DNA from: Bradyrhizobium genosp. L
GTDB lineage: Bacteria; Pseudomonadota; Alphaproteobacteria; Rhizobiales; Xanthobacteraceae
NCBI RefSeq assembly: GCF_015624485.1
Contig: NZ_CP061378.1
Span: forward strand, 6,014,001 to 6,078,000
Direction of reading: 5' to 3'
Length of the DNA stretch: 64,000 nucleotides
The notes below the pieces were generated by a model, which saw only the letters and a program-made list of their open reading frames with translations, searched no databases and was not told where the DNA came from. A program made the position numbers and the translations under genes. Shown here piece by piece: positions 1-64,000 of the stretch; the first letter of the stretch is position 1, and each line of letters opens with the position of its first letter.

Positions 1-220
1 TTTGCAGTGAGCAACACGCCTTGAGTAATGCGACAACATGACGCGGACTTTTCGCTGCCGTGAAAGCGGCGAATAAATTTCGAAACGTTCAAGATTTTCT
101 GTGGAGACATCCGCAGCATTCAGCTGCATCTGTGCGATTCACATTTACTACTTTTACTAGAAATGATTCTGGAACAACTTGTGCAACAGATCAGCGCGAT
201 TGAACTTCAATACAGCTCGA
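1..220. other. Intergenic, no gene seen
   Basis: AT-richer stretch at the window edge, downstream of the minus-strand peroxidase gene. I see no ORF with coding character, no tRNA and no convincing terminator. Confidence 0.4.
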
Positions 221-1597
221 TCAATGCGATACGTGCTTCGACTGCATGACCTGACGAAGCGCAGCATAGTGCTGGTCATGCACGTCCTGATTGAACAGCG
301 ACCACGGCTCGGCACTGGCCAGCAGCGCAGGCACGGCAGCCGCCATCAGGTTGCGATAATTCCTGAACTCGGTCGCGGCATCGCCGTTGCGCCCCGTTGC
401 GACAGCCATATCGATTCGCCGCAGCGTCAGCACGAGTTCCTTGAGACTGTTGCGTGCAAGCACGCGTTGCTGCTCGCCGCCTGATACTGCAGTGTTCTTG
501 CGATCCGGATATTGCTCGGTCAGCTCACGCAGCTCGCGGCCGATCGTATCGACTGCGAGCGTGACCGTGTCCTTGTCGCCGGCGGGAATCGCGGTCGCGA
601 GCACCGAGGAGAAGTCGTTGATCTCCTTCAGCGTCGCGCCGGCACCATCGCGCTCGTAGGGCTGCGCCCCGTCGCCGACGGCGGTGAGATAGGCGACGAG
701 ATCGCCTTTGTCCTGCGCCGAGAGGCCAAGCTGGAAGGTGCGGTCGAAATAGTCGACCACCTGATTGAAATCGTCGAAGCGGCCGTCGTGGAAATACGGC
801 GCATTGAAGTCGGCGTTGCGCAAGGTCGGCGTCTTGAACAGGCCGCCGGAACCTACGTCGTGCTGCTGATGATCGACGAAGCCGGACGACGGAACATGGC
901 AGCCGGCGCAGCTCATGGCGGGATCGTGCGGGAACGCTCTTGCAAACAGCGATTCGCCGCGGCGCTCGGACTCGCTGATCTTGCCGACCAGCCGCCCGCC
1001 CGGCCCAAGGCTCTGATTCGGCAGGAAGTCGATGTCCTGGATATAGGCCACCATCGCATCGAGCGTCGCCGGCTGCGGCTCGGGTCCGGCGAACTCGTTG
1101 GTGATGACATTGTGGACGAAGTCGCGCAGCGAGGCGAAACGGCCATCGGCACCGTAGGGTGCGAGATAGCGCGCGCCGCGCAGGCTCGGGATCCGCACCG
1201 GATCGAGCACCAGATTGTTGGCCTTCGGATTGAACAGCGGACCGGTGGTGTCGAACGTGCCCGGCTTGCCCGACATCTTCGGCATGAAGAATTTGGCGTT
1301 GTTGACGCCATTGACGTGACAGGTGCCGCAGCTCACGCCGGCCTGCCGCGCGACTTCGCCGAGGATGGTCGGTGAGTTGAAGGCGAGATCGCCGAGATTG
1401 ACGAGATAGGATTTCGCGCCGGCGGCCTCCGAGCGGAACACTTCGCGCGGCTTGTCGAGCGCGTCCTCGTTCAATTCGGTGGTCGCGGGCAGCACGGTCT
1501 TGTTGCCGTCGACGGGAAAGGCCACCGCGCGCCCGAGCAGCGCAACAGCCACCACACCGCCGATCGACGCGGCCAGCCACAATCGGGATGAATTCAT
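221..1597 (-). CDS. Di-haem cytochrome c peroxidase / MauG-family protein
   Basis: A 458-residue exported c-type cytochrome. Residues 1-26 form a signal or anchor helix. Two haem-binding motifs are visible, CGTCH at about residues 90-94 and CAGCH at about 230-234, the layout of the bacterial cytochrome c peroxidase/MauG family. Members reduce H2O2 or oxidise protein or metal substrates in the periplasm. The C-terminal 130 residues carry no haem motif and are an extension beyond the core. Its ATG overlaps the stop of the imelysin-like gene by 4 bp (ATGA), so the two are translationally coupled. The coupling suggests that the cytochrome works with the metal-binding M75 partner. The exact substrate is not readable. 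Confidence 0.85.
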   Translation of the reverse strand: MNSSRLWLAASIGGVVAVALLGRAVAFPVDGNKTVLPATTELNEDALDKPREVFRSEAAGAKSYLVNLGDLAFNSPTILGEVARQAGVSCGTCHVNGVNNAKFFMPKMSGKPGTFDTTGPLFNPKANNLVLDPVRIPSLRGARYLAPYGADGRFASLRDFVHNVITNEFAGPEPQPATLDAMVAYIQDIDFLPNQSLGPGGRLVGKISESERRGESLFARAFPHDPAMSCAGCHVPSSGFVDHQQHDVGSGGLFKTPTLRNADFNAPYFHDGRFDDFNQVVDYFDRTFQLGLSAQDKGDLVAYLTAVGDGAQPYERDGAGATLKEINDFSSVLATAIPAGDKDTVTLAVDTIGRELRELTEQYPDRKNTAVSGGEQQRVLARNSLKELVLTLRRIDMAVATGRNGDAATEFRNYRNLMAAAVPALLASAEPWSLFNQDVHDQHYAALRQVMQSKHVSH

Positions 1598-2394
1598 CGG
1601 ACCTGGGCCTCGAGCGTCGGCCGCTGCAGCCCGAGCTTGGCGGACGCTCCCTGCAACGCCACCACCAGCTCCTCGCTGGTGCGGCGCAGATCGGCGATAT
1701 CGACATGCGGAAGATCTGACGTGGCGACGATCGCCTCGAGTTGCGCGATCCGGCTGCTCACCATCTCGTCGAGCTTGCCGTCCACCGGCTTGAGCGCGGC
1801 CGAGAAGATCGTGTGATAGGCGAAATCGATGCCGGCGATATTGTTGCGCATGTCGTCGAGCGAGGTGCCGCTGATCCGCGATTCACCGCCATCGGCCTTG
1901 CTCTCACCGACTTCGTAGGCGAGCCGCACCGTGCCATCGAGCAGGCCTTGCGGCGCGAGCTTGATGTCCTTGAGCTTGTCGTGGAGATCGTCGAGATGCG
2001 CGACCAGCGCCGCCGCGTCAGCGTTGACGTCGGTCGAGCCCGCGCCGAACAATTTCGCTTCGATCGCGTGGAACCCGCTGTCCGCGTTCGGCCAGGCGTC
2101 GATCTGCGCGTCGAGCTCGGGGACGAATCCCGCGGTAAACACTTCGGAGCGCTCCCAGCCGGCGCGCGCCGACAGCCAGGCCTTCTTTGCACCGGGCAGA
2201 TCGGCAGCAGTAGCACGCCCCTGCAATGCACGCGCGCCGGCCAGTGCGCTGGCGACGCCTTCGATCAGATAGGGCCGATAGCGTTCGGCGCCCTCTTCGA
2301 GCACGCCGGCGTTAGCGGCGCGTGCATTGGCCAACGCCGCCAGCAAAGCCAGGCACGTCGCCATCAGCATCTTGTGCATTGTCAGTCCACTCAT
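1594..2394 (-). CDS. Imelysin/EfeO-like (M75 family) periplasmic protein
   Basis: A 266-residue exported protein with a hydrophobic leader (residues about 6-29, ending AANA). The imelysin/EfeO signature HxxE is present as H109-A-I-E112 within SGFHAIEAKLFG. Family members are alpha-helical periplasmic proteins of iron uptake (EfeO/EfeM, IrpA). This one lacks an N-terminal cupredoxin domain, so it is EfeM-like. It is the first gene of a two-gene unit with the di-haem peroxidase. No efeU permease or efeB peroxidase is adjacent, so a standard EfeUOB system is not present here. A second ATG at 2379 is an alternative start. Confidence 0.75.
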   Translation of the reverse strand: MSGLTMHKMLMATCLALLAALANARAANAGVLEEGAERYRPYLIEGVASALAGARALQGRATAADLPGAKKAWLSARAGWERSEVFTAGFVPELDAQIDAWPNADSGFHAIEAKLFGAGSTDVNADAAALVAHLDDLHDKLKDIKLAPQGLLDGTVRLAYEVGESKADGGESRISGTSLDDMRNNIAGIDFAYHTIFSAALKPVDGKLDEMVSSRIAQLEAIVATSDLPHVDIADLRRTSEELVVALQGASAKLGLQRPTLEAQVR

Positions 2395-2668
2395 CGGCCA
2401 CGAAGGGCTCGTGGCAAGCAGCGAGCCGAACTATTGTCGGCATCCTATGCCGTTTTGTGACAGACACACTTCACGTCGTATCTTTTCCGCTTCGACATAT
2501 TGTTTTGATGCTTCGACAAATCGTCGTGCTGCAAGCGCGCTTCATCGATGCAACCGCGCGTTTCAAGACTGATCTGTTCAACGCGCAAAAGCTTGTTGCA
2601 ACGAGGTGAGCTTGCTCGCACCGCTTGTCCCGTCACCATGCATATCGATCACGAAGCGTATTGTTGAT

Positions 2669-3304
2669 CTAGTGTCGCACCAGGAACGGCCTTAGCTCAG
2701 CGTTCACCGGGAGCAGACGGCTCTCGCCGCTGGCTTCGCTTCCCGGCTGCGGCAGCGTCAGCAGTGCCCGCTGTTCGTCCTTCTCCATCGTGACTTCGCG
2801 TCCGTTGATGATGCGCAGCCGCCAGCCCTGGAAATCGTCGCCGATCTTCAAGCGCAGCGCGGCCTTGTTCGATTGATCGAGAAAAATCCCAAAACTGTCG
2901 GCGCCGCTGGCGATGGTGCCGACGAGCGACAGCGGCGGCGGCTCGATCTCCACCTTGCGCGGCGGCGGCGCCTTCGCAGCGACCGGTTCCGCGACGACGG
3001 CAGGGGGCGGCCGCCGCGACGGCGAGAACACCGGCCGGTCGCGCGTGTTGGACAGCGTCTTGACCGGGATTCCCCACAGCGGATTGTCGCTGAGCGGGCG
3101 GGCTGCCGGTGCCGGCGCCGGCGCCACGCGGACCGACGTCACGGGCTGTTCGGCTGATGGCGGCGACGTCAGCGCGCGTCCGCCGAGCCTGGTGTCGTCG
3201 AGCAGTCCCGCATCGAGGGCATCGCCGGCATCCGACACCGCGCCCGCGGCCGGATGCAGCAACAGCGCCGACAGCGCGAGGATCGCCGCAAGCCATCGCA
3301 TCAT
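2669..3304 (-). CDS. gspN: Type II secretion GspN/GspC-like protein
   Basis: About 211 residues: an N-terminal hydrophobic helix, a Pro/Ala-rich linker and a compact beta-rich C-terminal region. The stretch around NPLWGIPVKTLS followed by RDRPVF resembles the homology region of GspC/PulC clamp proteins, and rhizobial T2SS operons usually label this gene gspN. It is the last gene of the minus-strand gsp operon. I chose the ATG at 3304 because it overlaps the gspM stop as ATGA, as other junctions in this operon do; the ATG at 3319 is an alternative. It probably links the inner-membrane platform to the secretin. The N versus C name is uncertain. Confidence 0.65.
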   Translation of the reverse strand: MMRWLAAILALSALLLHPAAGAVSDAGDALDAGLLDDTRLGGRALTSPPSAEQPVTSVRVAPAPAPAARPLSDNPLWGIPVKTLSNTRDRPVFSPSRRPPPAVVAEPVAAKAPPPRKVEIEPPPLSLVGTIASGADSFGIFLDQSNKAALRLKIGDDFQGWRLRIINGREVTMEKDEQRALLTLPQPGSEASGESRLLPVNAELRPFLVRH

Positions 3305-3864
3305 TTCGCGCCTCGCCATTGTCCGGAGACACCGAGCAACACGCGCAGCTTGGCCGGATCGGCGCCCTTGGCCGCGTCATCGGTGGTCGGCTGCACCACC
3401 AGCTGGTCGATGAACAGGAACGGCATGCCGGCCTCGAGATCGTAGAGCACCTGCTGCAACTGCGCCTGCTCGATCTCGCAGTTTGCCACCATGCTGATGA
3501 AGCCGGCCTTGGCCGGAACGTTGGGAACATCGAGCTGCGTCGACAGCACGTTGCCGCCGAACTTCGTCACCGCGGCCGAGACGCGTTGCAGCAGCGTGGC
3601 GCCGGCAACGGTGACGGTCGCGCCCTCGAGATAGGCCGAGCCCGCCGGCATGCCGGCTGTGCCCGGCGCGGTGTTGGCCCTGGAGCGGCCCTCCAGTTGC
3701 GCCAGCAGCGCCGCGGTCGCCGCCATCTCGCCGCGACGGCCGACGAGATCGAGCAGCGACGACACCACCACGAACAGCAGCACGGCCGCGAGGCCGAGAT
3801 AGCTCGCCGTCGCCACCATGGGCGAAGTGCCGATTGACGTCAGCGACCGGAACGATGTGCTCAT
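3301..3864 (-). CDS. gspM: Type II secretion protein GspM
   Basis: A 187-residue bitopic membrane protein. One transmembrane helix near residues 18-38 is followed by a short helical stretch and a ferredoxin-like periplasmic domain, as in GspM. GspM partners GspL in the inner-membrane assembly platform. The start at 3864 was chosen over a much longer upstream ORF because it makes a 4-bp ATGA overlap with the gspL stop. The upstream extension is an off-frame copy of gspL sequence. Confidence 0.75.
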   Translation of the reverse strand: MSTSFRSLTSIGTSPMVATASYLGLAAVLLFVVVSSLLDLVGRRGEMAATAALLAQLEGRSRANTAPGTAGMPAGSAYLEGATVTVAGATLLQRVSAAVTKFGGNVLSTQLDVPNVPAKAGFISMVANCEIEQAQLQQVLYDLEAGMPFLFIDQLVVQPTTDDAAKGADPAKLRVLLGVSGQWRGAK

Positions 3865-4916
3865 GAGCCTGACCCGAAATAAGCGGTGACGTTGGCTTCG
3901 ACGTGGAAACTCTCCGCGGATTCGTTCGCGGCGTGGGTCGTCGGCGCGAAGAAGGTCGCGCGGGTGAATTGCGGCGACTGCTCCAGCAGCCGGATCAGCG
4001 CGGGCGCGTCCTGCGTCATGCCGATCACCTGCATCTTGCTGCCCTCGATGCGCAGCTCCGTCACGTAGGTGGTGTCCGGCAGCACGCGCGAGAGCGCTTC
4101 CAGCACCATGACGCTCGATGGCGTCGATTGCTTGCGCTTGGCCAAAAGCGCGATCCCGGACGAGGCGCCGTCCGCACCGATGCGCAACGCGGCGCGGCGC
4201 TGCGCGATCTGGCGTTGCAGATCCGCCTGCTCCGATTGCAGCCAGCCGCCGAGATAGATGTCGAGCAGCAGGCAGGTTGCGGCTGCGGCCGCCACCGAAG
4301 CGAGCCCGATGCGCAGCAGGCGCGGCACCTGCGGCCCGGCCAGGCCGCGGAGCTGCTTGTCGACCAGCGTCACCTGCAACGGCGCGCCGTCGCCGCCGAC
4401 CGAAGGCGCCGAGACCGCAACGGCGGCGGCGCCGAGCGTCCTCGCCAGCCGCAGCAACGGATCGACCTTGGTGGCGGCGGTGGCGCTGAACGCGACCTCG
4501 ATGCGATCGCCCGAGATCGGCTGCGGCGCGCCCCAGCCGAACACCGCCTCGGTCGCGCTCCATGGCGTCAGGCGGTCGACCTGCGCGCGGATCATGCCGT
4601 CGAGGAAATCGCCGGCCTGGCTTGGGAAATCGAGCACCCGGCTGACGATATGATCGGACCGCAATCCGATCTCGATGCGGCTGCCGTCGAACGCGGCCTT
4701 CCAATCCGCAGGCAAAGGCGGCTGCGGCGCGTCGCGATCAAGCCGGAACGCGCGCGGGGCGAGCCCTTCGAGGCTCGCCGTGAACGCGCCATCGACGTCT
4801 TCCTCGAGCCTGATGACGCGCCGGCGCGTGAAGCGGCCGGCGGCACCGTCGATTGCGATCGCAACGGCGCCGATCCACCGCTCGAACCATTGCTGCGCCT
4901 CGGCGATCAGCGTCAT
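3861..4916 (-). CDS. gspL: Type II secretion protein GspL (PilN-like C-terminus)
   Basis: A 351-residue protein with a cytoplasmic actin-like domain (about 1-190), one transmembrane helix (about 199-225) and a periplasmic PilN/GspL-type domain. GspL couples the GspE ATPase to the inner-membrane platform with GspM. Both ends overlap neighbours by 4 bp (gspK and gspM), so it is cotranscribed. The N-terminal half is shorter than in enterobacterial GspL, which fits rhizobial forms. Confidence 0.75.
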   Translation of the reverse strand: MTLIAEAQQWFERWIGAVAIAIDGAAGRFTRRRVIRLEEDVDGAFTASLEGLAPRAFRLDRDAPQPPLPADWKAAFDGSRIEIGLRSDHIVSRVLDFPSQAGDFLDGMIRAQVDRLTPWSATEAVFGWGAPQPISGDRIEVAFSATAATKVDPLLRLARTLGAAAVAVSAPSVGGDGAPLQVTLVDKQLRGLAGPQVPRLLRIGLASVAAAAATCLLLDIYLGGWLQSEQADLQRQIAQRRAALRIGADGASSGIALLAKRKQSTPSSVMVLEALSRVLPDTTYVTELRIEGSKMQVIGMTQDAPALIRLLEQSPQFTRATFFAPTTHAANESAESFHVEANVTAYFGSGS

Positions 4917-5827
4917 CGTCTGCCCCCACGCAGCGAAACCGTTTGCTGCAACTCGACGTCGTCCTGCCAGGACAGCACGCGATACGGCTCGGTCTTGTCA
5001 CCCATCGCGATCACGGCCTCCGAGGTGGTGCGGCGGCCGTTGCGGAAGCGGATCGTGACCGCAACCCGGTAGCACGGGCTTTGCGCCGGCGCCGCCGCGC
5101 TTTGCGGGGTCGACGGCTGCGAGCCAAAGCTGCTCTGGACGTTGATGGGATCGCCGAACCCGCCGCGCTGGTCCGGCGGGGTCTGGCCGGTGGCGAGGCG
5201 AACCTCGGGCGCGGCGATCGCCGGATCGACATCCGGCGAGCCGTTGAACACCGTGACGAAGGGCAGCGCGCGATCGACCAGTTGCGCCGGCACGCCCGCG
5301 ACCAGCGCCAATTCGTTGACATGGGTGAACAGCGCCTGCCGCGGCGCATAGCCGAGCGCGTTGTAACGCGCCGCCTCGGCATTCTCGCTGCCCGCCGTCG
5401 GCCGGGTGCGCCAGCCGACGATACGGTCGGCATATTCGGTCGCCGCGTCCTTGCGCGCGCCGAGCACGGCGAACAGGCCGGACAGCGTCGTCTTCGACGC
5501 GTAGTTCAGATCGATGCGTGCGGCTTCCGAAGTGAAGACCACGGCGATATCGGCCTCATCCAGCCGGAAATGGAACGCGCCATGCGACGGCCGCGTCTTG
5601 TCGTCCGACAGCGCCAGCTGAAAGGCGGCGAGCTCCAGCCCAGCCGACACCAGCGCTTCGGTCTGCAGCGCCATGTCGTTGGTCGCGAGCGCCCGGGCCG
5701 ACGCGGAGAGATAGGCCGAGAAGATCAGCACCAGCGACGACAGCGCGAGCAGGATCCAGAGCACGGCGACGATGACGAAGCCGCGGCTCGCCGAACGCTC
5801 CCGCAGTTTGCGGCGAAGATCCATCAC
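4913..5827 (-). CDS. gspK: Type II secretion minor pseudopilin GspK
   Basis: A 304-residue pseudopilin. The prepilin leader ends SASRG and the mature helix starts FVIVAVLWI. The usual Glu at mature position 5 is absent, which is normal for GspK, the tip pseudopilin. The large size (other pseudopilins here are about 150-240 residues) is also typical. The 4-bp overlaps with gspJ and gspL place it inside the operon. GspK caps the pseudopilus with GspI and GspJ. Confidence 0.85.
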   Translation of the reverse strand: MMDLRRKLRERSASRGFVIVAVLWILLALSSLVLIFSAYLSASARALATNDMALQTEALVSAGLELAAFQLALSDDKTRPSHGAFHFRLDEADIAVVFTSEAARIDLNYASKTTLSGLFAVLGARKDAATEYADRIVGWRTRPTAGSENAEAARYNALGYAPRQALFTHVNELALVAGVPAQLVDRALPFVTVFNGSPDVDPAIAAPEVRLATGQTPPDQRGGFGDPINVQSSFGSQPSTPQSAAAPAQSPCYRVAVTIRFRNGRRTTSEAVIAMGDKTEPYRVLSWQDDVELQQTVSLRGGRR

Positions 5828-6549
5828 GTCTTCCCCGCATCATTCGGCGCGTTATCCGGATTGGTCTTGTCGGCATCGCCCTTGTCGGTGCAATTGCCGT
5901 CCGGCTTGGTGCAGTCGCTCGGAATCTGGACATGGACCGGCGCGATGGTCGAAACCGACAGGATGCGCTCGCTGGCGGCGTCGCGCACCGTCAGGCGGAT
6001 CATCGCCGGCAGCCGGTCGGCCTGCTTCCACACCCGCTTCCAGATCCGGTCGGGACCAGCATAGGCAAAGGACAGCCGGTAGGGCGCACGCAGCAGCACC
6101 ACCGGTCCGCCGAGATGCACCTGTTCGGACAGCGATACGCCATCGGCCAGCGGGGTGAAGCGCGCCTGCGAGCGCACGGTGACGAACTCGCCGTGATCCC
6201 TGGTCTCGCCGAGGTGGACGATGTCGAGCCCCGGCCCGGCATTCGGCCCGACCGCCGTCCGCACGAACGTAACAGACAATTCCGATCCATCGAACAGCGG
6301 CCGCTTGGTGTCGCGGTTGGCGGGAATGAACTCTGCCGCGGCGAGATCGGCGCCGATCCGCTCCAGCGCAATCCCGATCAGCTCGCTGCGCTGGATCCGG
6401 TCGAGGCCGCGGTTCCAGCTCGGCAGCCATTGCGCGGTGATGGTGGCGAGCGCCGTCAGCAGCATCCCCATCAACGCCAGCGCGAGGATGGTCTCGATCA
6501 GCGTGAAGCCGCGCTCATGCGCGCGGGATCTTTTGCGCGCCGGCGTCAT
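5824..6549 (-). CDS. gspJ: Type II secretion minor pseudopilin GspJ
   Basis: A 241-residue pseudopilin with prepilin cleavage site ERG|FTLIE, including Glu5, then a hydrophobic helix. The start at 6549 overlaps the gspI stop by 4 bp (ATGA); the ORF continues upstream but that part is off-frame gspI sequence. GspJ forms the pseudopilus tip with GspI and GspK. The C-terminus is Asp/Asn/Lys-rich. Confidence 0.85.
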   Translation of the reverse strand: MTPARKRSRAHERGFTLIETILALALMGMLLTALATITAQWLPSWNRGLDRIQRSELIGIALERIGADLAAAEFIPANRDTKRPLFDGSELSVTFVRTAVGPNAGPGLDIVHLGETRDHGEFVTVRSQARFTPLADGVSLSEQVHLGGPVVLLRAPYRLSFAYAGPDRIWKRVWKQADRLPAMIRLTVRDAASERILSVSTIAPVHVQIPSDCTKPDGNCTDKGDADKTNPDNAPNDAGKT

Positions 6550-7004
6550 TCCGATGGTCTCGGCATCAGCCGCACCGTGCGGATATCGGACAGCGATCCG
6601 CCGGGCAATTTGACGCGAATCCGCACCAGCTCCGGCGTCCACGGAACATTGGCGTCGGACACCGTCCATCCACCTCCCAGCGGACTGACATCGATGACCC
6701 AGCGATAGCCATCCGCCTGCCCGCTCGACGTGCCCGGCTGCAGCGCATCGCGCGGCGGAATGCCGACCGTCATCAAGGTGCGCGTCGCCTGCATCAGCGC
6801 GACATGCTGCTCCAGCGACCGCACGCCGCGCGTCTTGACGCCCATCACGCTGCCGATCGCGATGACCGAGACGGCGACCAGCGCCAGCGCCACCAGCACC
6901 TCGAGCAGTGTAAATCCCGCATCCTTGCGGTCAGTTGGCGACGTCGCGAGCGACAATCTCGATCCTTCCGGTGAGCCAGTTGACGCGGACTTCGTACCCC
7001 GCAT
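6546..7004 (-). CDS. gspI: Type II secretion minor pseudopilin GspI
   Basis: Up to 152 residues, with cleavage site KDAG|FTLLEV and a hydrophobic helix. The ATG at 7004 would overlap gspH by 74 bp. A TTG at 6956 gives a leader of more usual length (MSLATSPTDRKDAG) and a 26-bp overlap, so it may be the true start. GspI nucleates the minor pseudopilin tip complex. Confidence 0.8.
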   Translation of the reverse strand: MRGTKSASTGSPEGSRLSLATSPTDRKDAGFTLLEVLVALALVAVSVIAIGSVMGVKTRGVRSLEQHVALMQATRTLMTVGIPPRDALQPGTSSGQADGYRWVIDVSPLGGGWTVSDANVPWTPELVRIRVKLPGGSLSDIRTVRLMPRPSE

Positions 7005-7392
7005 CGAGCCGCGTCAGCGCGATGGCACCGCCGCAGGATGCGCCATTGGCGAAGAAGCGGATGGTCGACAGCGCGGCCTGCCGCCGGCAGGTCTGCGGCA
7101 GGATGGCATCGAATCGCACATCGTCGGGGATTCGCAGCATCATTTGCGACGAGCCGGAATGGATCACCCGGCTCGACGCATCAACCAGTGTCGCGACGCT
7201 GGTCGAGCGGTCGATCGCCGCATTGCGATCGGCCTTCAGCAGGGTCGCGGCCTGCAGCGCATAGGCCTGCAGCCGCGACCGCGAGGTCTGGTGCGGAATG
7301 AACGGCAGCAGCACGGCCGCCAGCAGCGCGATGATGGCGAGGACGCACACCATCTCGAGCAGGGTGAAGCCGCGCTGCGTGGCCTCATTCAT
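6931..7392 (-). CDS. gspH: Type II secretion minor pseudopilin GspH
   Basis: About 153 residues, with leader MNEATQRG| then FTLLEM (Glu5 present). The middle contains two cysteines that could form a disulfide. The ATG at 7392 is chosen; a TTG at 7401 overlapping the gspG stop is an alternative. GspH joins the pseudopilus tip to the GspG shaft. Confidence 0.8.
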   Translation of the reverse strand: MNEATQRGFTLLEMVCVLAIIALLAAVLLPFIPHQTSRSRLQAYALQAATLLKADRNAAIDRSTSVATLVDASSRVIHSGSSQMMLRIPDDVRFDAILPQTCRRQAALSTIRFFANGASCGGAIALTRLDAGYEVRVNWLTGRIEIVARDVAN

Positions 7393-7397
7393 CCCGG

Positions 7398-7889
7398 TCA
7401 ATCGCTCCCGGTGTTGGCGGCCGTGGCCTTCTCGAGCGAAATGTCGGCCGAGGTGCCGCTGCCGCCTTCCTGGCCATCCGAGCCGTAGGAGACGATGTCA
7501 TAGGGTCCATGCTCGCCGGGCGAGCGATAGATATAAGGATGGCTCCAGGGATCGTTGGGAACGGTGCCGCCCTTCAGATACGGGCCGTTCCAGGCGGCAA
7601 CGCCGGGCGTGCGCTGGACCAGCGCGGCAAGTCCTTCCGCCGTCGACGGGAAGCGGCCGGCGTCGAGATAATACAGATCAAGCGCGCTGGAGAAGCTCTG
7701 CAGCTGGATGCGCGCGGTCTTGACCTTGGACTCGCTGAGATAATTCAGCACGCGGGGCCCGATCAGCCCCATGATCAGGCCGATGATCGCGATCACCACC
7801 AGCATCTCGACCAGCGTGAAGCCGGCTTCACCGGACCTGCCTCGCTTATGCACGGCGAATACTTTAGCGATGACGTTGCGCGTTCTCAT
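7398..7889 (-). CDS. gspG: Type II secretion major pseudopilin GspG
   Basis: A 163-residue major pseudopilin. Cleavage site GEAG|FTLVEM with Glu5 is followed by the long N-terminal helix and the GspG C-terminal signature (FPSTAEGLAAL, then NDPWSHPY, then YGSDGQEGG), a calcium-binding loop region in characterised GspG. It forms the pseudopilus shaft. A GGGGA ribosome site precedes the ATG. Cleavage needs a prepilin peptidase, which is not encoded in this window. Confidence 0.92.
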   Translation of the reverse strand: MRTRNVIAKVFAVHKRGRSGEAGFTLVEMLVVIAIIGLIMGLIGPRVLNYLSESKVKTARIQLQSFSSALDLYYLDAGRFPSTAEGLAALVQRTPGVAAWNGPYLKGGTVPNDPWSHPYIYRSPGEHGPYDIVSYGSDGQEGGSGTSADISLEKATAANTGSD

Positions 7890-7904
7890 GAGCGATATCC
7901 CCTG

Positions 7905-9119
7905 CTAATTGACCAGCTGCGTGACCGACAGCAGCGCCGTCATGACCGACACGATCAGCCCGCCGACGACGGTCGAGATCGTGATGATCGCCAGCGGCCC
8001 GACGATGGCGACGACCCGATCCAGGCTGCGCTGCAGTTTTGCTTCGTAGAATTCGGCGACCCGCCCGGCGAGCGCGGGCAGCTGTCCGGTCTCCTCGCCC
8101 AGCCGCAACATCCGCACCGCCATCGGCGGCAGGCTGTCCGCGACCGCGAGCGCCTCCGACAATTTGCCGCCGTGGCGGACGCGATCGGCGGCCGCCGCCC
8201 AGTTCGCCTCGCTCCCGGTCACCGACATGATGTCGACGAGGATGCGCAGCGCCGCGGTGAGATTGACGCCGCTGCCGAGCAGGACACCGAGATTGCGGCA
8301 GAACAGACTGGCGCGATAGAACTGGAAGCCGTTGCGGATGCCGGGAATCTTCGAGATCCCATTGACCAATGCCGCGCGCACGGCGGCCTGCCGCAGCAGC
8401 CACCACACGAGCGCAATCGTGCCGGCCGCGGTCAGGCTCGCCGCCGTGGCATTGGCGCGCAGGAAATCCGAGACCGCGATGAAGTTCGCCAGCGCGGTGT
8501 CCGACTTGCCGCCGAAATCGCCGAGCACGGTGGAGAATTGCGGCAGCACGAACAGCAGGAAGAACAGCATCACGCCGCAGGCGGCGACCAGCACGAATGC
8601 CGGATACTGCATCGCATCGGTCAGCTTGCGGCGCATCGCCTCGGAACGCGCCCGTTCGGTGCCGAGCATTTCGAGCACCGAATCCAGCGTGCCGGAGATC
8701 TCACCGACCCGCACCAGCGCGACATACATCGGCGGGAACAGCGCCGGATGATCGGCCACCGCATCGGCAAAGCTCTCGCCGGTGAGCAAGGCCGCGCGGA
8801 TCTTGGCGACGACGGGGCGCATCCGCCCGACATCGGCATCATTGGACAGCAATTCCAGCGCATCATCGAGCCGCGCGCCGGCCTTAAGCAGCAGCGCAAG
8901 GTCGCGCGTGAAAATGGTGACCTCGGCCGCGCTCGGCCCGTTGAGGAAGCTGAAGCCGCCGGCGCCGCTGCCGGCGGCGCGCTTGTCCTCGACGGTCTCG
9001 ATCGGCAGCAGTTTCAAATATTCGATCCGGCGCGCGACCTCGGCCGCGGTCGGCGCGGAGATCGTGCCGTTGACGACCTCGCCGGTCTGGGTCAGGGCGC
9101 GGTAGCGAAAATTCGGCAC
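7905..9119 (-). CDS. gspF: Type II secretion inner-membrane protein GspF
   Basis: A 404-residue polytopic protein with two GspF domains and three hydrophobic segments; the C-terminus ends in a membrane helix. The start MPNFRYRAL is the family's usual N-terminus and uses GTG. It follows gspE with a 4-nt gap and precedes gspG by 15 nt. GspF is the platform protein that contacts GspE and GspL. Confidence 0.92.
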   Translation of the reverse strand: MPNFRYRALTQTGEVVNGTISAPTAAEVARRIEYLKLLPIETVEDKRAAGSGAGGFSFLNGPSAAEVTIFTRDLALLLKAGARLDDALELLSNDADVGRMRPVVAKIRAALLTGESFADAVADHPALFPPMYVALVRVGEISGTLDSVLEMLGTERARSEAMRRKLTDAMQYPAFVLVAACGVMLFFLLFVLPQFSTVLGDFGGKSDTALANFIAVSDFLRANATAASLTAAGTIALVWWLLRQAAVRAALVNGISKIPGIRNGFQFYRASLFCRNLGVLLGSGVNLTAALRILVDIMSVTGSEANWAAAADRVRHGGKLSEALAVADSLPPMAVRMLRLGEETGQLPALAGRVAEFYEAKLQRSLDRVVAIVGPLAIITISTVVGGLIVSVMTALLSVTQLVN

Positions 9120-9123
9120 CGCC

Positions 9124-10800
9124 TCACCTCAGGGTCGTGACGCGGAGAATTTCGGCGGGCGACGTCAGGCCGGCGCGGCATTTGGCAATGCCGTCGTCGA
9201 GCATCGTGGTCATGCCCGCGCGGATCGCCATGGCGTCGATCTTCAAACCATCGGTGCGCTCGCCGATCAATTCGCGCAGCTCGTCGGACAGTTCGAGCAG
9301 CTCGAACACGCCGAGCCGGCCGCGATAGCCGGTTCCGCCGCAGCGTTCGCAGCCGCACGGCTCGTGCACGCTCTCGCCGGCACGGAAGCCGAGCGAGCCG
9401 AGCCGCGGATCATCAGTGAAATCGGCCGCCACCAGCGGCCGTGCGGTCTTGCAGCGCTCGCAAAGCTGGCGAACCAGGCGCTGCGCGATCACGCCGCGCA
9501 GCACCGAGCGCAGCAGGTAGCCCTCGACGCCGAGGTCGAGCATGCGCGGCACCGCGGCCGCCGCGGTTTCGGTGTGCAGCGTCGTCAGCACCAGATGGCC
9601 GGTCAGCGCCGCATGCACCGCGACATGCGCGGTCTCGGTGTCACGGATTTCACCGACCATGATTACATCGGGGTCCTGGCGCACGAAGGAGCGCAGCGCG
9701 GTCGCGAAGGTCAGGCCGATCGCCGGCTTGATCTGGGACTGGTTGACGCCCGGGATCTCGTATTCGACGGGATCCTCGACGGTCAGGATCTTGCGGGTCG
9801 GCTCGTTGAGGATCGAGAGGATGGTCGCAAGCGTCGTGGTCTTGCCGCTGCCGGTCGGCCCGGTGATCACGATCATGCCGTGCGGCAGCTTGAGCAGCCG
9901 CCGCAGCCTGGTTTCGTCCGATGTCGCGAAGCCGAGCTTGTCCACAACCAGGAGGCCGCGGTCCTTGGGCAGGATACGGATGACGCAGGCCTCGCCGTGC
10001 TGGGTCGGCATGATCGCGACGCGGATATCGATATCGGCGCGCCCGGCGCGCAGCCGCGCCGCGCCGTCCTGCGGCAGCCGGCGTTCGGCGATGTTGAGAT
10101 TGGCGATGATCTTGATGCGGGAGACCACCGCCTGCGGCAGCACACCCGACAGCGCGGAGACCGGCCGCAGCAAGCCGTCGATCCGCAGCCGCACCGTCAG
10201 CCCGGAGCTGAAGGGCTCGATGTGGATGTCACTGGCGCGAAGCTCGACCGCCTTTTCAAGCAGGTCGTTGACGGCGCGGACCACCGGCGCGCCGCTCGCG
10301 AGATCGCGCAGGCTTTCGATGTCGTCCTCGCGCGGCAGTGCTGCCGCCGGTTCGGCTGCGTGGCTCTCGGTGGCATGAAAGCTCTGGTTCAGCGCGACCG
10401 CGACGTCTTCCGACGACGCAACTTTGATGGTGATGCCGTCGCCGAGCACGATCTGCGCCGCGCGCTGGGTGGCCTGATCGGTCGGGTCGACGATCGCGAG
10501 AACGTTCGATCCATCCGCCGCCGTGCAGGGATAGACCATGGTTTCGCGCAGGAAGCGCGGCGAGAACGAGGCGATCAGCGGCTGAGCCGCGATCATGTCC
10601 TGCAGCGTGATCCGCTCGAGCGCGAAGAAACGGGCGGCCTCGTCGGCAAACTCCGACGGCGAGAGGCTCGTGATCTCCCAAAGCTTCTGCTGGCGATAGT
10701 CGGCACCGCGTCCGGCCTGGTCGGGCGCCCCGTCGATCGGCGCGACGTGCTTGTTCTGACGGAGGTAGTCCACGAACTGCACGGACAGATCGTTGGCCAT
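9124..10800 (-). CDS. gspE: Type II secretion ATPase GspE
   Basis: A 558-residue cytoplasmic AAA-type secretion ATPase. It shows Walker A (GPTGSGKTTT), the Asp box, Walker B (VGEIRDTETA) and a zinc-type four-cysteine element (CERC and CERCGGTGYRG) typical of GspE. The start at 10800 (MANDLSVQF) was chosen over an ORF extended to 11034, whose extra residues look non-coding. It is the first gene of the minus-strand operon; the promoter should lie in 10801-11146, shared with divergent gspD. Confidence 0.92.
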   Translation of the reverse strand: MANDLSVQFVDYLRQNKHVAPIDGAPDQAGRGADYRQQKLWEITSLSPSEFADEAARFFALERITLQDMIAAQPLIASFSPRFLRETMVYPCTAADGSNVLAIVDPTDQATQRAAQIVLGDGITIKVASSEDVAVALNQSFHATESHAAEPAAALPREDDIESLRDLASGAPVVRAVNDLLEKAVELRASDIHIEPFSSGLTVRLRIDGLLRPVSALSGVLPQAVVSRIKIIANLNIAERRLPQDGAARLRAGRADIDIRVAIMPTQHGEACVIRILPKDRGLLVVDKLGFATSDETRLRRLLKLPHGMIVITGPTGSGKTTTLATILSILNEPTRKILTVEDPVEYEIPGVNQSQIKPAIGLTFATALRSFVRQDPDVIMVGEIRDTETAHVAVHAALTGHLVLTTLHTETAAAAVPRMLDLGVEGYLLRSVLRGVIAQRLVRQLCERCKTARPLVAADFTDDPRLGSLGFRAGESVHEPCGCERCGGTGYRGRLGVFELLELSDELRELIGERTDGLKIDAMAIRAGMTTMLDDGIAKCRAGLTSPAEILRVTTLR

Positions 10801-11146
10801 TCTTGTTGTCCCGTCATACTTGTTTGGCGATCGGCTCACGCCGCGTTTGCGGATCGGCTCGCACCGCGACATCGGCCTGCGCTCAGCCTCGGCTGTTATC
10901 GATCCGAAGTATGACAGCTGTGCGAAGTCGGGATTCCCTCGCGCTTCAAGAAACTTTGAGACGAGGTCGCGTGTATCGCAACGATTTCGCTTCACAGTTG
11001 CGAAGATGCGATGCTGCACGAGCCCGAACGACAATCATGTAACCAATTTATTTCTGTCATGTTCGATCGCTAAGAGTCCGTTGGGCGCCCGGGGATCGAT
11101 CGTCTCGACAATCTGGAACTTCAGCCAGTCACAAGCGAAGGGCTTC
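10801..11146. promoter_or_regulatory. Divergent promoter region between gspE and gspD
   Basis: A 346-bp gap between the divergent starts. Direct-repeat-like stretches (gatcggctcacgccgcg and gatcggctcgcaccgcg) lie at about 10830-10868, and an inverted 9-mer (gtcatactt at 10813, aagtatgac at 10907) brackets them. No clear -35/-10 pair was assigned. It must hold the promoters of both T2SS units. Confidence 0.45.
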
Positions 11147-13522
11147 ATGCAACGCGTAAGCATACTCGGCCGCCGCCCGGCGATCCGTGGCGGCCTTGGT
11201 GCGGCATTCGTCCTGATGTCGCTGGGATTGCTCGCGTCCTGCAATTCCGCGACCGTCGGCGAGAGCGTGGATGCGTCCCAGCTCGACATCACCGATAAGG
11301 TTCGCTCGCTGGATCTGTCGCCGAAGCAGCCGCAACAGACAGGTGGCGTCGCAACCGCCGCCGGCCAGAGCGGCACGGTTCGCGCGGCGATGTATGAAGG
11401 CTCCGAGGTGACGGCCGTGTCCGACGAGCGGCCGCAGCCATCGTCCAGCGGCCAGGGATTCGACCTCAACTTCGAGAACACGCCGGTCGCGACCGTCGCC
11501 AAGGTCGTGCTCGGCGACATCCTGCATACCGGCTACACGATCGATCCACGGGTGCAGGGCACGGTCAGCCTGGTCTCGGTGCACCCGGTGCCGAAGTCGG
11601 ACATGGTGTTCGTGCTGGAGAATGCGCTGCGGCTGAGCGGCGTCGTGCTACTGCACGACACCACCGGCTATCGCCTGACGCCGCTCGGCGACGCGGTCGG
11701 CGGCGGCCATGTCGACGCCGCGGCCGCCAATCCCGAAGCGGGCTTCGGCGTCTCGGTGGTTCCGTTACAATATGTGTCGGCGCAGACGCTGCTGAAGCTG
11801 ACCGACAGCTTTGCCACGAGAGCCGGCGCCGTGCGCGCCGACACCGCGCGGAACCTGTTGCTGATCCAGGGCACCGGCGCCGAGCGCCGCAGCGCGGTCG
11901 ACACCGTGCTGAGCTTCGATGTCGACTGGATGCGCGGCCAGTCGGTCGGCATCTTCCCGATCGCGAGCGGCCCGCCGGCGCCTTTGATCGCCGAGCTGGA
12001 GAAGATCGTCGATTCCGGCGAGAACGGCTTGAGCCAGAACCTGATCAAGTTCGTGCCGATCGCCCGCCTCAACGCGGTGATGGTGGTGAGCAAGAAGCCG
12101 GAGATGCTGCACACCGCCGCGACCTGGATCAAGCGGCTCGACCGCAACGACACCGCGCGAACCACCGTCCACGTCTACCGCGTCAAGTATGGCGACGCGC
12201 GCCAGATCGCGAAGGTGCTGACCGACATGTTCCTCGGCGGCTCGTCGTCCAGCCTGCTCGACAGTCCCGACAGCCAGCTCGCGCCGGGCTCCGGGAGCGC
12301 GTCGAGCTCAAGCGCCGATCGCCTGTCGCTGAACGGCAACAATTCGAGCTCGGGCACCAATGGCTTCGCATCCCGCAGCAGTCTCGGGACCAGCACGACT
12401 GCGGGCGGAATGAACGGCCAAGGCAACGGACTGGGCGGTGGGCAAGGCGGTGCCAACGTCAATCAGAACCAGGACAAGAACGCGGCGCTGGACAGCGGAC
12501 ACGGCTCGGGCGGCAACGGCCAGCCGATGATGCAGGACGTGCGGATCACGCCCGATGCCGTCAACAACAAGCTCCTGATCTATGCCGACCAGGCCAACTA
12601 TCGCATCATCGAGGCGACGCTGCTGCAGATCGACGAGCCGCAAACCCAGGTCGCGATCGACGCCACGATCGCCGAGGTCACGCTGAACAACTCGCTGTCC
12701 TACGGCGTGCAAACCTATCTCACCAGCCAGAACCTCGGCCTGAAGCCGAACACCGGCTCGATCCTCAATACCCAGGCGACCGCGGCGCCGGCGACCACGA
12801 CCGACGCGACCACAGGCGCCACCACCGTCGCGGGTTCGCTGACCAATGCCTTCATCAACCAGGCCTTCCCCGGCTTCAACTTCCTGATCGGAAACGCGAC
12901 GCAGCCAAGCCTGATCCTGGATGCGTTGCACGCCGTCACCAGCGTCAAGGTGCTCTCCAACCCGTCGCTGGTCGTGATCAACAACCAGGTGGCGACGCTG
13001 CAGGTCGGCGACGTCGTGCCGGTGTCGACCGGCAGCGCGACCGTCCTGACCACCAGCAACACCGTGGTCAACACCATCGACTATCGCAACACCGGCATCA
13101 TCCTGCGGGTCTCGCCGCGCGTCAGCGTCGACGGCACGGTGCGGCTCGACATCGAGCAGGAGATCTCCAACGTGCCGCAGACCAGCGCCAACAGCCTGAC
13201 GCCGACGGTGTCGGAGCGGCGGGTCAAGAGCCAGATCTCGGTCGCCAACGGCCAGACCGTGCTGCTGGCCGGCCTGATCAGCGAGCAGCAGAGCGGCACC
13301 CGCAACGCCATTCCGGTGATCGACCAGATCCCCGGTCTTGGCGACGCCTTCGGACATCAAAGCAACGCCACCCAGCGTACCGAGCTGATCATCTTCATCC
13401 GCCCGCAGATCATCCGCAACGGATCCGACGCCCGCAATGTCGCCGAGGAGCTCCGCTCGCGCCTGCGCGGCAACATCGCCACGACGACCAGCAACCAGGC
13501 CGTGACCACCAGCATGCATTGA
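11147..13522 (+). CDS. gspD: Type II secretion secretin GspD (lipoprotein)
   Basis: A 791-residue outer-membrane secretin. The leader ends LLASC, a lipobox, so the mature protein is probably lipidated and self-piloting. N0-N3 domains span about 100-560, then the secretin core with its VPV/STGS region and the C-terminal signature near VLLAGLISEQ and IPVIDQIPGLGD. A Ser/Gly/Asn-rich insert of about 100 residues (about 363-462) interrupts the N-domain region. The ATG at 11147 was chosen for the signal peptide; the ORF extends upstream without coding character. It lies alone on the plus strand, divergent from gspE-N. Confidence 0.92.
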   Translation: MQRVSILGRRPAIRGGLGAAFVLMSLGLLASCNSATVGESVDASQLDITDKVRSLDLSPKQPQQTGGVATAAGQSGTVRAAMYEGSEVTAVSDERPQPSSSGQGFDLNFENTPVATVAKVVLGDILHTGYTIDPRVQGTVSLVSVHPVPKSDMVFVLENALRLSGVVLLHDTTGYRLTPLGDAVGGGHVDAAAANPEAGFGVSVVPLQYVSAQTLLKLTDSFATRAGAVRADTARNLLLIQGTGAERRSAVDTVLSFDVDWMRGQSVGIFPIASGPPAPLIAELEKIVDSGENGLSQNLIKFVPIARLNAVMVVSKKPEMLHTAATWIKRLDRNDTARTTVHVYRVKYGDARQIAKVLTDMFLGGSSSSLLDSPDSQLAPGSGSASSSSADRLSLNGNNSSSGTNGFASRSSLGTSTTAGGMNGQGNGLGGGQGGANVNQNQDKNAALDSGHGSGGNGQPMMQDVRITPDAVNNKLLIYADQANYRIIEATLLQIDEPQTQVAIDATIAEVTLNNSLSYGVQTYLTSQNLGLKPNTGSILNTQATAAPATTTDATTGATTVAGSLTNAFINQAFPGFNFLIGNATQPSLILDALHAVTSVKVLSNPSLVVINNQVATLQVGDVVPVSTGSATVLTTSNTVVNTIDYRNTGIILRVSPRVSVDGTVRLDIEQEISNVPQTSANSLTPTVSERRVKSQISVANGQTVLLAGLISEQQSGTRNAIPVIDQIPGLGDAFGHQSNATQRTELIIFIRPQIIRNGSDARNVAEELRSRLRGNIATTTSNQAVTTSMH

Positions 13523-13672
13523 GCTGGGCCGCGAGCGACGGCCGATTTTCCAGGTCCAGCGCGGCCGATCGAAAAATCGGCTAGCCGGGACCCGGAATTC
13601 GGCGAGCCAGCACCGGATTCCGATGGCAAGAATGGGCAGAGATCGCCCACCGCCCCACGCTGGAGACCGTCG

Positions 13673-15690
13673 ATGCCCCTGCGCAAGCACCGGATCAAGG
13701 GTTTGCTTAAACTGTCCTGCGCGCTGATCCTCTTGGTATTGGCGGCAAGACCGGCAGCGTCCGACGACCTGACGCAGGCTGGCGATCCGGCGTCGCTCGG
13801 CTTCTCGGCGGCGCGGTTGGCGCGGATCGCGCCCTGGTACCTGGCGCGCTTCGACAGCTTCCCGCCATCTGAGGGTCTCCTCCCCGGCGCCGTCATCGCC
13901 ATCGCCAAGGGCGGCAAGCTGGCTTATCTGCAAGCGATCGGATTCCAGGACCGCGCCAAGACGATCCCGATGAAGACTAATTCGATCTTCTGGATCGCCT
14001 CGATGACCAAGCCGGTGACAAGCGTCGCCGCGATGATCCTGGTCGATGAGGGCAAGCTCGAACTCGATGCCCCCGTCGCCCGCTATCTGCCCGAGCTCGC
14101 CGAGATGCGGGTCGCATTCCAGAAGATCGATGCGAGCGGTAAGGCCGAATATGGCTCCGAACCGCCGAAACGAGCGATGACGGTTCGCGATCTGCTGCGT
14201 CACACCTCCGGCTTGATCTACCCGGAGCTCGACTTTGCCTATCCGGAACGCGGCCTCGCGAACCCGGCGGCGGAAGCCGGGATTCGCACCATCCACATGC
14301 TGTATGGCTGGAAGGCGGTGTTCCGACGCGATAAGACGCTGGCGGATTTCGTCTCCAGCCTGGCTGGTTTGCCGCTCGCCCATCAGCCCGGCGAGGTCCA
14401 TGAATATGGCTGGAACGCCGACGTGCTGGGCCGGGTCGTCGAGGTGGCGTCCGGCCAGCCGCTCGACCAATTCCTGCAGAGCCGCATATTTGCGCCGCTG
14501 CAAATGGTCGACACCGGCTTTGACGTGCCGAAGGAGAAGCTCGACCGTTTGGTCGATTCGCCGATGCCGCAACGGCCGCCGATCTGGGACGTGTCACGAC
14601 ACCACCAAAACTGTTTTCCGGCGGCGGCGGGCTGGTTTCGACCGCGCCCGACTATGTCCGCTTCTGCCAGATGCTCTTGAATGGCGGCGAGCTCGATAGC
14701 GTACGCGTGCTCAGCGCGGAAGCGGTGAAGCAGATGACGACCAATGCGCTGCCGCCGGATGTCCGCATCTTCGGCGGCGACGAGGTCGGCAGCCGCGCCG
14801 GGACGACCTTCGGGCTCGGCTTCGGCATTCGGACTGATCCTGTCCATGGCTGGATCCCGGGCGCGCCCGGGAGCTTTTCGTGGGCCGGATATTGGGGCAC
14901 CTATTTCTGGGTCGATCCCGCCGAAAGATTGATCGGCGTGCAGATGATCCAGGCGACGCCGGGCAGCAAGGCGCGCGGAGCATTGGTGTCGCGTGGGATC
15001 AATCATCTGACCTATGGCGCATTGGCGATCCCTGCGCTGTCCTCCTCTCCGGCGGCACCGATAACCTTGAGCCCCGAGGCGCTTGCCGAATATGCCGGGA
15101 CCTATGATTTCGGCGGTACGGTGAGCGCGCGCGACAGGCAGGGCCTGGCCGATGGCAAGAACGGTTGGCTTGGCATCGAGGCTTTTGTCGGCATGGGGGA
15201 GGATGGCTTGAAGATCAACAAGCCGACGCCGGGCAGTCCTGCGACCAAGGCCGGCGTGACGGCAGGTGACGTCATCACCGAACTCGACGGCGGGCCGCTC
15301 AAGGGCCTGCCGCTCGCCGATGTGTTGGCCAGGCTGCGCGGCGCGGCCAACACCGCGGTCAGGATGAAGATCGTCCATGGGGGGCAGGATGGCGCAAGCG
15401 AGCTCAGCGTGGTGCGAGCCGCCTACCGGGTCAATGTCGTCCAGCTTCAGCTTCGCGTCGAACAAGGCAAGCTCGTCGCGGAAGCGACGGGGACCTGGCC
15501 GATCCTCGAATTCGAGAAGAGCAAGGTCGTGCCGCTGGTGGCAACATCGAGCAACGAATTCATCGTGGACGACGACGATCACACCCGGATCGCCTTCGTC
15601 AGGGATGCGGCGGGCAAGGTCTCCGGGCTGACATTGAATCCCGGAGCCTGGGAGCAGAACGCGGCGCTGCTCGCGCCGGCGGCGAAATAG
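13673..15690 (+). pseudogene. Frameshifted serine beta-lactamase/esterase with C-terminal PDZ domain
   Basis: A single protein split between two frames. The 5' part (13673 to about 14600) has a signal peptide and the SxxK motif SMTK in [11 protein letters not shown], typical of class C beta-lactamase/DD-peptidase-like esterases. The 3' part (about 14599-15690) continues in another frame with [13 protein letters not shown] and QMLLNGGEL, the expected next block of the family, then a PDZ-like domain (about 15160-15400). The shift lies at about 14595-14600, where one base is missing or two are extra. Either the gene is broken or the sequence has an error; everything else looks intact. Confidence 0.8.
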
Positions 15691-15734
15691 GCGATCCGCC
15701 ATCCGGATCGTCGACTACCCGACTGCGATCCGCC

Positions 15735-16178
15735 TCAGCCGATCGAGAGGCCGCTGCGCATGATTTGCTCGAGCCATGCCGCAAAGCGCGGATGCCGCGC
15801 AAACCGGCCTTGCAGCGTCATCAATTCCTGCTGGAACACCGGCAGCGACAGAACTCTTTCAATGTCGGGCTCCCTGATCTTCCAGATCGCCGGCGGAATG
15901 AAGCCATGCACATAGAGCTCATAGAGCTCGAAGATCGAGTGGATCACTTCATGCACGATCCGGCGATCCTCGAACGTCAGCTCCGAGGCGGCGGACGCGT
16001 CGAGGAATGCGCTGATCGGCAGCCGGCGCCGCAGATCGGAAATGCGGTCGGAATATCTGAGGAAGATATCGGCGCCGAGCCGCCGGTTGTTGGTGTGCAA
16101 CGCGGTGTAGATCGCCGTGACGCCGACCATGATGGTCCCGAGCGTCATGAATTTGAGGATATGGTCGAGCACCGCCAT
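15735..16178 (-). CDS. Membrane-anchored hypothetical protein
   Basis: A 147-residue protein with one N-terminal transmembrane helix (about 8-26) and an Arg/Glu-rich helical cytoplasmic part. I do not recognise the family. The start at 16178 was chosen because a GGAG ribosome site lies just upstream; a longer ORF to 16235 lacks one. It is convergent with the broken beta-lactamase gene and shows no operon partner. Confidence 0.6.
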   Translation of the reverse strand: MAVLDHILKFMTLGTIMVGVTAIYTALHTNNRRLGADIFLRYSDRISDLRRRLPISAFLDASAASELTFEDRRIVHEVIHSIFELYELYVHGFIPPAIWKIREPDIERVLSLPVFQQELMTLQGRFARHPRFAAWLEQIMRSGLSIG

Positions 16179-16295
16179 GTCTCCTTTCGGCCCCGTTGCC
16201 GGATCACGCGGAAAGCCGCAAGCGATCCCAGCCAAGCATCTTCATGCCGGAGACAGGCGGCTGTTGTCGAGACGGTGCATCCCGACACGCTCGGC

Positions 16296-16412
16296 GTCGT
16301 CCCTGCGAAAGGCCCCATAACCGCCGAAGGTCATTGTTGCGCGGCGCTGCAACGACGATCCCGTTCACAACATCCGCCGCAGCGTATGGGTGTCTGCTTT
16401 CGCAGGGACGAC
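16296..16412. repeat. REP-like inverted repeat
   Basis: A 16-bp perfect inverted repeat: gtcgtccctgcgaaag (16296-16311) and its complement (16397-16412), separated by 85 bp. The same core recurs, slightly changed, at 40222-40345. Such palindromes are common dispersed repeats in Bradyrhizobium-type genomes. It sits between the hypothetical gene and the GST gene, near the end of the latter. Confidence 0.7.
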
Positions 16413-16438
16413 AGCTTTGTGGGCGGCGCCGGCGTCGT

Positions 16439-17092
16439 TCAGCTGGCGGCCGGCGCCGTCAGCGCAAGCTGCTGCTTCACGCTCGGGCGCGCCTGCATCC
16501 TTGCGTACCAATCGCGCAGCGCGGCGCACTCGGTCGGCACCGGCAGCTTCACCAGCGCGGCGAAGATCAGGCCTGCGATGACCGTGATGTCGGCCATCGA
16601 GAACGCCGCACCGGCGATGAATGGCTGGTCTTGCAGAACCCCGTCGAAATAGCGCATCCCCCGCACCGCCTTGTCGCGCTGGCGCAAGCCCCATTCGGCG
16701 TTCTGATAGATCTCGACGTCGGGCCCGAGCCCTGGCGTGCCGTGGTGGAAATAGGTGCTGATGGCGTCGAGCAGCTCCAGCTCGGCGCGCTTGTTCATCA
16801 TGTGGATCACGCCCTTGTCGCGCGGCGTGCGGCCGGTCAGCACAGGCGTACCGTCGAGCGCGTCCAGATATTCGGTGATCGCCGTGCACTCGGCGATGAA
16901 TGTGCCGTCGTCGAGTTCGAGCACGGGCAGCGTGCCCGAGTAGTTCTTGGCGAGGAAGTCGGGCCTCTTGTGCTCGCCCTTGCGCAGACTGACGGTGACG
17001 AACGCAACCTCGGACTGCAGGTTTTTCTCCGACAGCGCGATCCGGACGCGGGCCGGATATGGACCGGTTGGCCAGTCGTGAATCTTCATCAT
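16439..17092 (-). CDS. Glutathione S-transferase family protein
   Basis: About 217 residues. The N-terminal thioredoxin-like domain includes SGTLPVLELDDG and ECTAITEYL, the GSH-binding region, and is followed by an all-helical C-terminal domain with the conserved SMADITV motif. It probably conjugates or reduces electrophiles in the cytoplasm. The ATG at 17092 follows a GGAAGG site. It is divergent from a TetR-family gene, and two operator-like sequences lie between them, so the regulator probably controls this gene. The substrate cannot be inferred. Confidence 0.85.
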   Translation of the reverse strand: MMKIHDWPTGPYPARVRIALSEKNLQSEVAFVTVSLRKGEHKRPDFLAKNYSGTLPVLELDDGTFIAECTAITEYLDALDGTPVLTGRTPRDKGVIHMMNKRAELELLDAISTYFHHGTPGLGPDVEIYQNAEWGLRQRDKAVRGMRYFDGVLQDQPFIAGAAFSMADITVIAGLIFAALVKLPVPTECAALRDWYARMQARPSVKQQLALTAPAAS

Positions 17093-17105
17093 TTGCCTTC
17101 CTTCT

Positions 17106-17178
17106 CTACCTATCACTTGGTAGGTCGTGATTAGAGCTTCAAATCCGGACGGTCAAGGCCTATCTATCGGTTGGTAGA
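17106..17178. promoter_or_regulatory. Paired operator candidate for the TetR-type regulator
   Basis: Two copies of a 14-bp partial palindrome CTATCnnTTGGTAG at 17110-17123 and 17164-17177, spaced 54 bp start to start, differing only at the two central n positions. They lie between the divergent GST and TetR genes. The inner CTAyC/GrTAG half-sites are of the kind bound by TetR-family dimers. Inference: autoregulation plus control of the GST gene. Confidence 0.65.
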
Positions 17179-17205
17179 GAGTCGCGAAGTAATGAGGATC
17201 CCGGC

Positions 17206-17769
17206 GTGAGCATAAGTTCCAAGGAAGCGATCCTGGCCGCGGCCAAACGGACCGCGCAGGCACGCGGCTATGGCGGGCTCAACTTTCGCGATCTCGCCGA
17301 TGAGGTGGGCATCAAGGCCGCGAGCATCTACCATCACTTCCCGAGCAAGGCCGAGCTCGGCGCCGCAGTGGCGCGGCGGTACTGGATGGACACCGCGGCG
17401 GCACTCGAGGCGATGCTGGCCGAAGCCTCGGATCCCCTCGACTGCGTCAGGCGCTATCCCGACGTCTTTCGCAAGGCGCTGGCGAACGGCAATCGGATGT
17501 GCCTGAGCAGCTTCATGTCCGCGGAATATGACGACCTGCCGGACGCGGTGAAAACCGAGGTACAGGCCTTTGCCGACATCAACGTGGTATGGCTGAGCAG
17601 GGTTCTCTCCACGTCGGGGATCGTCGGTCCCAGGCAAAGCGAAGCGCGGGCGTGTGCCATCTTCGCCGCCGTCGCCGGCGCGCAACTGATGGCGCGAAGC
17701 CGCGCGGACATCGCACTCTACGACACGTTGATCGAAAGCTATCGCGTGGCGGGGCTGCTGCCGCGATGA
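17206..17769 (+). CDS. TetR/AcrR family transcriptional regulator
   Basis: A 187-residue regulator with an N-terminal helix-turn-helix (about 10-55; FRDLADEVGIKAASIYHHF) and a C-terminal ligand domain containing a SRADIAL segment. The start is GTG at 17206. It is divergent from the GST gene, with which it shares the paired operator sequences, so its inducer is probably an electrophile or toxic small molecule; this is inference. Confidence 0.9.
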   Translation: MSISSKEAILAAAKRTAQARGYGGLNFRDLADEVGIKAASIYHHFPSKAELGAAVARRYWMDTAAALEAMLAEASDPLDCVRRYPDVFRKALANGNRMCLSSFMSAEYDDLPDAVKTEVQAFADINVVWLSRVLSTSGIVGPRQSEARACAIFAAVAGAQLMARSRADIALYDTLIESYRVAGLLPR

Positions 17770-17772
17770 CCG

Positions 17773-18789
17773 TTACGATGTCTTGATCGGGCAGCGCGCG
17801 ATCGCCTTCAGCTCGCTCTCCATCTTGGCACGTGTGATGGCGACGAGCCGCGAAGCCAGATCGGCCTGCGCGCCCTGCGAATCGACCGGCAAACATGCGA
17901 TCAGTTCGGCATTTGCCGGTGACACGCCGCTCAGCGCTCCGCAAATGCCGGCCGCCATGCAGGCGATGGTATCGGCATCGCGGCCGAAATTGGCGCCGAG
18001 GCTGGCGGCCAATCGCGGATCGCCCTTGGCAAGGTGAACGATCGCGAGCGCGGCAGGAACCGTTTCGCGGCTGTCGCAGGCAATCCGCTGACGGAATGTC
18101 GCGTGATAGCGCTCGCGGAATGTCCGGTAGTCGGCGGCCTGATCGGCAAGTTCCAGTGCGGCTGCGATCAGAGCGAGCATGTCCCGGCCGCTCCATGGCT
18201 TCAGGTGAGCGGTCGACGCTGCGAGAACCGACCCGACCGTCGCCTCCGGCATCAGCGCTTCAGCGACCGCGGCGGCGATCGCTGCAGCACCGTCTTGGCA
18301 GAATGCAACGTCCGTCACGTGGAGCAGGCTTGCGATCTCCATGGCCTGCACGGCCGCGGCGCGCGGATTGCCGGCATTCACGATACCGACCGGCGCGATC
18401 GCCATCGCGGCGCTCGAGCTCGGCATCGTGCCCGCCGCAACCGTGCGCGGCAAATAGCCGTGACGCAGCTTGGCGGCCGCGTGCAGCACGGACGGAAAGA
18501 AACGCCCGACCTTGCTGCCGAAGATCATGCTGTGCCGATCGCGCCATTCCTCGGCCCAATGATCCGCATCGGCATAGCCGCCGGTCCGGATCAGCGCGAA
18601 CGCGATCAGATCGCGCATGATGGTGTCGTCGGTCCCATCGCCTTCGAACGAATCCACCCAGCAGAAGCGCGCCTCGATCTCCGCCGGCTCGAGATTTTCG
18701 GTCGGCGTGCCCATGGCGTCGCCGATCACGCCGAACGCGAGGCACGCAAGGACGTGGGCTTCAAACCGGCTGGAGCTATTGGCTTCCAT
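17773..18789 (-). CDS. ADP-ribosylglycohydrolase (DraG) family protein
   Basis: A 338-residue cytoplasmic protein with the family's metal-site motifs: GVIGDAMG near the N-terminus, DGTDDT at about 51-56 and the C-terminal GRDADTIA. Characterised members hydrolyse N- or O-glycosidic bonds of ADP-ribose. In sugar-transport gene clusters they may act on other ribosides or glycosides, an inference. Its stop is 3 bp from the convergent TetR gene; its start is 9 bp after the stop of the larger paralogue, so the two are cotranscribed. No ribosylated nitrogenase system (draT, nifH) is nearby, so DraG proper is unlikely. Confidence 0.8.
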   Translation of the reverse strand: MEANSSSRFEAHVLACLAFGVIGDAMGTPTENLEPAEIEARFCWVDSFEGDGTDDTIMRDLIAFALIRTGGYADADHWAEEWRDRHSMIFGSKVGRFFPSVLHAAAKLRHGYLPRTVAAGTMPSSSAAMAIAPVGIVNAGNPRAAAVQAMEIASLLHVTDVAFCQDGAAAIAAAVAEALMPEATVGSVLAASTAHLKPWSGRDMLALIAAALELADQAADYRTFRERYHATFRQRIACDSRETVPAALAIVHLAKGDPRLAASLGANFGRDADTIACMAAGICGALSGVSPANAELIACLPVDSQGAQADLASRLVAITRAKMESELKAIARCPIKTS

Positions 18790-18798
18790 GACTTGTCC

Positions 18799-20949
18799 TC
18801 AAAGCGGAGAAATATGGACCGCTTGCGCCGCGATCGATCCGGTATCGACGACGAGACCGATTGCCCCGCCCGTCAGCGGCAGCCTGCTCTCGTCGCGCAC
18901 CGAGAACGCCAGGCGGCCGTCGATGAAAGCCTCGATCTCGACGCCGTGCAGGCGAAGCTCCAAGGCATATGGCCGGTCCAACTGCCAGGCGAAGCGGTCA
19001 CTCGCGAGGATGGTCTCGTCATGGTCGCGCTTGACGAGGCTGACGCGGCCGCCATCGACGTCGTTGAACAGCAGCGCGTAGTAGCGCTCGCGCCCTTGCA
19101 GGCGAGCGGCAAGACCCCATCCCCTGGCGAGCAGCGGCGTGACCTCCGACCTGACGGAATAGTCACGCCATCCCCGCGAGCCTTGCGAGATGAAGCCGAT
19201 GCCTTCGCCGTTACTGACGCGCAGTCCTTCCCAGCGAGTCTGGAACTGACCGGCATTGTTTACCCAGGCATGCTTCCACATCGTGCTCAGATTGTCGTCC
19301 GGCCGATAGAGGCTGGTCTCGGGCGCGCCGGACCAGGTGAGATAATCGAGATAGACCGAGCCGTCGACGCCGAGCGGCGTTTCGGCTTCCAGTTCGAGCC
19401 CGATCTCGAAGATCGGATAGCCGTGCGTGTCCGGAATCCGCCAGCGCAGCACCGCCTCGTTGCCGGACCACAATGACTGCCGCTCGCCGAAGATCGGAAC
19501 GAGTTGATCGCGCGTGTCATAGACACTGGCGTAGAGACGCACCGCAACGTGCTCGATATCTTGACTGGCCTCGACCCTGGCTTCGACGATCTGTCCGGAA
19601 TGCAGCGTGGGACAGGCCAGGAGCTGATAGATCGGCATCGTGAAGACGTCCTTGTCGAAGAACGTCGGCGTCGCAACCCGCGCCACCCGCCCCGGCGCCA
19701 GGCGCCGGAAGCCGATCGCGAGGCTGCGGCGGCCATCGCGGCTGTGGCCTTCGACATTTTCGAGTTCGACGCAATGCAGATGCGCCGGCGCGTCCGACTT
19801 GGCGGAAAATCCCTGCAGGCTGCCTGGGAAATCGAAATTGAAGCGCGTGCCATTCTTTGCTGGCACGTAGCCGCGCGATCCCGCGAGTCTGTGCCCGGCC
19901 TGGATCAGCGCATTGGCCTCGATCACGGCATCGGTGATCGAGCCACCGCCATCCGCCGTCGACACATACATCCGGTCGGCGACCGGGGTGCGGAAATCGG
20001 GGCCGGCGTCGATGCCGGCAAGCCCCGTCCTGATACCGAACAGGCAGCCGACATTGCCGGCGTTACAATCGGTGTCCCAGCCGGCGGTGTTGGCGATGCG
20101 CATCGCATCCTGAAAGCTGTCGCCGCCATAGAGCGTCGCCAGGATGATGAGGGCGTGATTGGGAACGACATGGCAATTGCCGTTGAACTTGTCATAGCCG
20201 TAACGCTCGGCAATCAGCGCCCGCGTCCGCTCCCAATCCTTGCCGTTGTCGCCGGCATGCCATCCGCGCACGTCCTCGACCACGCGCCGGATCAGGCAAT
20301 CGGCCGGCACGAATCCGAGACCCACATCCAGCAGCCTTCCGACATCGCTCTCGACAAAGGCCTGTGCCTCCATCGCCGCCAGCAATTTCGCGGCATGGAC
20401 GGATTCGCCGTCGTGGCTGACCCGTCCCGCCTGCTCGGCAAGATACGCCGCCTGCTCGGGATTGCCGGGGCTCACCATCGCCCAACCATCGATGAAGATC
20501 TGCGCGCCGATCTGCTCGGCGACGGTCTTGCCGTTCAGCTCGATCGACCCGCTGCGTGGCGCCGGAATGCCGGATTTCAGCCGCTGATAGGCCGTATGCT
20601 CCGTCGAGTTGCCGATGCCGCCCCACCACAACACCGAGCGATCCTCGACGATGTAGTTGAGCCAGGTGTTGCCGATCTGCTTCGACGTCAGGCGCTCGGG
20701 ATAGTCGCAATCGGCCAGTGCACGCGGAAAGGCGAAGGTCCCCGAGACATCGTCGTCGGTGACGACGAGATGATGCGAACGCAGCGCGACGTCCCGCCGC
20801 TCGTTGACGTAGTAATTGATCGGACCGAGCTCCCGCATGATCCGCTCGTAGGTCCATCCTTCGAACGGGCGTCCGAGATAGACGCCGATCAACTTGCCGA
20901 GCACGCCGGCATAGACGCGTTCGGCATAATCATCTGGTATCCGAGGCAC
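18799..20949 (-). CDS. ADP-ribosylglycohydrolase-family protein fused to a lectin-like domain
   Basis: A 716-residue two-part protein. Residues about 1-370 carry the family core: GKLIGVYLGRPFEG, the metal motif TDDDVSG and the C-terminal motif GWDTDCNAGNVG. Residues about 400-716 are beta-rich with no catalytic signature; the last 200 (WKHAWVN, YYALLFND, YALELRL, EAFIDGRLAF) look like a concanavalin/LamG or DUF1080-type carbohydrate-binding fold. No signal peptide is visible. It is cotranscribed with the smaller paralogue and downstream of a LacI gene, which points to glycoside or riboside catabolism. The substrate is unknown. Confidence 0.75.
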   Translation of the reverse strand: MPRIPDDYAERVYAGVLGKLIGVYLGRPFEGWTYERIMRELGPINYYVNERRDVALRSHHLVVTDDDVSGTFAFPRALADCDYPERLTSKQIGNTWLNYIVEDRSVLWWGGIGNSTEHTAYQRLKSGIPAPRSGSIELNGKTVAEQIGAQIFIDGWAMVSPGNPEQAAYLAEQAGRVSHDGESVHAAKLLAAMEAQAFVESDVGRLLDVGLGFVPADCLIRRVVEDVRGWHAGDNGKDWERTRALIAERYGYDKFNGNCHVVPNHALIILATLYGGDSFQDAMRIANTAGWDTDCNAGNVGCLFGIRTGLAGIDAGPDFRTPVADRMYVSTADGGGSITDAVIEANALIQAGHRLAGSRGYVPAKNGTRFNFDFPGSLQGFSAKSDAPAHLHCVELENVEGHSRDGRRSLAIGFRRLAPGRVARVATPTFFDKDVFTMPIYQLLACPTLHSGQIVEARVEASQDIEHVAVRLYASVYDTRDQLVPIFGERQSLWSGNEAVLRWRIPDTHGYPIFEIGLELEAETPLGVDGSVYLDYLTWSGAPETSLYRPDDNLSTMWKHAWVNNAGQFQTRWEGLRVSNGEGIGFISQGSRGWRDYSVRSEVTPLLARGWGLAARLQGRERYYALLFNDVDGGRVSLVKRDHDETILASDRFAWQLDRPYALELRLHGVEIEAFIDGRLAFSVRDESRLPLTGGAIGLVVDTGSIAAQAVHISPL

Positions 20950-20973
20950 GTCACACTCCCCTCGCCCGCGGCG

Positions 20974-22023
20974 CTAGACCGACGAACGCTTCACGATTTC
21001 AAATTTCAGCTCGCGGCTTTGACCGCGCGGCTTCAGGCCGCCCGGCTGCAATCTTTCGAGCAGCGTGCGCGCCGCGAGCGCGCCGAGGTCGAATTCCGGT
21101 TGACGGACCGTGGTCAGGCCCAGGAGGTTGGCGGCCGGGATGTCATCGAAGCCAACGATCGCGATGTCGCCGGGGATCGACAGGCCGGCGCCGCGCGCGC
21201 AGACCATCGCACCGATCGCCAGCATATCGTTGGCACCGAACACGGCGGTCGGACGATCCGGCCCCCGCGCCAGGATTTCGCTCATCGCACGCGCGCCGGA
21301 CTCTTCCGAATAGCGACTGTCGGTGACGACATCCGGCACGAGACCGGCCTCACGCATCACCGCGGCATAACCGAGCGCACGCTGCCGGCTCGGCCCGACT
21401 TCCGCAAGGATCATGGCGATGCGCCGATGCCCGCTTGCGATCAGATATCGCGTCATGGCGGCGGAGGCCTCGGCGTTGTCGATATAGACACTGTCGATCG
21501 GCAGATCGCCGCGCGGCTTGAGCCGGCTCTCGAGCCGGACGATCGGAACGCTCTGCCCGGCGAGCGTCGCGAGTTGCGGAACGCGCAAATGAAAGAACGT
21601 ACCGACCACGCCATCGGCGCGGCCCTGCAATAGCCAGCTCAGCGCCCGCGCCTCGCCGTCCTCGCGCCCGTCGGTGTCGAACATCAGCACGTCATAACCG
21701 GCGGGCGCGGCGACCGACTGCACGCCCCGCACCAGCCCCGGATAGAACGGGTTGGTGATGTCTGGAACGACGCAGGCAAGCGCCATGGTGCGGGCGCGGC
21801 GCAGCATCCGCGCCGGATGGTGTGGCTGATATCCCATCTCGCCGGCGAGCTTGAGAATGCGCGCCCGCGTCGCCTCCGGGACGGACGGCGTCTCCGCCTT
21901 GTTGATCACCAGCGACACCGCGGCCTGCGACACGCCGGCCGCCAGCGCAATGTCCTTTTGTGTGGTGCGCGGATTGAAGCGCGCCCTGCTCCCGCCGCGC
22001 GGTGTCTGGGTTGACGATCTCAT
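20974..22023 (-). CDS. LacI-family transcriptional regulator
   Basis: A 349-residue repressor with an N-terminal LacI helix-turn-helix (about 19-44; KDIALAAGVSQAAVSLVINK) and a periplasmic-binding-protein-like ligand domain (TRTMALACVVPDITNPFY to the C-terminus). It is the first minus-strand gene of the module and divergent from the binding-protein gene, with an operator-like palindrome in between. It probably represses both the importer and the hydrolase genes until the imported sugar or nucleoside derivative binds. Confidence 0.92.
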   Translation of the reverse strand: MRSSTQTPRGGSRARFNPRTTQKDIALAAGVSQAAVSLVINKAETPSVPEATRARILKLAGEMGYQPHHPARMLRRARTMALACVVPDITNPFYPGLVRGVQSVAAPAGYDVLMFDTDGREDGEARALSWLLQGRADGVVGTFFHLRVPQLATLAGQSVPIVRLESRLKPRGDLPIDSVYIDNAEASAAMTRYLIASGHRRIAMILAEVGPSRQRALGYAAVMREAGLVPDVVTDSRYSEESGARAMSEILARGPDRPTAVFGANDMLAIGAMVCARGAGLSIPGDIAIVGFDDIPAANLLGLTTVRQPEFDLGALAARTLLERLQPGGLKPRGQSRELKFEIVKRSSV

Positions 22024-22029
22024 CTCGTT

Positions 22030-22047
22030 TAATTATACGTATTACTA
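22030..22047. promoter_or_regulatory. Operator candidate for the LacI regulator
   Basis: An 18-bp imperfect palindrome taattatacgtattacta, with perfect core ATACGTAT and 7 of 9 positions symmetric. It lies 7 bp upstream of the lacI-type start and 57 bp upstream of the binding-protein gene. It is AT-rich in a GC-rich region, and the central CG is typical of LacI-family operators. Confidence 0.6.
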
Positions 22048-22103
22048 ACGGAACTTCAACAAGCATAAAGCCGTCGTTCCCGGGGAAAAGAGGAAGCGCC
22101 GCC

Positions 22104-23447
22104 ATGACAGTGACCAGACGCCAGATCGTTGCTGCCCTGCCCGCTGCCGCGCTCGCGGCGAGCCTCCCGCGCGCGCCGGCCCGGGCTGAGGGCGAGCGCA
22201 CGACGGTGACCTTCTGGTTCGCGCAGGCCAACTCTGATGGCCAGGCGGCGCTGCGCACCGATCTCGTCGACGCCTTCAACGCCTCGCAGGACAAGTATCT
22301 GCTGCAGCTCGAGGTGAAGGGCGCGGCGGTCAACAATCTCCTGAAGGTCGCGCTGCTCGCCGGCAACGGCCCGGACATCGTGCAAACGTCGGGTCCCTCC
22401 TATCTCACTGCGATCGCCAATGCCGGCCAGGTGCTGCCGCTCGACGAGTTCGCGGCAAAGTACAAATGGAAGGAGCGCTTCCTGCCGGCGCTGCTCAACA
22501 CCGGCGTCTACGGCGGCAAGCTCTACGCTTTGCCGCGCGATTACGAATCCATGCACATGTTCTACAATAAGCAGCTGTTCAGCGAGAACGGCTGGAAGGT
22601 TCCGACCAACCGCGCAGAGTTCGAAAGCGTCGCGGATGCCGCGCTGGCCAAGGGCGTCACGCCGATCAGCGCCGGCAATGCCGACTGGAAGGGTGTCAAC
22701 GAATGGCTGATGACGGCGTTCTTCAACAACGTCGCCGGTCCCGATAATGTCCGCAAAGCGCTCGGCGGCGAGCTGCCGTGGACGGCGCCGCCCTTTCTCG
22801 AAGCCGTCGACCTCTCGAAGGCCTGGTACGGCAAGGGCTATTTCGGAAAGAACTACCTTTCCCTGACCAACGAGCAGAGCTTTCTCCAGGTGGTGAACGG
22901 CAAGGCTGCGATGGCGTTCAACGGCACCTGGTCGTTCGGCACCAAGTCCTACGGCATGTCGAAGCCCGACACGGTGATGGACGTGGTTCCGATCCCCGGC
23001 CTGAGCGACAAGGTGACCGAGCCGCTGCTGCATCTCGCTTGCGGTGCCACGCTTTCGATCGCGAAGAACTCGCCGAATGCAGAAGGCGCAGCCGCCGTGT
23101 TCGAGTTCATGCTGTCGCGGAATTTCTACCAGACCATGAACCGCGATTGGCCCGGCAAATGGGCGTTGCCGGTAAAAGACCTTCCGCCCGATCTTCTGCA
23201 GGGCATCGGCTATCCGCTGTTCGAGAAGACCATTGCCAGCCTGCACGACGCCTTCAGCAGAGGACGCTTCGGCTTCACCACCTGGACCTTCTGGCCGAAC
23301 GCTGCGAACAGCTATGTCATCGAGGGCATCGAGCAGGTCTGGCTCAACCGGATCACCACCGACGCCTTCCTCAACCGCCTGCAGACGGTGTTCGCCCAGG
23401 AGTTCAAGGACGGAAAGGTGCCGCCGCTGCCTCCACGCATGATGTGA
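22104..23447 (+). CDS. ABC sugar transporter, extracellular binding protein (family 1)
   Basis: A 447-residue periplasmic protein. The leader carries a twin-arginine-like start (TRRQIVAALPAAALAASL) ending APARA. The mature part begins TVTFWFAQANSDGQ, the usual opening of the MalE/UgpB-type family. It should capture a sugar or glycoside and deliver it to the two permeases that follow with 4-bp overlaps. The ATG at 22104 was chosen because the signal peptide starts there, behind an aggaa site. Divergent from the LacI gene. Confidence 0.9.
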   Translation: MTVTRRQIVAALPAAALAASLPRAPARAEGERTTVTFWFAQANSDGQAALRTDLVDAFNASQDKYLLQLEVKGAAVNNLLKVALLAGNGPDIVQTSGPSYLTAIANAGQVLPLDEFAAKYKWKERFLPALLNTGVYGGKLYALPRDYESMHMFYNKQLFSENGWKVPTNRAEFESVADAALAKGVTPISAGNADWKGVNEWLMTAFFNNVAGPDNVRKALGGELPWTAPPFLEAVDLSKAWYGKGYFGKNYLSLTNEQSFLQVVNGKAAMAFNGTWSFGTKSYGMSKPDTVMDVVPIPGLSDKVTEPLLHLACGATLSIAKNSPNAEGAAAVFEFMLSRNFYQTMNRDWPGKWALPVKDLPPDLLQGIGYPLFEKTIASLHDAFSRGRFGFTTWTFWPNAANSYVIEGIEQVWLNRITTDAFLNRLQTVFAQEFKDGKVPPLPPRMM

Positions 23448-24304
23448 GCCGCAGAATGTGGCTGTTCGCGTTGCCCGCGCTGCTCATCAATGTCTGCATC
23501 ATCCTGATCCCGGCGCTGCTGACGCTGATGGCCGCGTTCTTTTTCTGGGATGGCGTGGGCACGCCGGTATGGGCCGGGCTCGCGAACTTCCAGAGCCTGT
23601 TCGACGATCCCGTGTTCTGGACCGCGCTGACCAACAACTTCATCTGGACCGCGATCTTTCTGATCGTGCCGATGTGTCTGGCCGTGGTGATGGCGGCGGC
23701 GCTGATGATCGTCCCCTCCTCCCGTATCGTGGTGCAGTCCGTCATCTTCCTGCCGCGGATCCTCGCCGCCGCCATCACCGGCCGCGTCTTCCAGGGCATG
23801 ATCTTCAGCCCCGTGACGGGATTGCTCGGCTGGCTCAATAATCACGGACTTTCGATCTCGGACCCGCTCGCCGATCCCGACCGCTCGCTGTATGCCGTCG
23901 CCGCGGTCGACATCTGGCATTGGTGGGGCTTTCTCGCGGTAGTGTATTTCGCCGCGATGCGACAGATCAGCGTCGATCAGATCGAGGCCGCCCGTCTCGA
24001 CGGCGCCGGCTTTTTCGCGCTGCTGCGCTATGTGCTGCTGCCCGGCATCCGACCGACGCTGGCACTGATGATGATCCTCACCGTGATCTGGTCGTTCCAG
24101 GTCTTCGAGTTCATCTACATCGTGACCCAGGGAGGTCCAGCGAACGGCAGCGAGGTGCTGGCCACGCTGGCCTATCGTCAGGCCTTCTTCGCCGGCGATG
24201 TTGGAAAGGCGACGGCGGCGGCCTGCGTGATGAGCCTGTTCGGCCTGTGCGCGACGGCGGCGTATCTCTGGCTGCAAGGCCGCGACAGCGCGCACGCCGC
24301 ATGA
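23444..24304 (+). CDS. ABC sugar transporter permease (MalF/UgpA type)
   Basis: A 286-residue membrane protein with about six helices. The EAA loop reads EAARLDGAGFFALLRYVLLPG, which docks the ATPase. The GTG start at 23444 overlaps the binding-protein stop (GTGA); an internal ATG at 23456 is the alternative. With the next gene it forms a CUT1-type heterodimeric channel. Confidence 0.88.
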   Translation: MSRRMWLFALPALLINVCIILIPALLTLMAAFFFWDGVGTPVWAGLANFQSLFDDPVFWTALTNNFIWTAIFLIVPMCLAVVMAAALMIVPSSRIVVQSVIFLPRILAAAITGRVFQGMIFSPVTGLLGWLNNHGLSISDPLADPDRSLYAVAAVDIWHWWGFLAVVYFAAMRQISVDQIEAARLDGAGFFALLRYVLLPGIRPTLALMMILTVIWSFQVFEFIYIVTQGGPANGSEVLATLAYRQAFFAGDVGKATAAACVMSLFGLCATAAYLWLQGRDSAHAA

Positions 24305-25128
24305 CGGAAAGCCGCCTGAACCGGACGCTCTGCCTGGCATTGATCGGCCTCGCGTCCTTCACGTCGCTGCTGCCGATCTTGCTCGCGGTGATGAACGCGC
24401 TGAAGACGACGGTGGAGATCAGCACCAATCCACTGGCGCCACCCCACCAGCTGCACTGGGAGAATTTCACCGCAGCCTGGAACAATGCAGCGCTTGGACC
24501 GAGCCTGCTGCACAGCGCCGAGGTCGCAGGCCTCACCATCGTCATGGTTTGCGCCACCGCTGCGCCTTGCGCCTACGTGCTGGCCCGCCAGCGCGGCCGC
24601 GGCTTCCGCCTGCTCACCTTCTATTTCATGGCCTCGATCACCGTCCCGGTGCAGCTCTATCTCTATCCGCTGTATTTCATCTTCGCCAAGCTCGGCCTGG
24701 TCAACTCGATCCCCGCGGTGGCGCTGATCTACACGGCAATGTTTTCGCCGTTCGCGATCTTCCTGCTACGCACCTATGTGGTCGCAATTCCCTATGCGCT
24801 GGAGGAAGCCGCGGAGGTCGACGGCGCAACGGCGTGGCAGAAATTCTACCATGTCATGCTGCCGATGATGCGGCCAGGGCTTTTGACCGTTGCGATCATC
24901 GTCGGCCTCAACGCCTGGAACGAATTCGTCATCGCGGTGACGTTCCTGCAGAACGACAGCAACGTCACGGCGATCGTGAAATTCTATAATCTGACCGGAC
25001 AGTACTCGACCGATTGGGGCGAGATGCTGGCCGCAGCGGTGACCATCGCGCTGCCGGTCGTGCTGGTCTTCGTGCTGCTACAGCGCCGCTTCATCGACGG
25101 CATGACGGCCGGCGCGGTCAAGTCATAG
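24301..25128 (+). CDS. ABC sugar transporter permease (MalG/UgpE type)
   Basis: A 275-residue membrane protein with about six helices and the EAA loop EEAAEVDGATAWQKFYHVML. The ATG overlaps the previous stop by 4 bp. It is the last gene of the plus-strand unit. No nucleotide-binding subunit follows; the next gene is a convergent HEAT-repeat protein. The importer must therefore borrow an ATPase encoded elsewhere, as several CUT1 importers do. Confidence 0.88.
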   Translation: MTESRLNRTLCLALIGLASFTSLLPILLAVMNALKTTVEISTNPLAPPHQLHWENFTAAWNNAALGPSLLHSAEVAGLTIVMVCATAAPCAYVLARQRGRGFRLLTFYFMASITVPVQLYLYPLYFIFAKLGLVNSIPAVALIYTAMFSPFAIFLLRTYVVAIPYALEEAAEVDGATAWQKFYHVMLPMMRPGLLTVAIIVGLNAWNEFVIAVTFLQNDSNVTAIVKFYNLTGQYSTDWGEMLAAAVTIALPVVLVFVLLQRRFIDGMTAGAVKS

Positions 25129-25148
25129 CCGCTCGCCGGCGTTCAGGT

Positions 25149-26120
25149 TCACGCTTTCGCCTTTTTCGCCACGATCTGTTGCAACGCCCAGCGGGCGTTT
25201 TTTCGTACGTCGGGATCGGCATCGTCGGCGATGACGGCCAGGAACGCTTCGCCGTCGGGATGCGCGATCTCGCCGAGCGCCGCGGCGGCCTCCTTGCGCA
25301 GGTTTGCCTGCTCATGGTTGACGCAGCTTCCGATCGGACGCACCGCGCGCTCGATCTTCATCTTGCCGAGGCTGCGGATCGCCTTGAGCCGCACCTGCCA
25401 GAACGAGTCCGCAAGCGACGCCATCAGCTGATCAGCGGCCAGCGCACCGTTGACGTTGAGTCCCAGCGTCTCGGCCGCCATCTCGCGCACCATCCAGTCC
25501 TCATCTTTGAGTGCGCGCGTCACCGTTTCCGCCGCCGGCTTCATCTGCGAGAATGCCAGCGCGCTCACCGAGGCACGCCGCGCATGCGCATCGGGGTCGT
25601 GGATCAGCGCCGTCAACGCCGGGATCGATTCCTCGAGCTTGAGGAATCCGATCACGCCGATCGCCTGCACGCGCACCGCAGCGTCCTGATCCTGCAACGC
25701 CTCCAGCGCCGGCTTCAGCGTGTCCTTGCGGCGCAGCTCCTTCAACGCACGTAGCGCGCCCATGCGGACGAAGGCGTGGCCATGCTTGACCAGCGGCAGG
25801 ATGACGTCGGCGCAGGCCGGATCCTTGAACTCGGCCATGCTGTCGGCCGCAGCCGACGCCACGATGCTTTCAGGATCGACCAGCAATCGCGCCAACGCGC
25901 TGGCAGCCTCCGGCCCGTCGAACTCCCCGAGCGCCATCGCAACCTGCTGGCGCACGCCAGCGTCGGGATCGGACACCATGTTGGCGAGATGGCCGACCGC
26001 GGCCGGATCGCCGGAATGGCCGAGCGCAATGATGGCGACACGGCGCTCCGCCGGGTCCGCGGCCTGCAACCGCTCATCGGCGTCTTCGAGATCGTCGTAG
26101 GATTCGAACGGGCTCGACAT
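25149..26120 (-). CDS. HEAT-repeat protein
   Basis: A 323-residue soluble protein built of about nine HEAT/PBS-lyase-type helical repeats (for example ERRVAIIALGHSGDPAAV, then QVAMALGEFDGPEAA, then VRKNARWALQQI). Such proteins act as binding scaffolds or, in phycobilin systems, as lyases. Here the ribosome site GAGGTGAG and 2-nt gap after the ferredoxin tie it to the flavoprotein-ferredoxin unit. Inference: a scaffold or maturation factor for that redox complex. Confidence 0.8.
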   Translation of the reverse strand: MSSPFESYDDLEDADERLQAADPAERRVAIIALGHSGDPAAVGHLANMVSDPDAGVRQQVAMALGEFDGPEAASALARLLVDPESIVASAAADSMAEFKDPACADVILPLVKHGHAFVRMGALRALKELRRKDTLKPALEALQDQDAAVRVQAIGVIGFLKLEESIPALTALIHDPDAHARRASVSALAFSQMKPAAETVTRALKDEDWMVREMAAETLGLNVNGALAADQLMASLADSFWQVRLKAIRSLGKMKIERAVRPIGSCVNHEQANLRKEAAAALGEIAHPDGEAFLAVIADDADPDVRKNARWALQQIVAKKAKA

Positions 26121-26122
26121 GC

Positions 26123-26356
26123 TCACCTCAACAGATAGGGAATGTTGACGGTCACGGCGCCGGTCGGGCAATCCGCCTCGCAGGGCATGCAGTACCAGCA
26201 TTCGTCGTAAGCCATGTAGGCCTTGCCGGTCATGTCGCTGATGCGCAGGACGTCGAGCGGGCAAACGTCGACGCACACCGTGCAGCCTTTGTCCGCGATG
26301 CATTTGGCGTCGTCGACCACCACCGGGACCGATGTCTGGTAGGAAGCGAGAGGCAT
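26123..26356 (-). CDS. Two-cluster [4Fe-4S] ferredoxin (AprB-like)
   Basis: A 77-residue ferredoxin with eight cysteines in two sets, C19/C25/C28/C32 and C53/C56/C59/C63, enough for two [4Fe-4S] clusters. The spacing (CxxxxxCxxCxxxCP and CxxCxxCxxxCP) resembles the ferredoxin part of AprB, the beta subunit of adenylylsulfate reductase, without its C-terminal tail. It lies between the flavoprotein and the HEAT gene on the same strand and should pass electrons to or from the flavoprotein. The start at 26356 follows an AGGAGA site; longer ORF extensions are non-coding. Confidence 0.88.
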   Translation of the reverse strand: MPLASYQTSVPVVVDDAKCIADKGCTVCVDVCPLDVLRISDMTGKAYMAYDECWYCMPCEADCPTGAVTVNIPYLLR

Positions 26357-26382
26357 CGTCAATCTCCTGTTGATCTTCGGTG

Positions 26383-26430
26383 AAAGCGTTTTCGAGCGAA
26401 GTGGATACCGGTTCGCGTGAAGAAAACGCG
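26383..26430. repeat. 48-bp dispersed repeat, copy 1
   Basis: A 48-bp sequence beginning aaagcgttttcgagcgaag, with a near match (3 differences) at 50524-50571. It fills part of the 89-bp gap between the flavoprotein and ferredoxin genes. The ends (gcgttttc and gaaaacgc) are inverted, so the transcript can fold. It is probably a short palindromic intergenic element. Confidence 0.75.
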
Positions 26431-26445
26431 TCAGAAACAGACCGT

Positions 26446-28188
26446 TCACGCGCTGACGCGGATGCGCTGCTTGTCGTAGAGATCCTTCTCGTCGTCGGCG
26501 ATCGGCACGACATAGGGCTCCACGGCACGCTTCTCGCTCGTCATCCTGCCGTCCTGCTTGGACAGCAGCGTATGGCAGAACCAGTTCTCGTTGTCCTTCT
26601 CCGGGAAATCCGTGCGCCAATGGTAAAGGCCCCAACGGCTCTCTTCGCGGAACAGCGAGGCATGCGCCGCCATGTCGGCGCAGTCCATGATCGACTGCAC
26701 CTCGAGTGCGCGAAGCAACTCGTGCGCATTGCGGGCGATCATGTGCTGCTGCATGTCCTCGCGGACTTCGGCGAGCCTGTTCATGCCGAGCTCGTATTTG
26801 CGGGTCACCTTCGGCGGCTGCAGATAATCGTTCACCAGGCGCCGCGTCTTGTATTCGATCTGGTTCGGGGGAATGCCGTCCTCGCGCGTTGTCGGGGCCA
26901 GCACCCGCTCCCGCTCCAGCGCGACGTCGGCAGCGTCGAAATCAGCAAAATCGTGGCTCTCGGCGAATTCCATCGCATCGGTGCCGGCAACCGAGCCGTT
27001 GGTGAAAGCGCCCAGCATGTAATTATGCGGCACGCTCGCCATGTCACCCGCTGCGTAAAGGCCTGGCACCGTGGTCCGCGCGTTATCGTCGACGAACACG
27101 CCGGAGGCGCTGTGGCCGGAGCAGAGACCGATCTCGGAGATATGCATCTCGATCGATTCCGAGCGGTAATCGACCCCTCGCCCCTGCTGGAACAGGCCGC
27201 GCGTCGGCCGCTCGACCTTGTGCAGGGTCTGTTCGATCTCCTCGATGGTCTTTTCATGGAGGTGCTTGAGCTGGAGGAAGACTGGGCCCTTGCCCGAGAG
27301 CAGCTCATTGTAGAACTCGAGCATCATCTGGCCCGACCAGTAGTCGCATTCGATGAAGCGCGAGCCCTCATTGTTGGCGGTGAAGGCGCCGAACGGGCCG
27401 GCGACATAGGCACAGGCCGGGCCGTTATAGTCCTTGATCAGCGGATTGATCTGGTAGCATTCGAGGTTCGCGAGTGCAGCTCCGGCGTGATAGGCCATCG
27501 CATAGCCGTCGCCGGAATTCGCGGCGTTCTCGTAGGTGCCGAACATGTAACCCGAGGTCGGAAGCCCGAGCCGGCCGGCGGCGCCCATGCACAGGATGAC
27601 GGCCTTGGCCTTGATCACCAGGATCTCGGCGGTCCGCGTGTTGACGCTGATCGCGCCGGCCACCCTGCCATCGGCGGACTTCAGCAGCCGCGTCGCCATA
27701 TAGCGGTTCGAGATCAGGATGCGGGCGCGGCGAAGCTGGCGGTACAGCGCCTTCTTCACGGTCTCGCCGTTCGGCATCGGCAGCACATAGGTGCCGATAT
27801 GGTGGACCTTCTTGACGGCGAAGTCGCCGTTCTCGTTCTTCAGGAAGCGAATGCCGAAGCTGTCGAGCTCCTCGATGATCTTGTAGCAGTTCTGGGCATA
27901 TTTGTAGACCGCCTTCTGATCGACGATGCCGTCGTTGGCGATCGTGATCTCCTTGGTGTACTGCTCGGGCGTTGCGTAGCCGGGAATGACGGCGTTGTTG
28001 AGCCCGTCCATGCCCATCGAGATCGCACCGGAGCGCTTGACGTTGGCCTTCTCGAGCAGCACGACGTCAGCCTTCGGGTTCTTCAGTTTCGCCTTGAGTG
28101 CGGCCATCGGGCCGGCGGTGCCGCCGCCGATCACCAGCACGTCGCAGGAAACCTCCGAAAGTCCGTCGACGATCTGATCTAGTGCCAT
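26446..28188 (-). CDS. AprA/fumarate-reductase-like FAD protein
   Basis: A 580-residue FAD oxidoreductase. The dinucleotide-binding motif VLVIGGGTAGPMAA is near residues 17-30. It has the succinate dehydrogenase/fumarate reductase/AprA fold, with a C-terminal part (EESRWGLYHWRTDFPEKDNENW) of the AprA type. Together with the AprB-like ferredoxin downstream it resembles a divergent adenylylsulfate-reductase-like pair, but no sat or qmo genes are present, so the substrate is open. The start at 28188 was chosen for its AGGAGC site; an ORF to 28263 overlaps the promoter motif. Confidence 0.85.
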   Translation of the reverse strand: MALDQIVDGLSEVSCDVLVIGGGTAGPMAALKAKLKNPKADVVLLEKANVKRSGAISMGMDGLNNAVIPGYATPEQYTKEITIANDGIVDQKAVYKYAQNCYKIIEELDSFGIRFLKNENGDFAVKKVHHIGTYVLPMPNGETVKKALYRQLRRARILISNRYMATRLLKSADGRVAGAISVNTRTAEILVIKAKAVILCMGAAGRLGLPTSGYMFGTYENAANSGDGYAMAYHAGAALANLECYQINPLIKDYNGPACAYVAGPFGAFTANNEGSRFIECDYWSGQMMLEFYNELLSGKGPVFLQLKHLHEKTIEEIEQTLHKVERPTRGLFQQGRGVDYRSESIEMHISEIGLCSGHSASGVFVDDNARTTVPGLYAAGDMASVPHNYMLGAFTNGSVAGTDAMEFAESHDFADFDAADVALERERVLAPTTREDGIPPNQIEYKTRRLVNDYLQPPKVTRKYELGMNRLAEVREDMQQHMIARNAHELLRALEVQSIMDCADMAAHASLFREESRWGLYHWRTDFPEKDNENWFCHTLLSKQDGRMTSEKRAVEPYVVPIADDEKDLYDKQRIRVSA

Positions 28189-28260
28189 TGCCTGCTCCTG
28201 GTTCGCCGGCGCGACCGGCGCCATTGCATGAGATTTGCCGAGGTGGTCCCGCCGCGATAG

Positions 28261-28270
28261 CAATTAGTTG
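28261..28270 (-). promoter_or_regulatory. Shared promoter motif, copy a
   Basis: caattagttg on the plus strand, i.e. CAACTAATTG read toward the flavoprotein gene, 73 bp upstream of its start. Related copies lie at 29151-29159, 29232-29241 and 30651-30660 in front of the other units of this module. Candidate operator, possibly for the Crp/Fnr protein at 29805. Confidence 0.5.
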
Positions 28271-28293
28271 TCAGCGGCGGACAATTGCCGGCC

Positions 28294-29067
28294 CTATCGC
28301 TCGACGAACGCTTTCTCGATTACGAAGTGACCGGGCTGGCTGTGATTGCCCTCGGCAAAGCCGCGCGCCGTGAACATCGTATGGAGTTCTTCGAGCATCG
28401 CCGGGCTGCCGCAGAGCATGATCCGATCGGTATCGCGGTCGAGAGCGGGCTGCCCGATGTCCTCGAAGAGCTGATCGGAAGCGATCAGGTCGGTGATGCG
28501 GCCGCGGTTCCTGAACGGCTCGCGGGTGACGGTCGGATAATAGACCAGCCTGTCCCTGATCAAGTCGCCGAGGAATTCGTGGTCACGCAGGCTCTCGACG
28601 AGTTGCTCGCCATAGGCCAGTTCCGAGATTTGGCGGCAGCCGTGGGCCAGCACGATGGTCTCGTAGCTCTCGTAGACGTCGGGGTCCTTGATCAGGCTCG
28701 CGAAGGGTGCGAGCCCCGTTCCGGTCGACAGCAGCAGCAGCCGTTTGCCCGGCAGGAGATTACCGGTGATCAGCGTGCCGGTCGCCTTGCGGCCGACCAG
28801 GATGATGTCGCCTTCCCTGATCTTCTGAAGCCGCGAGGTCAAAGGACCATCAGGCACCTTGATGCTGAAGAACTCCAGTGCTTCCTCGTGATTTGCGCTC
28901 GCCAGGCTGTAGGCACGCACCAGCGGGCGGCCATCGACTTCAAGCCCGATCATCGCGAACTGGCCGTTCTGGAAGCGAAAGCCGGGATCGCGTGTCGCGG
29001 TGAAGCTGAACAGGGATTCGGTCCAGTGCTTGACCGAGAGGACCGTTTCCTTCTGAAAAGCGCTCAT
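28294..29067 (-). CDS. fpr: Ferredoxin-NADP(+) reductase
   Basis: A 257-residue FAD enzyme with the flavin motif RAYSLAS, the NADP motif GTGLAPFASLI and the bacterial C-terminal ending FVIEKAFVER. It exchanges electrons between NADPH and ferredoxin in the cytoplasm. Gene order places it with the flavoprotein-ferredoxin pair, for which it is the likely electron entry or exit. The start at 29067 was chosen for the canonical N-terminus (MSAFQKETVLSV). A copy of the module's promoter motif lies 84 bp upstream. Confidence 0.92.
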   Translation of the reverse strand: MSAFQKETVLSVKHWTESLFSFTATRDPGFRFQNGQFAMIGLEVDGRPLVRAYSLASANHEEALEFFSIKVPDGPLTSRLQKIREGDIILVGRKATGTLITGNLLPGKRLLLLSTGTGLAPFASLIKDPDVYESYETIVLAHGCRQISELAYGEQLVESLRDHEFLGDLIRDRLVYYPTVTREPFRNRGRITDLIASDQLFEDIGQPALDRDTDRIMLCGSPAMLEELHTMFTARGFAEGNHSQPGHFVIEKAFVER

Positions 29068-29150
29068 CGTTCGTCTCTCCTTGCATGCGCGATGCAAGGC
29101 AAAGTCCGGAATGACGCGAATCCCGCAACCGCGATCTGTCGTCTTCGGTC

Positions 29151-29159
29151 GATTAGTTT
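29151..29159 (-). promoter_or_regulatory. Shared promoter motif, copy d
   Basis: gattagttt on the plus strand (AAACTAATC toward fpr), about 84 bp upstream of the fpr start. It matches the core AACTAATC of copy c. Confidence 0.45.
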
Positions 29160-29231
29160 CACATTTTGCGGGCGATGATTTGCAAGCAGGCAATCCGCTG
29201 CGACAAGCCCGTGGCTTTGCATCGAATCCGG

Positions 29232-29241
29232 CAATTAGTTG
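29232..29241. promoter_or_regulatory. Shared promoter motif, copy b
   Basis: caattagttg, identical over 10 bp to copy a, about 50 bp upstream of the DUF971 gene and 165 bp upstream of fpr. It may serve either divergent unit. Confidence 0.45.
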
Positions 29242-29290
29242 CTGGCCAGCCCATCCGTCGCGGTGTCAGGAAGGACGGTGGAGAATAGCC

Positions 29291-29596
29291 ATGACCGTGA
29301 CTGCATTGGTGGCGCCGACCGTGACCGATTACGAAGCCAGCGTCGATCTCGCGACACTCGTCGTCCGCACCGCGCATGACGAACAGGTCGAGCTCGCCGC
29401 CGAGCAGCTTCGCCTCGCCTGCAAATGCGCCCACTGCACGCGGGCCCGCTTCGATGGACGGTTTCCCGAACGGTTTCCGGGAATCGCGATCACCGGGATC
29501 GACGATCTCGGCTACGGGCTGAACATCGCCTTCTCGGACGGGCACAATCGCGGAATCTATCCAAAAAATTATCTACTGAGACTGGCAGGACACTAG
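29291..29596 (+). CDS. DUF971 domain protein
   Basis: A 101-residue protein of the DUF971/GBBH-like family, with the cysteine cluster CKCAHC and the conserved C-terminal stretch YGLNIAFSDGHNRGIYP. The domain is often found fused to or beside iron-sulfur carrier proteins of the ApbC/Mrp type. Here it is divergent from fpr and shares its control region, so a role in iron-sulfur supply to the redox module is plausible but inferred. The ATG at 29291 begins the conserved part. Confidence 0.75.
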   Translation: MTVTALVAPTVTDYEASVDLATLVVRTAHDEQVELAAEQLRLACKCAHCTRARFDGRFPERFPGIAITGIDDLGYGLNIAFSDGHNRGIYPKNYLLRLAGH

Positions 29597-29804
29597 CCGA
29601 TCTTCCGTTCTATCCGGGACCCCGACCGGCAAGCCTCCGTTCTATAAATACCCCGCTTTTCAGTGATGGATTTCCGCCCCCGCGCGCTTGGCGCGGTCCC
29701 GACATCACGCAGGCGTCGGCGCCTGGCCGTCCCGACTTGCCAACCCGCTCTGGCACGGACATTGCTCCTGTTTAGAACGGTTTGAACAATCCGGAGGCGG
29801 CTCG

Positions 29805-30581
29805 ATGTTACTGCAGGCGGCCAATGCGGTTCGCGCGACCGTTCCCGCTACAATCCGGCCTGCCGGCAGCTCCTCGCTGCTGCTCACCGAGAACCGGCGA
29901 TGGATCGGCGGCCCACCACCGCTGATGGACAAGCTCACGCCGCGCGAGCGCGAGCTGGTGCTGAAGCAAGGCCGCCGCAAGGTCCTCAATCGCGGACAGA
30001 CCCTGTTCAACCAGGGCGGCAAGCACGACGGCATCTGGCTGATCGAAAGCGGCCGGATCCGTGTCTTCTACATCTCGCCCCAGGGGCGCGAGATCACGCT
30101 CGCCTACTGGCACGTCGGCAATTTCGTCGGTGGACCCGAAGTGTTCGAAGGCACCGTCCATCAATGGTCGGGCATTGCATCGAGCAATTGCAGCGTCGTG
30201 CACCTGCCTGGAAAAGAGCTGCGTTCGCTGGCCGCGGAGCTGCCAAATCTCGCCATCGGCCTGATCGAAGGCCTGACGTTCAAGGGCAAATGTTACTCGG
30301 CGCTGGCGCAGATGCTGGGGACGCGCTCCGTCACCCAGCGTCTGGCCCATCTGCTGCTGCATCTCGTCGAACTCTACGGTGTGGAGGACGCAGACGGCAC
30401 GGTGATCGCGGCGGCGTTCACCCATGCCGACATCGCCCACATGGTCGGCGCCACCCGGCAGTGGGTGACGATCAGCCTCAAGCGCATGCAGGAAAAAGGC
30501 ATCGTCCTGACCAAACGCTCCCAGATCGTGGTTTGTCGGCCCGAGGTCCTGGAGGAGATGCGGGGGCAAGCGTCCGATTGA
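29805..30581 (+). CDS. Crp/Fnr-family transcriptional regulator
   Basis: A 258-residue regulator with a cyclic-nucleotide-binding-type beta roll (about 50-160) and a C-terminal winged helix (FTHADIAHMVGATRQWVTISLKRM). It lacks the N-terminal cysteine cluster of Fnr, so direct oxygen sensing by an iron-sulfur cluster is not supported. The start at 29805 is preceded by ccggaggcgg; a longer ORF upstream is unconvincing. It lies in the middle of the redox module and is its likely regulator. Confidence 0.9.
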   Translation: MLLQAANAVRATVPATIRPAGSSSLLLTENRRWIGGPPPLMDKLTPRERELVLKQGRRKVLNRGQTLFNQGGKHDGIWLIESGRIRVFYISPQGREITLAYWHVGNFVGGPEVFEGTVHQWSGIASSNCSVVHLPGKELRSLAAELPNLAIGLIEGLTFKGKCYSALAQMLGTRSVTQRLAHLLLHLVELYGVEDADGTVIAAAFTHADIAHMVGATRQWVTISLKRMQEKGIVLTKRSQIVVCRPEVLEEMRGQASD

Positions 30582-30650
30582 CGCCGATGCACATGCAATT
30601 GGCTTTAGGCGGCAAAACTGCACAAGGAGTAAGCAACCGGCATTTCCCGG

Positions 30651-30660
30651 CAACTAATCG
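30651..30660 (+). promoter_or_regulatory. Shared promoter motif, copy c
   Basis: caactaatcg, 87 bp upstream of the binding-protein start, in the same orientation relative to its gene as copies a and d. Confidence 0.5.
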
Positions 30661-30746
30661 ACAGCGCCGATGAATCCGGATTTGCCCTGCCCGCGCCCTC
30701 ACCCAATCATGGCAACCACAGCACATCCAACCGAAAGAGGATGAGA

Positions 30747-32168
30747 ATGGTCCGCCACCTTCCCACGCTCTCGCTCGCGATGTCGGTGACGTCGCTGGCG
30801 CTTCTGTTCGCGCAGCCGGCCGCGGCGGAAACGGTGACGATCGGCATCGGCACGCAGGATACGACCAGCAACACCGTCACCGCCGGCGTCGTCATCCGGC
30901 AGCTCCATTTGCTGGAAAAATACCTGCCGACCGGCGGCAAATACGCCAACATCAAGTTCGAGCTGGATTGGCAGAACTTCACGTCCGGTCCGCCCGTCAC
31001 CAATGCGATGATGGCGAACAAGCTGCAGATCGGCATGATGGGCGACTATCCGCTGATCGTGAACGGCTTCACGTTCGAAAACAATCCCGAGAGCAAGAGC
31101 CGCTTGATCGCGGTTGCCGCCTACAGCCTCTCCGGCTCGGGCAACGGCATCGTCGTCCACAAGGACTCGCCGTACTACGATCTCGCCGATCTCAAGGGCA
31201 AGCTCGTCAGCGTGCCCTTCGGCTCCGCGGCGCACGGCATGGTGCTGAAGGCGATGCAGGACCGCGGCTATGGATCGGATTATTTCCAGCTCGTGAGCCA
31301 GAGCCCCGAGGTCGGCTCGACCAATCTGCAGGAGAAGAAGATCGACGCGCATGCCGACTTCGTACCCTTTGCCGAGTTGCTGCCGTTCCGCGGCTTCGCG
31401 CGCAAGATCTTCGACGGCGTCGAGACCAATCTGCCGACCTTTCACGGCGTCGTGGTGCGCACCGACTTCGCGGACAAGTACCCCGAGGTCGTCGTCGCCT
31501 ACATGAAGGCCATCATCGCCGCCAACCAGTGGCTGCGCGATGATCCCAAGCTCGCCGCAGAGAAAATCCAGGAGTGGACCGGCATCAACAAGGAGGTGGT
31601 CTACATCTTCCTCGGACCCGGCGGCAACATGACCACCGATCCCACCATCAAGCCCGCGCTGATCGACGCCGCCACCACCGACGTCGCGGTGTTGCAGAAG
31701 CTCGGGCGCATGAAGGAATTCGATCCGAAGAAATGGGTGGATGATTCGTACATCCGCAAGGCTTACGCCGAGATGAAGCTCGACTATGACGCGCAGCTCG
31801 CGAGCACCAGGAATTACGAGATCAAAGGCGAAGACAGCTTCTGCAAGAAGCCGATCGCCGATCCGCGCAAGGCCGGCCAAGTTTGGGTCGATGATGCCGG
31901 CATCCTGCCGTTTGCCAGCGCCTCCTGCACGCTCGGCGCCTACGCCGATTTCAAGGCCAAGGGCAGGAAGATCGACGTCGCCTATGTCTTCGACACCACG
32001 AGGGGCATCAAGCTGTTCGCCGACCAGGCATTCTATGCCGTCGGCGACGGCGAGGTGGCGCCGTTCTTGCTGAAGAAGGATGCGGAAGCCTATGCCGCGA
32101 AGATCAACGGCAAGGTTCTCGGCTTCGATGACGCTGTGAAATCCGCGGTCAACGGAGGCAAGACGTGA
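30747..32168 (+). CDS. Sulfonate/nitrate-type ABC binding protein with C-terminal NosL-like domain
   Basis: A 473-residue periplasmic protein with a signal peptide (ends PAAAE). Residues about 25-350 are an SsuA/TauA/NrtA-type binding fold (NVxxGVVIRQLHLLEKYL-like opening, GIVVHKDSPYYDLADLKGK). Residues about 365-473 look like NosL: FCKKPIADPRKAG, a second Cys in PFASASCTLGAY, then VFDTTRGIKLFADQAFYAVG and GKVLGFDDA. NosL is a copper-binding accessory protein of nitrous oxide reductase. The family's usual length is about 320-340, so the extra 110 residues are a real extension. The GTG start of the permease overlaps its stop. The ATG at 30747 has GAGG at 6 nt. Confidence 0.8.
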   Translation: MVRHLPTLSLAMSVTSLALLFAQPAAAETVTIGIGTQDTTSNTVTAGVVIRQLHLLEKYLPTGGKYANIKFELDWQNFTSGPPVTNAMMANKLQIGMMGDYPLIVNGFTFENNPESKSRLIAVAAYSLSGSGNGIVVHKDSPYYDLADLKGKLVSVPFGSAAHGMVLKAMQDRGYGSDYFQLVSQSPEVGSTNLQEKKIDAHADFVPFAELLPFRGFARKIFDGVETNLPTFHGVVVRTDFADKYPEVVVAYMKAIIAANQWLRDDPKLAAEKIQEWTGINKEVVYIFLGPGGNMTTDPTIKPALIDAATTDVAVLQKLGRMKEFDPKKWVDDSYIRKAYAEMKLDYDAQLASTRNYEIKGEDSFCKKPIADPRKAGQVWVDDAGILPFASASCTLGAYADFKAKGRKIDVAYVFDTTRGIKLFADQAFYAVGDGEVAPFLLKKDAEAYAAKINGKVLGFDDAVKSAVNGGKT

Positions 32169-33070
32169 GCAGCAGTCCCGCCATCCTGCGGCCGCCGCAG
32201 GACGCCATGCCGGCACCAGCAGCCGTGAGCGAACCCGCACCCGCCGCGACACCCGTCCCGTCGCCGTCGTTCGGCACGCTCGCGGGGCGCTGGTATCGGC
32301 TCAATCAGGACCGGCTGCGCGCAATGGCGCTCGCCGCGATCTCGCTCGCCGCCTTCCTGATGCTGTGGCATCTGCTCACCACCTATCGCGTCGTGTTCTT
32401 CGTGCGCTTCACCAACGTGCCTTCGCCGCTCGCGGTCTATGCGAGCTTCAGCAGGGCGATCCACGATCCGAAGTTCCTGCTGCACCTGCTGCTGAGCTGC
32501 CGCCGCATCCTGTTCGGCTTCTCGCTCGCCGCAATCGTCGGCGTGCCGCTCGGACTGGTCATGGGACGCTTCAAGCTGATCCATGAGATCGTCTTCCCGG
32601 TCGCGGAAGTGCTGCGGCCGATCCCGGCGATCGCCTGGGTCCCGATGGCGATCATGCTGTGGCCGACCAACGAGCAGAGCATCGTCTTCATCACCTTCCT
32701 CGGCGCCTTCTTCCCGATCCTGGTCAACACGCTGCATGGCATGTCGCTGGTCGATCCGGTTCTGGTGCGCGCGGCGCAATGTCTTGGTGCCCGGGAGCGC
32801 TCGATCTTCCGCGAGGTGTATTTTCCCGCCTCGCTCCCGCACATCTTCACCGGCCTCACCGTCGGCATGGGCGTGGCATGGGTCTCGCTGATCGCCGCCG
32901 AGATGATTTCCGGACAATACGGCATCGGCTATTTCACCTGGGAAGCCTATTCGCTGGTGCAGTATCCCGACATCGCGCTCGGCATGATCGCGATCGGCGT
33001 GCTCGGACTGGCATCGAGCCTCGTGATCCGAAGCGCCGGCCGGCTGGTGATGCCATGGAGGCCGAAATGA
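32165..33070 (+). CDS. ABC transporter permease (SsuC/TauC/NrtB type)
   Basis: A 301-residue inner-membrane permease with about six helices after a Pro/Ala-rich N-terminal tail. The ATPase-docking loop is near VRAAQCLGARERSIFREVYFP. It starts with GTG overlapping the binding-protein stop, and its stop overlaps the ATPase start, so all three are one operon. Confidence 0.88.
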   Translation: MSSSPAILRPPQDAMPAPAAVSEPAPAATPVPSPSFGTLAGRWYRLNQDRLRAMALAAISLAAFLMLWHLLTTYRVVFFVRFTNVPSPLAVYASFSRAIHDPKFLLHLLLSCRRILFGFSLAAIVGVPLGLVMGRFKLIHEIVFPVAEVLRPIPAIAWVPMAIMLWPTNEQSIVFITFLGAFFPILVNTLHGMSLVDPVLVRAAQCLGARERSIFREVYFPASLPHIFTGLTVGMGVAWVSLIAAEMISGQYGIGYFTWEAYSLVQYPDIALGMIAIGVLGLASSLVIRSAGRLVMPWRPK

Positions 33071-33939
33071 ACGAGGTTCGAAGCAGCCCGCCGAAGGGTC
33101 ACATCGAGGTCAACAACTTCTCGCTCAGCTATGAGAGCATCGACGGCGCCGTGCAGGCCGTCACCGACACACACATCCACGTCAATCCGGGCGAGTTCGT
33201 CTCGATCGTCGGCCCCTCCGGATGTGGCAAGTCGACGCTGCTCAACGCGGTCGCAGGTTTCCTCAAGCCCACCACCGGGATCGTCACCGTCGATGGCGAG
33301 CCGGTGAACGGCCCGAGCGCCGAGCGCGGCATGGTGTTCCAGCAATATTCGCTGTTTCCATGGAAGACGGTGCGGGAGAACGTCGAGTTCGGCCTGAAGA
33401 TGCGCGGCATGGCGCGCTCGCAACGCGAGCGGGCCGCGCGCACGCTGCTCGGCCTCGCCGGGCTCGAGGCGTTCGAGAAGCACTATCCGGAAAAGCTCTC
33501 CGGCGGCATGAAGCAGCGCGTCGGCATCGTGCGGGCGCTCGCCACCGGACCGAAAGTGCTGCTGCTCGACGAGCCGTTCGGCGCACTCGACGCCCAGACC
33601 CGCGTCATCATGCAGCAGATCCTCACCAACATGTGGCAACGGCTGAAGATCTCGGTGCTGTTCGTCACCCATGACATCGACGAGGCGATCTTCCTGTCCG
33701 ATCGCGTCTACTGCATGACCGCACGCCCCGGCTCGATCAAGGCGGAAATCCCGATCCCGCTCGAGCGCCCGCGGCAGCAGGCGATGATGATGTCGTCGGA
33801 GTTCTTAGGGCTGCGTCGCGGATTGATGTCGCTGATCCGCGAGGAAAGCCTGAAGGCGATGGGCGGCGAGATCAACGACCTCGGCATGCAGGGACTGAAC
33901 ATCGAGCTGCACGGCCATTCGCTCGCCGAGGTGCTGTAG
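33067..33939 (+). CDS. ABC transporter ATP-binding protein (SsuB/TauB/NrtD type)
   Basis: A 290-residue ATPase with Walker A GPSGCGKST, Q-loop FQQYSLFPW, signature LSGGMKQR, Walker B VLLLDEP and the switch His in VTHDIDEA. It energises the permease encoded just upstream. The ATG at 33067 overlaps the permease stop (ATGA) and has GGAGG at 6 nt; an ATG at 33055 is less likely. The last 60 residues extend beyond the core, as is common in this subfamily. Confidence 0.92.
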   Translation: MNEVRSSPPKGHIEVNNFSLSYESIDGAVQAVTDTHIHVNPGEFVSIVGPSGCGKSTLLNAVAGFLKPTTGIVTVDGEPVNGPSAERGMVFQQYSLFPWKTVRENVEFGLKMRGMARSQRERAARTLLGLAGLEAFEKHYPEKLSGGMKQRVGIVRALATGPKVLLLDEPFGALDAQTRVIMQQILTNMWQRLKISVLFVTHDIDEAIFLSDRVYCMTARPGSIKAEIPIPLERPRQQAMMMSSEFLGLRRGLMSLIREESLKAMGGEINDLGMQGLNIELHGHSLAEVL

Positions 33940-34038
33940 CGACCACGCTGCTCGGCCACGAACCCGATGCGCGCCAAAATGTCGAAAACAACCCCATGCA
34001 AAGGAGCCGTCAAGCTGCCGGCACGGGGAAATAGCAAC

Positions 34039-34068
34039 TTGACACGTCGGGCAACTCAGCGGTATTTT
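34039..34068 (+). promoter_or_regulatory. Orphan sigma-70-like promoter
   Basis: TTGACA (34039-34044) and TATTTT (34063-34068) with an 18-nt spacer, in the 249-bp gap between the ABC ATPase gene and the convergent CBS gene. No plus-strand gene follows within 450 bp of the site. It may be part of a dispersed intergenic element or drive a small RNA; neither is shown. Confidence 0.3.
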
Positions 34069-34188
34069 TTGATTATTCCGAACTCGGTCGAATATCCCCG
34101 CTTTTGGCGCTGAAAGTCCGTCGGGTCTGGAAGCCGGCTACGGCGCCGCAAGATCGCGGACGGGGGCGACGGCACCGCGGTTCGTCTG

Positions 34189-34632
34189 TCAGCCGCCGGG
34201 GCCGTCCTTCATGATGTAGCCCATCAGGTCGCCCAAATTGTGCTCCAAATCCCGGATGATGTTCTTGACGACGTCTCCGATCGAGATCACGCCCACGACC
34301 TTGCCCGCGTCCAGCACCGGCAGATGGCGAAAGCCGCGCGCAGCCATCAAGGCCATGCAGCCGTCCAGCGGATCGTCCGGTTTGACCGTAACCGGCTTGC
34401 CCGTCATCACTTGAGCCACCGGCGTCTGCTTCGCATCGAGCCCGGGCAGCAGTACTTTGATGGCGCAATCACCCTGGGTCACGATACCGACCAGCACGTC
34501 GTCGTCGATGACCAGCACCGACCGGACCCGGTTGTCGCGCATCTGGCGCAAGGCTTCGACGACCATGTCGCCGGAACGGACATGGATCAGGGCGCCCTTC
34601 TTCTGGGCCAGAGCATTTTTGACTGTGCTCAT
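34189..34632 (-). CDS. CBS-domain protein
   Basis: A 147-residue protein made of two CBS domains (about 15-65 and 80-135; motifs VRSVLVIDDDVLVGIVTQGD and FRHLPVLDAGKVVGVISIGD). Such pairs bind adenosine nucleotides and sense energy status. It is monocistronic on the minus strand, convergent with the ABC operon. The partner it regulates is not evident. Confidence 0.88.
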   Translation of the reverse strand: MSTVKNALAQKKGALIHVRSGDMVVEALRQMRDNRVRSVLVIDDDVLVGIVTQGDCAIKVLLPGLDAKQTPVAQVMTGKPVTVKPDDPLDGCMALMAARGFRHLPVLDAGKVVGVISIGDVVKNIIRDLEHNLGDLMGYIMKDGPGG

Positions 34633-35081
34633 CGACCTCCCCTCGTCGGCCCCGTCCTGCCGGCGTCATGGTCCGCGTTGAAGGTTAGTCGAAATATCTC
34701 GCCCTGTCAGCACCGCGCCGATGTCGCCGGCGAAGCCTGCCACCGATCCAGGCGGCGGGATTTTCACCGCTTCGATGCGTAACCCTGCAGCACCTTCATT
34801 ACTTCCACTTCGAAGCCCCGGCAAAGGGACTGATTGCGGACGCAGAAGCCGCCGACTTGCTTCATCGCGCGCGGGAGCGGTGAGGCTTGAGACGGAACGA
34901 GCAACCGGCCCCAAGCAGACAAGCGCGATGGAATTGCACCTTCAGGCAGTTCGGCGCTTCAAGCTCGGTCGTTGGTGAAGACCGTGATCGTTCTGCCGCG
35001 AAAGCCCGGGAAAAATGCGAAGTGAAAATTCGGGACCATCTGATGGCCCGGATCGGGACGCACATTTGTCTTCAATGAAAA
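34633..35081. other. Intergenic stretch with no gene seen
   Basis: 449 bp between the CBS gene and tRNA-Met. Short ORFs here lack ribosome sites and coding character. No integrase, attachment-like duplication of the tRNA end or terminator was found. Confidence 0.4.
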
Positions 35082-35158
35082 TGGTAGCGGGAGAGGGACT
35101 TGAACCCCCGACCCCAGGATTATGATTCCCGTGCTCTAACCAGCTGAGCTACCCCGCC
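35082..35158 (-). tRNA. tRNA-Met (anticodon CAT), elongator type
   Basis: A 77-nt cloverleaf on the minus strand: acceptor GGCGGGG with TCCCGCT, D-arm GCTC/GAGC, anticodon stem CGGGA/TCCTG with loop ATCATAA (anticodon CAT), T-arm with TTCAAGT loop, and encoded CCA. The first pair is G-U and the last is G-U. Elongator rather than initiator is favoured because the three G-C pairs typical of initiator anticodon stems are not seen. A tRNA-Ile(CAT) is possible but less likely. Confidence 0.92.
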
Positions 35159-35274
35159 AGGGCGTCGCGATCGACGGCCGAGCGGCCGCGGGTGCGAACG
35201 GGCGGGATATAAAGAGTGGGGGCCGCGCCTGTCAAGCAAACCCGGCCCTCGCCACAACATATTGGAGACAGGCG

Positions 35275-35643
35275 TTATTTCGGTCTCACCGAGGGGTCGC
35301 CACCGGGGCTGCCGGGCGGCGGAATCACCGGGGTGTTGCCGCCTTCCGGGGTTGGCGCGCGGATCTCCGGATCGACGCTCGCGGGCGGGCACAGCACCCC
35401 GTCGGATTTGGCGAGCTTGTCGCCGAGCGGCTGGCTGCTGCCTTGACCGGTCGTGGTTCCGTCCGGCGCCGCCGCGCCCGGATGCGACGGCTCTCGCATC
35501 GGGGCGCAATTCGCGGTCCGTGCCGGCTGCGGCGGCGCAGTCTGGGCCGGCGGCGTTGCGGGCGCCGGCGGCGCCTGGGCTACGGCGATCGCGGGCAACG
35601 CCATCAAGGCGCAGGACAGCGCGAGGGTGCGGTTCAATCTCAT
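35275..35643 (-). CDS. Small Pro/Ala-rich exported hypothetical protein
   Basis: A 122-residue protein with a clear signal peptide (MRLNRTLALSCALMALPAIA, cleavage after VAQA) and a low-complexity, Pro-rich mature part with two cysteines. I recognise no domain; function unknown. Codon use is like that of its neighbours, which supports it as real. Confidence 0.6.
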   Translation of the reverse strand: MRLNRTLALSCALMALPAIAVAQAPPAPATPPAQTAPPQPARTANCAPMREPSHPGAAAPDGTTTGQGSSQPLGDKLAKSDGVLCPPASVDPEIRAPTPEGGNTPVIPPPGSPGGDPSVRPK

Positions 35644-35696
35644 GCCGGGAAAACCGCGACACCGCGCGGATGTTCCCCGTCAAATTGGTCGCAGCC

Positions 35697-36335
35697 TCAC
35701 GTTTTGCGGAAACGGATCAGCGAGAAATGCCCCATCGGCGGCATCGGCCGCCGTTCCGCGAGGCTGACGCCGCCATGCCGCGCCGCCCAATCGGTCAGCC
35801 GGGCCCACGGAAATTCCGGCCGCCAGCCGAGCCGCCGCGCCAGCGGCGCGAAGGCGAGCTCGAAGGCCCGGCGCGGCCCGCTCTCGGCGCCGATGTGATT
35901 GACCAGGATCAACTCGCCGCCGGGCTTCAGCACGCGGATGAAATCGTCGAGCGTCGCCTCAGGATCCGGCACCGCGGTGATGACGTATTGCGCGACCACC
36001 GCGTCGAAGAACGCATCTGAAAATGCCAGGTTCTTGGCGTCCATCACCGCCAGCATCTCGACATTGCTCAAGCTGAGTGCGCGCACACGCTTGAGCGCCC
36101 GCCGCAGCATCGGCGCCGAGATATCGACGCCATAGAGTTTCGTGGTGCGCGCATAGTCCGACAGCGACAGGCCGGTGCCGACGCCGACATCGAGCACGCG
36201 CCCGCCGATCCGATCGGCCTCTGCGATCGTCGACTGCCGGCCCTGATCGAACACCTTGCCGAACACGAGATCGTAGACCGGCGCCCAGCGCCCATACGCC
36301 TTTTCGACCCCCTCGCGGTCGATGTCCCCAGCCAT
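35697..36335 (-). CDS. Class I SAM-dependent methyltransferase (PmtA-like)
   Basis: A 212-residue enzyme with SAM motif I VLDVGVGTGLS, the acidic motif YGVDIS and motif III VLKPGGELILV. The N-terminal AYGRWAPVYDLVFG resembles the Rhodobacter-type phosphatidylethanolamine N-methyltransferase. That would make it a phosphatidylcholine-synthesis enzyme, but ubiquinone-type and other small methyltransferases share this frame. It lies 21 bp downstream of mnmA on the same strand. Confidence 0.75.
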   Translation of the reverse strand: MAGDIDREGVEKAYGRWAPVYDLVFGKVFDQGRQSTIAEADRIGGRVLDVGVGTGLSLSDYARTTKLYGVDISAPMLRRALKRVRALSLSNVEMLAVMDAKNLAFSDAFFDAVVAQYVITAVPDPEATLDDFIRVLKPGGELILVNHIGAESGPRRAFELAFAPLARRLGWRPEFPWARLTDWAARHGGVSLAERRPMPPMGHFSLIRFRKT

Positions 36336-36356
36336 CCCTGCCCCGACGCCTTTTCT

Positions 36357-37541
36357 CTATTCTGCGAGCGTTGCCATTGCATCGCGTGGCACAGCGCGCG
36401 CAACACGGCTCGCGCTCGCGCTCTTGATGAAGCCGCCGCCCAGCACGCGCGCCTGCCCCGAGGCCGCGTCGTAGAACACGCAGGCCTGGCCGGGCGAGAC
36501 GCCCTCCTCGCCGGCGACGAGCTCGACCTCGTAGCCGCCATCGGCGGCGCGCAGCCAGGCCGGCTGCGGCGCGCGCGTCGAGCGGACCCGGACATGGATC
36601 TCGATGCCGTCGCCGATCACGCGATCCAATGCGCCGTCGCCGATCCAGTTGACGTCGCGCAACGCGATGCGGTCCATGCGCAGCGCCTCGCGCGGCCCGA
36701 CCACGACACGGCGCGTCGCCGCATCGAGCTTGACCACATAGAGCGGATGGCCGGACGCGATGCCGAGCCCCTTGCGCTGGCCGACTGTGAAATGAACGAT
36801 GCCCTGGTGCCGGCCGATCACGTTGCCGTCGAGGTCGACGATCTCGCCCGGCGCGATCGCGTTCGGCTTCAGCCGTCCGATGATGTCGGTGTAGCGGCCG
36901 GTCGGCACGAAGCAGATGTCCTGGCTGTCCTGCTTGTCGGCGACCTCGAGGCCGAAGCGCCGCGCCAGCTCGCGGGCTTGCGGCTTGGTCATGTCGCCGA
37001 GCGGAAAGCGCAGGAAGTCGAGCTGCTCGCGCGTGGTCGCGAACAGGAAGTAGCTCTGGTCGCGATCGGCATCGGCGGCGCAGACCAGCGCGCGCGACCC
37101 GTCGGCCAGCCGGCGCGAGGCGACATAATGCCCGGTGGCGAGCGCCTGCGCGCCGAGCTCGCGTGCGGTCGACAGCAAATCGCGGAACTTGACCGAACGG
37201 TTGCACTCGATGCACGGCACCGGCGTCTCGCCGAGCGCGTAGCTGTCGGCGAAATTGTCGATCACGGATTCCTTGAAGCGGCTCTCATAGTCGAGCACGT
37301 AATGCGGGATGCCGATCCGCTCGGCGACATTGCGCGCATCATGGATGTCGCGGCCGGCGCAGCAGGCGCCCTTGCGATGGGTCGCCGCGCCGTGGTCGTA
37401 GAGCTGCAGCGTGATCCCGACCACGTCGTAGCCCTGCGACTTCAAAAGCGCAGCGGTCACCGAGGAGTCGACGCCGCCAGACATGGCGACCACGATCCGT
37501 GTGTCCTCAGGGCGGCCTTGGAGATCCAAATCGTTGAGCAT
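36357..37541 (-). CDS. mnmA: tRNA-specific 2-thiouridylase MnmA
   Basis: A 394-residue enzyme that makes 2-thiouridine at the wobble position of tRNA Lys, Glu and Gln. The ATP pyrophosphatase loop SGGVDSSV is near residues 15-22. The catalytic cysteines are visible in [10 protein letters not shown] and DICFVPTG. The C-terminal tRNA-binding barrel is present (GQACVFYD). Length is normal. Probably cotranscribed with the downstream methyltransferase gene. Confidence 0.95.
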
Positions 37542-37914
37542 CTTAAGGGGTCATTGATCTCTGTCGCGACGAGCTTTTGGCGCCCCGCGACGGGAATTGA
37601 AAGAAGTCTTTGTCCAGAGGGACTTGAACGCGTCCAAAGAACGCATCCAAGGCCGGATGGGTCGGTTCGGGACGCGTCGAAGGCCCGCCTTTAATATAGG
37701 CCGTATTCCGGGGAGGCAATCAGGGCAAGCCACGGGGCCGCCCCGCGTGACGGGCAAATCTTGCCGCCGGGCAAAAAGGAGACCGCGCGGAACCCTTCCG
37801 GAAAGGGTTCCAGCGTCAGATAAATACCTGAAATAGCTAGATATTATCTAGTTCCGCATGCTGGCCCAGTCCTTGCTGACTGGAGGCTGGAAGTCTCATT
37901 CTCGGGGTTGGGCC
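37542..37914. other. Intergenic region before the fliK-like gene
   Basis: 373 bp. It contains a hairpin (ggaaccctt ... aagggttcc, 37789-37811) and the perfect 15-nt palindrome at 37837-37851. The first ATG of the fliK ORF lies at 37858. No other gene is seen. Confidence 0.45.
37837..37851. promoter_or_regulatory. Perfect 15-nt palindrome upstream of fliK
   Basis: CTAGATATTATCTAG, symmetric around 37844, in an AT-rich patch of a GC-rich sequence. It lies 78 bp before the preferred GTG start of the fliK-like gene. Candidate operator; no regulator is assigned. Confidence 0.45.
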
Positions 37915-39495
37915 GTGGTCAGCGTCACGTCGGAAACACATGTGTCTTTTCAGAGCGCGATAGCGCGCTCTTCCCGTCCGGATCTGACCGCGCAGGCGAG
38001 CAATGACAGCTTTGCCGCGCTGGTCGACGGCAACACGGCTGCCGCCAACGACACCCGCTCGTACGACAATTCGAGCACGCAAACCCCACCGTGGCGCCGG
38101 ACCGACGATCCGTCGACCTCGGATACGCCGCCGCCCGACAGTTCGGCGTCCGCCCCCGCGACGGACAATTCCAGCAGCTCCGCCTCGTCGCAGGACGACG
38201 GCAAGGTCGACGGCAGCCGCAGCAGTTCGCGCAAGGACAAATCGAAGTCGACGTCGAAATCCGACGGCTCCGACTCCACCGACCAGGCTGCGACCGCGGC
38301 ACCGGGTCAGCCCGGCGCCGCGCAGGATCCATCCAGCGCGGCGGCCGCTGCCGCCGCTGCAGTTGCTGCTACGGCCGCACCGGCAAATACCGCGGCAACC
38401 GCCACCTCGTCCGACCAGCCGGCCGCACCGCTCGCGATCGCCGCGGCCGCGATTGCGGCAAGCTCGGCGATCGGAGGCACCGGCGCCGCTGCCGGCGCGC
38501 AGGCGGCAACCACCGCAACCGCCACGGCCAACGCAGGCAATGTCGCCAAGGCGGCCGGCGCCAAGTCCGAAACCCAGCTCATCTCCACCGCGGACGCCGC
38601 AACGGCGCAAGGCGCGGCGACCGCCGCAGGCAGCGCCATCACCGGCGGCGCGCTCGCCGCCACCGTCGCGACCGGCACGCCCGCCACCAGGACCGCGGCG
38701 CAACCCGCAGCTCCAGCGGCTGCGAAGGATGGCAAGGCCGCCGCGGCGGCCGATCCAAACGGCAACGCCAACGCCAACGCCGCCACGCCGACCACGGTCG
38801 TCTCCGGCGTCACCCAGACGGCAGCCGTGACCAGCAAGGCGCAGGCCGACAGTGGCGCCTCCGATGCCGTCAAGGCCGACGCCGGCGGCAATGCGACGCC
38901 GGCGCCGGCCGGCAATGGCCACGCCGCCGCGAACGCGCAGACGCAGCTCAATACGCCCGACGCCAGCGCGCAGGCCGCGAACGCTCTTCAGGCACAGCTG
39001 ACGCCGACACAGGTCACGCCGACCGCGACACCGCAATTGACCGTGACGGCGGCATCGCAGAGCGCCGCGGTGCCGCTCGCAGGCCTTGCGATGCAGATCA
39101 CCGCCTCGGCGCGGAGCGGCAAGAGCCGGTTCGATATCCAGCTCGACCCGGCCGAACTCGGCCGCATCGATGTCCGCATCGACGTCGATCGCAACGGCCA
39201 GGTCACCTCGCATCTTACCGTCGACCGGCCGGAGACGTTGCAGTTGCTGCGCCAGGACTCCAGCCAGTTGCAGCGCGCGCTCGACAATGCCGGCCTCTCG
39301 ACCGGCAACAGCGGACTGCAGTTCAGCCTGCGCGACCAGTCGCAATCGGGCCAGAACAACAACAGCCAGCAGCAGCAGAACCCGAATTCGCACCGCCTGA
39401 TCGTCAGCGACGACGACAGCGTGTCCGCCGCCACCGCCGGTCGCTCCTACGGACGTGCGGCCAGCGCGCTGGGCGGCGTCGACATCAGAGTGTGA
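37915..39495 (+). CDS. fliK: Flagellar hook-length control protein FliK-like
   Basis: About 526 residues. A very Ala/Thr/Ser-rich, disordered N-terminal region (to about 370) is followed by the FliK C-terminal domain (SRFDIQLDPAELGRIDVRID and VDRPETLQLLRQDS), which binds FlhB to switch export specificity. The tail is Gln/Asn-rich. The ORF opens at an ATG at 37858, but residues from the GTG at 37915 onward (VVSVTSETHVSF) are the first with coding character. It lies 9 bp before flgD on the same strand. Confidence 0.85.
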   Translation: MVSVTSETHVSFQSAIARSSRPDLTAQASNDSFAALVDGNTAAANDTRSYDNSSTQTPPWRRTDDPSTSDTPPPDSSASAPATDNSSSSASSQDDGKVDGSRSSSRKDKSKSTSKSDGSDSTDQAATAAPGQPGAAQDPSSAAAAAAAAVAATAAPANTAATATSSDQPAAPLAIAAAAIAASSAIGGTGAAAGAQAATTATATANAGNVAKAAGAKSETQLISTADAATAQGAATAAGSAITGGALAATVATGTPATRTAAQPAAPAAAKDGKAAAAADPNGNANANAATPTTVVSGVTQTAAVTSKAQADSGASDAVKADAGGNATPAPAGNGHAAANAQTQLNTPDASAQAANALQAQLTPTQVTPTATPQLTVTAASQSAAVPLAGLAMQITASARSGKSRFDIQLDPAELGRIDVRIDVDRNGQVTSHLTVDRPETLQLLRQDSSQLQRALDNAGLSTGNSGLQFSLRDQSQSGQNNNSQQQQNPNSHRLIVSDDDSVSAATAGRSYGRAASALGGVDIRV

Positions 39496-39504
39496 GGAGT
39501 TTCG

Positions 39505-40215
39505 ATGGCCGTCGATGCAACCATGCCGACACCGGTGGTTTCCGCGCCGAGCACCAATAGCGGATCGAGCTCCAGCAGCAGCAGCAAGAGCGCGTCGACC
39601 TCGACGCAGGGGATCGCGGACAATTTCCAGACCTTCCTGACGCTGCTGACGACGCAGCTGCAGAACCAGAACCCGCTCGACCCGCTCGACACCAACCAGT
39701 TCACCCAACAGCTCGTGCAGTTCGCCGGCGTCGAGCAGCAGCTCAAGTCGAACGACCAATTGAAGTCGCTGATCGAGATCGAGAAGAGCGCGCAATCGAC
39801 CCAGGCGCTGGTCTATGTCGGCAACACGGTCGCCGTCGACGGCAGCAAGGCGCAGTTCGACAAGTCGGCGACCTGGAATTTGGTCGCGACCGAGGCCAAC
39901 AACGCCACCGTCACGATCACGAGCTCGACCGGCCAAACCGCCTATTCCGGCAATTTCAACCTGAAGCAGGGCAATGCCAGCTTCGTCTGGGACGGCAAGG
40001 GCAATGACGGCACGCAGTGGCCGCCCGGCACCTACACCCTGACCGCCACCGGCAAGGACTCCAAGGGCAACGACGTCGCGATCTCGACCGAGATCCAGGG
40101 CATGGTCGATTCCGTCGACCTCACCGCCTCGCCGCCGCTGCTTTCGATCGGCGGACAAACCTACACCACCGACAAGATCAAGCGCGTGGTGCGCACGGTG
40201 CAGAGCGCGAGCTGA
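39505..40215 (+). CDS. flgD: Flagellar hook assembly protein FlgD
   Basis: A 236-residue hook cap protein. The signature NFQTFLTLLTTQLQNQNPLD is followed by LDTNQFTQQLVQFAGVEQQL, then a FlgD Ig-like/tudor region (FVWDGKGNDGTQWPPGTYTL). The Ser-rich N-terminus is normal. Good ribosome site (gaggag). Cotranscribed with fliK. FlgD guides FlgE assembly and is lost from the mature hook. Confidence 0.95.
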   Translation: MAVDATMPTPVVSAPSTNSGSSSSSSSKSASTSTQGIADNFQTFLTLLTTQLQNQNPLDPLDTNQFTQQLVQFAGVEQQLKSNDQLKSLIEIEKSAQSTQALVYVGNTVAVDGSKAQFDKSATWNLVATEANNATVTITSSTGQTAYSGNFNLKQGNASFVWDGKGNDGTQWPPGTYTLTATGKDSKGNDVAISTEIQGMVDSVDLTASPPLLSIGGQTYTTDKIKRVVRTVQSAS

Positions 40216-40221
40216 TTGCGC

Positions 40222-40345
40222 CGTCGTCCTTGCGAAAGCCAGGACCCATAGCCACAGGGTTGCGTTGTTGAAGCGCGCTGTAGCCCCAGCGTCGCGCGGT
40301 AATCTAGATTCGGGGTAATGGGTCCTGGCTTTCGCCAGGACGACG
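40222..40345. repeat. REP-like inverted repeat, 27-bp arms
   Basis: Arms at 40222-40248 and 40319-40345 are inverted copies with one mismatch over 27 bp (core cgtcgtcc ... gcgaaagccaggaccca). It follows flgD and may act as terminator or mRNA-stabilising element. It is related to the repeat at 16296-16412. Confidence 0.8.
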
Positions 40346-40386
40346 CTGTGGGTAGTTCTCGATTCACCAACCACCACCGCGGTGTC

Positions 40387-40408
40387 ATCACCCGCGCATG
40401 CGGGTGAT
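40387..40408. repeat. Short perfect hairpin repeat
   Basis: atcacccgc-gcat-gcgggtgat, a 9-bp perfect stem with a 4-nt loop, downstream of the REP-like element. A common palindromic element in this lineage. Confidence 0.6.
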
Positions 40409-40503
40409 CCAGTATTCCAGAGGCAGTTATGCTTGAGCCGATAGGCCGCAGCGTATTGGGTCGCCCGGTTGAAGCGGGTGAAGCGAGCGCGCCCGTCGCG
40501 CGA

Positions 40504-40677
40504 TCAGTCGCTCTCTTCCCGCGCCAGCCGCTCGGCCTTGAGACGTTCGTAATTGGCCCTGAACGCCGCGTCGGCTCGACTGCGTTCGGCGATCGCTGCC
40601 TCTGCATCCTTGCGGCGTTGCTCGGCCAGCAGGGCCTTCTCTTCAGGAGAAGGCTTGGGTTTCCTTTGATAATCCAT
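40504..40677 (-). CDS. Small charged hypothetical protein
   Basis: 57 residues, rich in Glu, Arg, Lys and Ala, probably a single helix (PSPEEKALLAEQRRKDAEAA). No ribosome site is visible and the family is not recognised. Kept because the composition is protein-like; it could be spurious. Confidence 0.35.
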   Translation of the reverse strand: MDYQRKPKPSPEEKALLAEQRRKDAEAAIAERSRADAAFRANYERLKAERLAREESD

Positions 40678-40853
40678 GCAAATCAACGCATATCAGCGCG
40701 GAAAGTTCCCCTGAGGCCGCAGCTGGTTCCCTGTCCGGATGTGCGCTGCCCCGCTCGTCCTTCCGGTACGCGAAGCTAGCAACCTCCCCGTAAGCCATGC
40801 GTTGCCGCCGGAATGACAAAGGCCGGTCTCCGCATGATGGCGAGCTGATCACG

Positions 40854-41075
40854 ATGCCCAAATATTTCTTTCACCTTGCAGGCGATATCCCCGCCCATGA
40901 TGTCCTCGGTCACCAATGTGCCGACGCCAGAGAGGCGGAGGCGCATGCGAATTTCATTGCGCACCGAATTGGGACCGAGAAGCCCGAGATGGTTCGCGAC
41001 GGCAACTGCATCTCGGTTCGAGATGAAGCGGACAACGAGCTCTTCCAGGTCCCTCTCGCCTCGACGACGGTGTGA
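40854..41075 (+). CDS. DUF6894-type small protein
   Basis: 73 residues beginning MPKYFFHLAGD and ending VRDEADNELFQVPL, the pattern of the small DUF6894 family common in rhizobia. Function unknown. The start at 40854 begins the conserved part; the ORF extends upstream without similarity. Confidence 0.65.
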   Translation: MPKYFFHLAGDIPAHDVLGHQCADAREAEAHANFIAHRIGTEKPEMVRDGNCISVRDEADNELFQVPLASTTV

Positions 41076-41094
41076 GAGGCAACGTCTTTCTCGC

Positions 41095-41128
41095 GACCCT
41101 TGAGCGGAGCTGACCCTTGAGCGGAGCA
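41095..41128 (+). repeat. 17-bp tandem duplication
   Basis: gacccttgagcggagc occurs twice in tandem (41095-41111 and 41112-41128, differing at the last base). Each copy carries a cggag ribosome-site-like core; the second is just upstream of a 36-residue ORF. Confidence 0.7.
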
Positions 41129-41129
41129 G

Positions 41130-41240
41130 ATGATGAATGACGATTTCAAGAACGACATCATGATCGTCGGCGCCGTCAGCCTGGCGCCGGTCGTCACATT
41201 GACGCTGGCGGTCATCGCCATGGCCATGAGCGCACACTGA
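41130..41240 (+). CDS. 36-residue single-helix membrane peptide
   Basis: Starts MMNDDFKNDIM and has a hydrophobic helix (VGAVSLAPVVTLTLAVIAMA), ending MSAH. A GGAG site lies 4-8 nt upstream, from the duplicated 17-mer. Too short to assign; the helix and ribosome site favour a real small membrane protein. Confidence 0.5.
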   Translation: MMNDDFKNDIMIVGAVSLAPVVTLTLAVIAMAMSAH

Positions 41241-41282
41241 TCGCGACAGCCGTCACAGGGCGACGGCTGGCACGCGTCGCCG

Positions 41283-42059
41283 TCACGTCGCTACGCCCGC
41301 GGCGTCGAGGATCAGCCGCGCGATCGCTGCGGGCTGCGAGATCAGCGCGAGATGGCTTGCCTTCACCTCGATCGTGGTGGCGCCCATCCGCTTCGCCATG
41401 AAGCGCTCGAGATCCGGGTTGATGGTGCGGTCCTCGGTCGAGACGGCATAGAAGCTCGGCTTGCTGCGCCAGGCCGCCTGCGTGGTCTTGCCGGCCAGGA
41501 GTTGTTTGTGGAACGGCTGCTGCACCGCGTAGAGCACCTTGGCCCTGGCTTCCGGCAGGTCGCCGGCGAAGTCGCGCAGGAACGCCGCTTCGCTCAGTCG
41601 GCCCTCGTCGCCATCGAACACGATGCCGGCGCTTGCCGGCGGCGTCGGATAGGTCTTGGCCAGTGCGGTGTAGTCCTCGCCGGCATCGGGCGCGCGTGCG
41701 GCGACATAGACCAACGCGGAAACGTTCGAATGGACGCCAGCTTCGGTGACGATCATGCCGGAGAAGGAATGGCCGACCAGAACCGTCGGGCCATCCTGGC
41801 GATCGAGCACGCGCTGCGCCGAGGCGACAGCGTCGGGCAGCGTGGTCAGGGGATTCTGCACCGACGTCACGTTGAGCCCGGCCGCCTGCAACAACGGAAT
41901 GACCTCGGTCCAGCACGAGCCGTCGGCGAACAGCCCGTGCACCAGCACGACATTACGCGCCTTCACCGGCGGGGTGGCGGCCATGCCGCGCGTGGAGACG
42001 AGTGAAGCCGCGGCGCCGGCGAGCAAGGCAGTCGAGAAAGTGCGTCTGTTCATCATCAT
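41283..42059 (-). CDS. Exported alpha/beta hydrolase
   Basis: 258 residues. A Tat-like leader (NRRTFSTALLAGAAASL, ending AMA) precedes an alpha/beta hydrolase fold with oxyanion region VLVHGLFADG and nucleophile elbow GHSFSG (Ser98). The catalytic His is probably in SHLALIS near residue 236. Close to the esterase/pyrethroid-hydrolase-like group annotated as alpha/beta hydrolase in rhizobia. Substrate unknown. Monocistronic. Confidence 0.82.
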   Translation of the reverse strand: MMMNRRTFSTALLAGAAASLVSTRGMAATPPVKARNVVLVHGLFADGSCWTEVIPLLQAAGLNVTSVQNPLTTLPDAVASAQRVLDRQDGPTVLVGHSFSGMIVTEAGVHSNVSALVYVAARAPDAGEDYTALAKTYPTPPASAGIVFDGDEGRLSEAAFLRDFAGDLPEARAKVLYAVQQPFHKQLLAGKTTQAAWRSKPSFYAVSTEDRTINPDLERFMAKRMGATTIEVKASHLALISQPAAIARLILDAAGVAT

Positions 42060-42220
42060 GACATCGAGTCCATTATTGTGCGGTCGATTGCGTGCCCACC
42101 TTTGTGGACGGACAATCTCTCCTACGCAGGCAGAGGGCTCGGGGTTACGCGCTCGCGAAATTGCGAGAGGACGCTTCCGTCAATCATCTCGCCCGGGGCC
42201 ACCCCTCTCCCCAACCCTCC

Positions 42221-42231
42221 CCCGCAAGGGG
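42221..42231. repeat. IS target-site duplication, left copy
   Basis: cccgcaagggg, repeated exactly at 43661-43671 on the other side of the IS element. 11 bp is within the range made by IS4-family transposases. Confidence 0.75.
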
Positions 42232-43660
42232 CTACGGGAGCCCCGAAAGTGATTCCCCGGAGTTTGTGAATGTGATTCAAGGCCTTTCGACCTGTTTGGA
42301 CGAGAGGCCTGCGATGTCTTTTGGCGATGTTCGGGTTGCGGAGCGGGCTGATTGGCTGATCGAGCGGGTGGCGACGGCGGGGACGCTGGTGCTACGCAAA
42401 TTGGGGGAGACGCGCGCGGGCGAGAAGGCCGTGCATCGGTTTCTGTCTTCGCCCCATGTTTCGGTCGATCGGATTGTGGAAACGTTGGCCGGGCGGACTG
42501 CGGTTCAATGCGCCGGTCGCCGCATTCTGGCTGTCCAGGACACGACCGAGATCAATTTTGGCGGTCGTGACAAGAAGCGGCGGGGCTTCGGACCTGCCGG
42601 CGATGGCCAAACCCCTGGCTTCTTCATCCATCCAGTGATTGCCGTCGATATCGAAAGCGAAGCCGTGGTCGGTCTTGTCGATGCGGCGATCTGGACGCGG
42701 TCTGCGGATCGCGTCACGTCGCGCCGCAATCGCGCGATCGAGGATAAGGAATCGGCGCGTTGGCTGTTGGGCTGTCAGGCCACGGCAAGCGTGCTGTCCG
42801 ATGCCGCCGAGGTGACAATGGTGGCCGATCGCGAAAGCGACATTTACCTGCTGTTTGCCCGCAAACCGGAGCGGCTCGATCTGATCGTGCGCGCCGGTCA
42901 GGATCGATCTTTGCTCGGTGGGGGAACGCTCTTTGGGGCGCTTGCCAGTGCTGAAGTGCTGAGCAGAAGCGAGGTCCGCGTGGCGCCGCGCGGGCCTGGT
43001 GACAAAGGGCGCGTCGCGACCGTCGAACTCCGCGCGGGCTCGGTGCACATCGCCCGCTCACAAAGTCTGGGGCAATCCGAGGCGGCCGGCAGCGTCGAAC
43101 TCACCTTGGTGGAAGCACGAGAGGTCGATGCGCCGTCAGGCAAGACGCCGTTGTTGTGGCGCCTACTCACGACCCGCACCGTCACTTGTGCGACCGAGGC
43201 TGAACACGTCGTCCGCCTCTATCGCTTGCGCTGGCGCATCGAACAAGTCTTCCGCGCCCTCAAGAGCGACGGCTTGGCCCTCGACGACAGCCAAGTCGTC
43301 GACGCCGAGCGGATGTTTAATCTGACCGCCATCGCGCTCGCTGGCGCGATTCGGACGATCCAGCTTGTCGATGCCAGAGACGGCAGCCTCCGCCCGGCAA
43401 CCGATGTCATTGACGAAAGCTTCGCCGTCGCGCTCGAGCACCTGTCAAAAAAGCTCGAGGGCAAAACGCTACGGCAGAAAAACCCGCATCCTATCGGCTC
43501 GCTTGCCTTCGTCTCATGGATCGCGGCCCGTCTCGGCGGATGGAATTGCTACTACAAGCCTCCAGGACCAAAGACCATGCGCGACGGCTGGAACCGCCTT
43601 GCCGCAACACTCGACGGCTATGCCCTTGCTACACAGTCACAAAATCCGGGAATCCCCTAG
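42232..43660. mobile_element. IS4-family insertion sequence, complete
   Basis: 1,429 bp bounded by an 11-bp direct repeat. Near-terminal inverted repeats are seen: left cccggagtttgtgaatgtg (from 42256) and right, inverted, cccggattttgtgactgtg (to 43650); the outermost bases read CTAcGGGA and CTAGGGGA. It holds one intact transposase gene. It is inserted in a palindromic GC-rich repeat, whose halves lie at 42201-42231 and from 43661 on. Confidence 0.8.
42314..43660 (+). CDS. IS4-family transposase
   Basis: A 448-residue DDE transposase. Catalytic positions are visible as AVQDTTE (first Asp), MVADRESD (second Asp) and the IS4 signature YRLRWRIEQVFRALKSDG (Glu). The frame is intact, so the element may be active. 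The stop codon TAG uses the last bases of the IS itself. The start at 42314 (MSFGDVRVAERADWL) matches the family N-terminus; upstream codons are IS end and flank. Confidence 0.9.
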   Translation: MSFGDVRVAERADWLIERVATAGTLVLRKLGETRAGEKAVHRFLSSPHVSVDRIVETLAGRTAVQCAGRRILAVQDTTEINFGGRDKKRRGFGPAGDGQTPGFFIHPVIAVDIESEAVVGLVDAAIWTRSADRVTSRRNRAIEDKESARWLLGCQATASVLSDAAEVTMVADRESDIYLLFARKPERLDLIVRAGQDRSLLGGGTLFGALASAEVLSRSEVRVAPRGPGDKGRVATVELRAGSVHIARSQSLGQSEAAGSVELTLVEAREVDAPSGKTPLLWRLLTTRTVTCATEAEHVVRLYRLRWRIEQVFRALKSDGLALDDSQVVDAERMFNLTAIALAGAIRTIQLVDARDGSLRPATDVIDESFAVALEHLSKKLEGKTLRQKNPHPIGSLAFVSWIAARLGGWNCYYKPPGPKTMRDGWNRLAATLDGYALATQSQNPGIP

Positions 43661-43820
43661 CCCGCAAGGGGGGAGGGAGCCTGACCGGCCTCCTCACCTT
43701 ACGTGCGCAATGTTGCTCTCCGTTGCTTGATTGCTTCCGAAATTCATCAGCGACATCTGTCAGGCAGCCACCGGCGGGCGGGTTCCCTCCCCCCTTGCGG
43801 GGGAGGGTTAGGGAGAGGGG
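43661..43820. repeat. Palindromic GC-rich repeat split by the IS, with right target duplication
   Basis: 43661-43671 is the right target duplication. The region then contains gcaaggggggagggagcc and, at about 43781-43820, the inverted arm (ccctccccccttgcgggggagggttagggagagggg). The same arm occurs inverted at about 42201-42231 left of the IS. Removal of the IS and one duplication restores a continuous inverted-repeat element. Up to sciP no gene is seen (43821-44008). Confidence 0.7.
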
Positions 43821-44008
43821 CGCCCCTTGCGCCACTGCCTGACGCAGCGCGCAAAGCATCCGCGACCCCTCAAATACGCCTCGACTGCCCCCTGTTCCCG
43901 GCAGTTCCAACGAGAATCGTATTGAAGCCTTGGGCTTAGGCAAATTTTAAACCGGCAGGCGTAGGTTACCTCCTGCGAGTTCAGTGGTTGAGAGTTTGTG
44001 AGTACACC

Positions 44009-44284
44009 ATGACAGAACCCCATCGCCCGAGGGTGAAATACGTCATCGGGCCTGACGGCAGCCCGTTGACGATAGCCGACCTGCCGGCCCCCGGTACCAA
44101 ACGGTGGGTGATCCGCCGCAAGGCCGAGGTCGTAGCCGCGGTCCGCGGAGGCCTGCTTTCCCTCGAGGAAGCATGCAGCCGCTACACGCTGACCGTCGAC
44201 GAATTCCTTTCCTGGCAGTTCTCGATCGACCAACACGGTCTGGCCGGGCTGCGCACCACACGTATCCAGCAGTATCGGCAGTAA
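44009..44284 (+). CDS. sciP: CtrA inhibitor SciP (DUF1153)
   Basis: A 91-residue helix-turn-helix protein (PRVKYVIGPDGSPLTIADLP, then RWVIRRKAEVVAAVRGGLLS and ACSRYTLTVDEFLSWQ) of the DUF1153/SciP family. In Caulobacter SciP binds CtrA and blocks transcription of CtrA-activated genes, including flagellar ones. It stands immediately before the fliF operon, with its own terminator. The start at 44009 was chosen over 43988 because the family begins MTEPxRPRVKY. Confidence 0.88.
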   Translation: MTEPHRPRVKYVIGPDGSPLTIADLPAPGTKRWVIRRKAEVVAAVRGGLLSLEEACSRYTLTVDEFLSWQFSIDQHGLAGLRTTRIQQYRQ

Positions 44285-44311
44285 ACCTCGCGCAAAAGGT
44301 TGCATTTGATG

Positions 44312-44345
44312 AAAACCGGTCTCGCTTCGCGAAGCCGGTTTTTTT
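44312..44345 (+). terminator. Rho-independent terminator of sciP
   Basis: aaaaccgg ... ccggtttt stem with a loop containing tcgcttcgcga, followed by a run of T. It lies 28 bp after the sciP stop. Confidence 0.85.
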
Positions 44346-44370
44346 CATGTCCGCGTTTTTGCCGCGGTTC

Positions 44371-44385
44371 TTAATCTTCGTTAAC
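44371..44385. promoter_or_regulatory. CtrA-box-like site before fliF
   Basis: TTAATCTTCGTTAAC: two TTAA half-sites separated by 6 nt, one less than the CtrA consensus TTAA-N7-TTAA. It lies 77 bp upstream of the fliF start. The neighbouring sciP supports CtrA control, but the spacing is off. Confidence 0.4.
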
Positions 44386-44461
44386 CAGATGGAAACCATA
44401 CCCTAGGCAATAATTGCCCAGTCGGACCCCCGAGGGGCCGCATGCTGCCTGGGGGCTGTTG

Positions 44462-46081
44462 GTGCAAAGTCTGGTTGCTTTCCTGAGAGGTCTTGGTGCG
44501 GCCCGTCTCACGGCCATGGTTGCGGTCACCGCAGCCCTGATCGGCTTCTTCGCCTTCGTCATCATGCGCGTCACCACGCCGCAGATGACCACCCTGTTCA
44601 CCGACCTGTCGACCGAGGATTCCTCGGGGATCATCAAGGAGCTGGAGCGCCAGGCGATCCCGTACGAGCTGCGCAATGACGGCGCCATCATCATGGTGCC
44701 GAAGGACAAAGTGACGCGGCTCAGGATGAAGCTCGCCGAGGGCGGCATGCCCAAGGGCGGCGGCGTCGGCTACGAGATCTTCGATAAATCTGATGCCCTG
44801 GGCACCACGAGCTTCGTCCAGAACATCAATCATTTGCGCGCGCTGGAGGGCGAGCTTGCCCGCACCATCCGCGGCATCGACAAGGTCCAGGCCGCGCGCG
44901 TCCACCTGGTGCTGCCGGAGCGGCCGTTGTTCTCGCGCGAGACGCCGGAGCCGTCGGCCTCGATCGTGCTCCGGGTGCGCGGCGCGCTGGAGCCGCAGCA
45001 GATCCGCGCCATCCGCCACGTCGTGGCCTCCGCCGTCAACGGGCTGAAGCCGCAGCGGGTCTCGATCGTCGACGAGGCCGGACAGTTGCTGGCCGACGGC
45101 GCCGCCACCGATGCCGATGCGTCAGCCGGCGACGAGCGCCGCACCGCCTTCGAGAAGCGGATGCGCAAGCAGGTCGAGGACATCGTCTCCTCGGTGGTCG
45201 GCTCCGGGCGCGCCCGGGTCGAGCTGTCGGCCGATTTCGACTTCAACAAGATCACCGAGACCTCGGACAAGTTCGACCCCGAGGGCCGGGTGCTGCGCTC
45301 GAGCCAGACCCGGGAAGAAAGCAGCGCCACCGCCGACAATAGCGGCCAGGTCACCGTCAACAACGAGCTGCCGGGCAACCAGAACGGCGACAACGCGGCG
45401 CGCGCCAAGGACCAGAGCAAGAAGAGCGAGGAAACCAACAATTACGAGATTTCCCGCACCACCAAGACCGAGGTGACCGAGGCCGGCCGGGTCAACCGGA
45501 TTTCGGTCGCGGTGCTGGTCGACGGCGCCTACTCCAAGAACGAGAAGGGCGAGCTCGTCTATCAGGACCGTCCCAAGGAGCAGCTCGACCGCATCGCCGC
45601 CCTGGTGCGCTCCGCGATCGGCTTCGACCAGAAGCGCGGCGACCAGGTCGAGGTGGTCAATCTCCGCTTCGCCGAGCCGCCGACCGCGCAGCCGATCATC
45701 GAGCCGACCGGCTTCCTCGGCATGCTGCAGTTCACCAAGGACGACGTGATGTACGTCATCGAGCTCGGCGTCATGATGATGCTCGGCCTGGTCGTGCTGT
45801 TCATGGTGGTCCGCCCGCTGGTCAAGCGCATCGTGGCGGTCGACGCTCTCCCCGCGCTGGTGCCCGCCCCCGCGCTGGCCGAAGCCTCCGAAGGCACTGC
45901 AGCCACCGGCCAGGCCCTGATCCCGAGCAACAGCGCCGCCGCGCAGCGCATCGACGTCGCCCAGATCCAGGGCCAAGTCCACGCCCAGGCCGTGCACCGG
46001 GTCGGCGAGCTCGCCGAGCGCAACCCGAACGAAACCGTCGCCATTGTTCGTCAATGGCTGAGCGAACCTGCGGAGGGTTGA
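44462..46081 (+). CDS. fliF: Flagellar MS-ring protein FliF
   Basis: A 539-residue membrane protein: N-terminal helix (about 13-36), periplasmic ring-building domains ([33 protein letters not shown] is the hallmark block) and a second helix near 440-460, with a C-terminal FliG-binding tail. The start is uncertain: the ORF opens at a TTG at 44414, but the GTG at 44462 (VQSLVAFL) has a GGGGGC site and removes an odd N-terminus. First gene of the fliF-fliG-fliH-fliN-flbD operon. Confidence 0.93.
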
Positions 46082-46082
46082 G

Positions 46083-47168
46083 ATGGCCGCCGTCCCGCAG
46101 ACCACCAACACCAACGACATCACCAACGTGCTGTCGACGCTGGGCAGCCGCCAGAACGGCCGCCCCAAGAGCAAGCCGCTGTCCGGCCCGAAGCGCGCCG
46201 CGATCCTGATGCTCGCGCTCGGCGAGCAGTATGGCGGCAAGATCTGGTCGATGCTCGACGACGACGAGGTGCGCGAGCTGTCCTCGCACATGTCGACGCT
46301 CGGCACCGTCGAGGCCGACACGGTCGAGGACCTGATGGTCGAATTCGTGTCGCGGATGTCGGCGTCGGGTGCGCTGATGGGCAATTTCGACGCCACCGAG
46401 CGGCTGCTGCAGCAATACCTGCCGACCGAGCGCGTCGCCGGCATCATGGACGAGATCCGAGGCCCCGCCGGCCGCAACATGTGGGAGAAGCTCTCCAACG
46501 TCCAGGAAGAGGTGCTCGCCAACTACCTCAAGAACGAGTACCCGCAGACCATCGCCGTGGTGCTCTCGAAGCTGAAGCCGGAGCACGCCGCGCGCGTGCT
46601 CGCGATCCTGCCCGAGGACATCGCGCTCGACGTGGTCGGCCGCATGCTGCGGATGGAAGCGGTGCAGAAGGAAGTCATCGAGCGGGTCGAGCAGACGCTG
46701 CGCACCGAGTTCATGTCCAACCTCTCGCAGACCCGCCGCCGCGACGCCCATGAGGTGATGGCGGAGATCTTCAACAATTTCGACCGCCAGACCGAGACCC
46801 GCTTCATCACCTCGCTCGAGGAAGAGAACCGCGAATCCGCCGAGCGCATCAAGGCGCTGATGTTCACCTTCGACGACCTGATCAAGCTCGACGCCGCCTC
46901 GGCGCAGACCCTGATGCGCAATGTCGACAAGGACAAGCTCGGGGTTGCGCTGAAGAGCGCCAACGAGGAGGTGCGCGCCTTCTTCCTCGGCAACATGTCT
47001 TCCCGCGCCGGCAAGATGCTGATGGACGACATGGCCGCGATGGGCCCGGTTCGGCTGCGCGACGTCGACGAGGCGCAGGCGCTGCTGGTCAACCTCGCCA
47101 AAGACATGGCCGCGCGCGGCGAGATCACGCTGACCAAGAACCGCGCCGACGACGAGCTGGTGTACTGA
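46083..47168 (+). CDS. fliG: Flagellar motor switch protein FliG
   Basis: A 361-residue switch protein. N-terminal FliF-binding domain, middle domain ([23 protein letters not shown]) and C-terminal torque domain ([33 protein letters not shown]) are in order, with the charged residues that meet the stator. Its stop overlaps the fliH ATG by one base. Length is normal (about 340-360). Confidence 0.95.
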
Positions 47169-47791
47169 TGGCCGCGCCCGCAAAATTCATGTTCGACAAC
47201 GATTTCTCGGCGCCCGACCGCGCCCGCGAACGGGCGCCGACGCCGGCCGAGATGGCGCAGAAGATCGCCGATGCCGAAGCGCGCGCCTACCGCGCCGGCC
47301 ATGAGGCGGCGCTGCGCGAGGCCAAGGTCGAGAGCGACCGCCGCGCGGCGCTGGCATTGGAGCAGATCGGCGCCGCGATCAACGGTATCGCCGCGCGCTT
47401 TGCCGGCGTCGAGACGCGGATGGAAACCGAGGCGGTCGACGTCGCGGTCGCAGTCGCCCGCAAGCTCTGTTCCGAATTGGTCGCCCGCGAGCCGCTCGGC
47501 GAGGTCACCGCGCTGGTCAGCGACTGCTTCTCGCATCTGGTGGCGACCCCGCATCTGGTGGTCCGCATCAACGACGCGCTGTACGACGCGGCGCGCGACA
47601 ATATCGAGCGGCTGGCGGCGCAGAGCGGTTTCGAGGGCCGGCTGGTGATCCTGGCCGAGCCTTCGATCGCGACCGGCGACTGCCGGATCGAATGGGCCGA
47701 CGGCGGCGTGGTGCTGGAGCGCGCCGCGATCGAAGCGAAGATCAACGAACTGGTCGGGCGCTATCTGGCGTCCCGCGGTCAGCCCGGCTGA
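47168..47791 (+). CDS. fliH: Flagellar assembly protein FliH
   Basis: A 207-residue protein with an N-terminal Ala/Glu-rich coiled segment (about 30-75) and a FliH/HrpE-type C-terminal domain (RLVILAEPSIATGDCRIEWADGG). FliH binds and restrains the export ATPase FliI. In Caulobacter the gene at this place was first called flbE. Divergent in sequence from enteric FliH but its position between fliG and fliN supports the call. Confidence 0.82.
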   Translation: MAAPAKFMFDNDFSAPDRARERAPTPAEMAQKIADAEARAYRAGHEAALREAKVESDRRAALALEQIGAAINGIAARFAGVETRMETEAVDVAVAVARKLCSELVAREPLGEVTALVSDCFSHLVATPHLVVRINDALYDAARDNIERLAAQSGFEGRLVILAEPSIATGDCRIEWADGGVVLERAAIEAKINELVGRYLASRGQPG

Positions 47792-47811
47792 CGGAGAAAC
47801 GAGGACAGACC

Positions 47812-48162
47812 ATGAGCGACACCGACACCCACGTCCCGCTTCCCGACCTCAACTCCTCGGATGCGCCCGGCATCGACGACGTCGGCTACAACGAGGACGA
47901 ACATGCCTCGCGCATCGCCGCCGACCTCGAGGCCGTGTTCGACGTGCCGGTGCAGGTCTCGGCGGTGCTCGGCCGCTCCAAGATGGACGTCGGCGACCTG
48001 CTCAAGCTCGGACCCGGCACCGTGCTCGAGCTCGACCGCCGCGTCGGCGAGGCGATCGACATCTATGTCAACAACCGCCTGGTGGCGCGTGGCGAAGTGG
48101 TGCTGGTGGAAGACAAGCTCGGCGTGACCATGACCGAAATCATCAAGGCGGACCGCTCTTAA
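47812..48162 (+). CDS. fliN: Flagellar motor switch protein FliN
   Basis: 116 residues. The acidic N-terminus is followed by the SpoA/FliN domain (FDVPVQVSAVLGRSKMDVGDLLKLGPGTVLELD, RLVARGEVVLVEDKLGVTMTEII). FliN forms the lower C-ring with FliM; no fliM is in this window. Good ribosome site (ggaga then gagga). Confidence 0.95.
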   Translation: MSDTDTHVPLPDLNSSDAPGIDDVGYNEDEHASRIAADLEAVFDVPVQVSAVLGRSKMDVGDLLKLGPGTVLELDRRVGEAIDIYVNNRLVARGEVVLVEDKLGVTMTEIIKADRS

Positions 48163-48215
48163 CAATTCAACGGTAGCGCGCGGGATTCGCGCGACCAGAC
48201 GGACAGGAGACTATC

Positions 48216-49601
48216 ATGCGGCTTCTCATCGTTGGCACCCTGAAGGGCCAGCTCACCACCGCCACCAAGATCGCGATGGAGAACGGCGCCACCGTGACCC
48301 ACGCGGAGACCGCCGAACAGGCGATGCATGTGGTGCGCGGCGGCAAGGGCGCCGACCTGCTGCTGGTCGATGTCGGCCTCGACATCCGCGACCTCGTGAT
48401 GCGGCTCGAGGCCGAGCACATCCACGTGCCGATCGTCGCCTGCGGCATAACCAGCGACGCCCGCGCCGCGGTCGCCGCGATCCGCGCCGGCGCCAAGGAA
48501 TACATCCCGCTGCCGCCGGATCCCGAATTGATCGCAGCCGTGCTCGCCGCGGTCGCCAACGACGCCCGCGACCTGGTGTGGCGCGACGAGGCGATGGGCC
48601 GGGTGATCAAGCTCGCGCAGCAGATCGCCGGCTCGGATGCATCGGTGATGATCACCGGCGAGTCCGGCACCGGCAAGGAGGTGCTGGCGCGCTACGTGCA
48701 CGCCCGCTCGGCTCGCGCCAAGCGGCCGTTCATCTCGATCAACTGCGCGGCGATCCCCGAGCACCTGCTGGAATCCGAGCTGTTCGGCCACGAGAAGGGC
48801 GCGTTCACCGGCGCGGTCGCCCGCCGCATCGGCAAGTTCGAGGAGGCGACCGGCGGCACGCTGCTGCTCGACGAAATCTCCGAGATGGACGTCCGCCTGC
48901 AGTCCAAGCTGTTGCGCGCGATCCAGGAACGGGTGATCGACCGGGTCGGCGGCACCAAGCCCGTGCCGGTGGATATCCGGATCATCGCGACCTCGAACCG
49001 CAATCTGAGCGAGGCGGTGCGCGATGGCACGTTCCGCGAGGATTTGCTGTTTCGCCTCAACGTGGTCAATCTGAAGATCCCGCCGCTGCGCGACCGCCCG
49101 GCCGATATCCTGGAGCTGGCGCAGCATTTCGCCAAGAAATACGCCGAGGCCAACGGCGTGCCGGTGCGCCCGATCTCGGCCGAAGCGCGCAAGGTGCTGA
49201 CCAGCAACCGCTGGCAGGGCAATGTCCGCGAGCTGGAGAACACCATCCACCGCTCGGTGCTGATGGCGCAGGGCGACGAGATCGGCGCGGACGCAATCCT
49301 GACCCCCGACGGCGACCGCCTCGACCTCGCCAAGACCGCGCCCGCGGTGGCGCATGCGACGCTGGCGGCCGAGCAGGTCACCCGCGCCTTGGTCGGCCGC
49401 ACCGTCGCCGATGTCGAGCGCGACCTGATCCTGGAGACGCTGAAGCACTGCCTCGGCAACCGCACCCACGCCGCCAACATCCTCGGCATCTCGATCCGCA
49501 CGCTGCGCAACAAGCTGAACGAATATGCCGACGGCGGCATCCCGATCACGCCCGCCGGCAACGGCGCAGGCGACTATCAGCGGCTGGCGACGGCGGGCTG
49601 A
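48216..49601 (+). CDS. flbD: Sigma-54-dependent flagellar activator FlbD
   Basis: 461 residues. Atypical receiver domain (1-115) lacking the usual acidic pair at its start, AAA+ sigma-54 interaction domain with Walker A GESGTGKE (148-155), GAFTGA loop and Walker B region LLLDEISEM, and a C-terminal Fis-type helix-turn-helix (THAANILGISIRTLRNKL). In Caulobacter FlbD activates late flagellar genes and represses early ones with FliX. Position after fliN is the classic one. flhA, often next, is not here. Confidence 0.93.
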   Translation: MRLLIVGTLKGQLTTATKIAMENGATVTHAETAEQAMHVVRGGKGADLLLVDVGLDIRDLVMRLEAEHIHVPIVACGITSDARAAVAAIRAGAKEYIPLPPDPELIAAVLAAVANDARDLVWRDEAMGRVIKLAQQIAGSDASVMITGESGTGKEVLARYVHARSARAKRPFISINCAAIPEHLLESELFGHEKGAFTGAVARRIGKFEEATGGTLLLDEISEMDVRLQSKLLRAIQERVIDRVGGTKPVPVDIRIIATSNRNLSEAVRDGTFREDLLFRLNVVNLKIPPLRDRPADILELAQHFAKKYAEANGVPVRPISAEARKVLTSNRWQGNVRELENTIHRSVLMAQGDEIGADAILTPDGDRLDLAKTAPAVAHATLAAEQVTRALVGRTVADVERDLILETLKHCLGNRTHAANILGISIRTLRNKLNEYADGGIPITPAGNGAGDYQRLATAG

Positions 49602-49634
49602 GCGACGGAACGCAGGCGCGGCCGCCTCGCCGCG

Positions 49635-49814
49635 TCACGAATAGCTCGGCGCGTCAGGCTTGCGGAATATCCGGATCGGATCGCCGGGCGTGATGGTGCG
49701 GCCGCTGAATGCCGCATAGGCATAGAGCGCGAGATAGCCGACGGCGAGCAGGCCTACGACATAGAATAGAATGGCTCCGGCGCGCTTCATCGAACCGTCA
49801 CGTCTGCGAAACAT
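49635..49814 (-). CDS. Small single-pass membrane protein
   Basis: 59 residues, not part of any longer gene: MFRRRDGSMKRAG, then a hydrophobic helix (AILFYVVGLLAVGYLALYAY), then FSGRTITPGDPIRIFRKPD. An alternative start is at 49790. It is convergent with flbD. Family not recognised; the composition is protein-like. Confidence 0.55.
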   Translation of the reverse strand: MFRRRDGSMKRAGAILFYVVGLLAVGYLALYAYAAFSGRTITPGDPIRIFRKPDAPSYS

Positions 49815-49973
49815 CCCGGGCTTTTAATCCCTGGCCTGCTTGAGCGCCACCGGCAACATGCCGCGCTGCGCCATCGCCGTTTCATCGCTTGAATCTTGCT
49901 CTCTTGAATCTTGCGCGCAGTTGCCGTACTCAATCTCCTATTGCTTTTACTTTTTTAACAACTGGAGAGAGAT

Positions 49974-50357
49974 ATGGCTCTTTATGCGCAGTCCGCCGCC
50001 GGCACCCACACGACCAATTCGAGCTCCTGGACGTCCATTCCGGGCCTCACCCTCACGATCCCTGAGGGGGTGGGCACCATTGCGATCGTCGTTCTCAACA
50101 TTCCATTTCCGTATGCGACGGGTAACAATACCCCGGGCGGTAACTTCGGCATCAACATCAATGGCGCGGTGTCGCCTGTCGTGGCCGGTTTTACCTACAA
50201 CGAGCAGGTCCCACAGTCCACGGGCCGGGTTCCGACGACGCTGGTCGTCGGTGTTCCGCTTGGCAACAAACCGCAGGTCATTACGGGCGTCTGGTCCAAC
50301 GTCCGCGGCAGCACGGTGATCATCGATACGCCCGCGACGCTCACCGCGGTGTTCTGA
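49974..50357 (+). CDS. Hypothetical beta-rich protein
   Basis: 127 residues, Thr/Ser/Gly/Val-rich with alternating hydrophobic strands (TIAIVVLNIPFPYATG, TTLVVGVPLGNK) and no signal peptide, suggesting a small beta-sandwich. A strong ribosome site (ggagagag) precedes the ATG. Lower GC and codon use than neighbours hint at later acquisition. A partial copy of its C-terminal end occurs at 50451-50521. Function unknown; not recognised as a known lectin or pilin. Confidence 0.6.
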   Translation: MALYAQSAAGTHTTNSSSWTSIPGLTLTIPEGVGTIAIVVLNIPFPYATGNNTPGGNFGININGAVSPVVAGFTYNEQVPQSTGRVPTTLVVGVPLGNKPQVITGVWSNVRGSTVIIDTPATLTAVF

Positions 50358-50450
50358 CGATATCGTTTCAAGCGAAGGCCCCATCCCGCGCCCGATGCGG
50401 GATGGGCGGGATTTCTGAAGCATCGGGAGATGCCTCAATAACAGATCACA

Positions 50451-50521
50451 GTGGTCCGGGCTGCGGCAGGCGAAAGCAACATCATCATCGACTCGCCAGC
50501 GTCGCTGACTGCGATTTTCAG
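50451..50521 (+). pseudogene. Decayed partial copy of the 49974 gene
   Basis: The translated stretch VRAAAGESNIIIDSPASLTAIF mirrors the C-terminal end of the upstream protein (VRGSTVIIDTPATLTAVF). No start or upstream body remains. It is followed within 3 bp by the second 48-bp repeat, which may have truncated it. Confidence 0.6.
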
Positions 50522-50523
50522 CC

Positions 50524-50571
50524 AAAGCGTTTTCGAGCGAAGTGGATACCAGTTCGCGGGAAGAAAATGCG
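50524..50571. repeat. 48-bp dispersed repeat, copy 2
   Basis: Matches the copy at 26383-26430 with three differences. It lies between the decayed gene fragment and the end of the GGDEF-EAL gene. Confidence 0.75.
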
Positions 50572-50576
50572 CTAAA

Positions 50577-53120
50577 TTAGACGCTGGCCCGCTTCAGCTG
50601 GATCCGCCACGCTTCGCGCTCGATGCGGACGGCTACCAGCGGCGCCTTGTCGGGGGCGACGGGCGGAGAAAAGACGAAGCCCTGCACCACGTCGCAATCG
50701 AGGCCGCCGAGCACATCCAGTTCGGCCTGTAGCTCGGCGCCCTCCGCCACGACGGTCATGCCGAGCCCGTGCGCGAGGGCGATGATGCCGCCGAGCAGCT
50801 TGCGCTTCTCCGGGGCGGTGGAGATGCCGTCCACGAAGGCCCGGTCCACCTTGAGCCGGTCGAAGGGCAGGCGCGTCAGATAGCCGAGCGAGGAATAGCC
50901 CGAGCCGAAATCGTCCAGCGCCAGCCGGGCCCCCAGACCGGAGAGCGCCGTCAGCGTGCGACTGATCCGCTGCTCGGTATGATCCACGAACAGGCTCTCG
51001 GTCAGCTCCAGGCACAGGAGCTCCGCCGGAAAGCCGGTCTCGGCCAGCACCGAAGCCACGGCCATCTCGAAATCCGCGCTCCAGATCTGCGCCGGCGAGA
51101 CGTTGACCGAGACGGTGCGCCGCGGCAGCCCGGCATCCAGCCAGGCACGGCCCTGCCGGCAGGCTTCGCGCAGCACCCACAGGCCGAGATCGACGATCAG
51201 CCCGGAGCTTTCGGCGATCGGGATGAACTCCTCCGGCGAGATCGGCCCGCGCTCGGGATGGGTCCACCGCAGCAGCGCCTCGAAGCCGGTAACGTGACCG
51301 GTCTTCATATCCACCTGCGGCTGGTAATGGGCGTGCAGAGCGCCGGTTTCCACGGCGTGGCGCAGATGCCGCGCGAGATCGAGCCTTTGATCGACCGCCT
51401 GGGCATAGACCGGCTCGAACAGTTGCGCGCGGCCGCGCCCGGCCTCCTTGGCCATATAGAGCGCGAGGTCGGCGTTGCGCACGGCGGTTTCCGCGGTCGC
51501 CCCATGCTCCGGCAGGCGGGCGATGCCGATGGTGGCGCCGACGAAGGCTTCGCCCTCGCTCAGATCGACGGGGCCGGACAGCCTGCCGATCAGCCGATCG
51601 GCAAGCCCGGTCAGCGCGGCATCGGACGTGCCGCATCCCTCCGCCAGCACGGCGAATTCGTCGCCGCCGAGCCGGGCGATGAAGGCGCGCGGCCCCAACT
51701 CCTGCCGCAGCACCGCCGCCACCCGGATCAGCAATTCGTCGCCGGCGGCATGGCCGAGGGAATCGTTGACCTCCTTGAAGCGGTCGAGGTCGATGAGCAG
51801 CAGCGCGCCGACCCGGCCGTCCAGGGCACAGCCTTCGATCAGGGCGGCAAGCTGGCGCTTGAACAGCGCGCGATTGGCGAGGCCGGTCAATGGATCGCTG
51901 TAGGCGAGCTGCTCGAGCTGGCGCTCGGCCTCCTTCCGCTCCGTCACGTCCTGCACGGTGCCGATGATGCCGATGACCTTGTCGTGCGCGAGCTCGGCCT
52001 TGCAGATCACCGCCAGATCGCGGGGCGTGCCGTCCGCATGCAGGATGCGCAGATCCGTAGCTTCGGTCCTGCGGGTGCGGACGACCCGTTTCTGGACGTT
52101 GCGGAAACGGTCGGCGTCGTCACCCACAAAATAGGGCCGCATGGTCTCATCGGTCGGCTCGAACGTATCCGGGTCGAAACCGAGCAGCTGGTAGAGTTCG
52201 GGCGCCCAGACCGTGCGGCCGCCGTCCAGCCGATAGCTCCAGGTGCCGATCTTGCCGAGCTGGTGGGCTTCCTCCAGCGCCCGTGTGCGCTGGTCGAGCA
52301 GCGCCTTGGCCGCTCGGAGCTGGGTGATGTCGCTGGCCGTGCCGCGATAGCCGAGAAAGACGCCGTCATCGGCGAAGATCGGCTTGCCGCTGGTCGAGAT
52401 ACTGACACGCGATCCGTCCTGTCCGATCACCGTATAGGTGAAGTCGCGGAAAGGGCGATAGGCCTCCATGTCGGCGCGGTGCCGCGCCATGCCTTCCTCG
52501 TCCTCGGGCGCGTAAGCCAGTTCCCAACGTGCGCTGCCGCCGGAGGCGACCGTCTGGAAGGCCGCATTGCCGTCGAGCAATTTGGGATAGGGCAGCAGGC
52601 GATGCTGGGCGTCGCTCTCCCAGCACCAATCCGATGCCGTGCTGACAAAATCGGCGAGCCGCTGCTCGCTCTCCGCCAGGCGCCGCAGCGCAGAGGTCTC
52701 CACCGTGACGTCGCGGACAATGCCGGACACGCGCCGGACCTCGCCGCACGCGTCGAATTCCGCTTCGCCGTGCACCACACAGTCGAGCACGCTGCCATCG
52801 GGCCTGCGGAGCCGCGTCTGCACCGCATACGGCTTCCCCTCCGCCCAGCAGGCCGCGTAATGCGCTTCGAGAACGGTCCGGCTTTCAGGCAAATAGCGCG
52901 CGTGCACCGTGGCGATCGGGATGAAGCCGTCGATCGTCTCGAATTCGTAGAAGGCGGCGAACTCGGGCGATATCCAGAAATCGGTCGCAGCCGCGCTGTG
53001 CGATTCCCAGTAGCCCATGCGGGCCATCCGGATGGCGGAGCGCAGCGACCGTTCCTCATGCCAGCGGCGACGCGCTTCCCCTGCGGGTGCCTGCCCTTGC
53101 GGCAATCTGCTAACGGCCAT
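50577..53120 (-). CDS. PAS-GGDEF-EAL signalling protein (c-di-GMP turnover)
   Basis: An 847-residue cytoplasmic protein with no membrane segment. Three PAS-like domains (about 25-140, 150-275, 285-405), then a GGDEF domain with intact RLGGDEF (about 485) and an EAL domain with GFEALLRW (about 612), DDFGSGYSSL (about 732) and VVAEGAE. Both catalytic motifs look complete, so it could make and degrade c-di-GMP. PAS domains suggest redox, light or ligand input. It stands alone, near but not in the flagellar operon. Confidence 0.92.
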   Translation of the reverse strand: MAVSRLPQGQAPAGEARRRWHEERSLRSAIRMARMGYWESHSAAATDFWISPEFAAFYEFETIDGFIPIATVHARYLPESRTVLEAHYAACWAEGKPYAVQTRLRRPDGSVLDCVVHGEAEFDACGEVRRVSGIVRDVTVETSALRRLAESEQRLADFVSTASDWCWESDAQHRLLPYPKLLDGNAAFQTVASGGSARWELAYAPEDEEGMARHRADMEAYRPFRDFTYTVIGQDGSRVSISTSGKPIFADDGVFLGYRGTASDITQLRAAKALLDQRTRALEEAHQLGKIGTWSYRLDGGRTVWAPELYQLLGFDPDTFEPTDETMRPYFVGDDADRFRNVQKRVVRTRRTEATDLRILHADGTPRDLAVICKAELAHDKVIGIIGTVQDVTERKEAERQLEQLAYSDPLTGLANRALFKRQLAALIEGCALDGRVGALLLIDLDRFKEVNDSLGHAAGDELLIRVAAVLRQELGPRAFIARLGGDEFAVLAEGCGTSDAALTGLADRLIGRLSGPVDLSEGEAFVGATIGIARLPEHGATAETAVRNADLALYMAKEAGRGRAQLFEPVYAQAVDQRLDLARHLRHAVETGALHAHYQPQVDMKTGHVTGFEALLRWTHPERGPISPEEFIPIAESSGLIVDLGLWVLREACRQGRAWLDAGLPRRTVSVNVSPAQIWSADFEMAVASVLAETGFPAELLCLELTESLFVDHTEQRISRTLTALSGLGARLALDDFGSGYSSLGYLTRLPFDRLKVDRAFVDGISTAPEKRKLLGGIIALAHGLGMTVVAEGAELQAELDVLGGLDCDVVQGFVFSPPVAPDKAPLVAVRIEREAWRIQLKRASV

Positions 53121-53421
53121 TGGTCCCCAACCAAACGCTAACGCACACTCGCCCCACCGACCATTAGCATAGAGCGCGACAACCTTGGAGCGAAGGCGGT
53201 CACAATCCGGGGATGGTCCGCATATTTGGTGTAGTTTCGGTGAATTCCGCGATCGACGGCAAGATACGGAACGGGCCGATCTGGATGAAACTCTTGATGT
53301 TGCGGTTAAGTTCGGGTTGCTTCAGCCGCCCGTCGCCTCAAGACTTCAAACCTGGACTGTATCTGGCACCGCCAATCCGCGCACCGGATGTTTCAGCCGA
53401 GACGCAACCAGAGCGAGAATC
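53121..53421. other. Intergenic, nothing identified
   Basis: 301 bp between the GGDEF-EAL start and the flavin reductase stop. A short ORF at 53213 lacks support. No hairpin with T-run was seen. Confidence 0.35.
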
Positions 53422-54012
53422 CTAGCGCAGTCCCCGCGCATGGACGTGGCGCGACGGCAGGCTGACTTCGGCCAGCCGCGCGGCGTCTTCCTCCTTGTCG
53501 ATCGCGACGTATTCGCCGTGCCAATAGGCCAGCGCGGCGGTGCGTTGCGACGACACCACGTCCAGCACGCGGCCGATCACGATCGCATGCGAGTACCGCT
53601 CGATGACCTCCTCGACCTCGCAGTCGAGCGCGGCGAGCGCATCGACCAGCAACGGAACGCCGGAGGCGCGCGTGGTCCATTCGGCCCCAGTGAAGCGCGC
53701 CGCCCCCTTCAGGCCGTCCTTGCCGGTGAAGCGCTCGGCGATCTCGACCTGATCGGCGGTCAGGATGTTGACGCCGAACACGCGATGGCGCGCGATCAGC
53801 GGCCAGGACGAGGCGGCACGGTTGATGCCGACGATCAGCGATGGCGGATCGACCGACAACGACGACACCGAGCTCACCGTCATCCCCGAAATCTCCGCAC
53901 CGCGGCCGGCGGTGATGACGCTGACGCCGCCGGTGAGGTGACGCATCGCGCCGCGGAATTCGCCGGCGGAGACCACGGGCTCGATCGCGACGTTGCGGAC
54001 GACGGGGTTCAT
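53422..54012 (-). CDS. Flavin reductase (HpaC/DIM6-type)
   Basis: A 196-residue FMN-binding split-barrel protein (TGGVSVITAG, ISGMTVSSVSSLSVDPPSLIVGIN, then ASSWPLI), the flavin-reductase-like family. It should supply reduced FMN to the SsuD monooxygenase encoded upstream in the same operon. It is not of the flavodoxin-like SsuE family, so it replaces SsuE. The start at 54012 lies 7 nt after the ssuB stop. Confidence 0.88.
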   Translation of the reverse strand: MNPVVRNVAIEPVVSAGEFRGAMRHLTGGVSVITAGRGAEISGMTVSSVSSLSVDPPSLIVGINRAASSWPLIARHRVFGVNILTADQVEIAERFTGKDGLKGAARFTGAEWTTRASGVPLLVDALAALDCEVEEVIERYSHAIVIGRVLDVVSSQRTAALAYWHGEYVAIDKEEDAARLAEVSLPSRHVHARGLR

Positions 54013-54019
54013 GACGGCC

Positions 54020-54871
54020 TCACAGCGTGTCTTCACTGCCTTCGAGCAGATGCTTCAGGATCTCGCCCTCCAGCGCGGCAAGCTCGGCCGAGCCGCGGCG
54101 GCGCGGCCGCGGCAGGTCGATCATGACATCCTGCGCGATGCGGCCGTCCTCGATGACCAGCACGCGGTCGGCGAGCGCGACCGCTTCGGCGACGTCATGG
54201 GTCACCAGGATCGCGGAAAAGCCCTGGTCGCGCCAGACCCGCTCGAGCAGCGCCTGCATCGATATCCGGGTCAGCGCATCGAGCGCGCCGAGCGGCTCGT
54301 CGAACGCCAGCACGCGCGGCTGGCTGACCAGCGCGCGCGCCAAGGCTACGCGCTGCTTCTGGCCGCCCGACAGCACCGAGGGCCACTGCGCCCGCTTGTC
54401 GCCGAGCCCGACCTCGACCAGCGCCTGCTCGGCGCGCGCCTGCGCATCGGCGGACGAACGCTCGCGGCCAAGCCCGACCTCGACGTTGGAGAGCACGCGC
54501 GCCCAGGGCAGCAGACGCGGCTCCTGGAACATGACGCGGATATCCTGCGCCCGCGGCGGTTCGCCAAAGGCGATGCTGCCCGCGGTCGGTTTCTCGAGAC
54601 CGGCGATCAGCCGCAACAGCGTGCTCTTGCCGCAGCCGGAACGACCGACGATGGCGACGAATTGACCGGCGGGAATATGCAGATCGATGCCGCGCAGCAC
54701 CTCATTGTCGCCGAACGATTTGCGTAAACTCCGGATGGTCAGCGACAGCCCGCGGGCGGCCGTCTCCGGCCCCCGGCGCAACTGCTCGGCCTCGGCGATG
54801 AAGTCGGCACGCGCGACCGGTTCGGCGTTGGCTGACTGGAAACGAAGCACTTCTTGCATTCTCATTCTCAC
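54020..54871 (-). CDS. ssuB: Aliphatic sulfonate ABC transporter ATPase SsuB
   Basis: A 283-residue ATPase with Walker [11 protein letters not shown]-loop FQEPRLLPW, signature LSGGQKQR, Walker B VLAFDEP and switch LVTHDVAEA. The short N-terminal extension (about 40 residues) is common in SsuB. GTG start at 54871 overlaps the ssuC stop; ATG codons at 54865 and 54859 are alternatives. Its position next to ssuD and ssuC specifies the sulfonate function. Confidence 0.88.
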
Positions 54872-55674
54872 TTGTTCTGGAAGGCCGGATGCCAGGACAG
54901 GGTCAGCCGCTCCAGCGCCCGCGAGGCGCTGTCAGCGAGCTTGCCGAGCAGGGCGTAGATCAGGATCGAGAGCACGACGACGTCGATCAGCATGAACTCG
55001 CGCGCCTGCATCGCCATGTAGCCGAGGCCCGACGAGGCCGCGATGGTTTCGGCCACGATCAAGGTCAGCCACATGATGCCGAGCGCAAAGCGCAGGCCGA
55101 CGAAGATCGAGGGCAGCGCGCCGGGAAAGATCACGCGGCGGAACAGTTCGCCGTCGCTCATGCCGTAGATGCGGCCCATCTCGATCAGCTGCGGATCGAC
55201 GGTGCGGATGCCGTGCAGCGTGTTGAGATAGATCGGGAAGAATACGCCGAGCGCCACCAGAAACAGTTTGGCCTGCTCGTCGATGCCGAACCACAGGATG
55301 ACCAGCGGGATCAGCGCCAGATGCGGAATGTTGCGCACCATCTGCAGCGTGGTGTCGGTGAGCTTGGCCGACAGCTGCGAGAGGCCGTTGGCGAGACCGA
55401 AGGCGAAGCCGATGCTGCCGCCGATCAGGAAGCCGATCGAGGCGCGCCAGAAGCTGACCCAGATGTTCTTGATCAATTCACCCGACAGCAGCAGCTTCCA
55501 GCCCGCCAGCGCGACGTCGGTCGGCGCCGGCAGCACGCGCGACGGCACGAAGCCGGTCACGCAGGCGAGCTGCCAGATCAGGACGATCGCAAGCGGCACG
55601 ATCCAGGGGATCAGGCCGTCGACCTTGGGCAATTTCGGCGCGGTGACGCGCGGGAGAGAGTCGATCAAACTCAT
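54868..55674 (-). CDS. ssuC: Aliphatic sulfonate ABC transporter permease SsuC
   Basis: A 268-residue permease with about six helices ([20 protein letters not shown] is the first) and the docking region [21 protein letters not shown]. Start overlaps the ssuD stop by 4 bp. It serves one or both of the binding proteins encoded upstream. Confidence 0.9.
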
Positions 55675-56837
55675 GATTGCGATGCCTGTTTCTGCGGACG
55701 GTAGTCATTGCCGATGGTTTCACCGAACGGCCCGGTGTTGACGCGAATCGGCGTCACGTTGTTGCCGTGCCCGAGCGACAGCAGCGGGAACACCAGCTCG
55801 GCGAAGCGATAGGCCTCCTCGAGATGCGGATAGCCGGACATGATGAAGGTATCGACGCCGATGTCCTGATACTCCTTGATCCGCGCGGCAACGGTCTGGG
55901 GATCGCCGACCAGCGCCGTGCCGGCGCCGCCGCGCACCAGGCCGACGCCGGCCCACAGGTTCGGGCTGATCTCGAGCTGGTCGCGCCGGCCGCCATGGAG
56001 CTCTGCCATGCGCTGCTGGCCGACCGAATCCATCCGCGCGAAGATTTTTTGCGCGGCCGCGACCGTGTCGTCGGTCACGTACTGGATCAGCTCGTCGGCG
56101 GCCTTCCAGGCCTCCGCATTGGTCTCGCGCACGATCACGTGCAGGCGGATGCCGAATGACAGCTTGCGGCCGCGCTGCGCGGCCACCGCCCTCACCCGCG
56201 CGATCTTGTCGGCGACCTGCGCCGGCGGCTCGCCCCAGGTCAGATATTTGTCGACGGTATCGGCCGCGACGTCGATGCCGGCATCCGACGAGCCGCCGAA
56301 ATACAGCGGCGGACGCGGCGATTGCACCGGCTGGAACAGCAGCCGGCCGTCCTCGATCCGGATGTGTTCGCCGTCGGCGTTGACGGTCTTGCCGGCCAGC
56401 AGGTCGCTGTAGACGTTCAGGAACTCGCGCGTCACCGCGTAGCGCTCGTCATGACCCAAGAAAATGCCGTCCCCCCTGTTCTCGATCGGATCGCCGCCGG
56501 TCACGACGTTGATCAGGAGACGGCCGTTCGACAGCCGGTCCAGCGTCGCGGTCATGCGGGCGGCGACGGCAGGCGATTGCAGGCCGGGACGCACAGCCAC
56601 CAGATAGCGCAGCCGCTCGGTCCAGGGCGCGACGGCGGACGCCACCACCCAGGAGTCCTCGCAGCTTCGTCCCGTCGGCAGCAGCACGCCGTAATAGCCG
56701 AGCTGATCGGCGGCCTGCGCGATCTGACGCAGATAGTTGAAGTTCACTTCGCGGCCGCCGATCGACGTGCCGAGATAGCGGCTGTCGCCGTGGGTCGGCA
56801 GGAACCAGAGGATGTTGGCGTTGTCTGCGGTGCTCAC
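55671..56837 (-). CDS. ssuD: FMNH2-dependent alkanesulfonate monooxygenase SsuD
   Basis: A 388-residue flavin-dependent enzyme that cleaves C-S bonds of alkanesulfonates to release sulfite. Family hallmarks are present: [13 protein letters not shown], the Cys in GRSCEDSW, the Arg and His in [11 protein letters not shown] and the active-site Tyr in [11 protein letters not shown]. The GTG start at 56837 overlaps the binding-protein stop (GTGA); an ATG at 56852 is an alternative. Confidence 0.93.
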
Positions 56838-57787
56838 GTGCCCGGCCTCCATGCGACGTCGGAAATCTTGATGTGTTTGGGGATCAGGCCGAGCGCGAAG
56901 AATGAATCGGCCACCTGTTGTTGATCGGCGATGACCGCGTCGGTGACCGGCTTGATGCCGTAGGCCTGGCGCTTCAGCGCCACTTCCACCACCGGCACCG
57001 ACAGGCCGATGGTCGGGGCAAGCTGCTCGGCCACCGCGTGAATGTCGGACTTCGCCCAGTCATCGACCTCGCTCAACTGCGCCAGCACGAGATCAACGAT
57101 CTTGGGATCGCTCTGGAGGAATTTCTTCGAAGCGAAGTAGAACTGGTAATTCGCGACGATGCCGGTGCCGTCAGCGAGCGTGCGGGCGCCGGTCGCGGCT
57201 TCCGCCGCCGACTGGAACGGATCCCAGATCACCCAGGCATCGACCGCGCCGCGCTCGAACGCCGCGCGCGCGTCGGCGGGCGCGAGATAGGCCACTTCGA
57301 CGTCGGAATATTTGACGCCGGCCTGCTCCAGCGCCTTGACCAGGAGATAGTGGACGTTGGAGCCCTTGTTGAGCGCGACCTTCTTACCCTTCAGCTCGGC
57401 CACCGACTTGATCGGGCTGTCCTTCGGCACCAGGATCGCCTCGCCCTTCGGCGCGGCCGGCTCATAGGCGACATACTGGATCGGCGCGCCGGCGGCCTGC
57501 GCGAAGATCGGGGGCGCCTCGCCGGTGTTGCCGAAATCGATTGCACCGACATTGAGCGCTTCGAGCAGCGGCGGGCCGGACGGGAATTCGGTCCAGACGA
57601 CTTTGTAGCCGACCGCCTTCAGCTTCTCCTCGAGCGAGCCCTTGCTTTTGAGCAGCACCAGCTTGCCGTATTTCTGGAAACCGATGCGGACGACCTTGTC
57701 CTGCCCGTAGGAAGCGCCGACGGTCGCTGCGACCATGCCGACCGATAGCACCGCGTAGGCAATCCAGCGTCGAAACAAACGCGTCAT
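56834..57787 (-). CDS. ssuA: Sulfonate ABC binding protein SsuA
   Basis: A 317-residue periplasmic protein with a signal peptide (ends SYGQ). Opening [19 protein letters not shown] and [18 protein letters not shown] are SsuA hallmarks. It is directly coupled to ssuD. It shares clear sequence similarity with the adjacent upstream binding protein (57812-58762), from which it probably arose by duplication. Confidence 0.9.
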
Positions 57788-57811
57788 GGGAACGTCCTCG
57801 ATGGGGGTGGA

Positions 57812-58762
57812 TCAGCTCTGGGGGTTGCGCCAGACGATGTCGCGGATCGCGATCTGCTTCGGGATCAGGCCGAGCTTGAAGAAGCGGTCGGCGACGCCCT
57901 GCTGGGTGGCGATGATGTCGTCGGTCACGGGCCCGACCTTGAACGCCGAACGGTTGGCCGCGATGGTCTGGATGTCCAGCGCGATGCCGGTGACCGCGCT
58001 GAGCGATTTCGCCACGTCTTCGCGATGCGCCTCAGCCCACGCCGCCGTCGATGTCGTGACGTCGATGATCTGCTGCAGCAGCTGGCCGTTGTTCTTCGCG
58101 AAGTCGCGGTTGGCGATGTAGAACGAGTTGCTCTTGGTGATCTCGTGCGCATTCACGAGGATGCGGCCGTTCTGCTTGGTCTCGCCGATCGCGAAATACG
58201 GATCCCAGATCGCCCATGCATCGATGCTGCCATTGGCGAAGGCCGGCCCCGCGTCCGGCGGCGTCAGATAGACCGGCGTGATGTCGGCGTAGGTCAGACC
58301 GGCCTTCTCCAGCGTCTGCACGGTGATGTTGTGCGCGCTCGATCCCTTGGTAAAGCCGATCCGCTTGCCCTTCAGCTCGGCGATGCTGCGGATCGGCGAA
58401 TTCTGCGGCACCAGGATGCCCTGGCCGTTGGTGATCGGCTGTCCTGCGGCATACACGATCGCAGCACCGGCAGCTTGCGCGAACACCGGCGGCGAATCGC
58501 CGACTGCGCCATAGTCGATGCTGCCGACGTTCATCGCCTCCATCATCGGCGGGCCCGAGGAGAACTCGACCCATTTCACGTCGATGCCCTGCGGCTTGAA
58601 ATGTTCTTCCAAGGTCGCGCGCTGCCGCGCGATGACGAGCACGCCGTTCTTCTGGTAGCCGATACGAATTTCCTTCACGCCGGCTTGCGCATGCGCGCGC
58701 TGAACCAGCGCAGCAGCTGCGGCTGTGCCGAGCGAGAATTTAAGGAACTCACGACGCTTCAT
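57812..58762 (-). CDS. Second SsuA-type sulfonate binding protein
   Basis: A 316-residue periplasmic protein with a twin-arginine-like leader (KRREFLKFSLGTAAAAALVQ, ending AHA). Motifs match its neighbour (RIGYQKNGVLVIARQR, SSGPPMMEAMNVGSIDYG, IAELKGKRIGF). It is first in the operon, 24 nt before ssuA. No second permease is present, so both binding proteins should feed SsuBC. A GGAGGT site precedes the ATG at 58762. Confidence 0.88.
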   Translation of the reverse strand: MKRREFLKFSLGTAAAAALVQRAHAQAGVKEIRIGYQKNGVLVIARQRATLEEHFKPQGIDVKWVEFSSGPPMMEAMNVGSIDYGAVGDSPPVFAQAAGAAIVYAAGQPITNGQGILVPQNSPIRSIAELKGKRIGFTKGSSAHNITVQTLEKAGLTYADITPVYLTPPDAGPAFANGSIDAWAIWDPYFAIGETKQNGRILVNAHEITKSNSFYIANRDFAKNNGQLLQQIIDVTTSTAAWAEAHREDVAKSLSAVTGIALDIQTIAANRSAFKVGPVTDDIIATQQGVADRFFKLGLIPKQIAIRDIVWRNPQS

Positions 58763-58863
58763 TCCAACGACCTCCTGACGATCGCGCGTTTTGCAGCGCA
58801 CGATCACGCGTTGTCAGGATGATGGGGGGCGCGAATGAAGCTGTCGAGCACCGCACAAAAATA

Positions 58864-58893
58864 GCGATGCCCGCACTTCGGTGCGGGCATCGC
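58864..58893 (-). terminator. Rho-independent terminator after the luciferase-like gene
   Basis: A 13-bp perfect stem with a tetraloop (gcgatgcccgcac-ttcg-gtgcgggcatcgc on the plus strand), followed on the minus strand by a T-rich run (TATTTTTG). It ends the 58978-60183 gene and separates it from the ssu operon. Confidence 0.88.
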
Positions 58894-58977
58894 GCGGGCC
58901 GTTTCTTTTAAGGCGTGGATCGCGTGTAGCGAATTATTTTCCTCACGGAAACGCGAGGCGGCTCGCACAAGAATCGA

Positions 58978-60183
58978 TCAGCCTGCGGCAGCGCTTTTGG
59001 TGCCGACATTGACCGCGAGCTTGCCATAGCGGTCGGTGAAGGCCTGAGTGTCGATCTCCTCGAGCTTGATCGCGCCTGACAGCACGCCCTGCTTCCATGC
59101 GTCATGCTCGGGATCGTGCTGGAACTCGGGCATCACTTTCCGGCCGAACAGCTCAAGCGACTCGCAGATATGCTCGTGCGTGTTCTTGCCGGCCTGGTTG
59201 AGCAGGATCACCTGGTCGATATGCGACGAGCGGAAGCGCCGCAACTTCTTGCGGATCGTCTCCGGCGAGCCGATCAGGCCGCCGCGCAATGCGGCCTCCT
59301 GCGCCTCCGGATTGTCGCGCTTCCACTTGTTGTACTCGTCCCACATGTTGACGGTGCCGGGCGCCGGCCGCTGCCGGTTCTGCGCCTGGCCGTAGTAGCG
59401 CAGCGCGAACTGGAAGAAGGTGGCACCGTCGGCACGCTTGCGGGCTTCCTCGTCGGTCTCGGCGCACATGAAGAACGAGACCAGCGCCATGTTCGGATTG
59501 ATCTCATAGTCGGCGAGCTTCTTCAGCCGCTTGGTGATCGCGTTGTAATAGGCGTGCACCCAGGCATGCGCCGCCTCGGCGCTGACGAACTGGAAGCCGA
59601 GCGCACCGAATCCGTTCTCGCCGGCACGCTCGATGGTCGGCAATTGCGAGCACGCCATCCACAGCGGCGGGTGCGGCTTCTGCACCGGCTTCGGCACCAC
59701 GTTGCGCAAGGGGATATCGAAATACTTGCCGTGATGCTCGGTGCCGACCTTGGTAAACATCGGGAAGATCGCGGCAACGGCTTCCTCGAACACCTCGCGC
59801 TTGGTCTCCATGTCGCGGCCGAACGGCGTCAGCTCGGTGATCGAGGCGCTCTCGCCCATGCCGAACTCGCAGCGGCCGTTGGAGAGCAGATCGAGCACCG
59901 CAACCCGCTCGGCGACACGGGCCGGATGGTTGGTGGTGAGCTGATAGATGCCGTGGCCGAGCCGGATCTTCTTGGTGCGCTGGCTGGCGGCGGCAAGGAA
60001 GGATTCCGGCGCCGGCGAGTGCGAATACTCCTCCAGGAAGTGGTGCTCGACGACCCAGGCGTAGTCGTAGCCGAGCCGGTCGGCGGTCTCCAGCTGCGTC
60101 AGCGCGTTCTGGTAGAGCCTGAGCTCGTCGCCGTCGGTCCAGGGGCGCGGCAGTTGCAGCTCGTAGAAGATGCCGAATTTCAT
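58978..60183 (-). CDS. Luciferase-like (LLM class) flavin-dependent monooxygenase
   Basis: A 401-residue bacterial-luciferase-type enzyme (MKFGIFYELQLPRPW, WVVEHHFLEEYSHSPAPE, GHGIYQLTTNHPARVAERVA, LDLLSNGR). It has no close relation to SsuD beyond the TIM-barrel family. Lying just upstream of the ssu operon, it may open another organosulfur substrate using reduced flavin from the operon's reductase, an inference. The start at 60183 begins the family N-terminus; it ends in a strong terminator. Confidence 0.88.
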   Translation of the reverse strand: MKFGIFYELQLPRPWTDGDELRLYQNALTQLETADRLGYDYAWVVEHHFLEEYSHSPAPESFLAAASQRTKKIRLGHGIYQLTTNHPARVAERVAVLDLLSNGRCEFGMGESASITELTPFGRDMETKREVFEEAVAAIFPMFTKVGTEHHGKYFDIPLRNVVPKPVQKPHPPLWMACSQLPTIERAGENGFGALGFQFVSAEAAHAWVHAYYNAITKRLKKLADYEINPNMALVSFFMCAETDEEARKRADGATFFQFALRYYGQAQNRQRPAPGTVNMWDEYNKWKRDNPEAQEAALRGGLIGSPETIRKKLRRFRSSHIDQVILLNQAGKNTHEHICESLELFGRKVMPEFQHDPEHDAWKQGVLSGAIKLEEIDTQAFTDRYGKLAVNVGTKSAAAG

Positions 60184-60395
60184 GGCGTCACTCCCAAAGG
60201 TCGCGTCCCCGCCTCCCATTTTTTGGACAGTCTAGTGCCGCCCCAACCCAAGTCTAGCCTTGGGGACGAAACTCCAATTCCGCGCAGCGGAAGCTGGCTT
60301 GATTGGAACGCATGAATGTTTAGCTTGTGCAGGTCTGAGTCGCGGCGTTATCGGTCGCGTGCTCGCCCCTCCGAAAGCCCCAAGACGATAGTCAC

Positions 60396-61505
60396 GTGAC
60401 CACCTTCACGCCGCACCAGGATTCCGCGCTGAACGCCGTCGCCGAATGGCTGAAGGCCAAGCCCGGCAAAAACGGCACGCCGCCGGTGTTCCGCCTGTTC
60501 GGCTATGCCGGAACCGGCAAGACCACGCTGGCGCGCCACATCGCCGAAGGCGTCGACGGCGAAGTCAAGTTCGCGGCCTTCACCGGCAAGGCGGCGCTGG
60601 TGATGCGCAACAAGGGCTGCGACAGCGCCTCCACCATCCACTCGCTGATCTATCGCGCCCGCGAATCCGGCGTCGAGCAGCCGAGCTTTGAATTGTGGGA
60701 CGACGCGCCGGCCTCCAAGGCCAAGCTGATCGTGATCGACGAATGCTCGATGGTCGATGCCGAGCTCGGCCGCGACCTGATGTCTTTCGACTGCCCGCTC
60801 TTGGTGCTCGGCGATCCCGCGCAATTGCCGCCGATCCAAGGCGGCGGCTTTTTCACCGACGCCGAGCCGGACGCGATGCTGACCGAGGTGCATCGCCAGG
60901 CGCAGGACGATCCGATCGTGCGGATGTCGATGGACATCCGCGAGGGCCGCGAGCTCGAGATCGGCCGCCATGGCGAGAGCGAGGTGGTGTCGCGCAAGGA
61001 GCTCGATCCGGATCGCGTGATGCGCGCCGACCAGGTGCTGGTCGGCCGCAACAACACCCGCCGCGCCTACAACATGCGGGTGCGGCAGCGGCAGAACATC
61101 GAGGATCCTTTGCCGGTGGCCGGCGACAAGCTGGTCTGCCTGCGCAACAACCGCAAGAAGGGCCTGTTCAACGGCGGGCTGTGGCGGGTCAAGGCGCGGG
61201 CGCAATCGAAATCCAGGATCATCACCATGCGCGTGATGCCGGACGAGGATTTTGGCCACAAGGTCACAAAAGTCTCGGTGCGCGGCGAATGTTTCGACGG
61301 CGGCATCGAGGGCATTCCGTGGGAGCAGCGCAAGCCCTATGACGAGTTCGATTACGGCTATGTACTGACGGTGCACAAGTCGCAGGGCTCGCAATGGGAC
61401 GACGTGGTGCTGTTCGACGAGAGCTTTGCGTTCCAGGACAGCCGCGCAAGGTGGTTGTATACGGGGATTACGCGGGCGGCGAAGCGGCTCAGCATCGTGG
61501 TGTGA
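60396..61505 (+). CDS. RecD/Dda-like superfamily 1 DNA helicase
   Basis: 369 residues. Walker A GYAGTGKTT (36-44), Walker B IVIDECSM (about 111-118), motif III GDPAQLPPI, the UvrD-type C-terminal motif VLTVHKSQGSQWDDVVLF and motif VI YTGITRAAKRL. It is shorter than RecD2 (no N-terminal extension) and resembles T4 Dda in size. Probably a 5'-3' helicase in repair or replication restart. GTG start. No recBC-type partners are nearby; the gene is monocistronic. Confidence 0.88.
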   Translation: MTTFTPHQDSALNAVAEWLKAKPGKNGTPPVFRLFGYAGTGKTTLARHIAEGVDGEVKFAAFTGKAALVMRNKGCDSASTIHSLIYRARESGVEQPSFELWDDAPASKAKLIVIDECSMVDAELGRDLMSFDCPLLVLGDPAQLPPIQGGGFFTDAEPDAMLTEVHRQAQDDPIVRMSMDIREGRELEIGRHGESEVVSRKELDPDRVMRADQVLVGRNNTRRAYNMRVRQRQNIEDPLPVAGDKLVCLRNNRKKGLFNGGLWRVKARAQSKSRIITMRVMPDEDFGHKVTKVSVRGECFDGGIEGIPWEQRKPYDEFDYGYVLTVHKSQGSQWDDVVLFDESFAFQDSRARWLYTGITRAAKRLSIVV

Positions 61506-61511
61506 GGCGTT

Positions 61512-61637
61512 CCCCGGATGCTGCGCAGCGCGAAGCGGTGCGCTGCTGGTCCGGGGTCCATGATCCCGGGTCGATGCGGCACCATGGGTCCCGGCGCTGC
61601 GGAGCGGCACTGCGTACCGCACCGCGTCCGGGACACA
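61512..61637. repeat. REP-like hairpin pair between convergent genes
   Basis: Two inverted-repeat units: ccccgga ... tccgggg (61512-61556, internal gcgcagc/gctgcgc) and gtcccgg ... ccgggac (about 61590-61637). They fill the gap between the helicase and the caspase-like gene and could terminate both transcripts. Confidence 0.65.
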
Positions 61638-61641
61638 GCGA

Positions 61642-63375
61642 CTATTTCCCCGCCACGAAATAGAAATCCTCACGTCCGGGCAGCGAGCCGTAGGTGAACG
61701 GCTGCTGCTTGTGCTTGGTCGCGGTCCAGACGTCGTCGCGGACGATGTCGAACAGTTTGCGCACCTCGACCTTCGGCTCCTTGATGTCGCGCGCCAGCGC
61801 CATCGCAAACGGCGAATTCGCGGCGTCGCCGTCGAGCGCGGTCTCGCCGTGCTTGGCGGCATAGACCACCATGAAGCCGGCTTCCGGCTCGATGTTGGAG
61901 AGGCCCTTGTTGACCAGCTTGAGCGCGATGGTGTGCTTCATGGTCTTCTCGAACGGATTGTCGCGGCAGGCATCCAGCATCACCAGGCGCAGCTTGCGCG
62001 CGCCCGACACGGCGGCGATCACCTGCTCGAGCGCGACCGCCTGGCTATCGGCATCATGGTCGCTGGCAAGTCTTGCGTCGGTCGGGATCAGATAGTTGAT
62101 GCCGCCGATCTCCATGCCGTGGCCGGCATAATAGATCACCGCCCAATCCGACTTCTCAGCCTCGGCGCCGAACGCGCGCAGCGCGGCGAAGAACCTGTCG
62201 CGGCCGAGATCCGCCTCCAGCGTCACCACGGCAAAGCCGAGGCTGCGAAAGGTCGACGCAACCAGCCTGGCGTCGCGCGGCGGGTTGTCGAGCGCGGGGA
62301 CGTTCTTGTAGGCGCCGTTGCCGACGATCAGCGCGACCTTGCGCGGCTCGGACGACGGCGCCGGCGCGGGCGACGTCCCCTTGGCGGATTTGGGCGGCAC
62401 AGGCGGTAGATTGGCGACGGACGGCGCCAGCGCCGCCAGTCGCTCCCTGGCGAATTTGCGCGCCACTCCGGTCTCGGTGTCGTCGACCAGCGTCAGCGCA
62501 ACGCTGGCCGAGCGATAGTCGGCACGGGCGGCATTGATATCGCCGCGCTTCTCGAACAATAGGCCGCGGCCGGCATGGCCGCGGATGTTGTTCGGCGCGG
62601 CCTTCAGCACCTCGTTGTATTCGGTGAGCGCGGCGGCGAGATCGCCCTTGCCGAAACGCGCATTGGCGCGGCTCACCAGCACGAAGACGTCCTTTGGCGC
62701 GGTCGCGAGTGCTGTGTTGCAATCCGCCAGCGCCTCGTCGAATTTCTTCATCTCGGTGTAGGTGATGCAGCGGAGCGAGAACACCCTTGGTCCGTCGGGC
62801 TTGAGCGTCAGGGCATCGCCGAAATCGACCAGCGCCGCGTCGTACTGCTTGAGCTGGGTCTCGACCCGGGCCCGGTTGTAGAGATGGATGTACTTCGCTT
62901 CGGCGAAGGAGGCGGTGTATCTGACCGCGAGATTGAAATCGGCGAGCGCACGCTGGAGCTCGCCGGTGCGCATGTAGATCAGGCCGCGGTTGTTGTAGGG
63001 ATTGGAATAGCGCGGGTTCAGCTCGATACAGCGCCCGAAATCGGCCATCGCATGCTGGTCGTCGCCCTTGTTGGAATAGGCGACGCCGCGCGAGTTGAGG
63101 TAGGAGACGTTGTCGGGGTCGGCGGATAGCGCGCCGCTGAAGGCTGCGATCGCGCCGTCATAGTCGCGCTTTTTGGCCAGCGTGTCGCCGCGATACCCGA
63201 AGGCTGCGGCCCGCGACTTGCCTGTGATCCTGTCGTCGGCGATGACGGTCTCGCAGGCCGCAAGCCGTGCGGTGGCCTCGGCCTCGCCGTTGCGGCAGGT
63301 GTCGATGTCGCCGGCCGCATGGGCGGCTCCGGCGAGCATGAGAACGGCAATCAACGAGAGCAGCAGACGTAGCAT
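61642..63375 (-). CDS. Exported TPR protein with C-terminal caspase-like domain
   Basis: 577 residues. Signal peptide (MLRLLLSLIAVLMLAGAAHA), about seven TPR units (about 50-310, e.g. YLNSRGVAYSNKGDDQHAMADF), a Pro-rich linker, then a C14/metacaspase-type domain opening RKVALIVGNGAYKNVPAL. The catalytic His is in YYAGHGME (about 419) and Cys in MLDACRDNPF (about 470). Both catalytic residues are present, so it should be an active Arg/Lys- or Asp-type protease in the periplasm. Substrate unknown. Start 63375 chosen for the signal peptide. Confidence 0.88.
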   Translation of the reverse strand: MLRLLLSLIAVLMLAGAAHAAGDIDTCRNGEAEATARLAACETVIADDRITGKSRAAAFGYRGDTLAKKRDYDGAIAAFSGALSADPDNVSYLNSRGVAYSNKGDDQHAMADFGRCIELNPRYSNPYNNRGLIYMRTGELQRALADFNLAVRYTASFAEAKYIHLYNRARVETQLKQYDAALVDFGDALTLKPDGPRVFSLRCITYTEMKKFDEALADCNTALATAPKDVFVLVSRANARFGKGDLAAALTEYNEVLKAAPNNIRGHAGRGLLFEKRGDINAARADYRSASVALTLVDDTETGVARKFARERLAALAPSVANLPPVPPKSAKGTSPAPAPSSEPRKVALIVGNGAYKNVPALDNPPRDARLVASTFRSLGFAVVTLEADLGRDRFFAALRAFGAEAEKSDWAVIYYAGHGMEIGGINYLIPTDARLASDHDADSQAVALEQVIAAVSGARKLRLVMLDACRDNPFEKTMKHTIALKLVNKGLSNIEPEAGFMVVYAAKHGETALDGDAANSPFAMALARDIKEPKVEVRKLFDIVRDDVWTATKHKQQPFTYGSLPGREDFYFVAGK

Positions 63376-63656
63376 CCGAGCGAGGCCCCCAAGCTGATAA
63401 GTCGCGCCCTCCCGGTCGCGGTTCACAGATGCAAGGACGGGTCGATTCCGGTCAAGTGCGGCCCGAACGGCGCCATGGATGTCTGCCTAAGCCATTGCAG
63501 ACCCGTCGAAATCCTTCACGAAACCGTGTGGGCTTAGGCGTAACAAAACACCCCCTCGCTCGTATCTTGGGGCATCGGAGCAGCTCGGCGCGATTTGCGA
63601 ATGCCGGCTCCCGCTCTAGACTGGCCCCCAAACAGCGTTTCCCACGAGGACCTCCA

Positions 63657-64000
63657 ATGCCCCGCAGCTTCATCAGCCGCCTCACGCTTGGCGCCGCCGC
63701 GATCGGCGCGCTGGCCGTTGCCGCCTTTGCCGTCGCGCCCTCGCTTGCCGCCGAGGACGCCGTGATCATCCCGCCGCCCGCCTCCGATGCGCAGGAGAGC
63801 GGCCTGAAGACCGTCGTCGTCGCCGGCGGCTGCTTCTGGGGCGTGCAGGGCGTGTTCCAGCACACCGCCGGCGTCGCCAGCGCGGTGTCCGGCTATTCCG
63901 GCGGCAGCAAGGCGAATGCCGACTACGAGAAGGTGTCGACTGGAACCACCGGCCACGCGGAATCGGTCGAGATCAAATACGACCCGCAGAAGATCTCCTA
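63657..64000 (+). CDS. msrA: Peptide methionine sulfoxide reductase MsrA, exported (partial)
   Basis: The gene runs off the window end after about 114 codons. A signal peptide (SFISRLTLGAAAIGALAVAAFA, ending SLAA; residues 4-32) precedes the MsrA catalytic motif GGCFWG (about 57-62; catalytic Cys) and GYSGG. It reduces oxidised methionine in periplasmic proteins. GGA ribosome site 8 nt upstream. Confidence 0.92.
   Translation, partial: MPRSFISRLTLGAAAIGALAVAAFAVAPSLAAEDAVIIPPPASDAQESGLKTVVVAGGCFWGVQGVFQHTAGVASAVSGYSGGSKANADYEKVSTGTTGHAESVEIKYDPQKIS

Follow-up and report, generated by a model that had tools for sequence, protein, structure and literature searches.

The stretch of DNA analysed here, a 64,000-nucleotide section of the Bradyrhizobium genosp. 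L genome (the window), carries nine confirmed genes at positions 25149-33939, whose families were called with Pfam and NCBIfam. On the minus strand lie the genes for a HEAT-repeat protein (25149..26120; HEAT_2, 218.7 bits), an eight-cysteine 2[4Fe-4S] dicluster ferredoxin (26123..26356; Fer4_7, 34 bits), an FAD flavoprotein of the PRK08275 family (26446..28188; NF006131, 1061 bits, cut-off 587) and a ferredoxin-NADP reductase-like protein (Fpr-like; 28294..29067; PF00175 and PF00970). The plus strand encodes a DUF971/GBBH-like_N protein (29291..29596; PF06155, 47.8 bits), a Crp/Fnr-type regulator (29805..30581; PF13545 and PF00027) and an ABC importer consisting of a periplasmic binding protein of the SsuA/NMT1 type with a possible C-terminal NosL-like domain (SBP; 30741..32168), a single permease (32165..33070; PF00528, 93 bits) and an ATPase (33067..33939; PF00005, 120.4 bits). 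The original prediction had named the flavoprotein, ferredoxin, HEAT, Fpr, DUF971, Crp/Fnr and importer genes as one block, and Pfam and NCBIfam confirm this; the weak NosL-like match was absent from it. A LacI/sugar-type ABC system flanks the block on one side and a CBS-domain protein on the other. Rfam searches of positions 22000-36500 return a tRNA (35085-35158) and one weak mir-598 match, and those of six relatives a cobalamin riboswitch (L031, 3' of fpr) and a tmRNA (L122).

Comparison of gene neighbourhoods, the check named with the original prediction, finds the genes together in relatives. Among Bradyrhizobium contigs 17 kb or longer, all 50 carry eight of the nine together, the fpr-like gene is present at 47 of the 50 Bradyrhizobium loci, and the core of the block also occurs in beta- and gammaproteobacteria, acidithiobacilli, cyanobacteria and one actinobacterium. 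This linkage recurs far above chance level. The gene set is carried by the Acidithiobacillus caldus plasmid pTcM1, and in Tsukamurella the HEAT protein is fused to the flavoprotein (PRK13800). An SBP of more than 30% identity is missing from 10 of 61 non-Bradyrhizobium loci, a stricter count than those for the permease and ATPase, which may take in unrelated nearby ABC genes. The flavoprotein is single-copy in its own genome and present in 21 of 398 sampled Pseudomonadota genomes, its own included.

The flavoprotein is the proposed catalytic subunit. Its best PDB relative is the alpha subunit of a PAPS reductase (8a8o_A, 6.5e-75) and, judged from its sequence, it is AprA/PAPS-reductase-like, yet not an APS reductase. 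It scores 158.8 bits with the AprA model TIGR02061 (cut-off 641.75), against 926-1085 for the AprA rows L012, L024 and L025. Arg265, a substrate-site residue of AprA, is kept in 3/3 AprA rows and in 8a8o, whereas all 13 PRK08275-family rows have leucine (Leu250); the Trp234 equivalent is Tyr219. The FAD-site columns of Asn74 and His398 (AprA active-site numbering) hold Asn and His in 13/13 family rows. Glu141, missing from two of the three AprA rows in the alignment, was not used as a test. These residues and scores bear out the original view that the enzyme probably does not reduce APS, and one redox/transport module of AprAB-like build remains supported. For the phylogeny against AprA a tree was built from 13 family, three AprA and three SdhA rows, in which the family could be neither placed nor rooted and does not fall on one side of a branch, the outgroup branches measuring 9-10 changes per column and attaching at different places. 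An 11-sequence AlphaFold model of the flavoprotein was set aside (mean pLDDT 49.9).

The eight-cysteine ferredoxin is probably the electron-carrying subunit. Its second cluster motif, CWxC..C...CP, is found in 105 of 106 rows, and its PDB sequence matches include, weakly, AprB (3gyx_B, 1jnr_B) and the PAPS reductase beta subunit 8a8o_C, with polyferredoxins scoring higher. The HEAT protein is probably a structural subunit of the flavoenzyme. For the Fpr-like reductase the best NCBIfam model is PRK10926 (142.2 bits, under the cut-off of 390). Electron partners of the ferredoxin/NADPH type, part of the redox chemistry first proposed, are supported. DUF971 is a possible Fe-S maturation helper: in three cyanobacterial copies, which give no DUF971 match, an Mrp/NBP35 Fe-S carrier is encoded, and locus L166 has both.

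The units share a CAAYTARTTG box. Copies with no mismatches to GCAAYTAGTTG lie 5' of the flavoprotein unit (28260..28270) and between the divergent fpr and DUF971 genes (29231..29241), both kept in relatives, and a copy with two mismatches lies 5' of the SBP gene (30650..30660). The box is found between the SBP and Crp genes in 7 of 10 tested Bradyrhizobium/Rhodopseudomonas-type loci. The units are probably under the control of the local Crp-like protein, which would bind this box.

The structural model of the SBP has the SsuA/TauA fold and is nearest to sulfonate and taurine binders; with the SsuA family model TIGR01728 it scores 123.3 bits, below the cut-off of 163.5. The best NCBIfam models for the permease, NF040733 and ntrB, also stay under their cut-offs. 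Beyond the block itself, 10 of the 61 stretches from outside Bradyrhizobium encode YeiH, which is required for sulfite resistance in Salmonella (PMC12880088); the expected number is about 0.14. TauE/SafE neighbours occur at 6 of 61 loci by a four-sequence profile, a count left out of the statistics for want of a baseline. Of the sulfur or nitrogen compound originally proposed for import, the SBP fold and the relatives' YeiH favour sulfur, but no YeiH lies near the block in the window (the sole copy of the genome is 3.9 Mb distant).

Taken together, we hold with about even confidence that the block forms a complete sulfur-scavenging module of its own, coupling import of an organosulfonate-like compound, a putative substrate, to ferredoxin/NADPH-driven release of sulfite. 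The ABC importer would bring in an organosulfur anion, most probably of the sulfonate-like R-SO3- kind, and a cytoplasmic flavoprotein-ferredoxin-HEAT complex of APS/PAPS-reductase-like build would cleave it reductively, probably via a flavin N5-sulfite adduct, with electrons passing from NADPH through Fpr and ferredoxin to the complex. The sulfite would enter ordinary assimilation or be exported, and the Fe-S clusters may be matured by DUF971 or, in cyanobacteria, by Mrp. Because the Arg265 and Trp234 equivalents are replaced, APS-type chemistry would apply by analogy only. Furthermore, for N5 to attack an ordinary alkanesulfonate at its sulfur, an improbable carbanion would have to leave; the substrate should therefore be special, such as a sulfoacetate-like compound, an S-sulfonate or sulfamate. 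Also counting against this reading are the lack of YeiH in the window, the nitrogen-related look of amidase and amtB/glnK neighbours, copper chaperones that it does not explain and an SBP that falls under the SsuA cut-off and is not found at every locus.

Could the same enzymes run in the opposite direction? A reduced or sulfane sulfur compound, once imported, would then be oxidised to sulfite, with electrons passed to ferredoxin and NADP. The YeiH neighbours fit equally well, the ferredoxin/Fpr chain is reversible, a YeeE/YedE gene lies close to the Nostoc copy, and the TlpA-like, SCO, PCuAC and cytochrome c genes of an extended version of the block may point to thiol or redox activity in the periplasm. 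However, the SBP looks like the sulfonate binders, the annotated neighbour features listed include no Sox or Hdr gene, and ferredoxin and NADP are unusual electron acceptors in aerobes, which makes oxidation unlikely. Reduction of an imported nitrile, amide, sulfamate, nitro compound or N-oxide for nitrogen supply appears similarly unlikely. Permease and ATPase each have below-cut-off matches to nitrate-type models, amidases match at 7 of 61 loci, amtB and glnK adjoin the Aquabacterium copy and allophanate hydrolase is near that of Methylobacterium; yet these neighbours are scattered and YeiH is commoner, the SBP fold is closer to SsuA/TauA than to NrtA, and several copies have sulfonate-type SBPs, FMN monooxygenases or methionine-sulfur genes close by (an LLM match at 4 of 61).

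A third alternative concerns the binding protein, which might capture a soft copper-binding ligand (thiocyanate, a thiol or a cyanide-like compound), with copper in the pocket of one subtype. Copper chaperones occur at 10 of 61 non-Bradyrhizobium loci, and the SBP motif GHQSMCTDT is present at all ten SCO-bearing loci, with MCTDT at only 1 of 93 scored loci lacking SCO. The NosL-like match is weak in the SBP of the window (23.1 bits, Pfam cut-off 24) and reaches 25.8 in L119, whereas the L101 SBP, of the copper subtype, has none at E 0.001. The NosL copper chaperone has conserved Cys, Met and His copper ligands in this domain, but beyond residue 355 the invariant and near-invariant columns of 18- and 21-row alignments contain no Cys, Met or His. 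Since the subtype of the window reads GTQDTTSNT and has neither the motif nor copper genes, copper import is kept as a rival only, and a rather improbable one.

The annotated alternative, a fumarate reductase or succinate dehydrogenase-like enzyme acting on an organic acid, fits the FAD_binding_2 and Succ_DH_flav_C domains, but is very unlikely: the SdhA motifs QFHPT and NRLGG (dicarboxylate-binding His and Arg) are found in 3/3 SdhA rows and 0/13 family rows, TIGR01812 gives 172.6 bits against a cut-off of 567.3, and none of the nine genes encodes a membrane anchor. Least likely is that the enzyme serves sulfate assimilation as a backup APS/PAPS reductase, although the best solved relative is an AprAB-like PAPS reductase: Leu stands in place of the Arg, the block has a dedicated sulfonate-type importer, and the genome carries two PAPS_reduct-family genes, presumably cysD and cysH.

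Returning to the sulfur-scavenging reading, a bolder and more doubtful version of it is O2-independent desulfonation, in which an AprAB-like flavin/Fe-S "sulfonate reductase", served by an importer of its own and partly plasmid-spread over several phyla, would free sulfite with ferredoxin electrons and with no oxygenase or glycyl-radical lyase, and one subtype would hold copper in the importer pocket. If so, many bacteria from soils and plants, some clinical ones and cyanobacteria would be able to draw sulfur (or another element) out of organosulfur compounds by an unassigned route, whose genes now go under the bare annotations "fumarate reductase" and "nitrate ABC transporter". It would also add another desulfonation chemistry and give a function to the PRK08275 and PRK13800 families.

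The module had been called undescribed, and among the papers listed by our literature searches we recognised none on it, nor on its cross-phylum anatomy, sulfite link, promoter box or copper-linked subtype. The idea is not wholly new, since apparent A. caldus plasmid copies are predicted in print to be organosulfonate uptake and assimilation operons (PMC12375680). There, the figure legend for pTcM1 and its kin lists ferredoxin/APS reductase/GntR and a NirT/TauT sulfonate transporter; the section concerned gives an annotation-level prediction for one species, without comparative or mechanistic analysis. Among characterised enzymes, dissimilatory APS reductase (AprAB) has an FAD alpha subunit of the same superfamily, a small 2[4Fe-4S] beta subunit and the FAD-site Asn and His, but the block lacks the Arg265/Trp234 equivalents, scores far below the AprA cut-off and adds an importer and a HEAT partner. 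The Methanothermococcus AprAB-like PAPS reductase (8a8o), the closest solved relative, also has a ferredoxin-like beta subunit and frees sulfite, but retains the Arg and uses a nucleotide substrate. PRK13800 (NF010374), for which no function was found in print, belongs to the same superfamily branch, and a similar importer adjoins it in Tsukamurella; its HEAT and flavoprotein parts are separate genes in the block. Finally, the SsuABC/TauABC systems have a comparable one-permease NMT1-type importer and SBP fold, without the possible extra C-terminal NosL-like domain. In place of the oxygenases SsuD and TauD the block has a flavin/Fe-S enzyme, so oxygen may be dispensable.

The module at window positions 25149..33939 is a real and widely spread import-plus-redox system, for which sulfur chemistry with sulfite as the end product is the best-supported role. 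All nine genes of the originally predicted redox/transport block were borne out by Pfam and NCBIfam. Judging by strand and spacing, the flavoprotein, 8-Cys ferredoxin and HEAT genes likely form one unit (28188 down to 25149, minus strand), fpr, for the ferredoxin-NADP reductase-like protein, a second (29067 to 28294, minus strand), DUF971 and the Crp-like regulator a third (29291 to 30581, plus strand) and the importer a fourth (30741 to 33939, plus strand). The module is flanked at one end by a sugar-type ABC system and accompanying LacI regulator, and at the other by a CBS-domain protein. A tRNA gene lies downstream (35085-35158) and an ORF with an ADP-ribosylglycohydrolase domain upstream (18799-20949).

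Relatives were collected by a flavoprotein scan of a species-genome collection, which gave at least 554 relatives; the best 80 loci (fetched stretches) were kept, 53 from Bradyrhizobium and 27 from elsewhere; those under 17 kb (3 and 7, respectively) were excluded from the counts. The flavoprotein, ferredoxin, HEAT protein, periplasmic binding protein (SBP), permease, ATPase, DUF971 and Crp proteins occur in all 50 Bradyrhizobium contigs of at least 17 kb, and Fpr in 47 of them. Non-Bradyrhizobium loci of at least 17 kb number 61 (20 from the best-80 set, 19 plasmid-collection records and further sets of 9 and 13) and span alpha-, beta- and gammaproteobacteria, Acidithiobacillus, cyanobacteria and Tsukamurella. 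Each locus entered the set because it contains the flavoprotein; L106 and L150 are one contig, and L123-L127 are five records without annotation. This set holds the ferredoxin in 58 loci, HEAT in 60, SBP in 51, permease in 57, ATPase in 59 and DUF971 in 47, the single HEAT "miss" being Tsukamurella, whose flavoprotein carries HEAT as a fusion. Gene-neighbourhood comparison, proposed with the original prediction, finds the module conserved in relatives. Three Hyphomicrobium loci gave flavoprotein and HEAT with no ferredoxin or SBP match, and neither of two annotated sulfonate-type SBPs in Nostoc exceeds 30% identity to the window SBP.

The flavoprotein is distributed patchily, in 21 of 398 sampled Pseudomonadota genomes and in 6/120 and 7/115 genomes of the orders of G324 and G062 (these centre genomes counted), and 54 plasmid-collection records match. 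From this patchy presence and the plasmid matches we infer that the module spread horizontally. On Mesorhizobium pMLa (L117:12001-16873) an IS110 element separates HEAT from a short Crp gene, and an SBP of the module type was not found in that stretch. Qat anti-phage defence genes (qatC and qatD annotated) lie a few kb off the module on pMRAD01 (L121:4754-6801). PRK06169-type amidases are found near the module at L120:15761-17131 and L150:3303-4670, with matches in 7 of the 61 loci, two of them on one contig.

The flavoprotein belongs to PRK08275, whose sole family name is "fumarate reductase/succinate dehydrogenase flavoprotein subunit". In an alignment with three true AprA rows, the AprA residues Asn74 and His398 are kept as N64 and H359 in 13/13 family rows, and Trp234 and Arg265 are replaced by Tyr219 and Leu250 in the same 13, in line with the original view that APS reduction is improbable. 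The motifs K/R-x-V-H, YVLPMP, GTYEN, GHSASG and PHxYMxGAF recur in 109/109 family rows, and MGMDG[LV]N and INPLxKDYNGP in 108/109, many rows being close kin. With this pattern of residues and motifs, the protein passes as neither an APS reductase nor a succinate dehydrogenase. Its best relative with a solved structure is the Methanothermococcus AprAB-like PAPS reductase, for which the accessible text proposes flavin N5 attack on sulfur followed by sulfite release, and participation of Trp42 in electron transfer (PMC10322725). In the module ferredoxin a Trp follows the first Cys of the second cluster in 105/106 rows, and would correspond to Trp42. Proteins of 1182 and 1153 aa, 46% identical, adjoin the module at L160:12242-15790 and L128:10574-14035; they are glutamate-synthase-beta/NAD(P)H-oxidoreductase-like (780 bits to PRK06567, under its cut-off of 1072), and no Fpr match was found at either locus.

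Sulfite as end product is also suggested by YeiH, described in the available text as the chief sulfite-resistance factor of Salmonella (PMC12880088) and thought, for Hyphomicrobium, to excrete sulfite (PMC12423496). With a profile built from YeiH copies of these same loci, YeiH was found inside 36 of 52 Bradyrhizobium stretches (L033 and L053 being one contig) and 10 of the 61 others, not all of them independent. The background (25 copies over the cut-off per 227 Mb in 60 Pseudomonadota genomes) predicts about 0.0023 per 21 kb, or 0.14 per 61 loci, against the 10 observed, a rough baseline from a general Pseudomonadota sample, for stretches of 17 to 30 kb. The nearest module gene varies (ATPase, Fpr, Mrp, DUF971 on either strand, Crp, GntR or FdxA), and YeiH therefore likely joined the module independently several times; in three cyanobacterial plasmids YeiH and TauE/SafE follow Mrp. 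Counting against the sulfite link, the window is without YeiH, and the source genome's single copy lies at 2.15 Mb, with the module at 6.04 Mb. Two genes adjoining YeiH at L101:5826-7141 resemble, from N-termini judged by eye, nitrile hydratase (or thiocyanate hydrolase) subunits.

In 10 of the 61 loci (L101:13811-20481; also L095, L100, L103, L104, L107, L110, L115, L165 and L166) the importer operon is extended by SCO1/SenC, a cytochrome c and a membrane protein of 230 residues that matches no Pfam family, and in 9 of the 10 by PCuAC. In all ten, a putatively pocket-lining SBP loop has the sequence GHQSMCTDT, containing His, Met and Cys; in the window it is GTQDTTSNT. Of 93 scored loci that lack SCO, one has MCTDT, an Acidithiobacillus plasmid copy whose SBP gene looks damaged; loci where the pattern missed the loop (two seen) were tallied as lacking the motif. 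We take this copper-linked subtype to reflect either a second class of ligand or a pocket in which copper assists.

The box GCAAYTAGTTG stands without mismatch at window 28260, preceding the flavoprotein unit, and at 29231, between fpr and DUF971, and with 2 mismatches at 30650, preceding the SBP gene. At up to 2 mismatches the window holds 23 matches against 10.9 (sd 3.6) in shuffles, near-palindromic boxes being scored on both strands. Because the pattern was chosen from the window itself, the relatives are its fair test. At up to 1 mismatch, the intergenic DNA of the module in ten Bradyrhizobium/Rhodopseudomonas-type loci, a hand-picked subset of those at hand, carries 29 boxes over 14.1 kb; the module genes (78.2 kb) carry none, and the sequence outside the module (125 kb) carries 2. 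In five alphas that are more distant, the intergenic counts are 1, 0, 1, 1 and 2, and the five together also have one box within a gene and two outside the module. Module regulators differ between lineages: most alphas have a Crp-like protein, 26 of the 61 loci a GntR/UTRA match of at least 40% identity, and three cyanobacterial plasmids a LysR adjoining the flavoprotein. A cobalamin riboswitch lies directly downstream of the module fpr at L031:18216-18417.

A literature search found one of the names PRK08275, PRK13800 and NF006131 in a single paper. A 2025 plasmid survey, in its accessible text, assigns two cargo operons a predicted role in taking up and assimilating organosulfonates, and a figure legend places modules named "ferredoxin/APS reductase/GntR" and "NirT/TauT sulfonate transporter" along pAca1.1, pTcM1 and pTC-F14 (PMC12375680). 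On the basis of the pTcM1 annotation, this cargo appears to be the present module, and the survey's organosulfonate prediction, as far as its available text goes, agrees with the sulfur reading of the module (PMC12375680).
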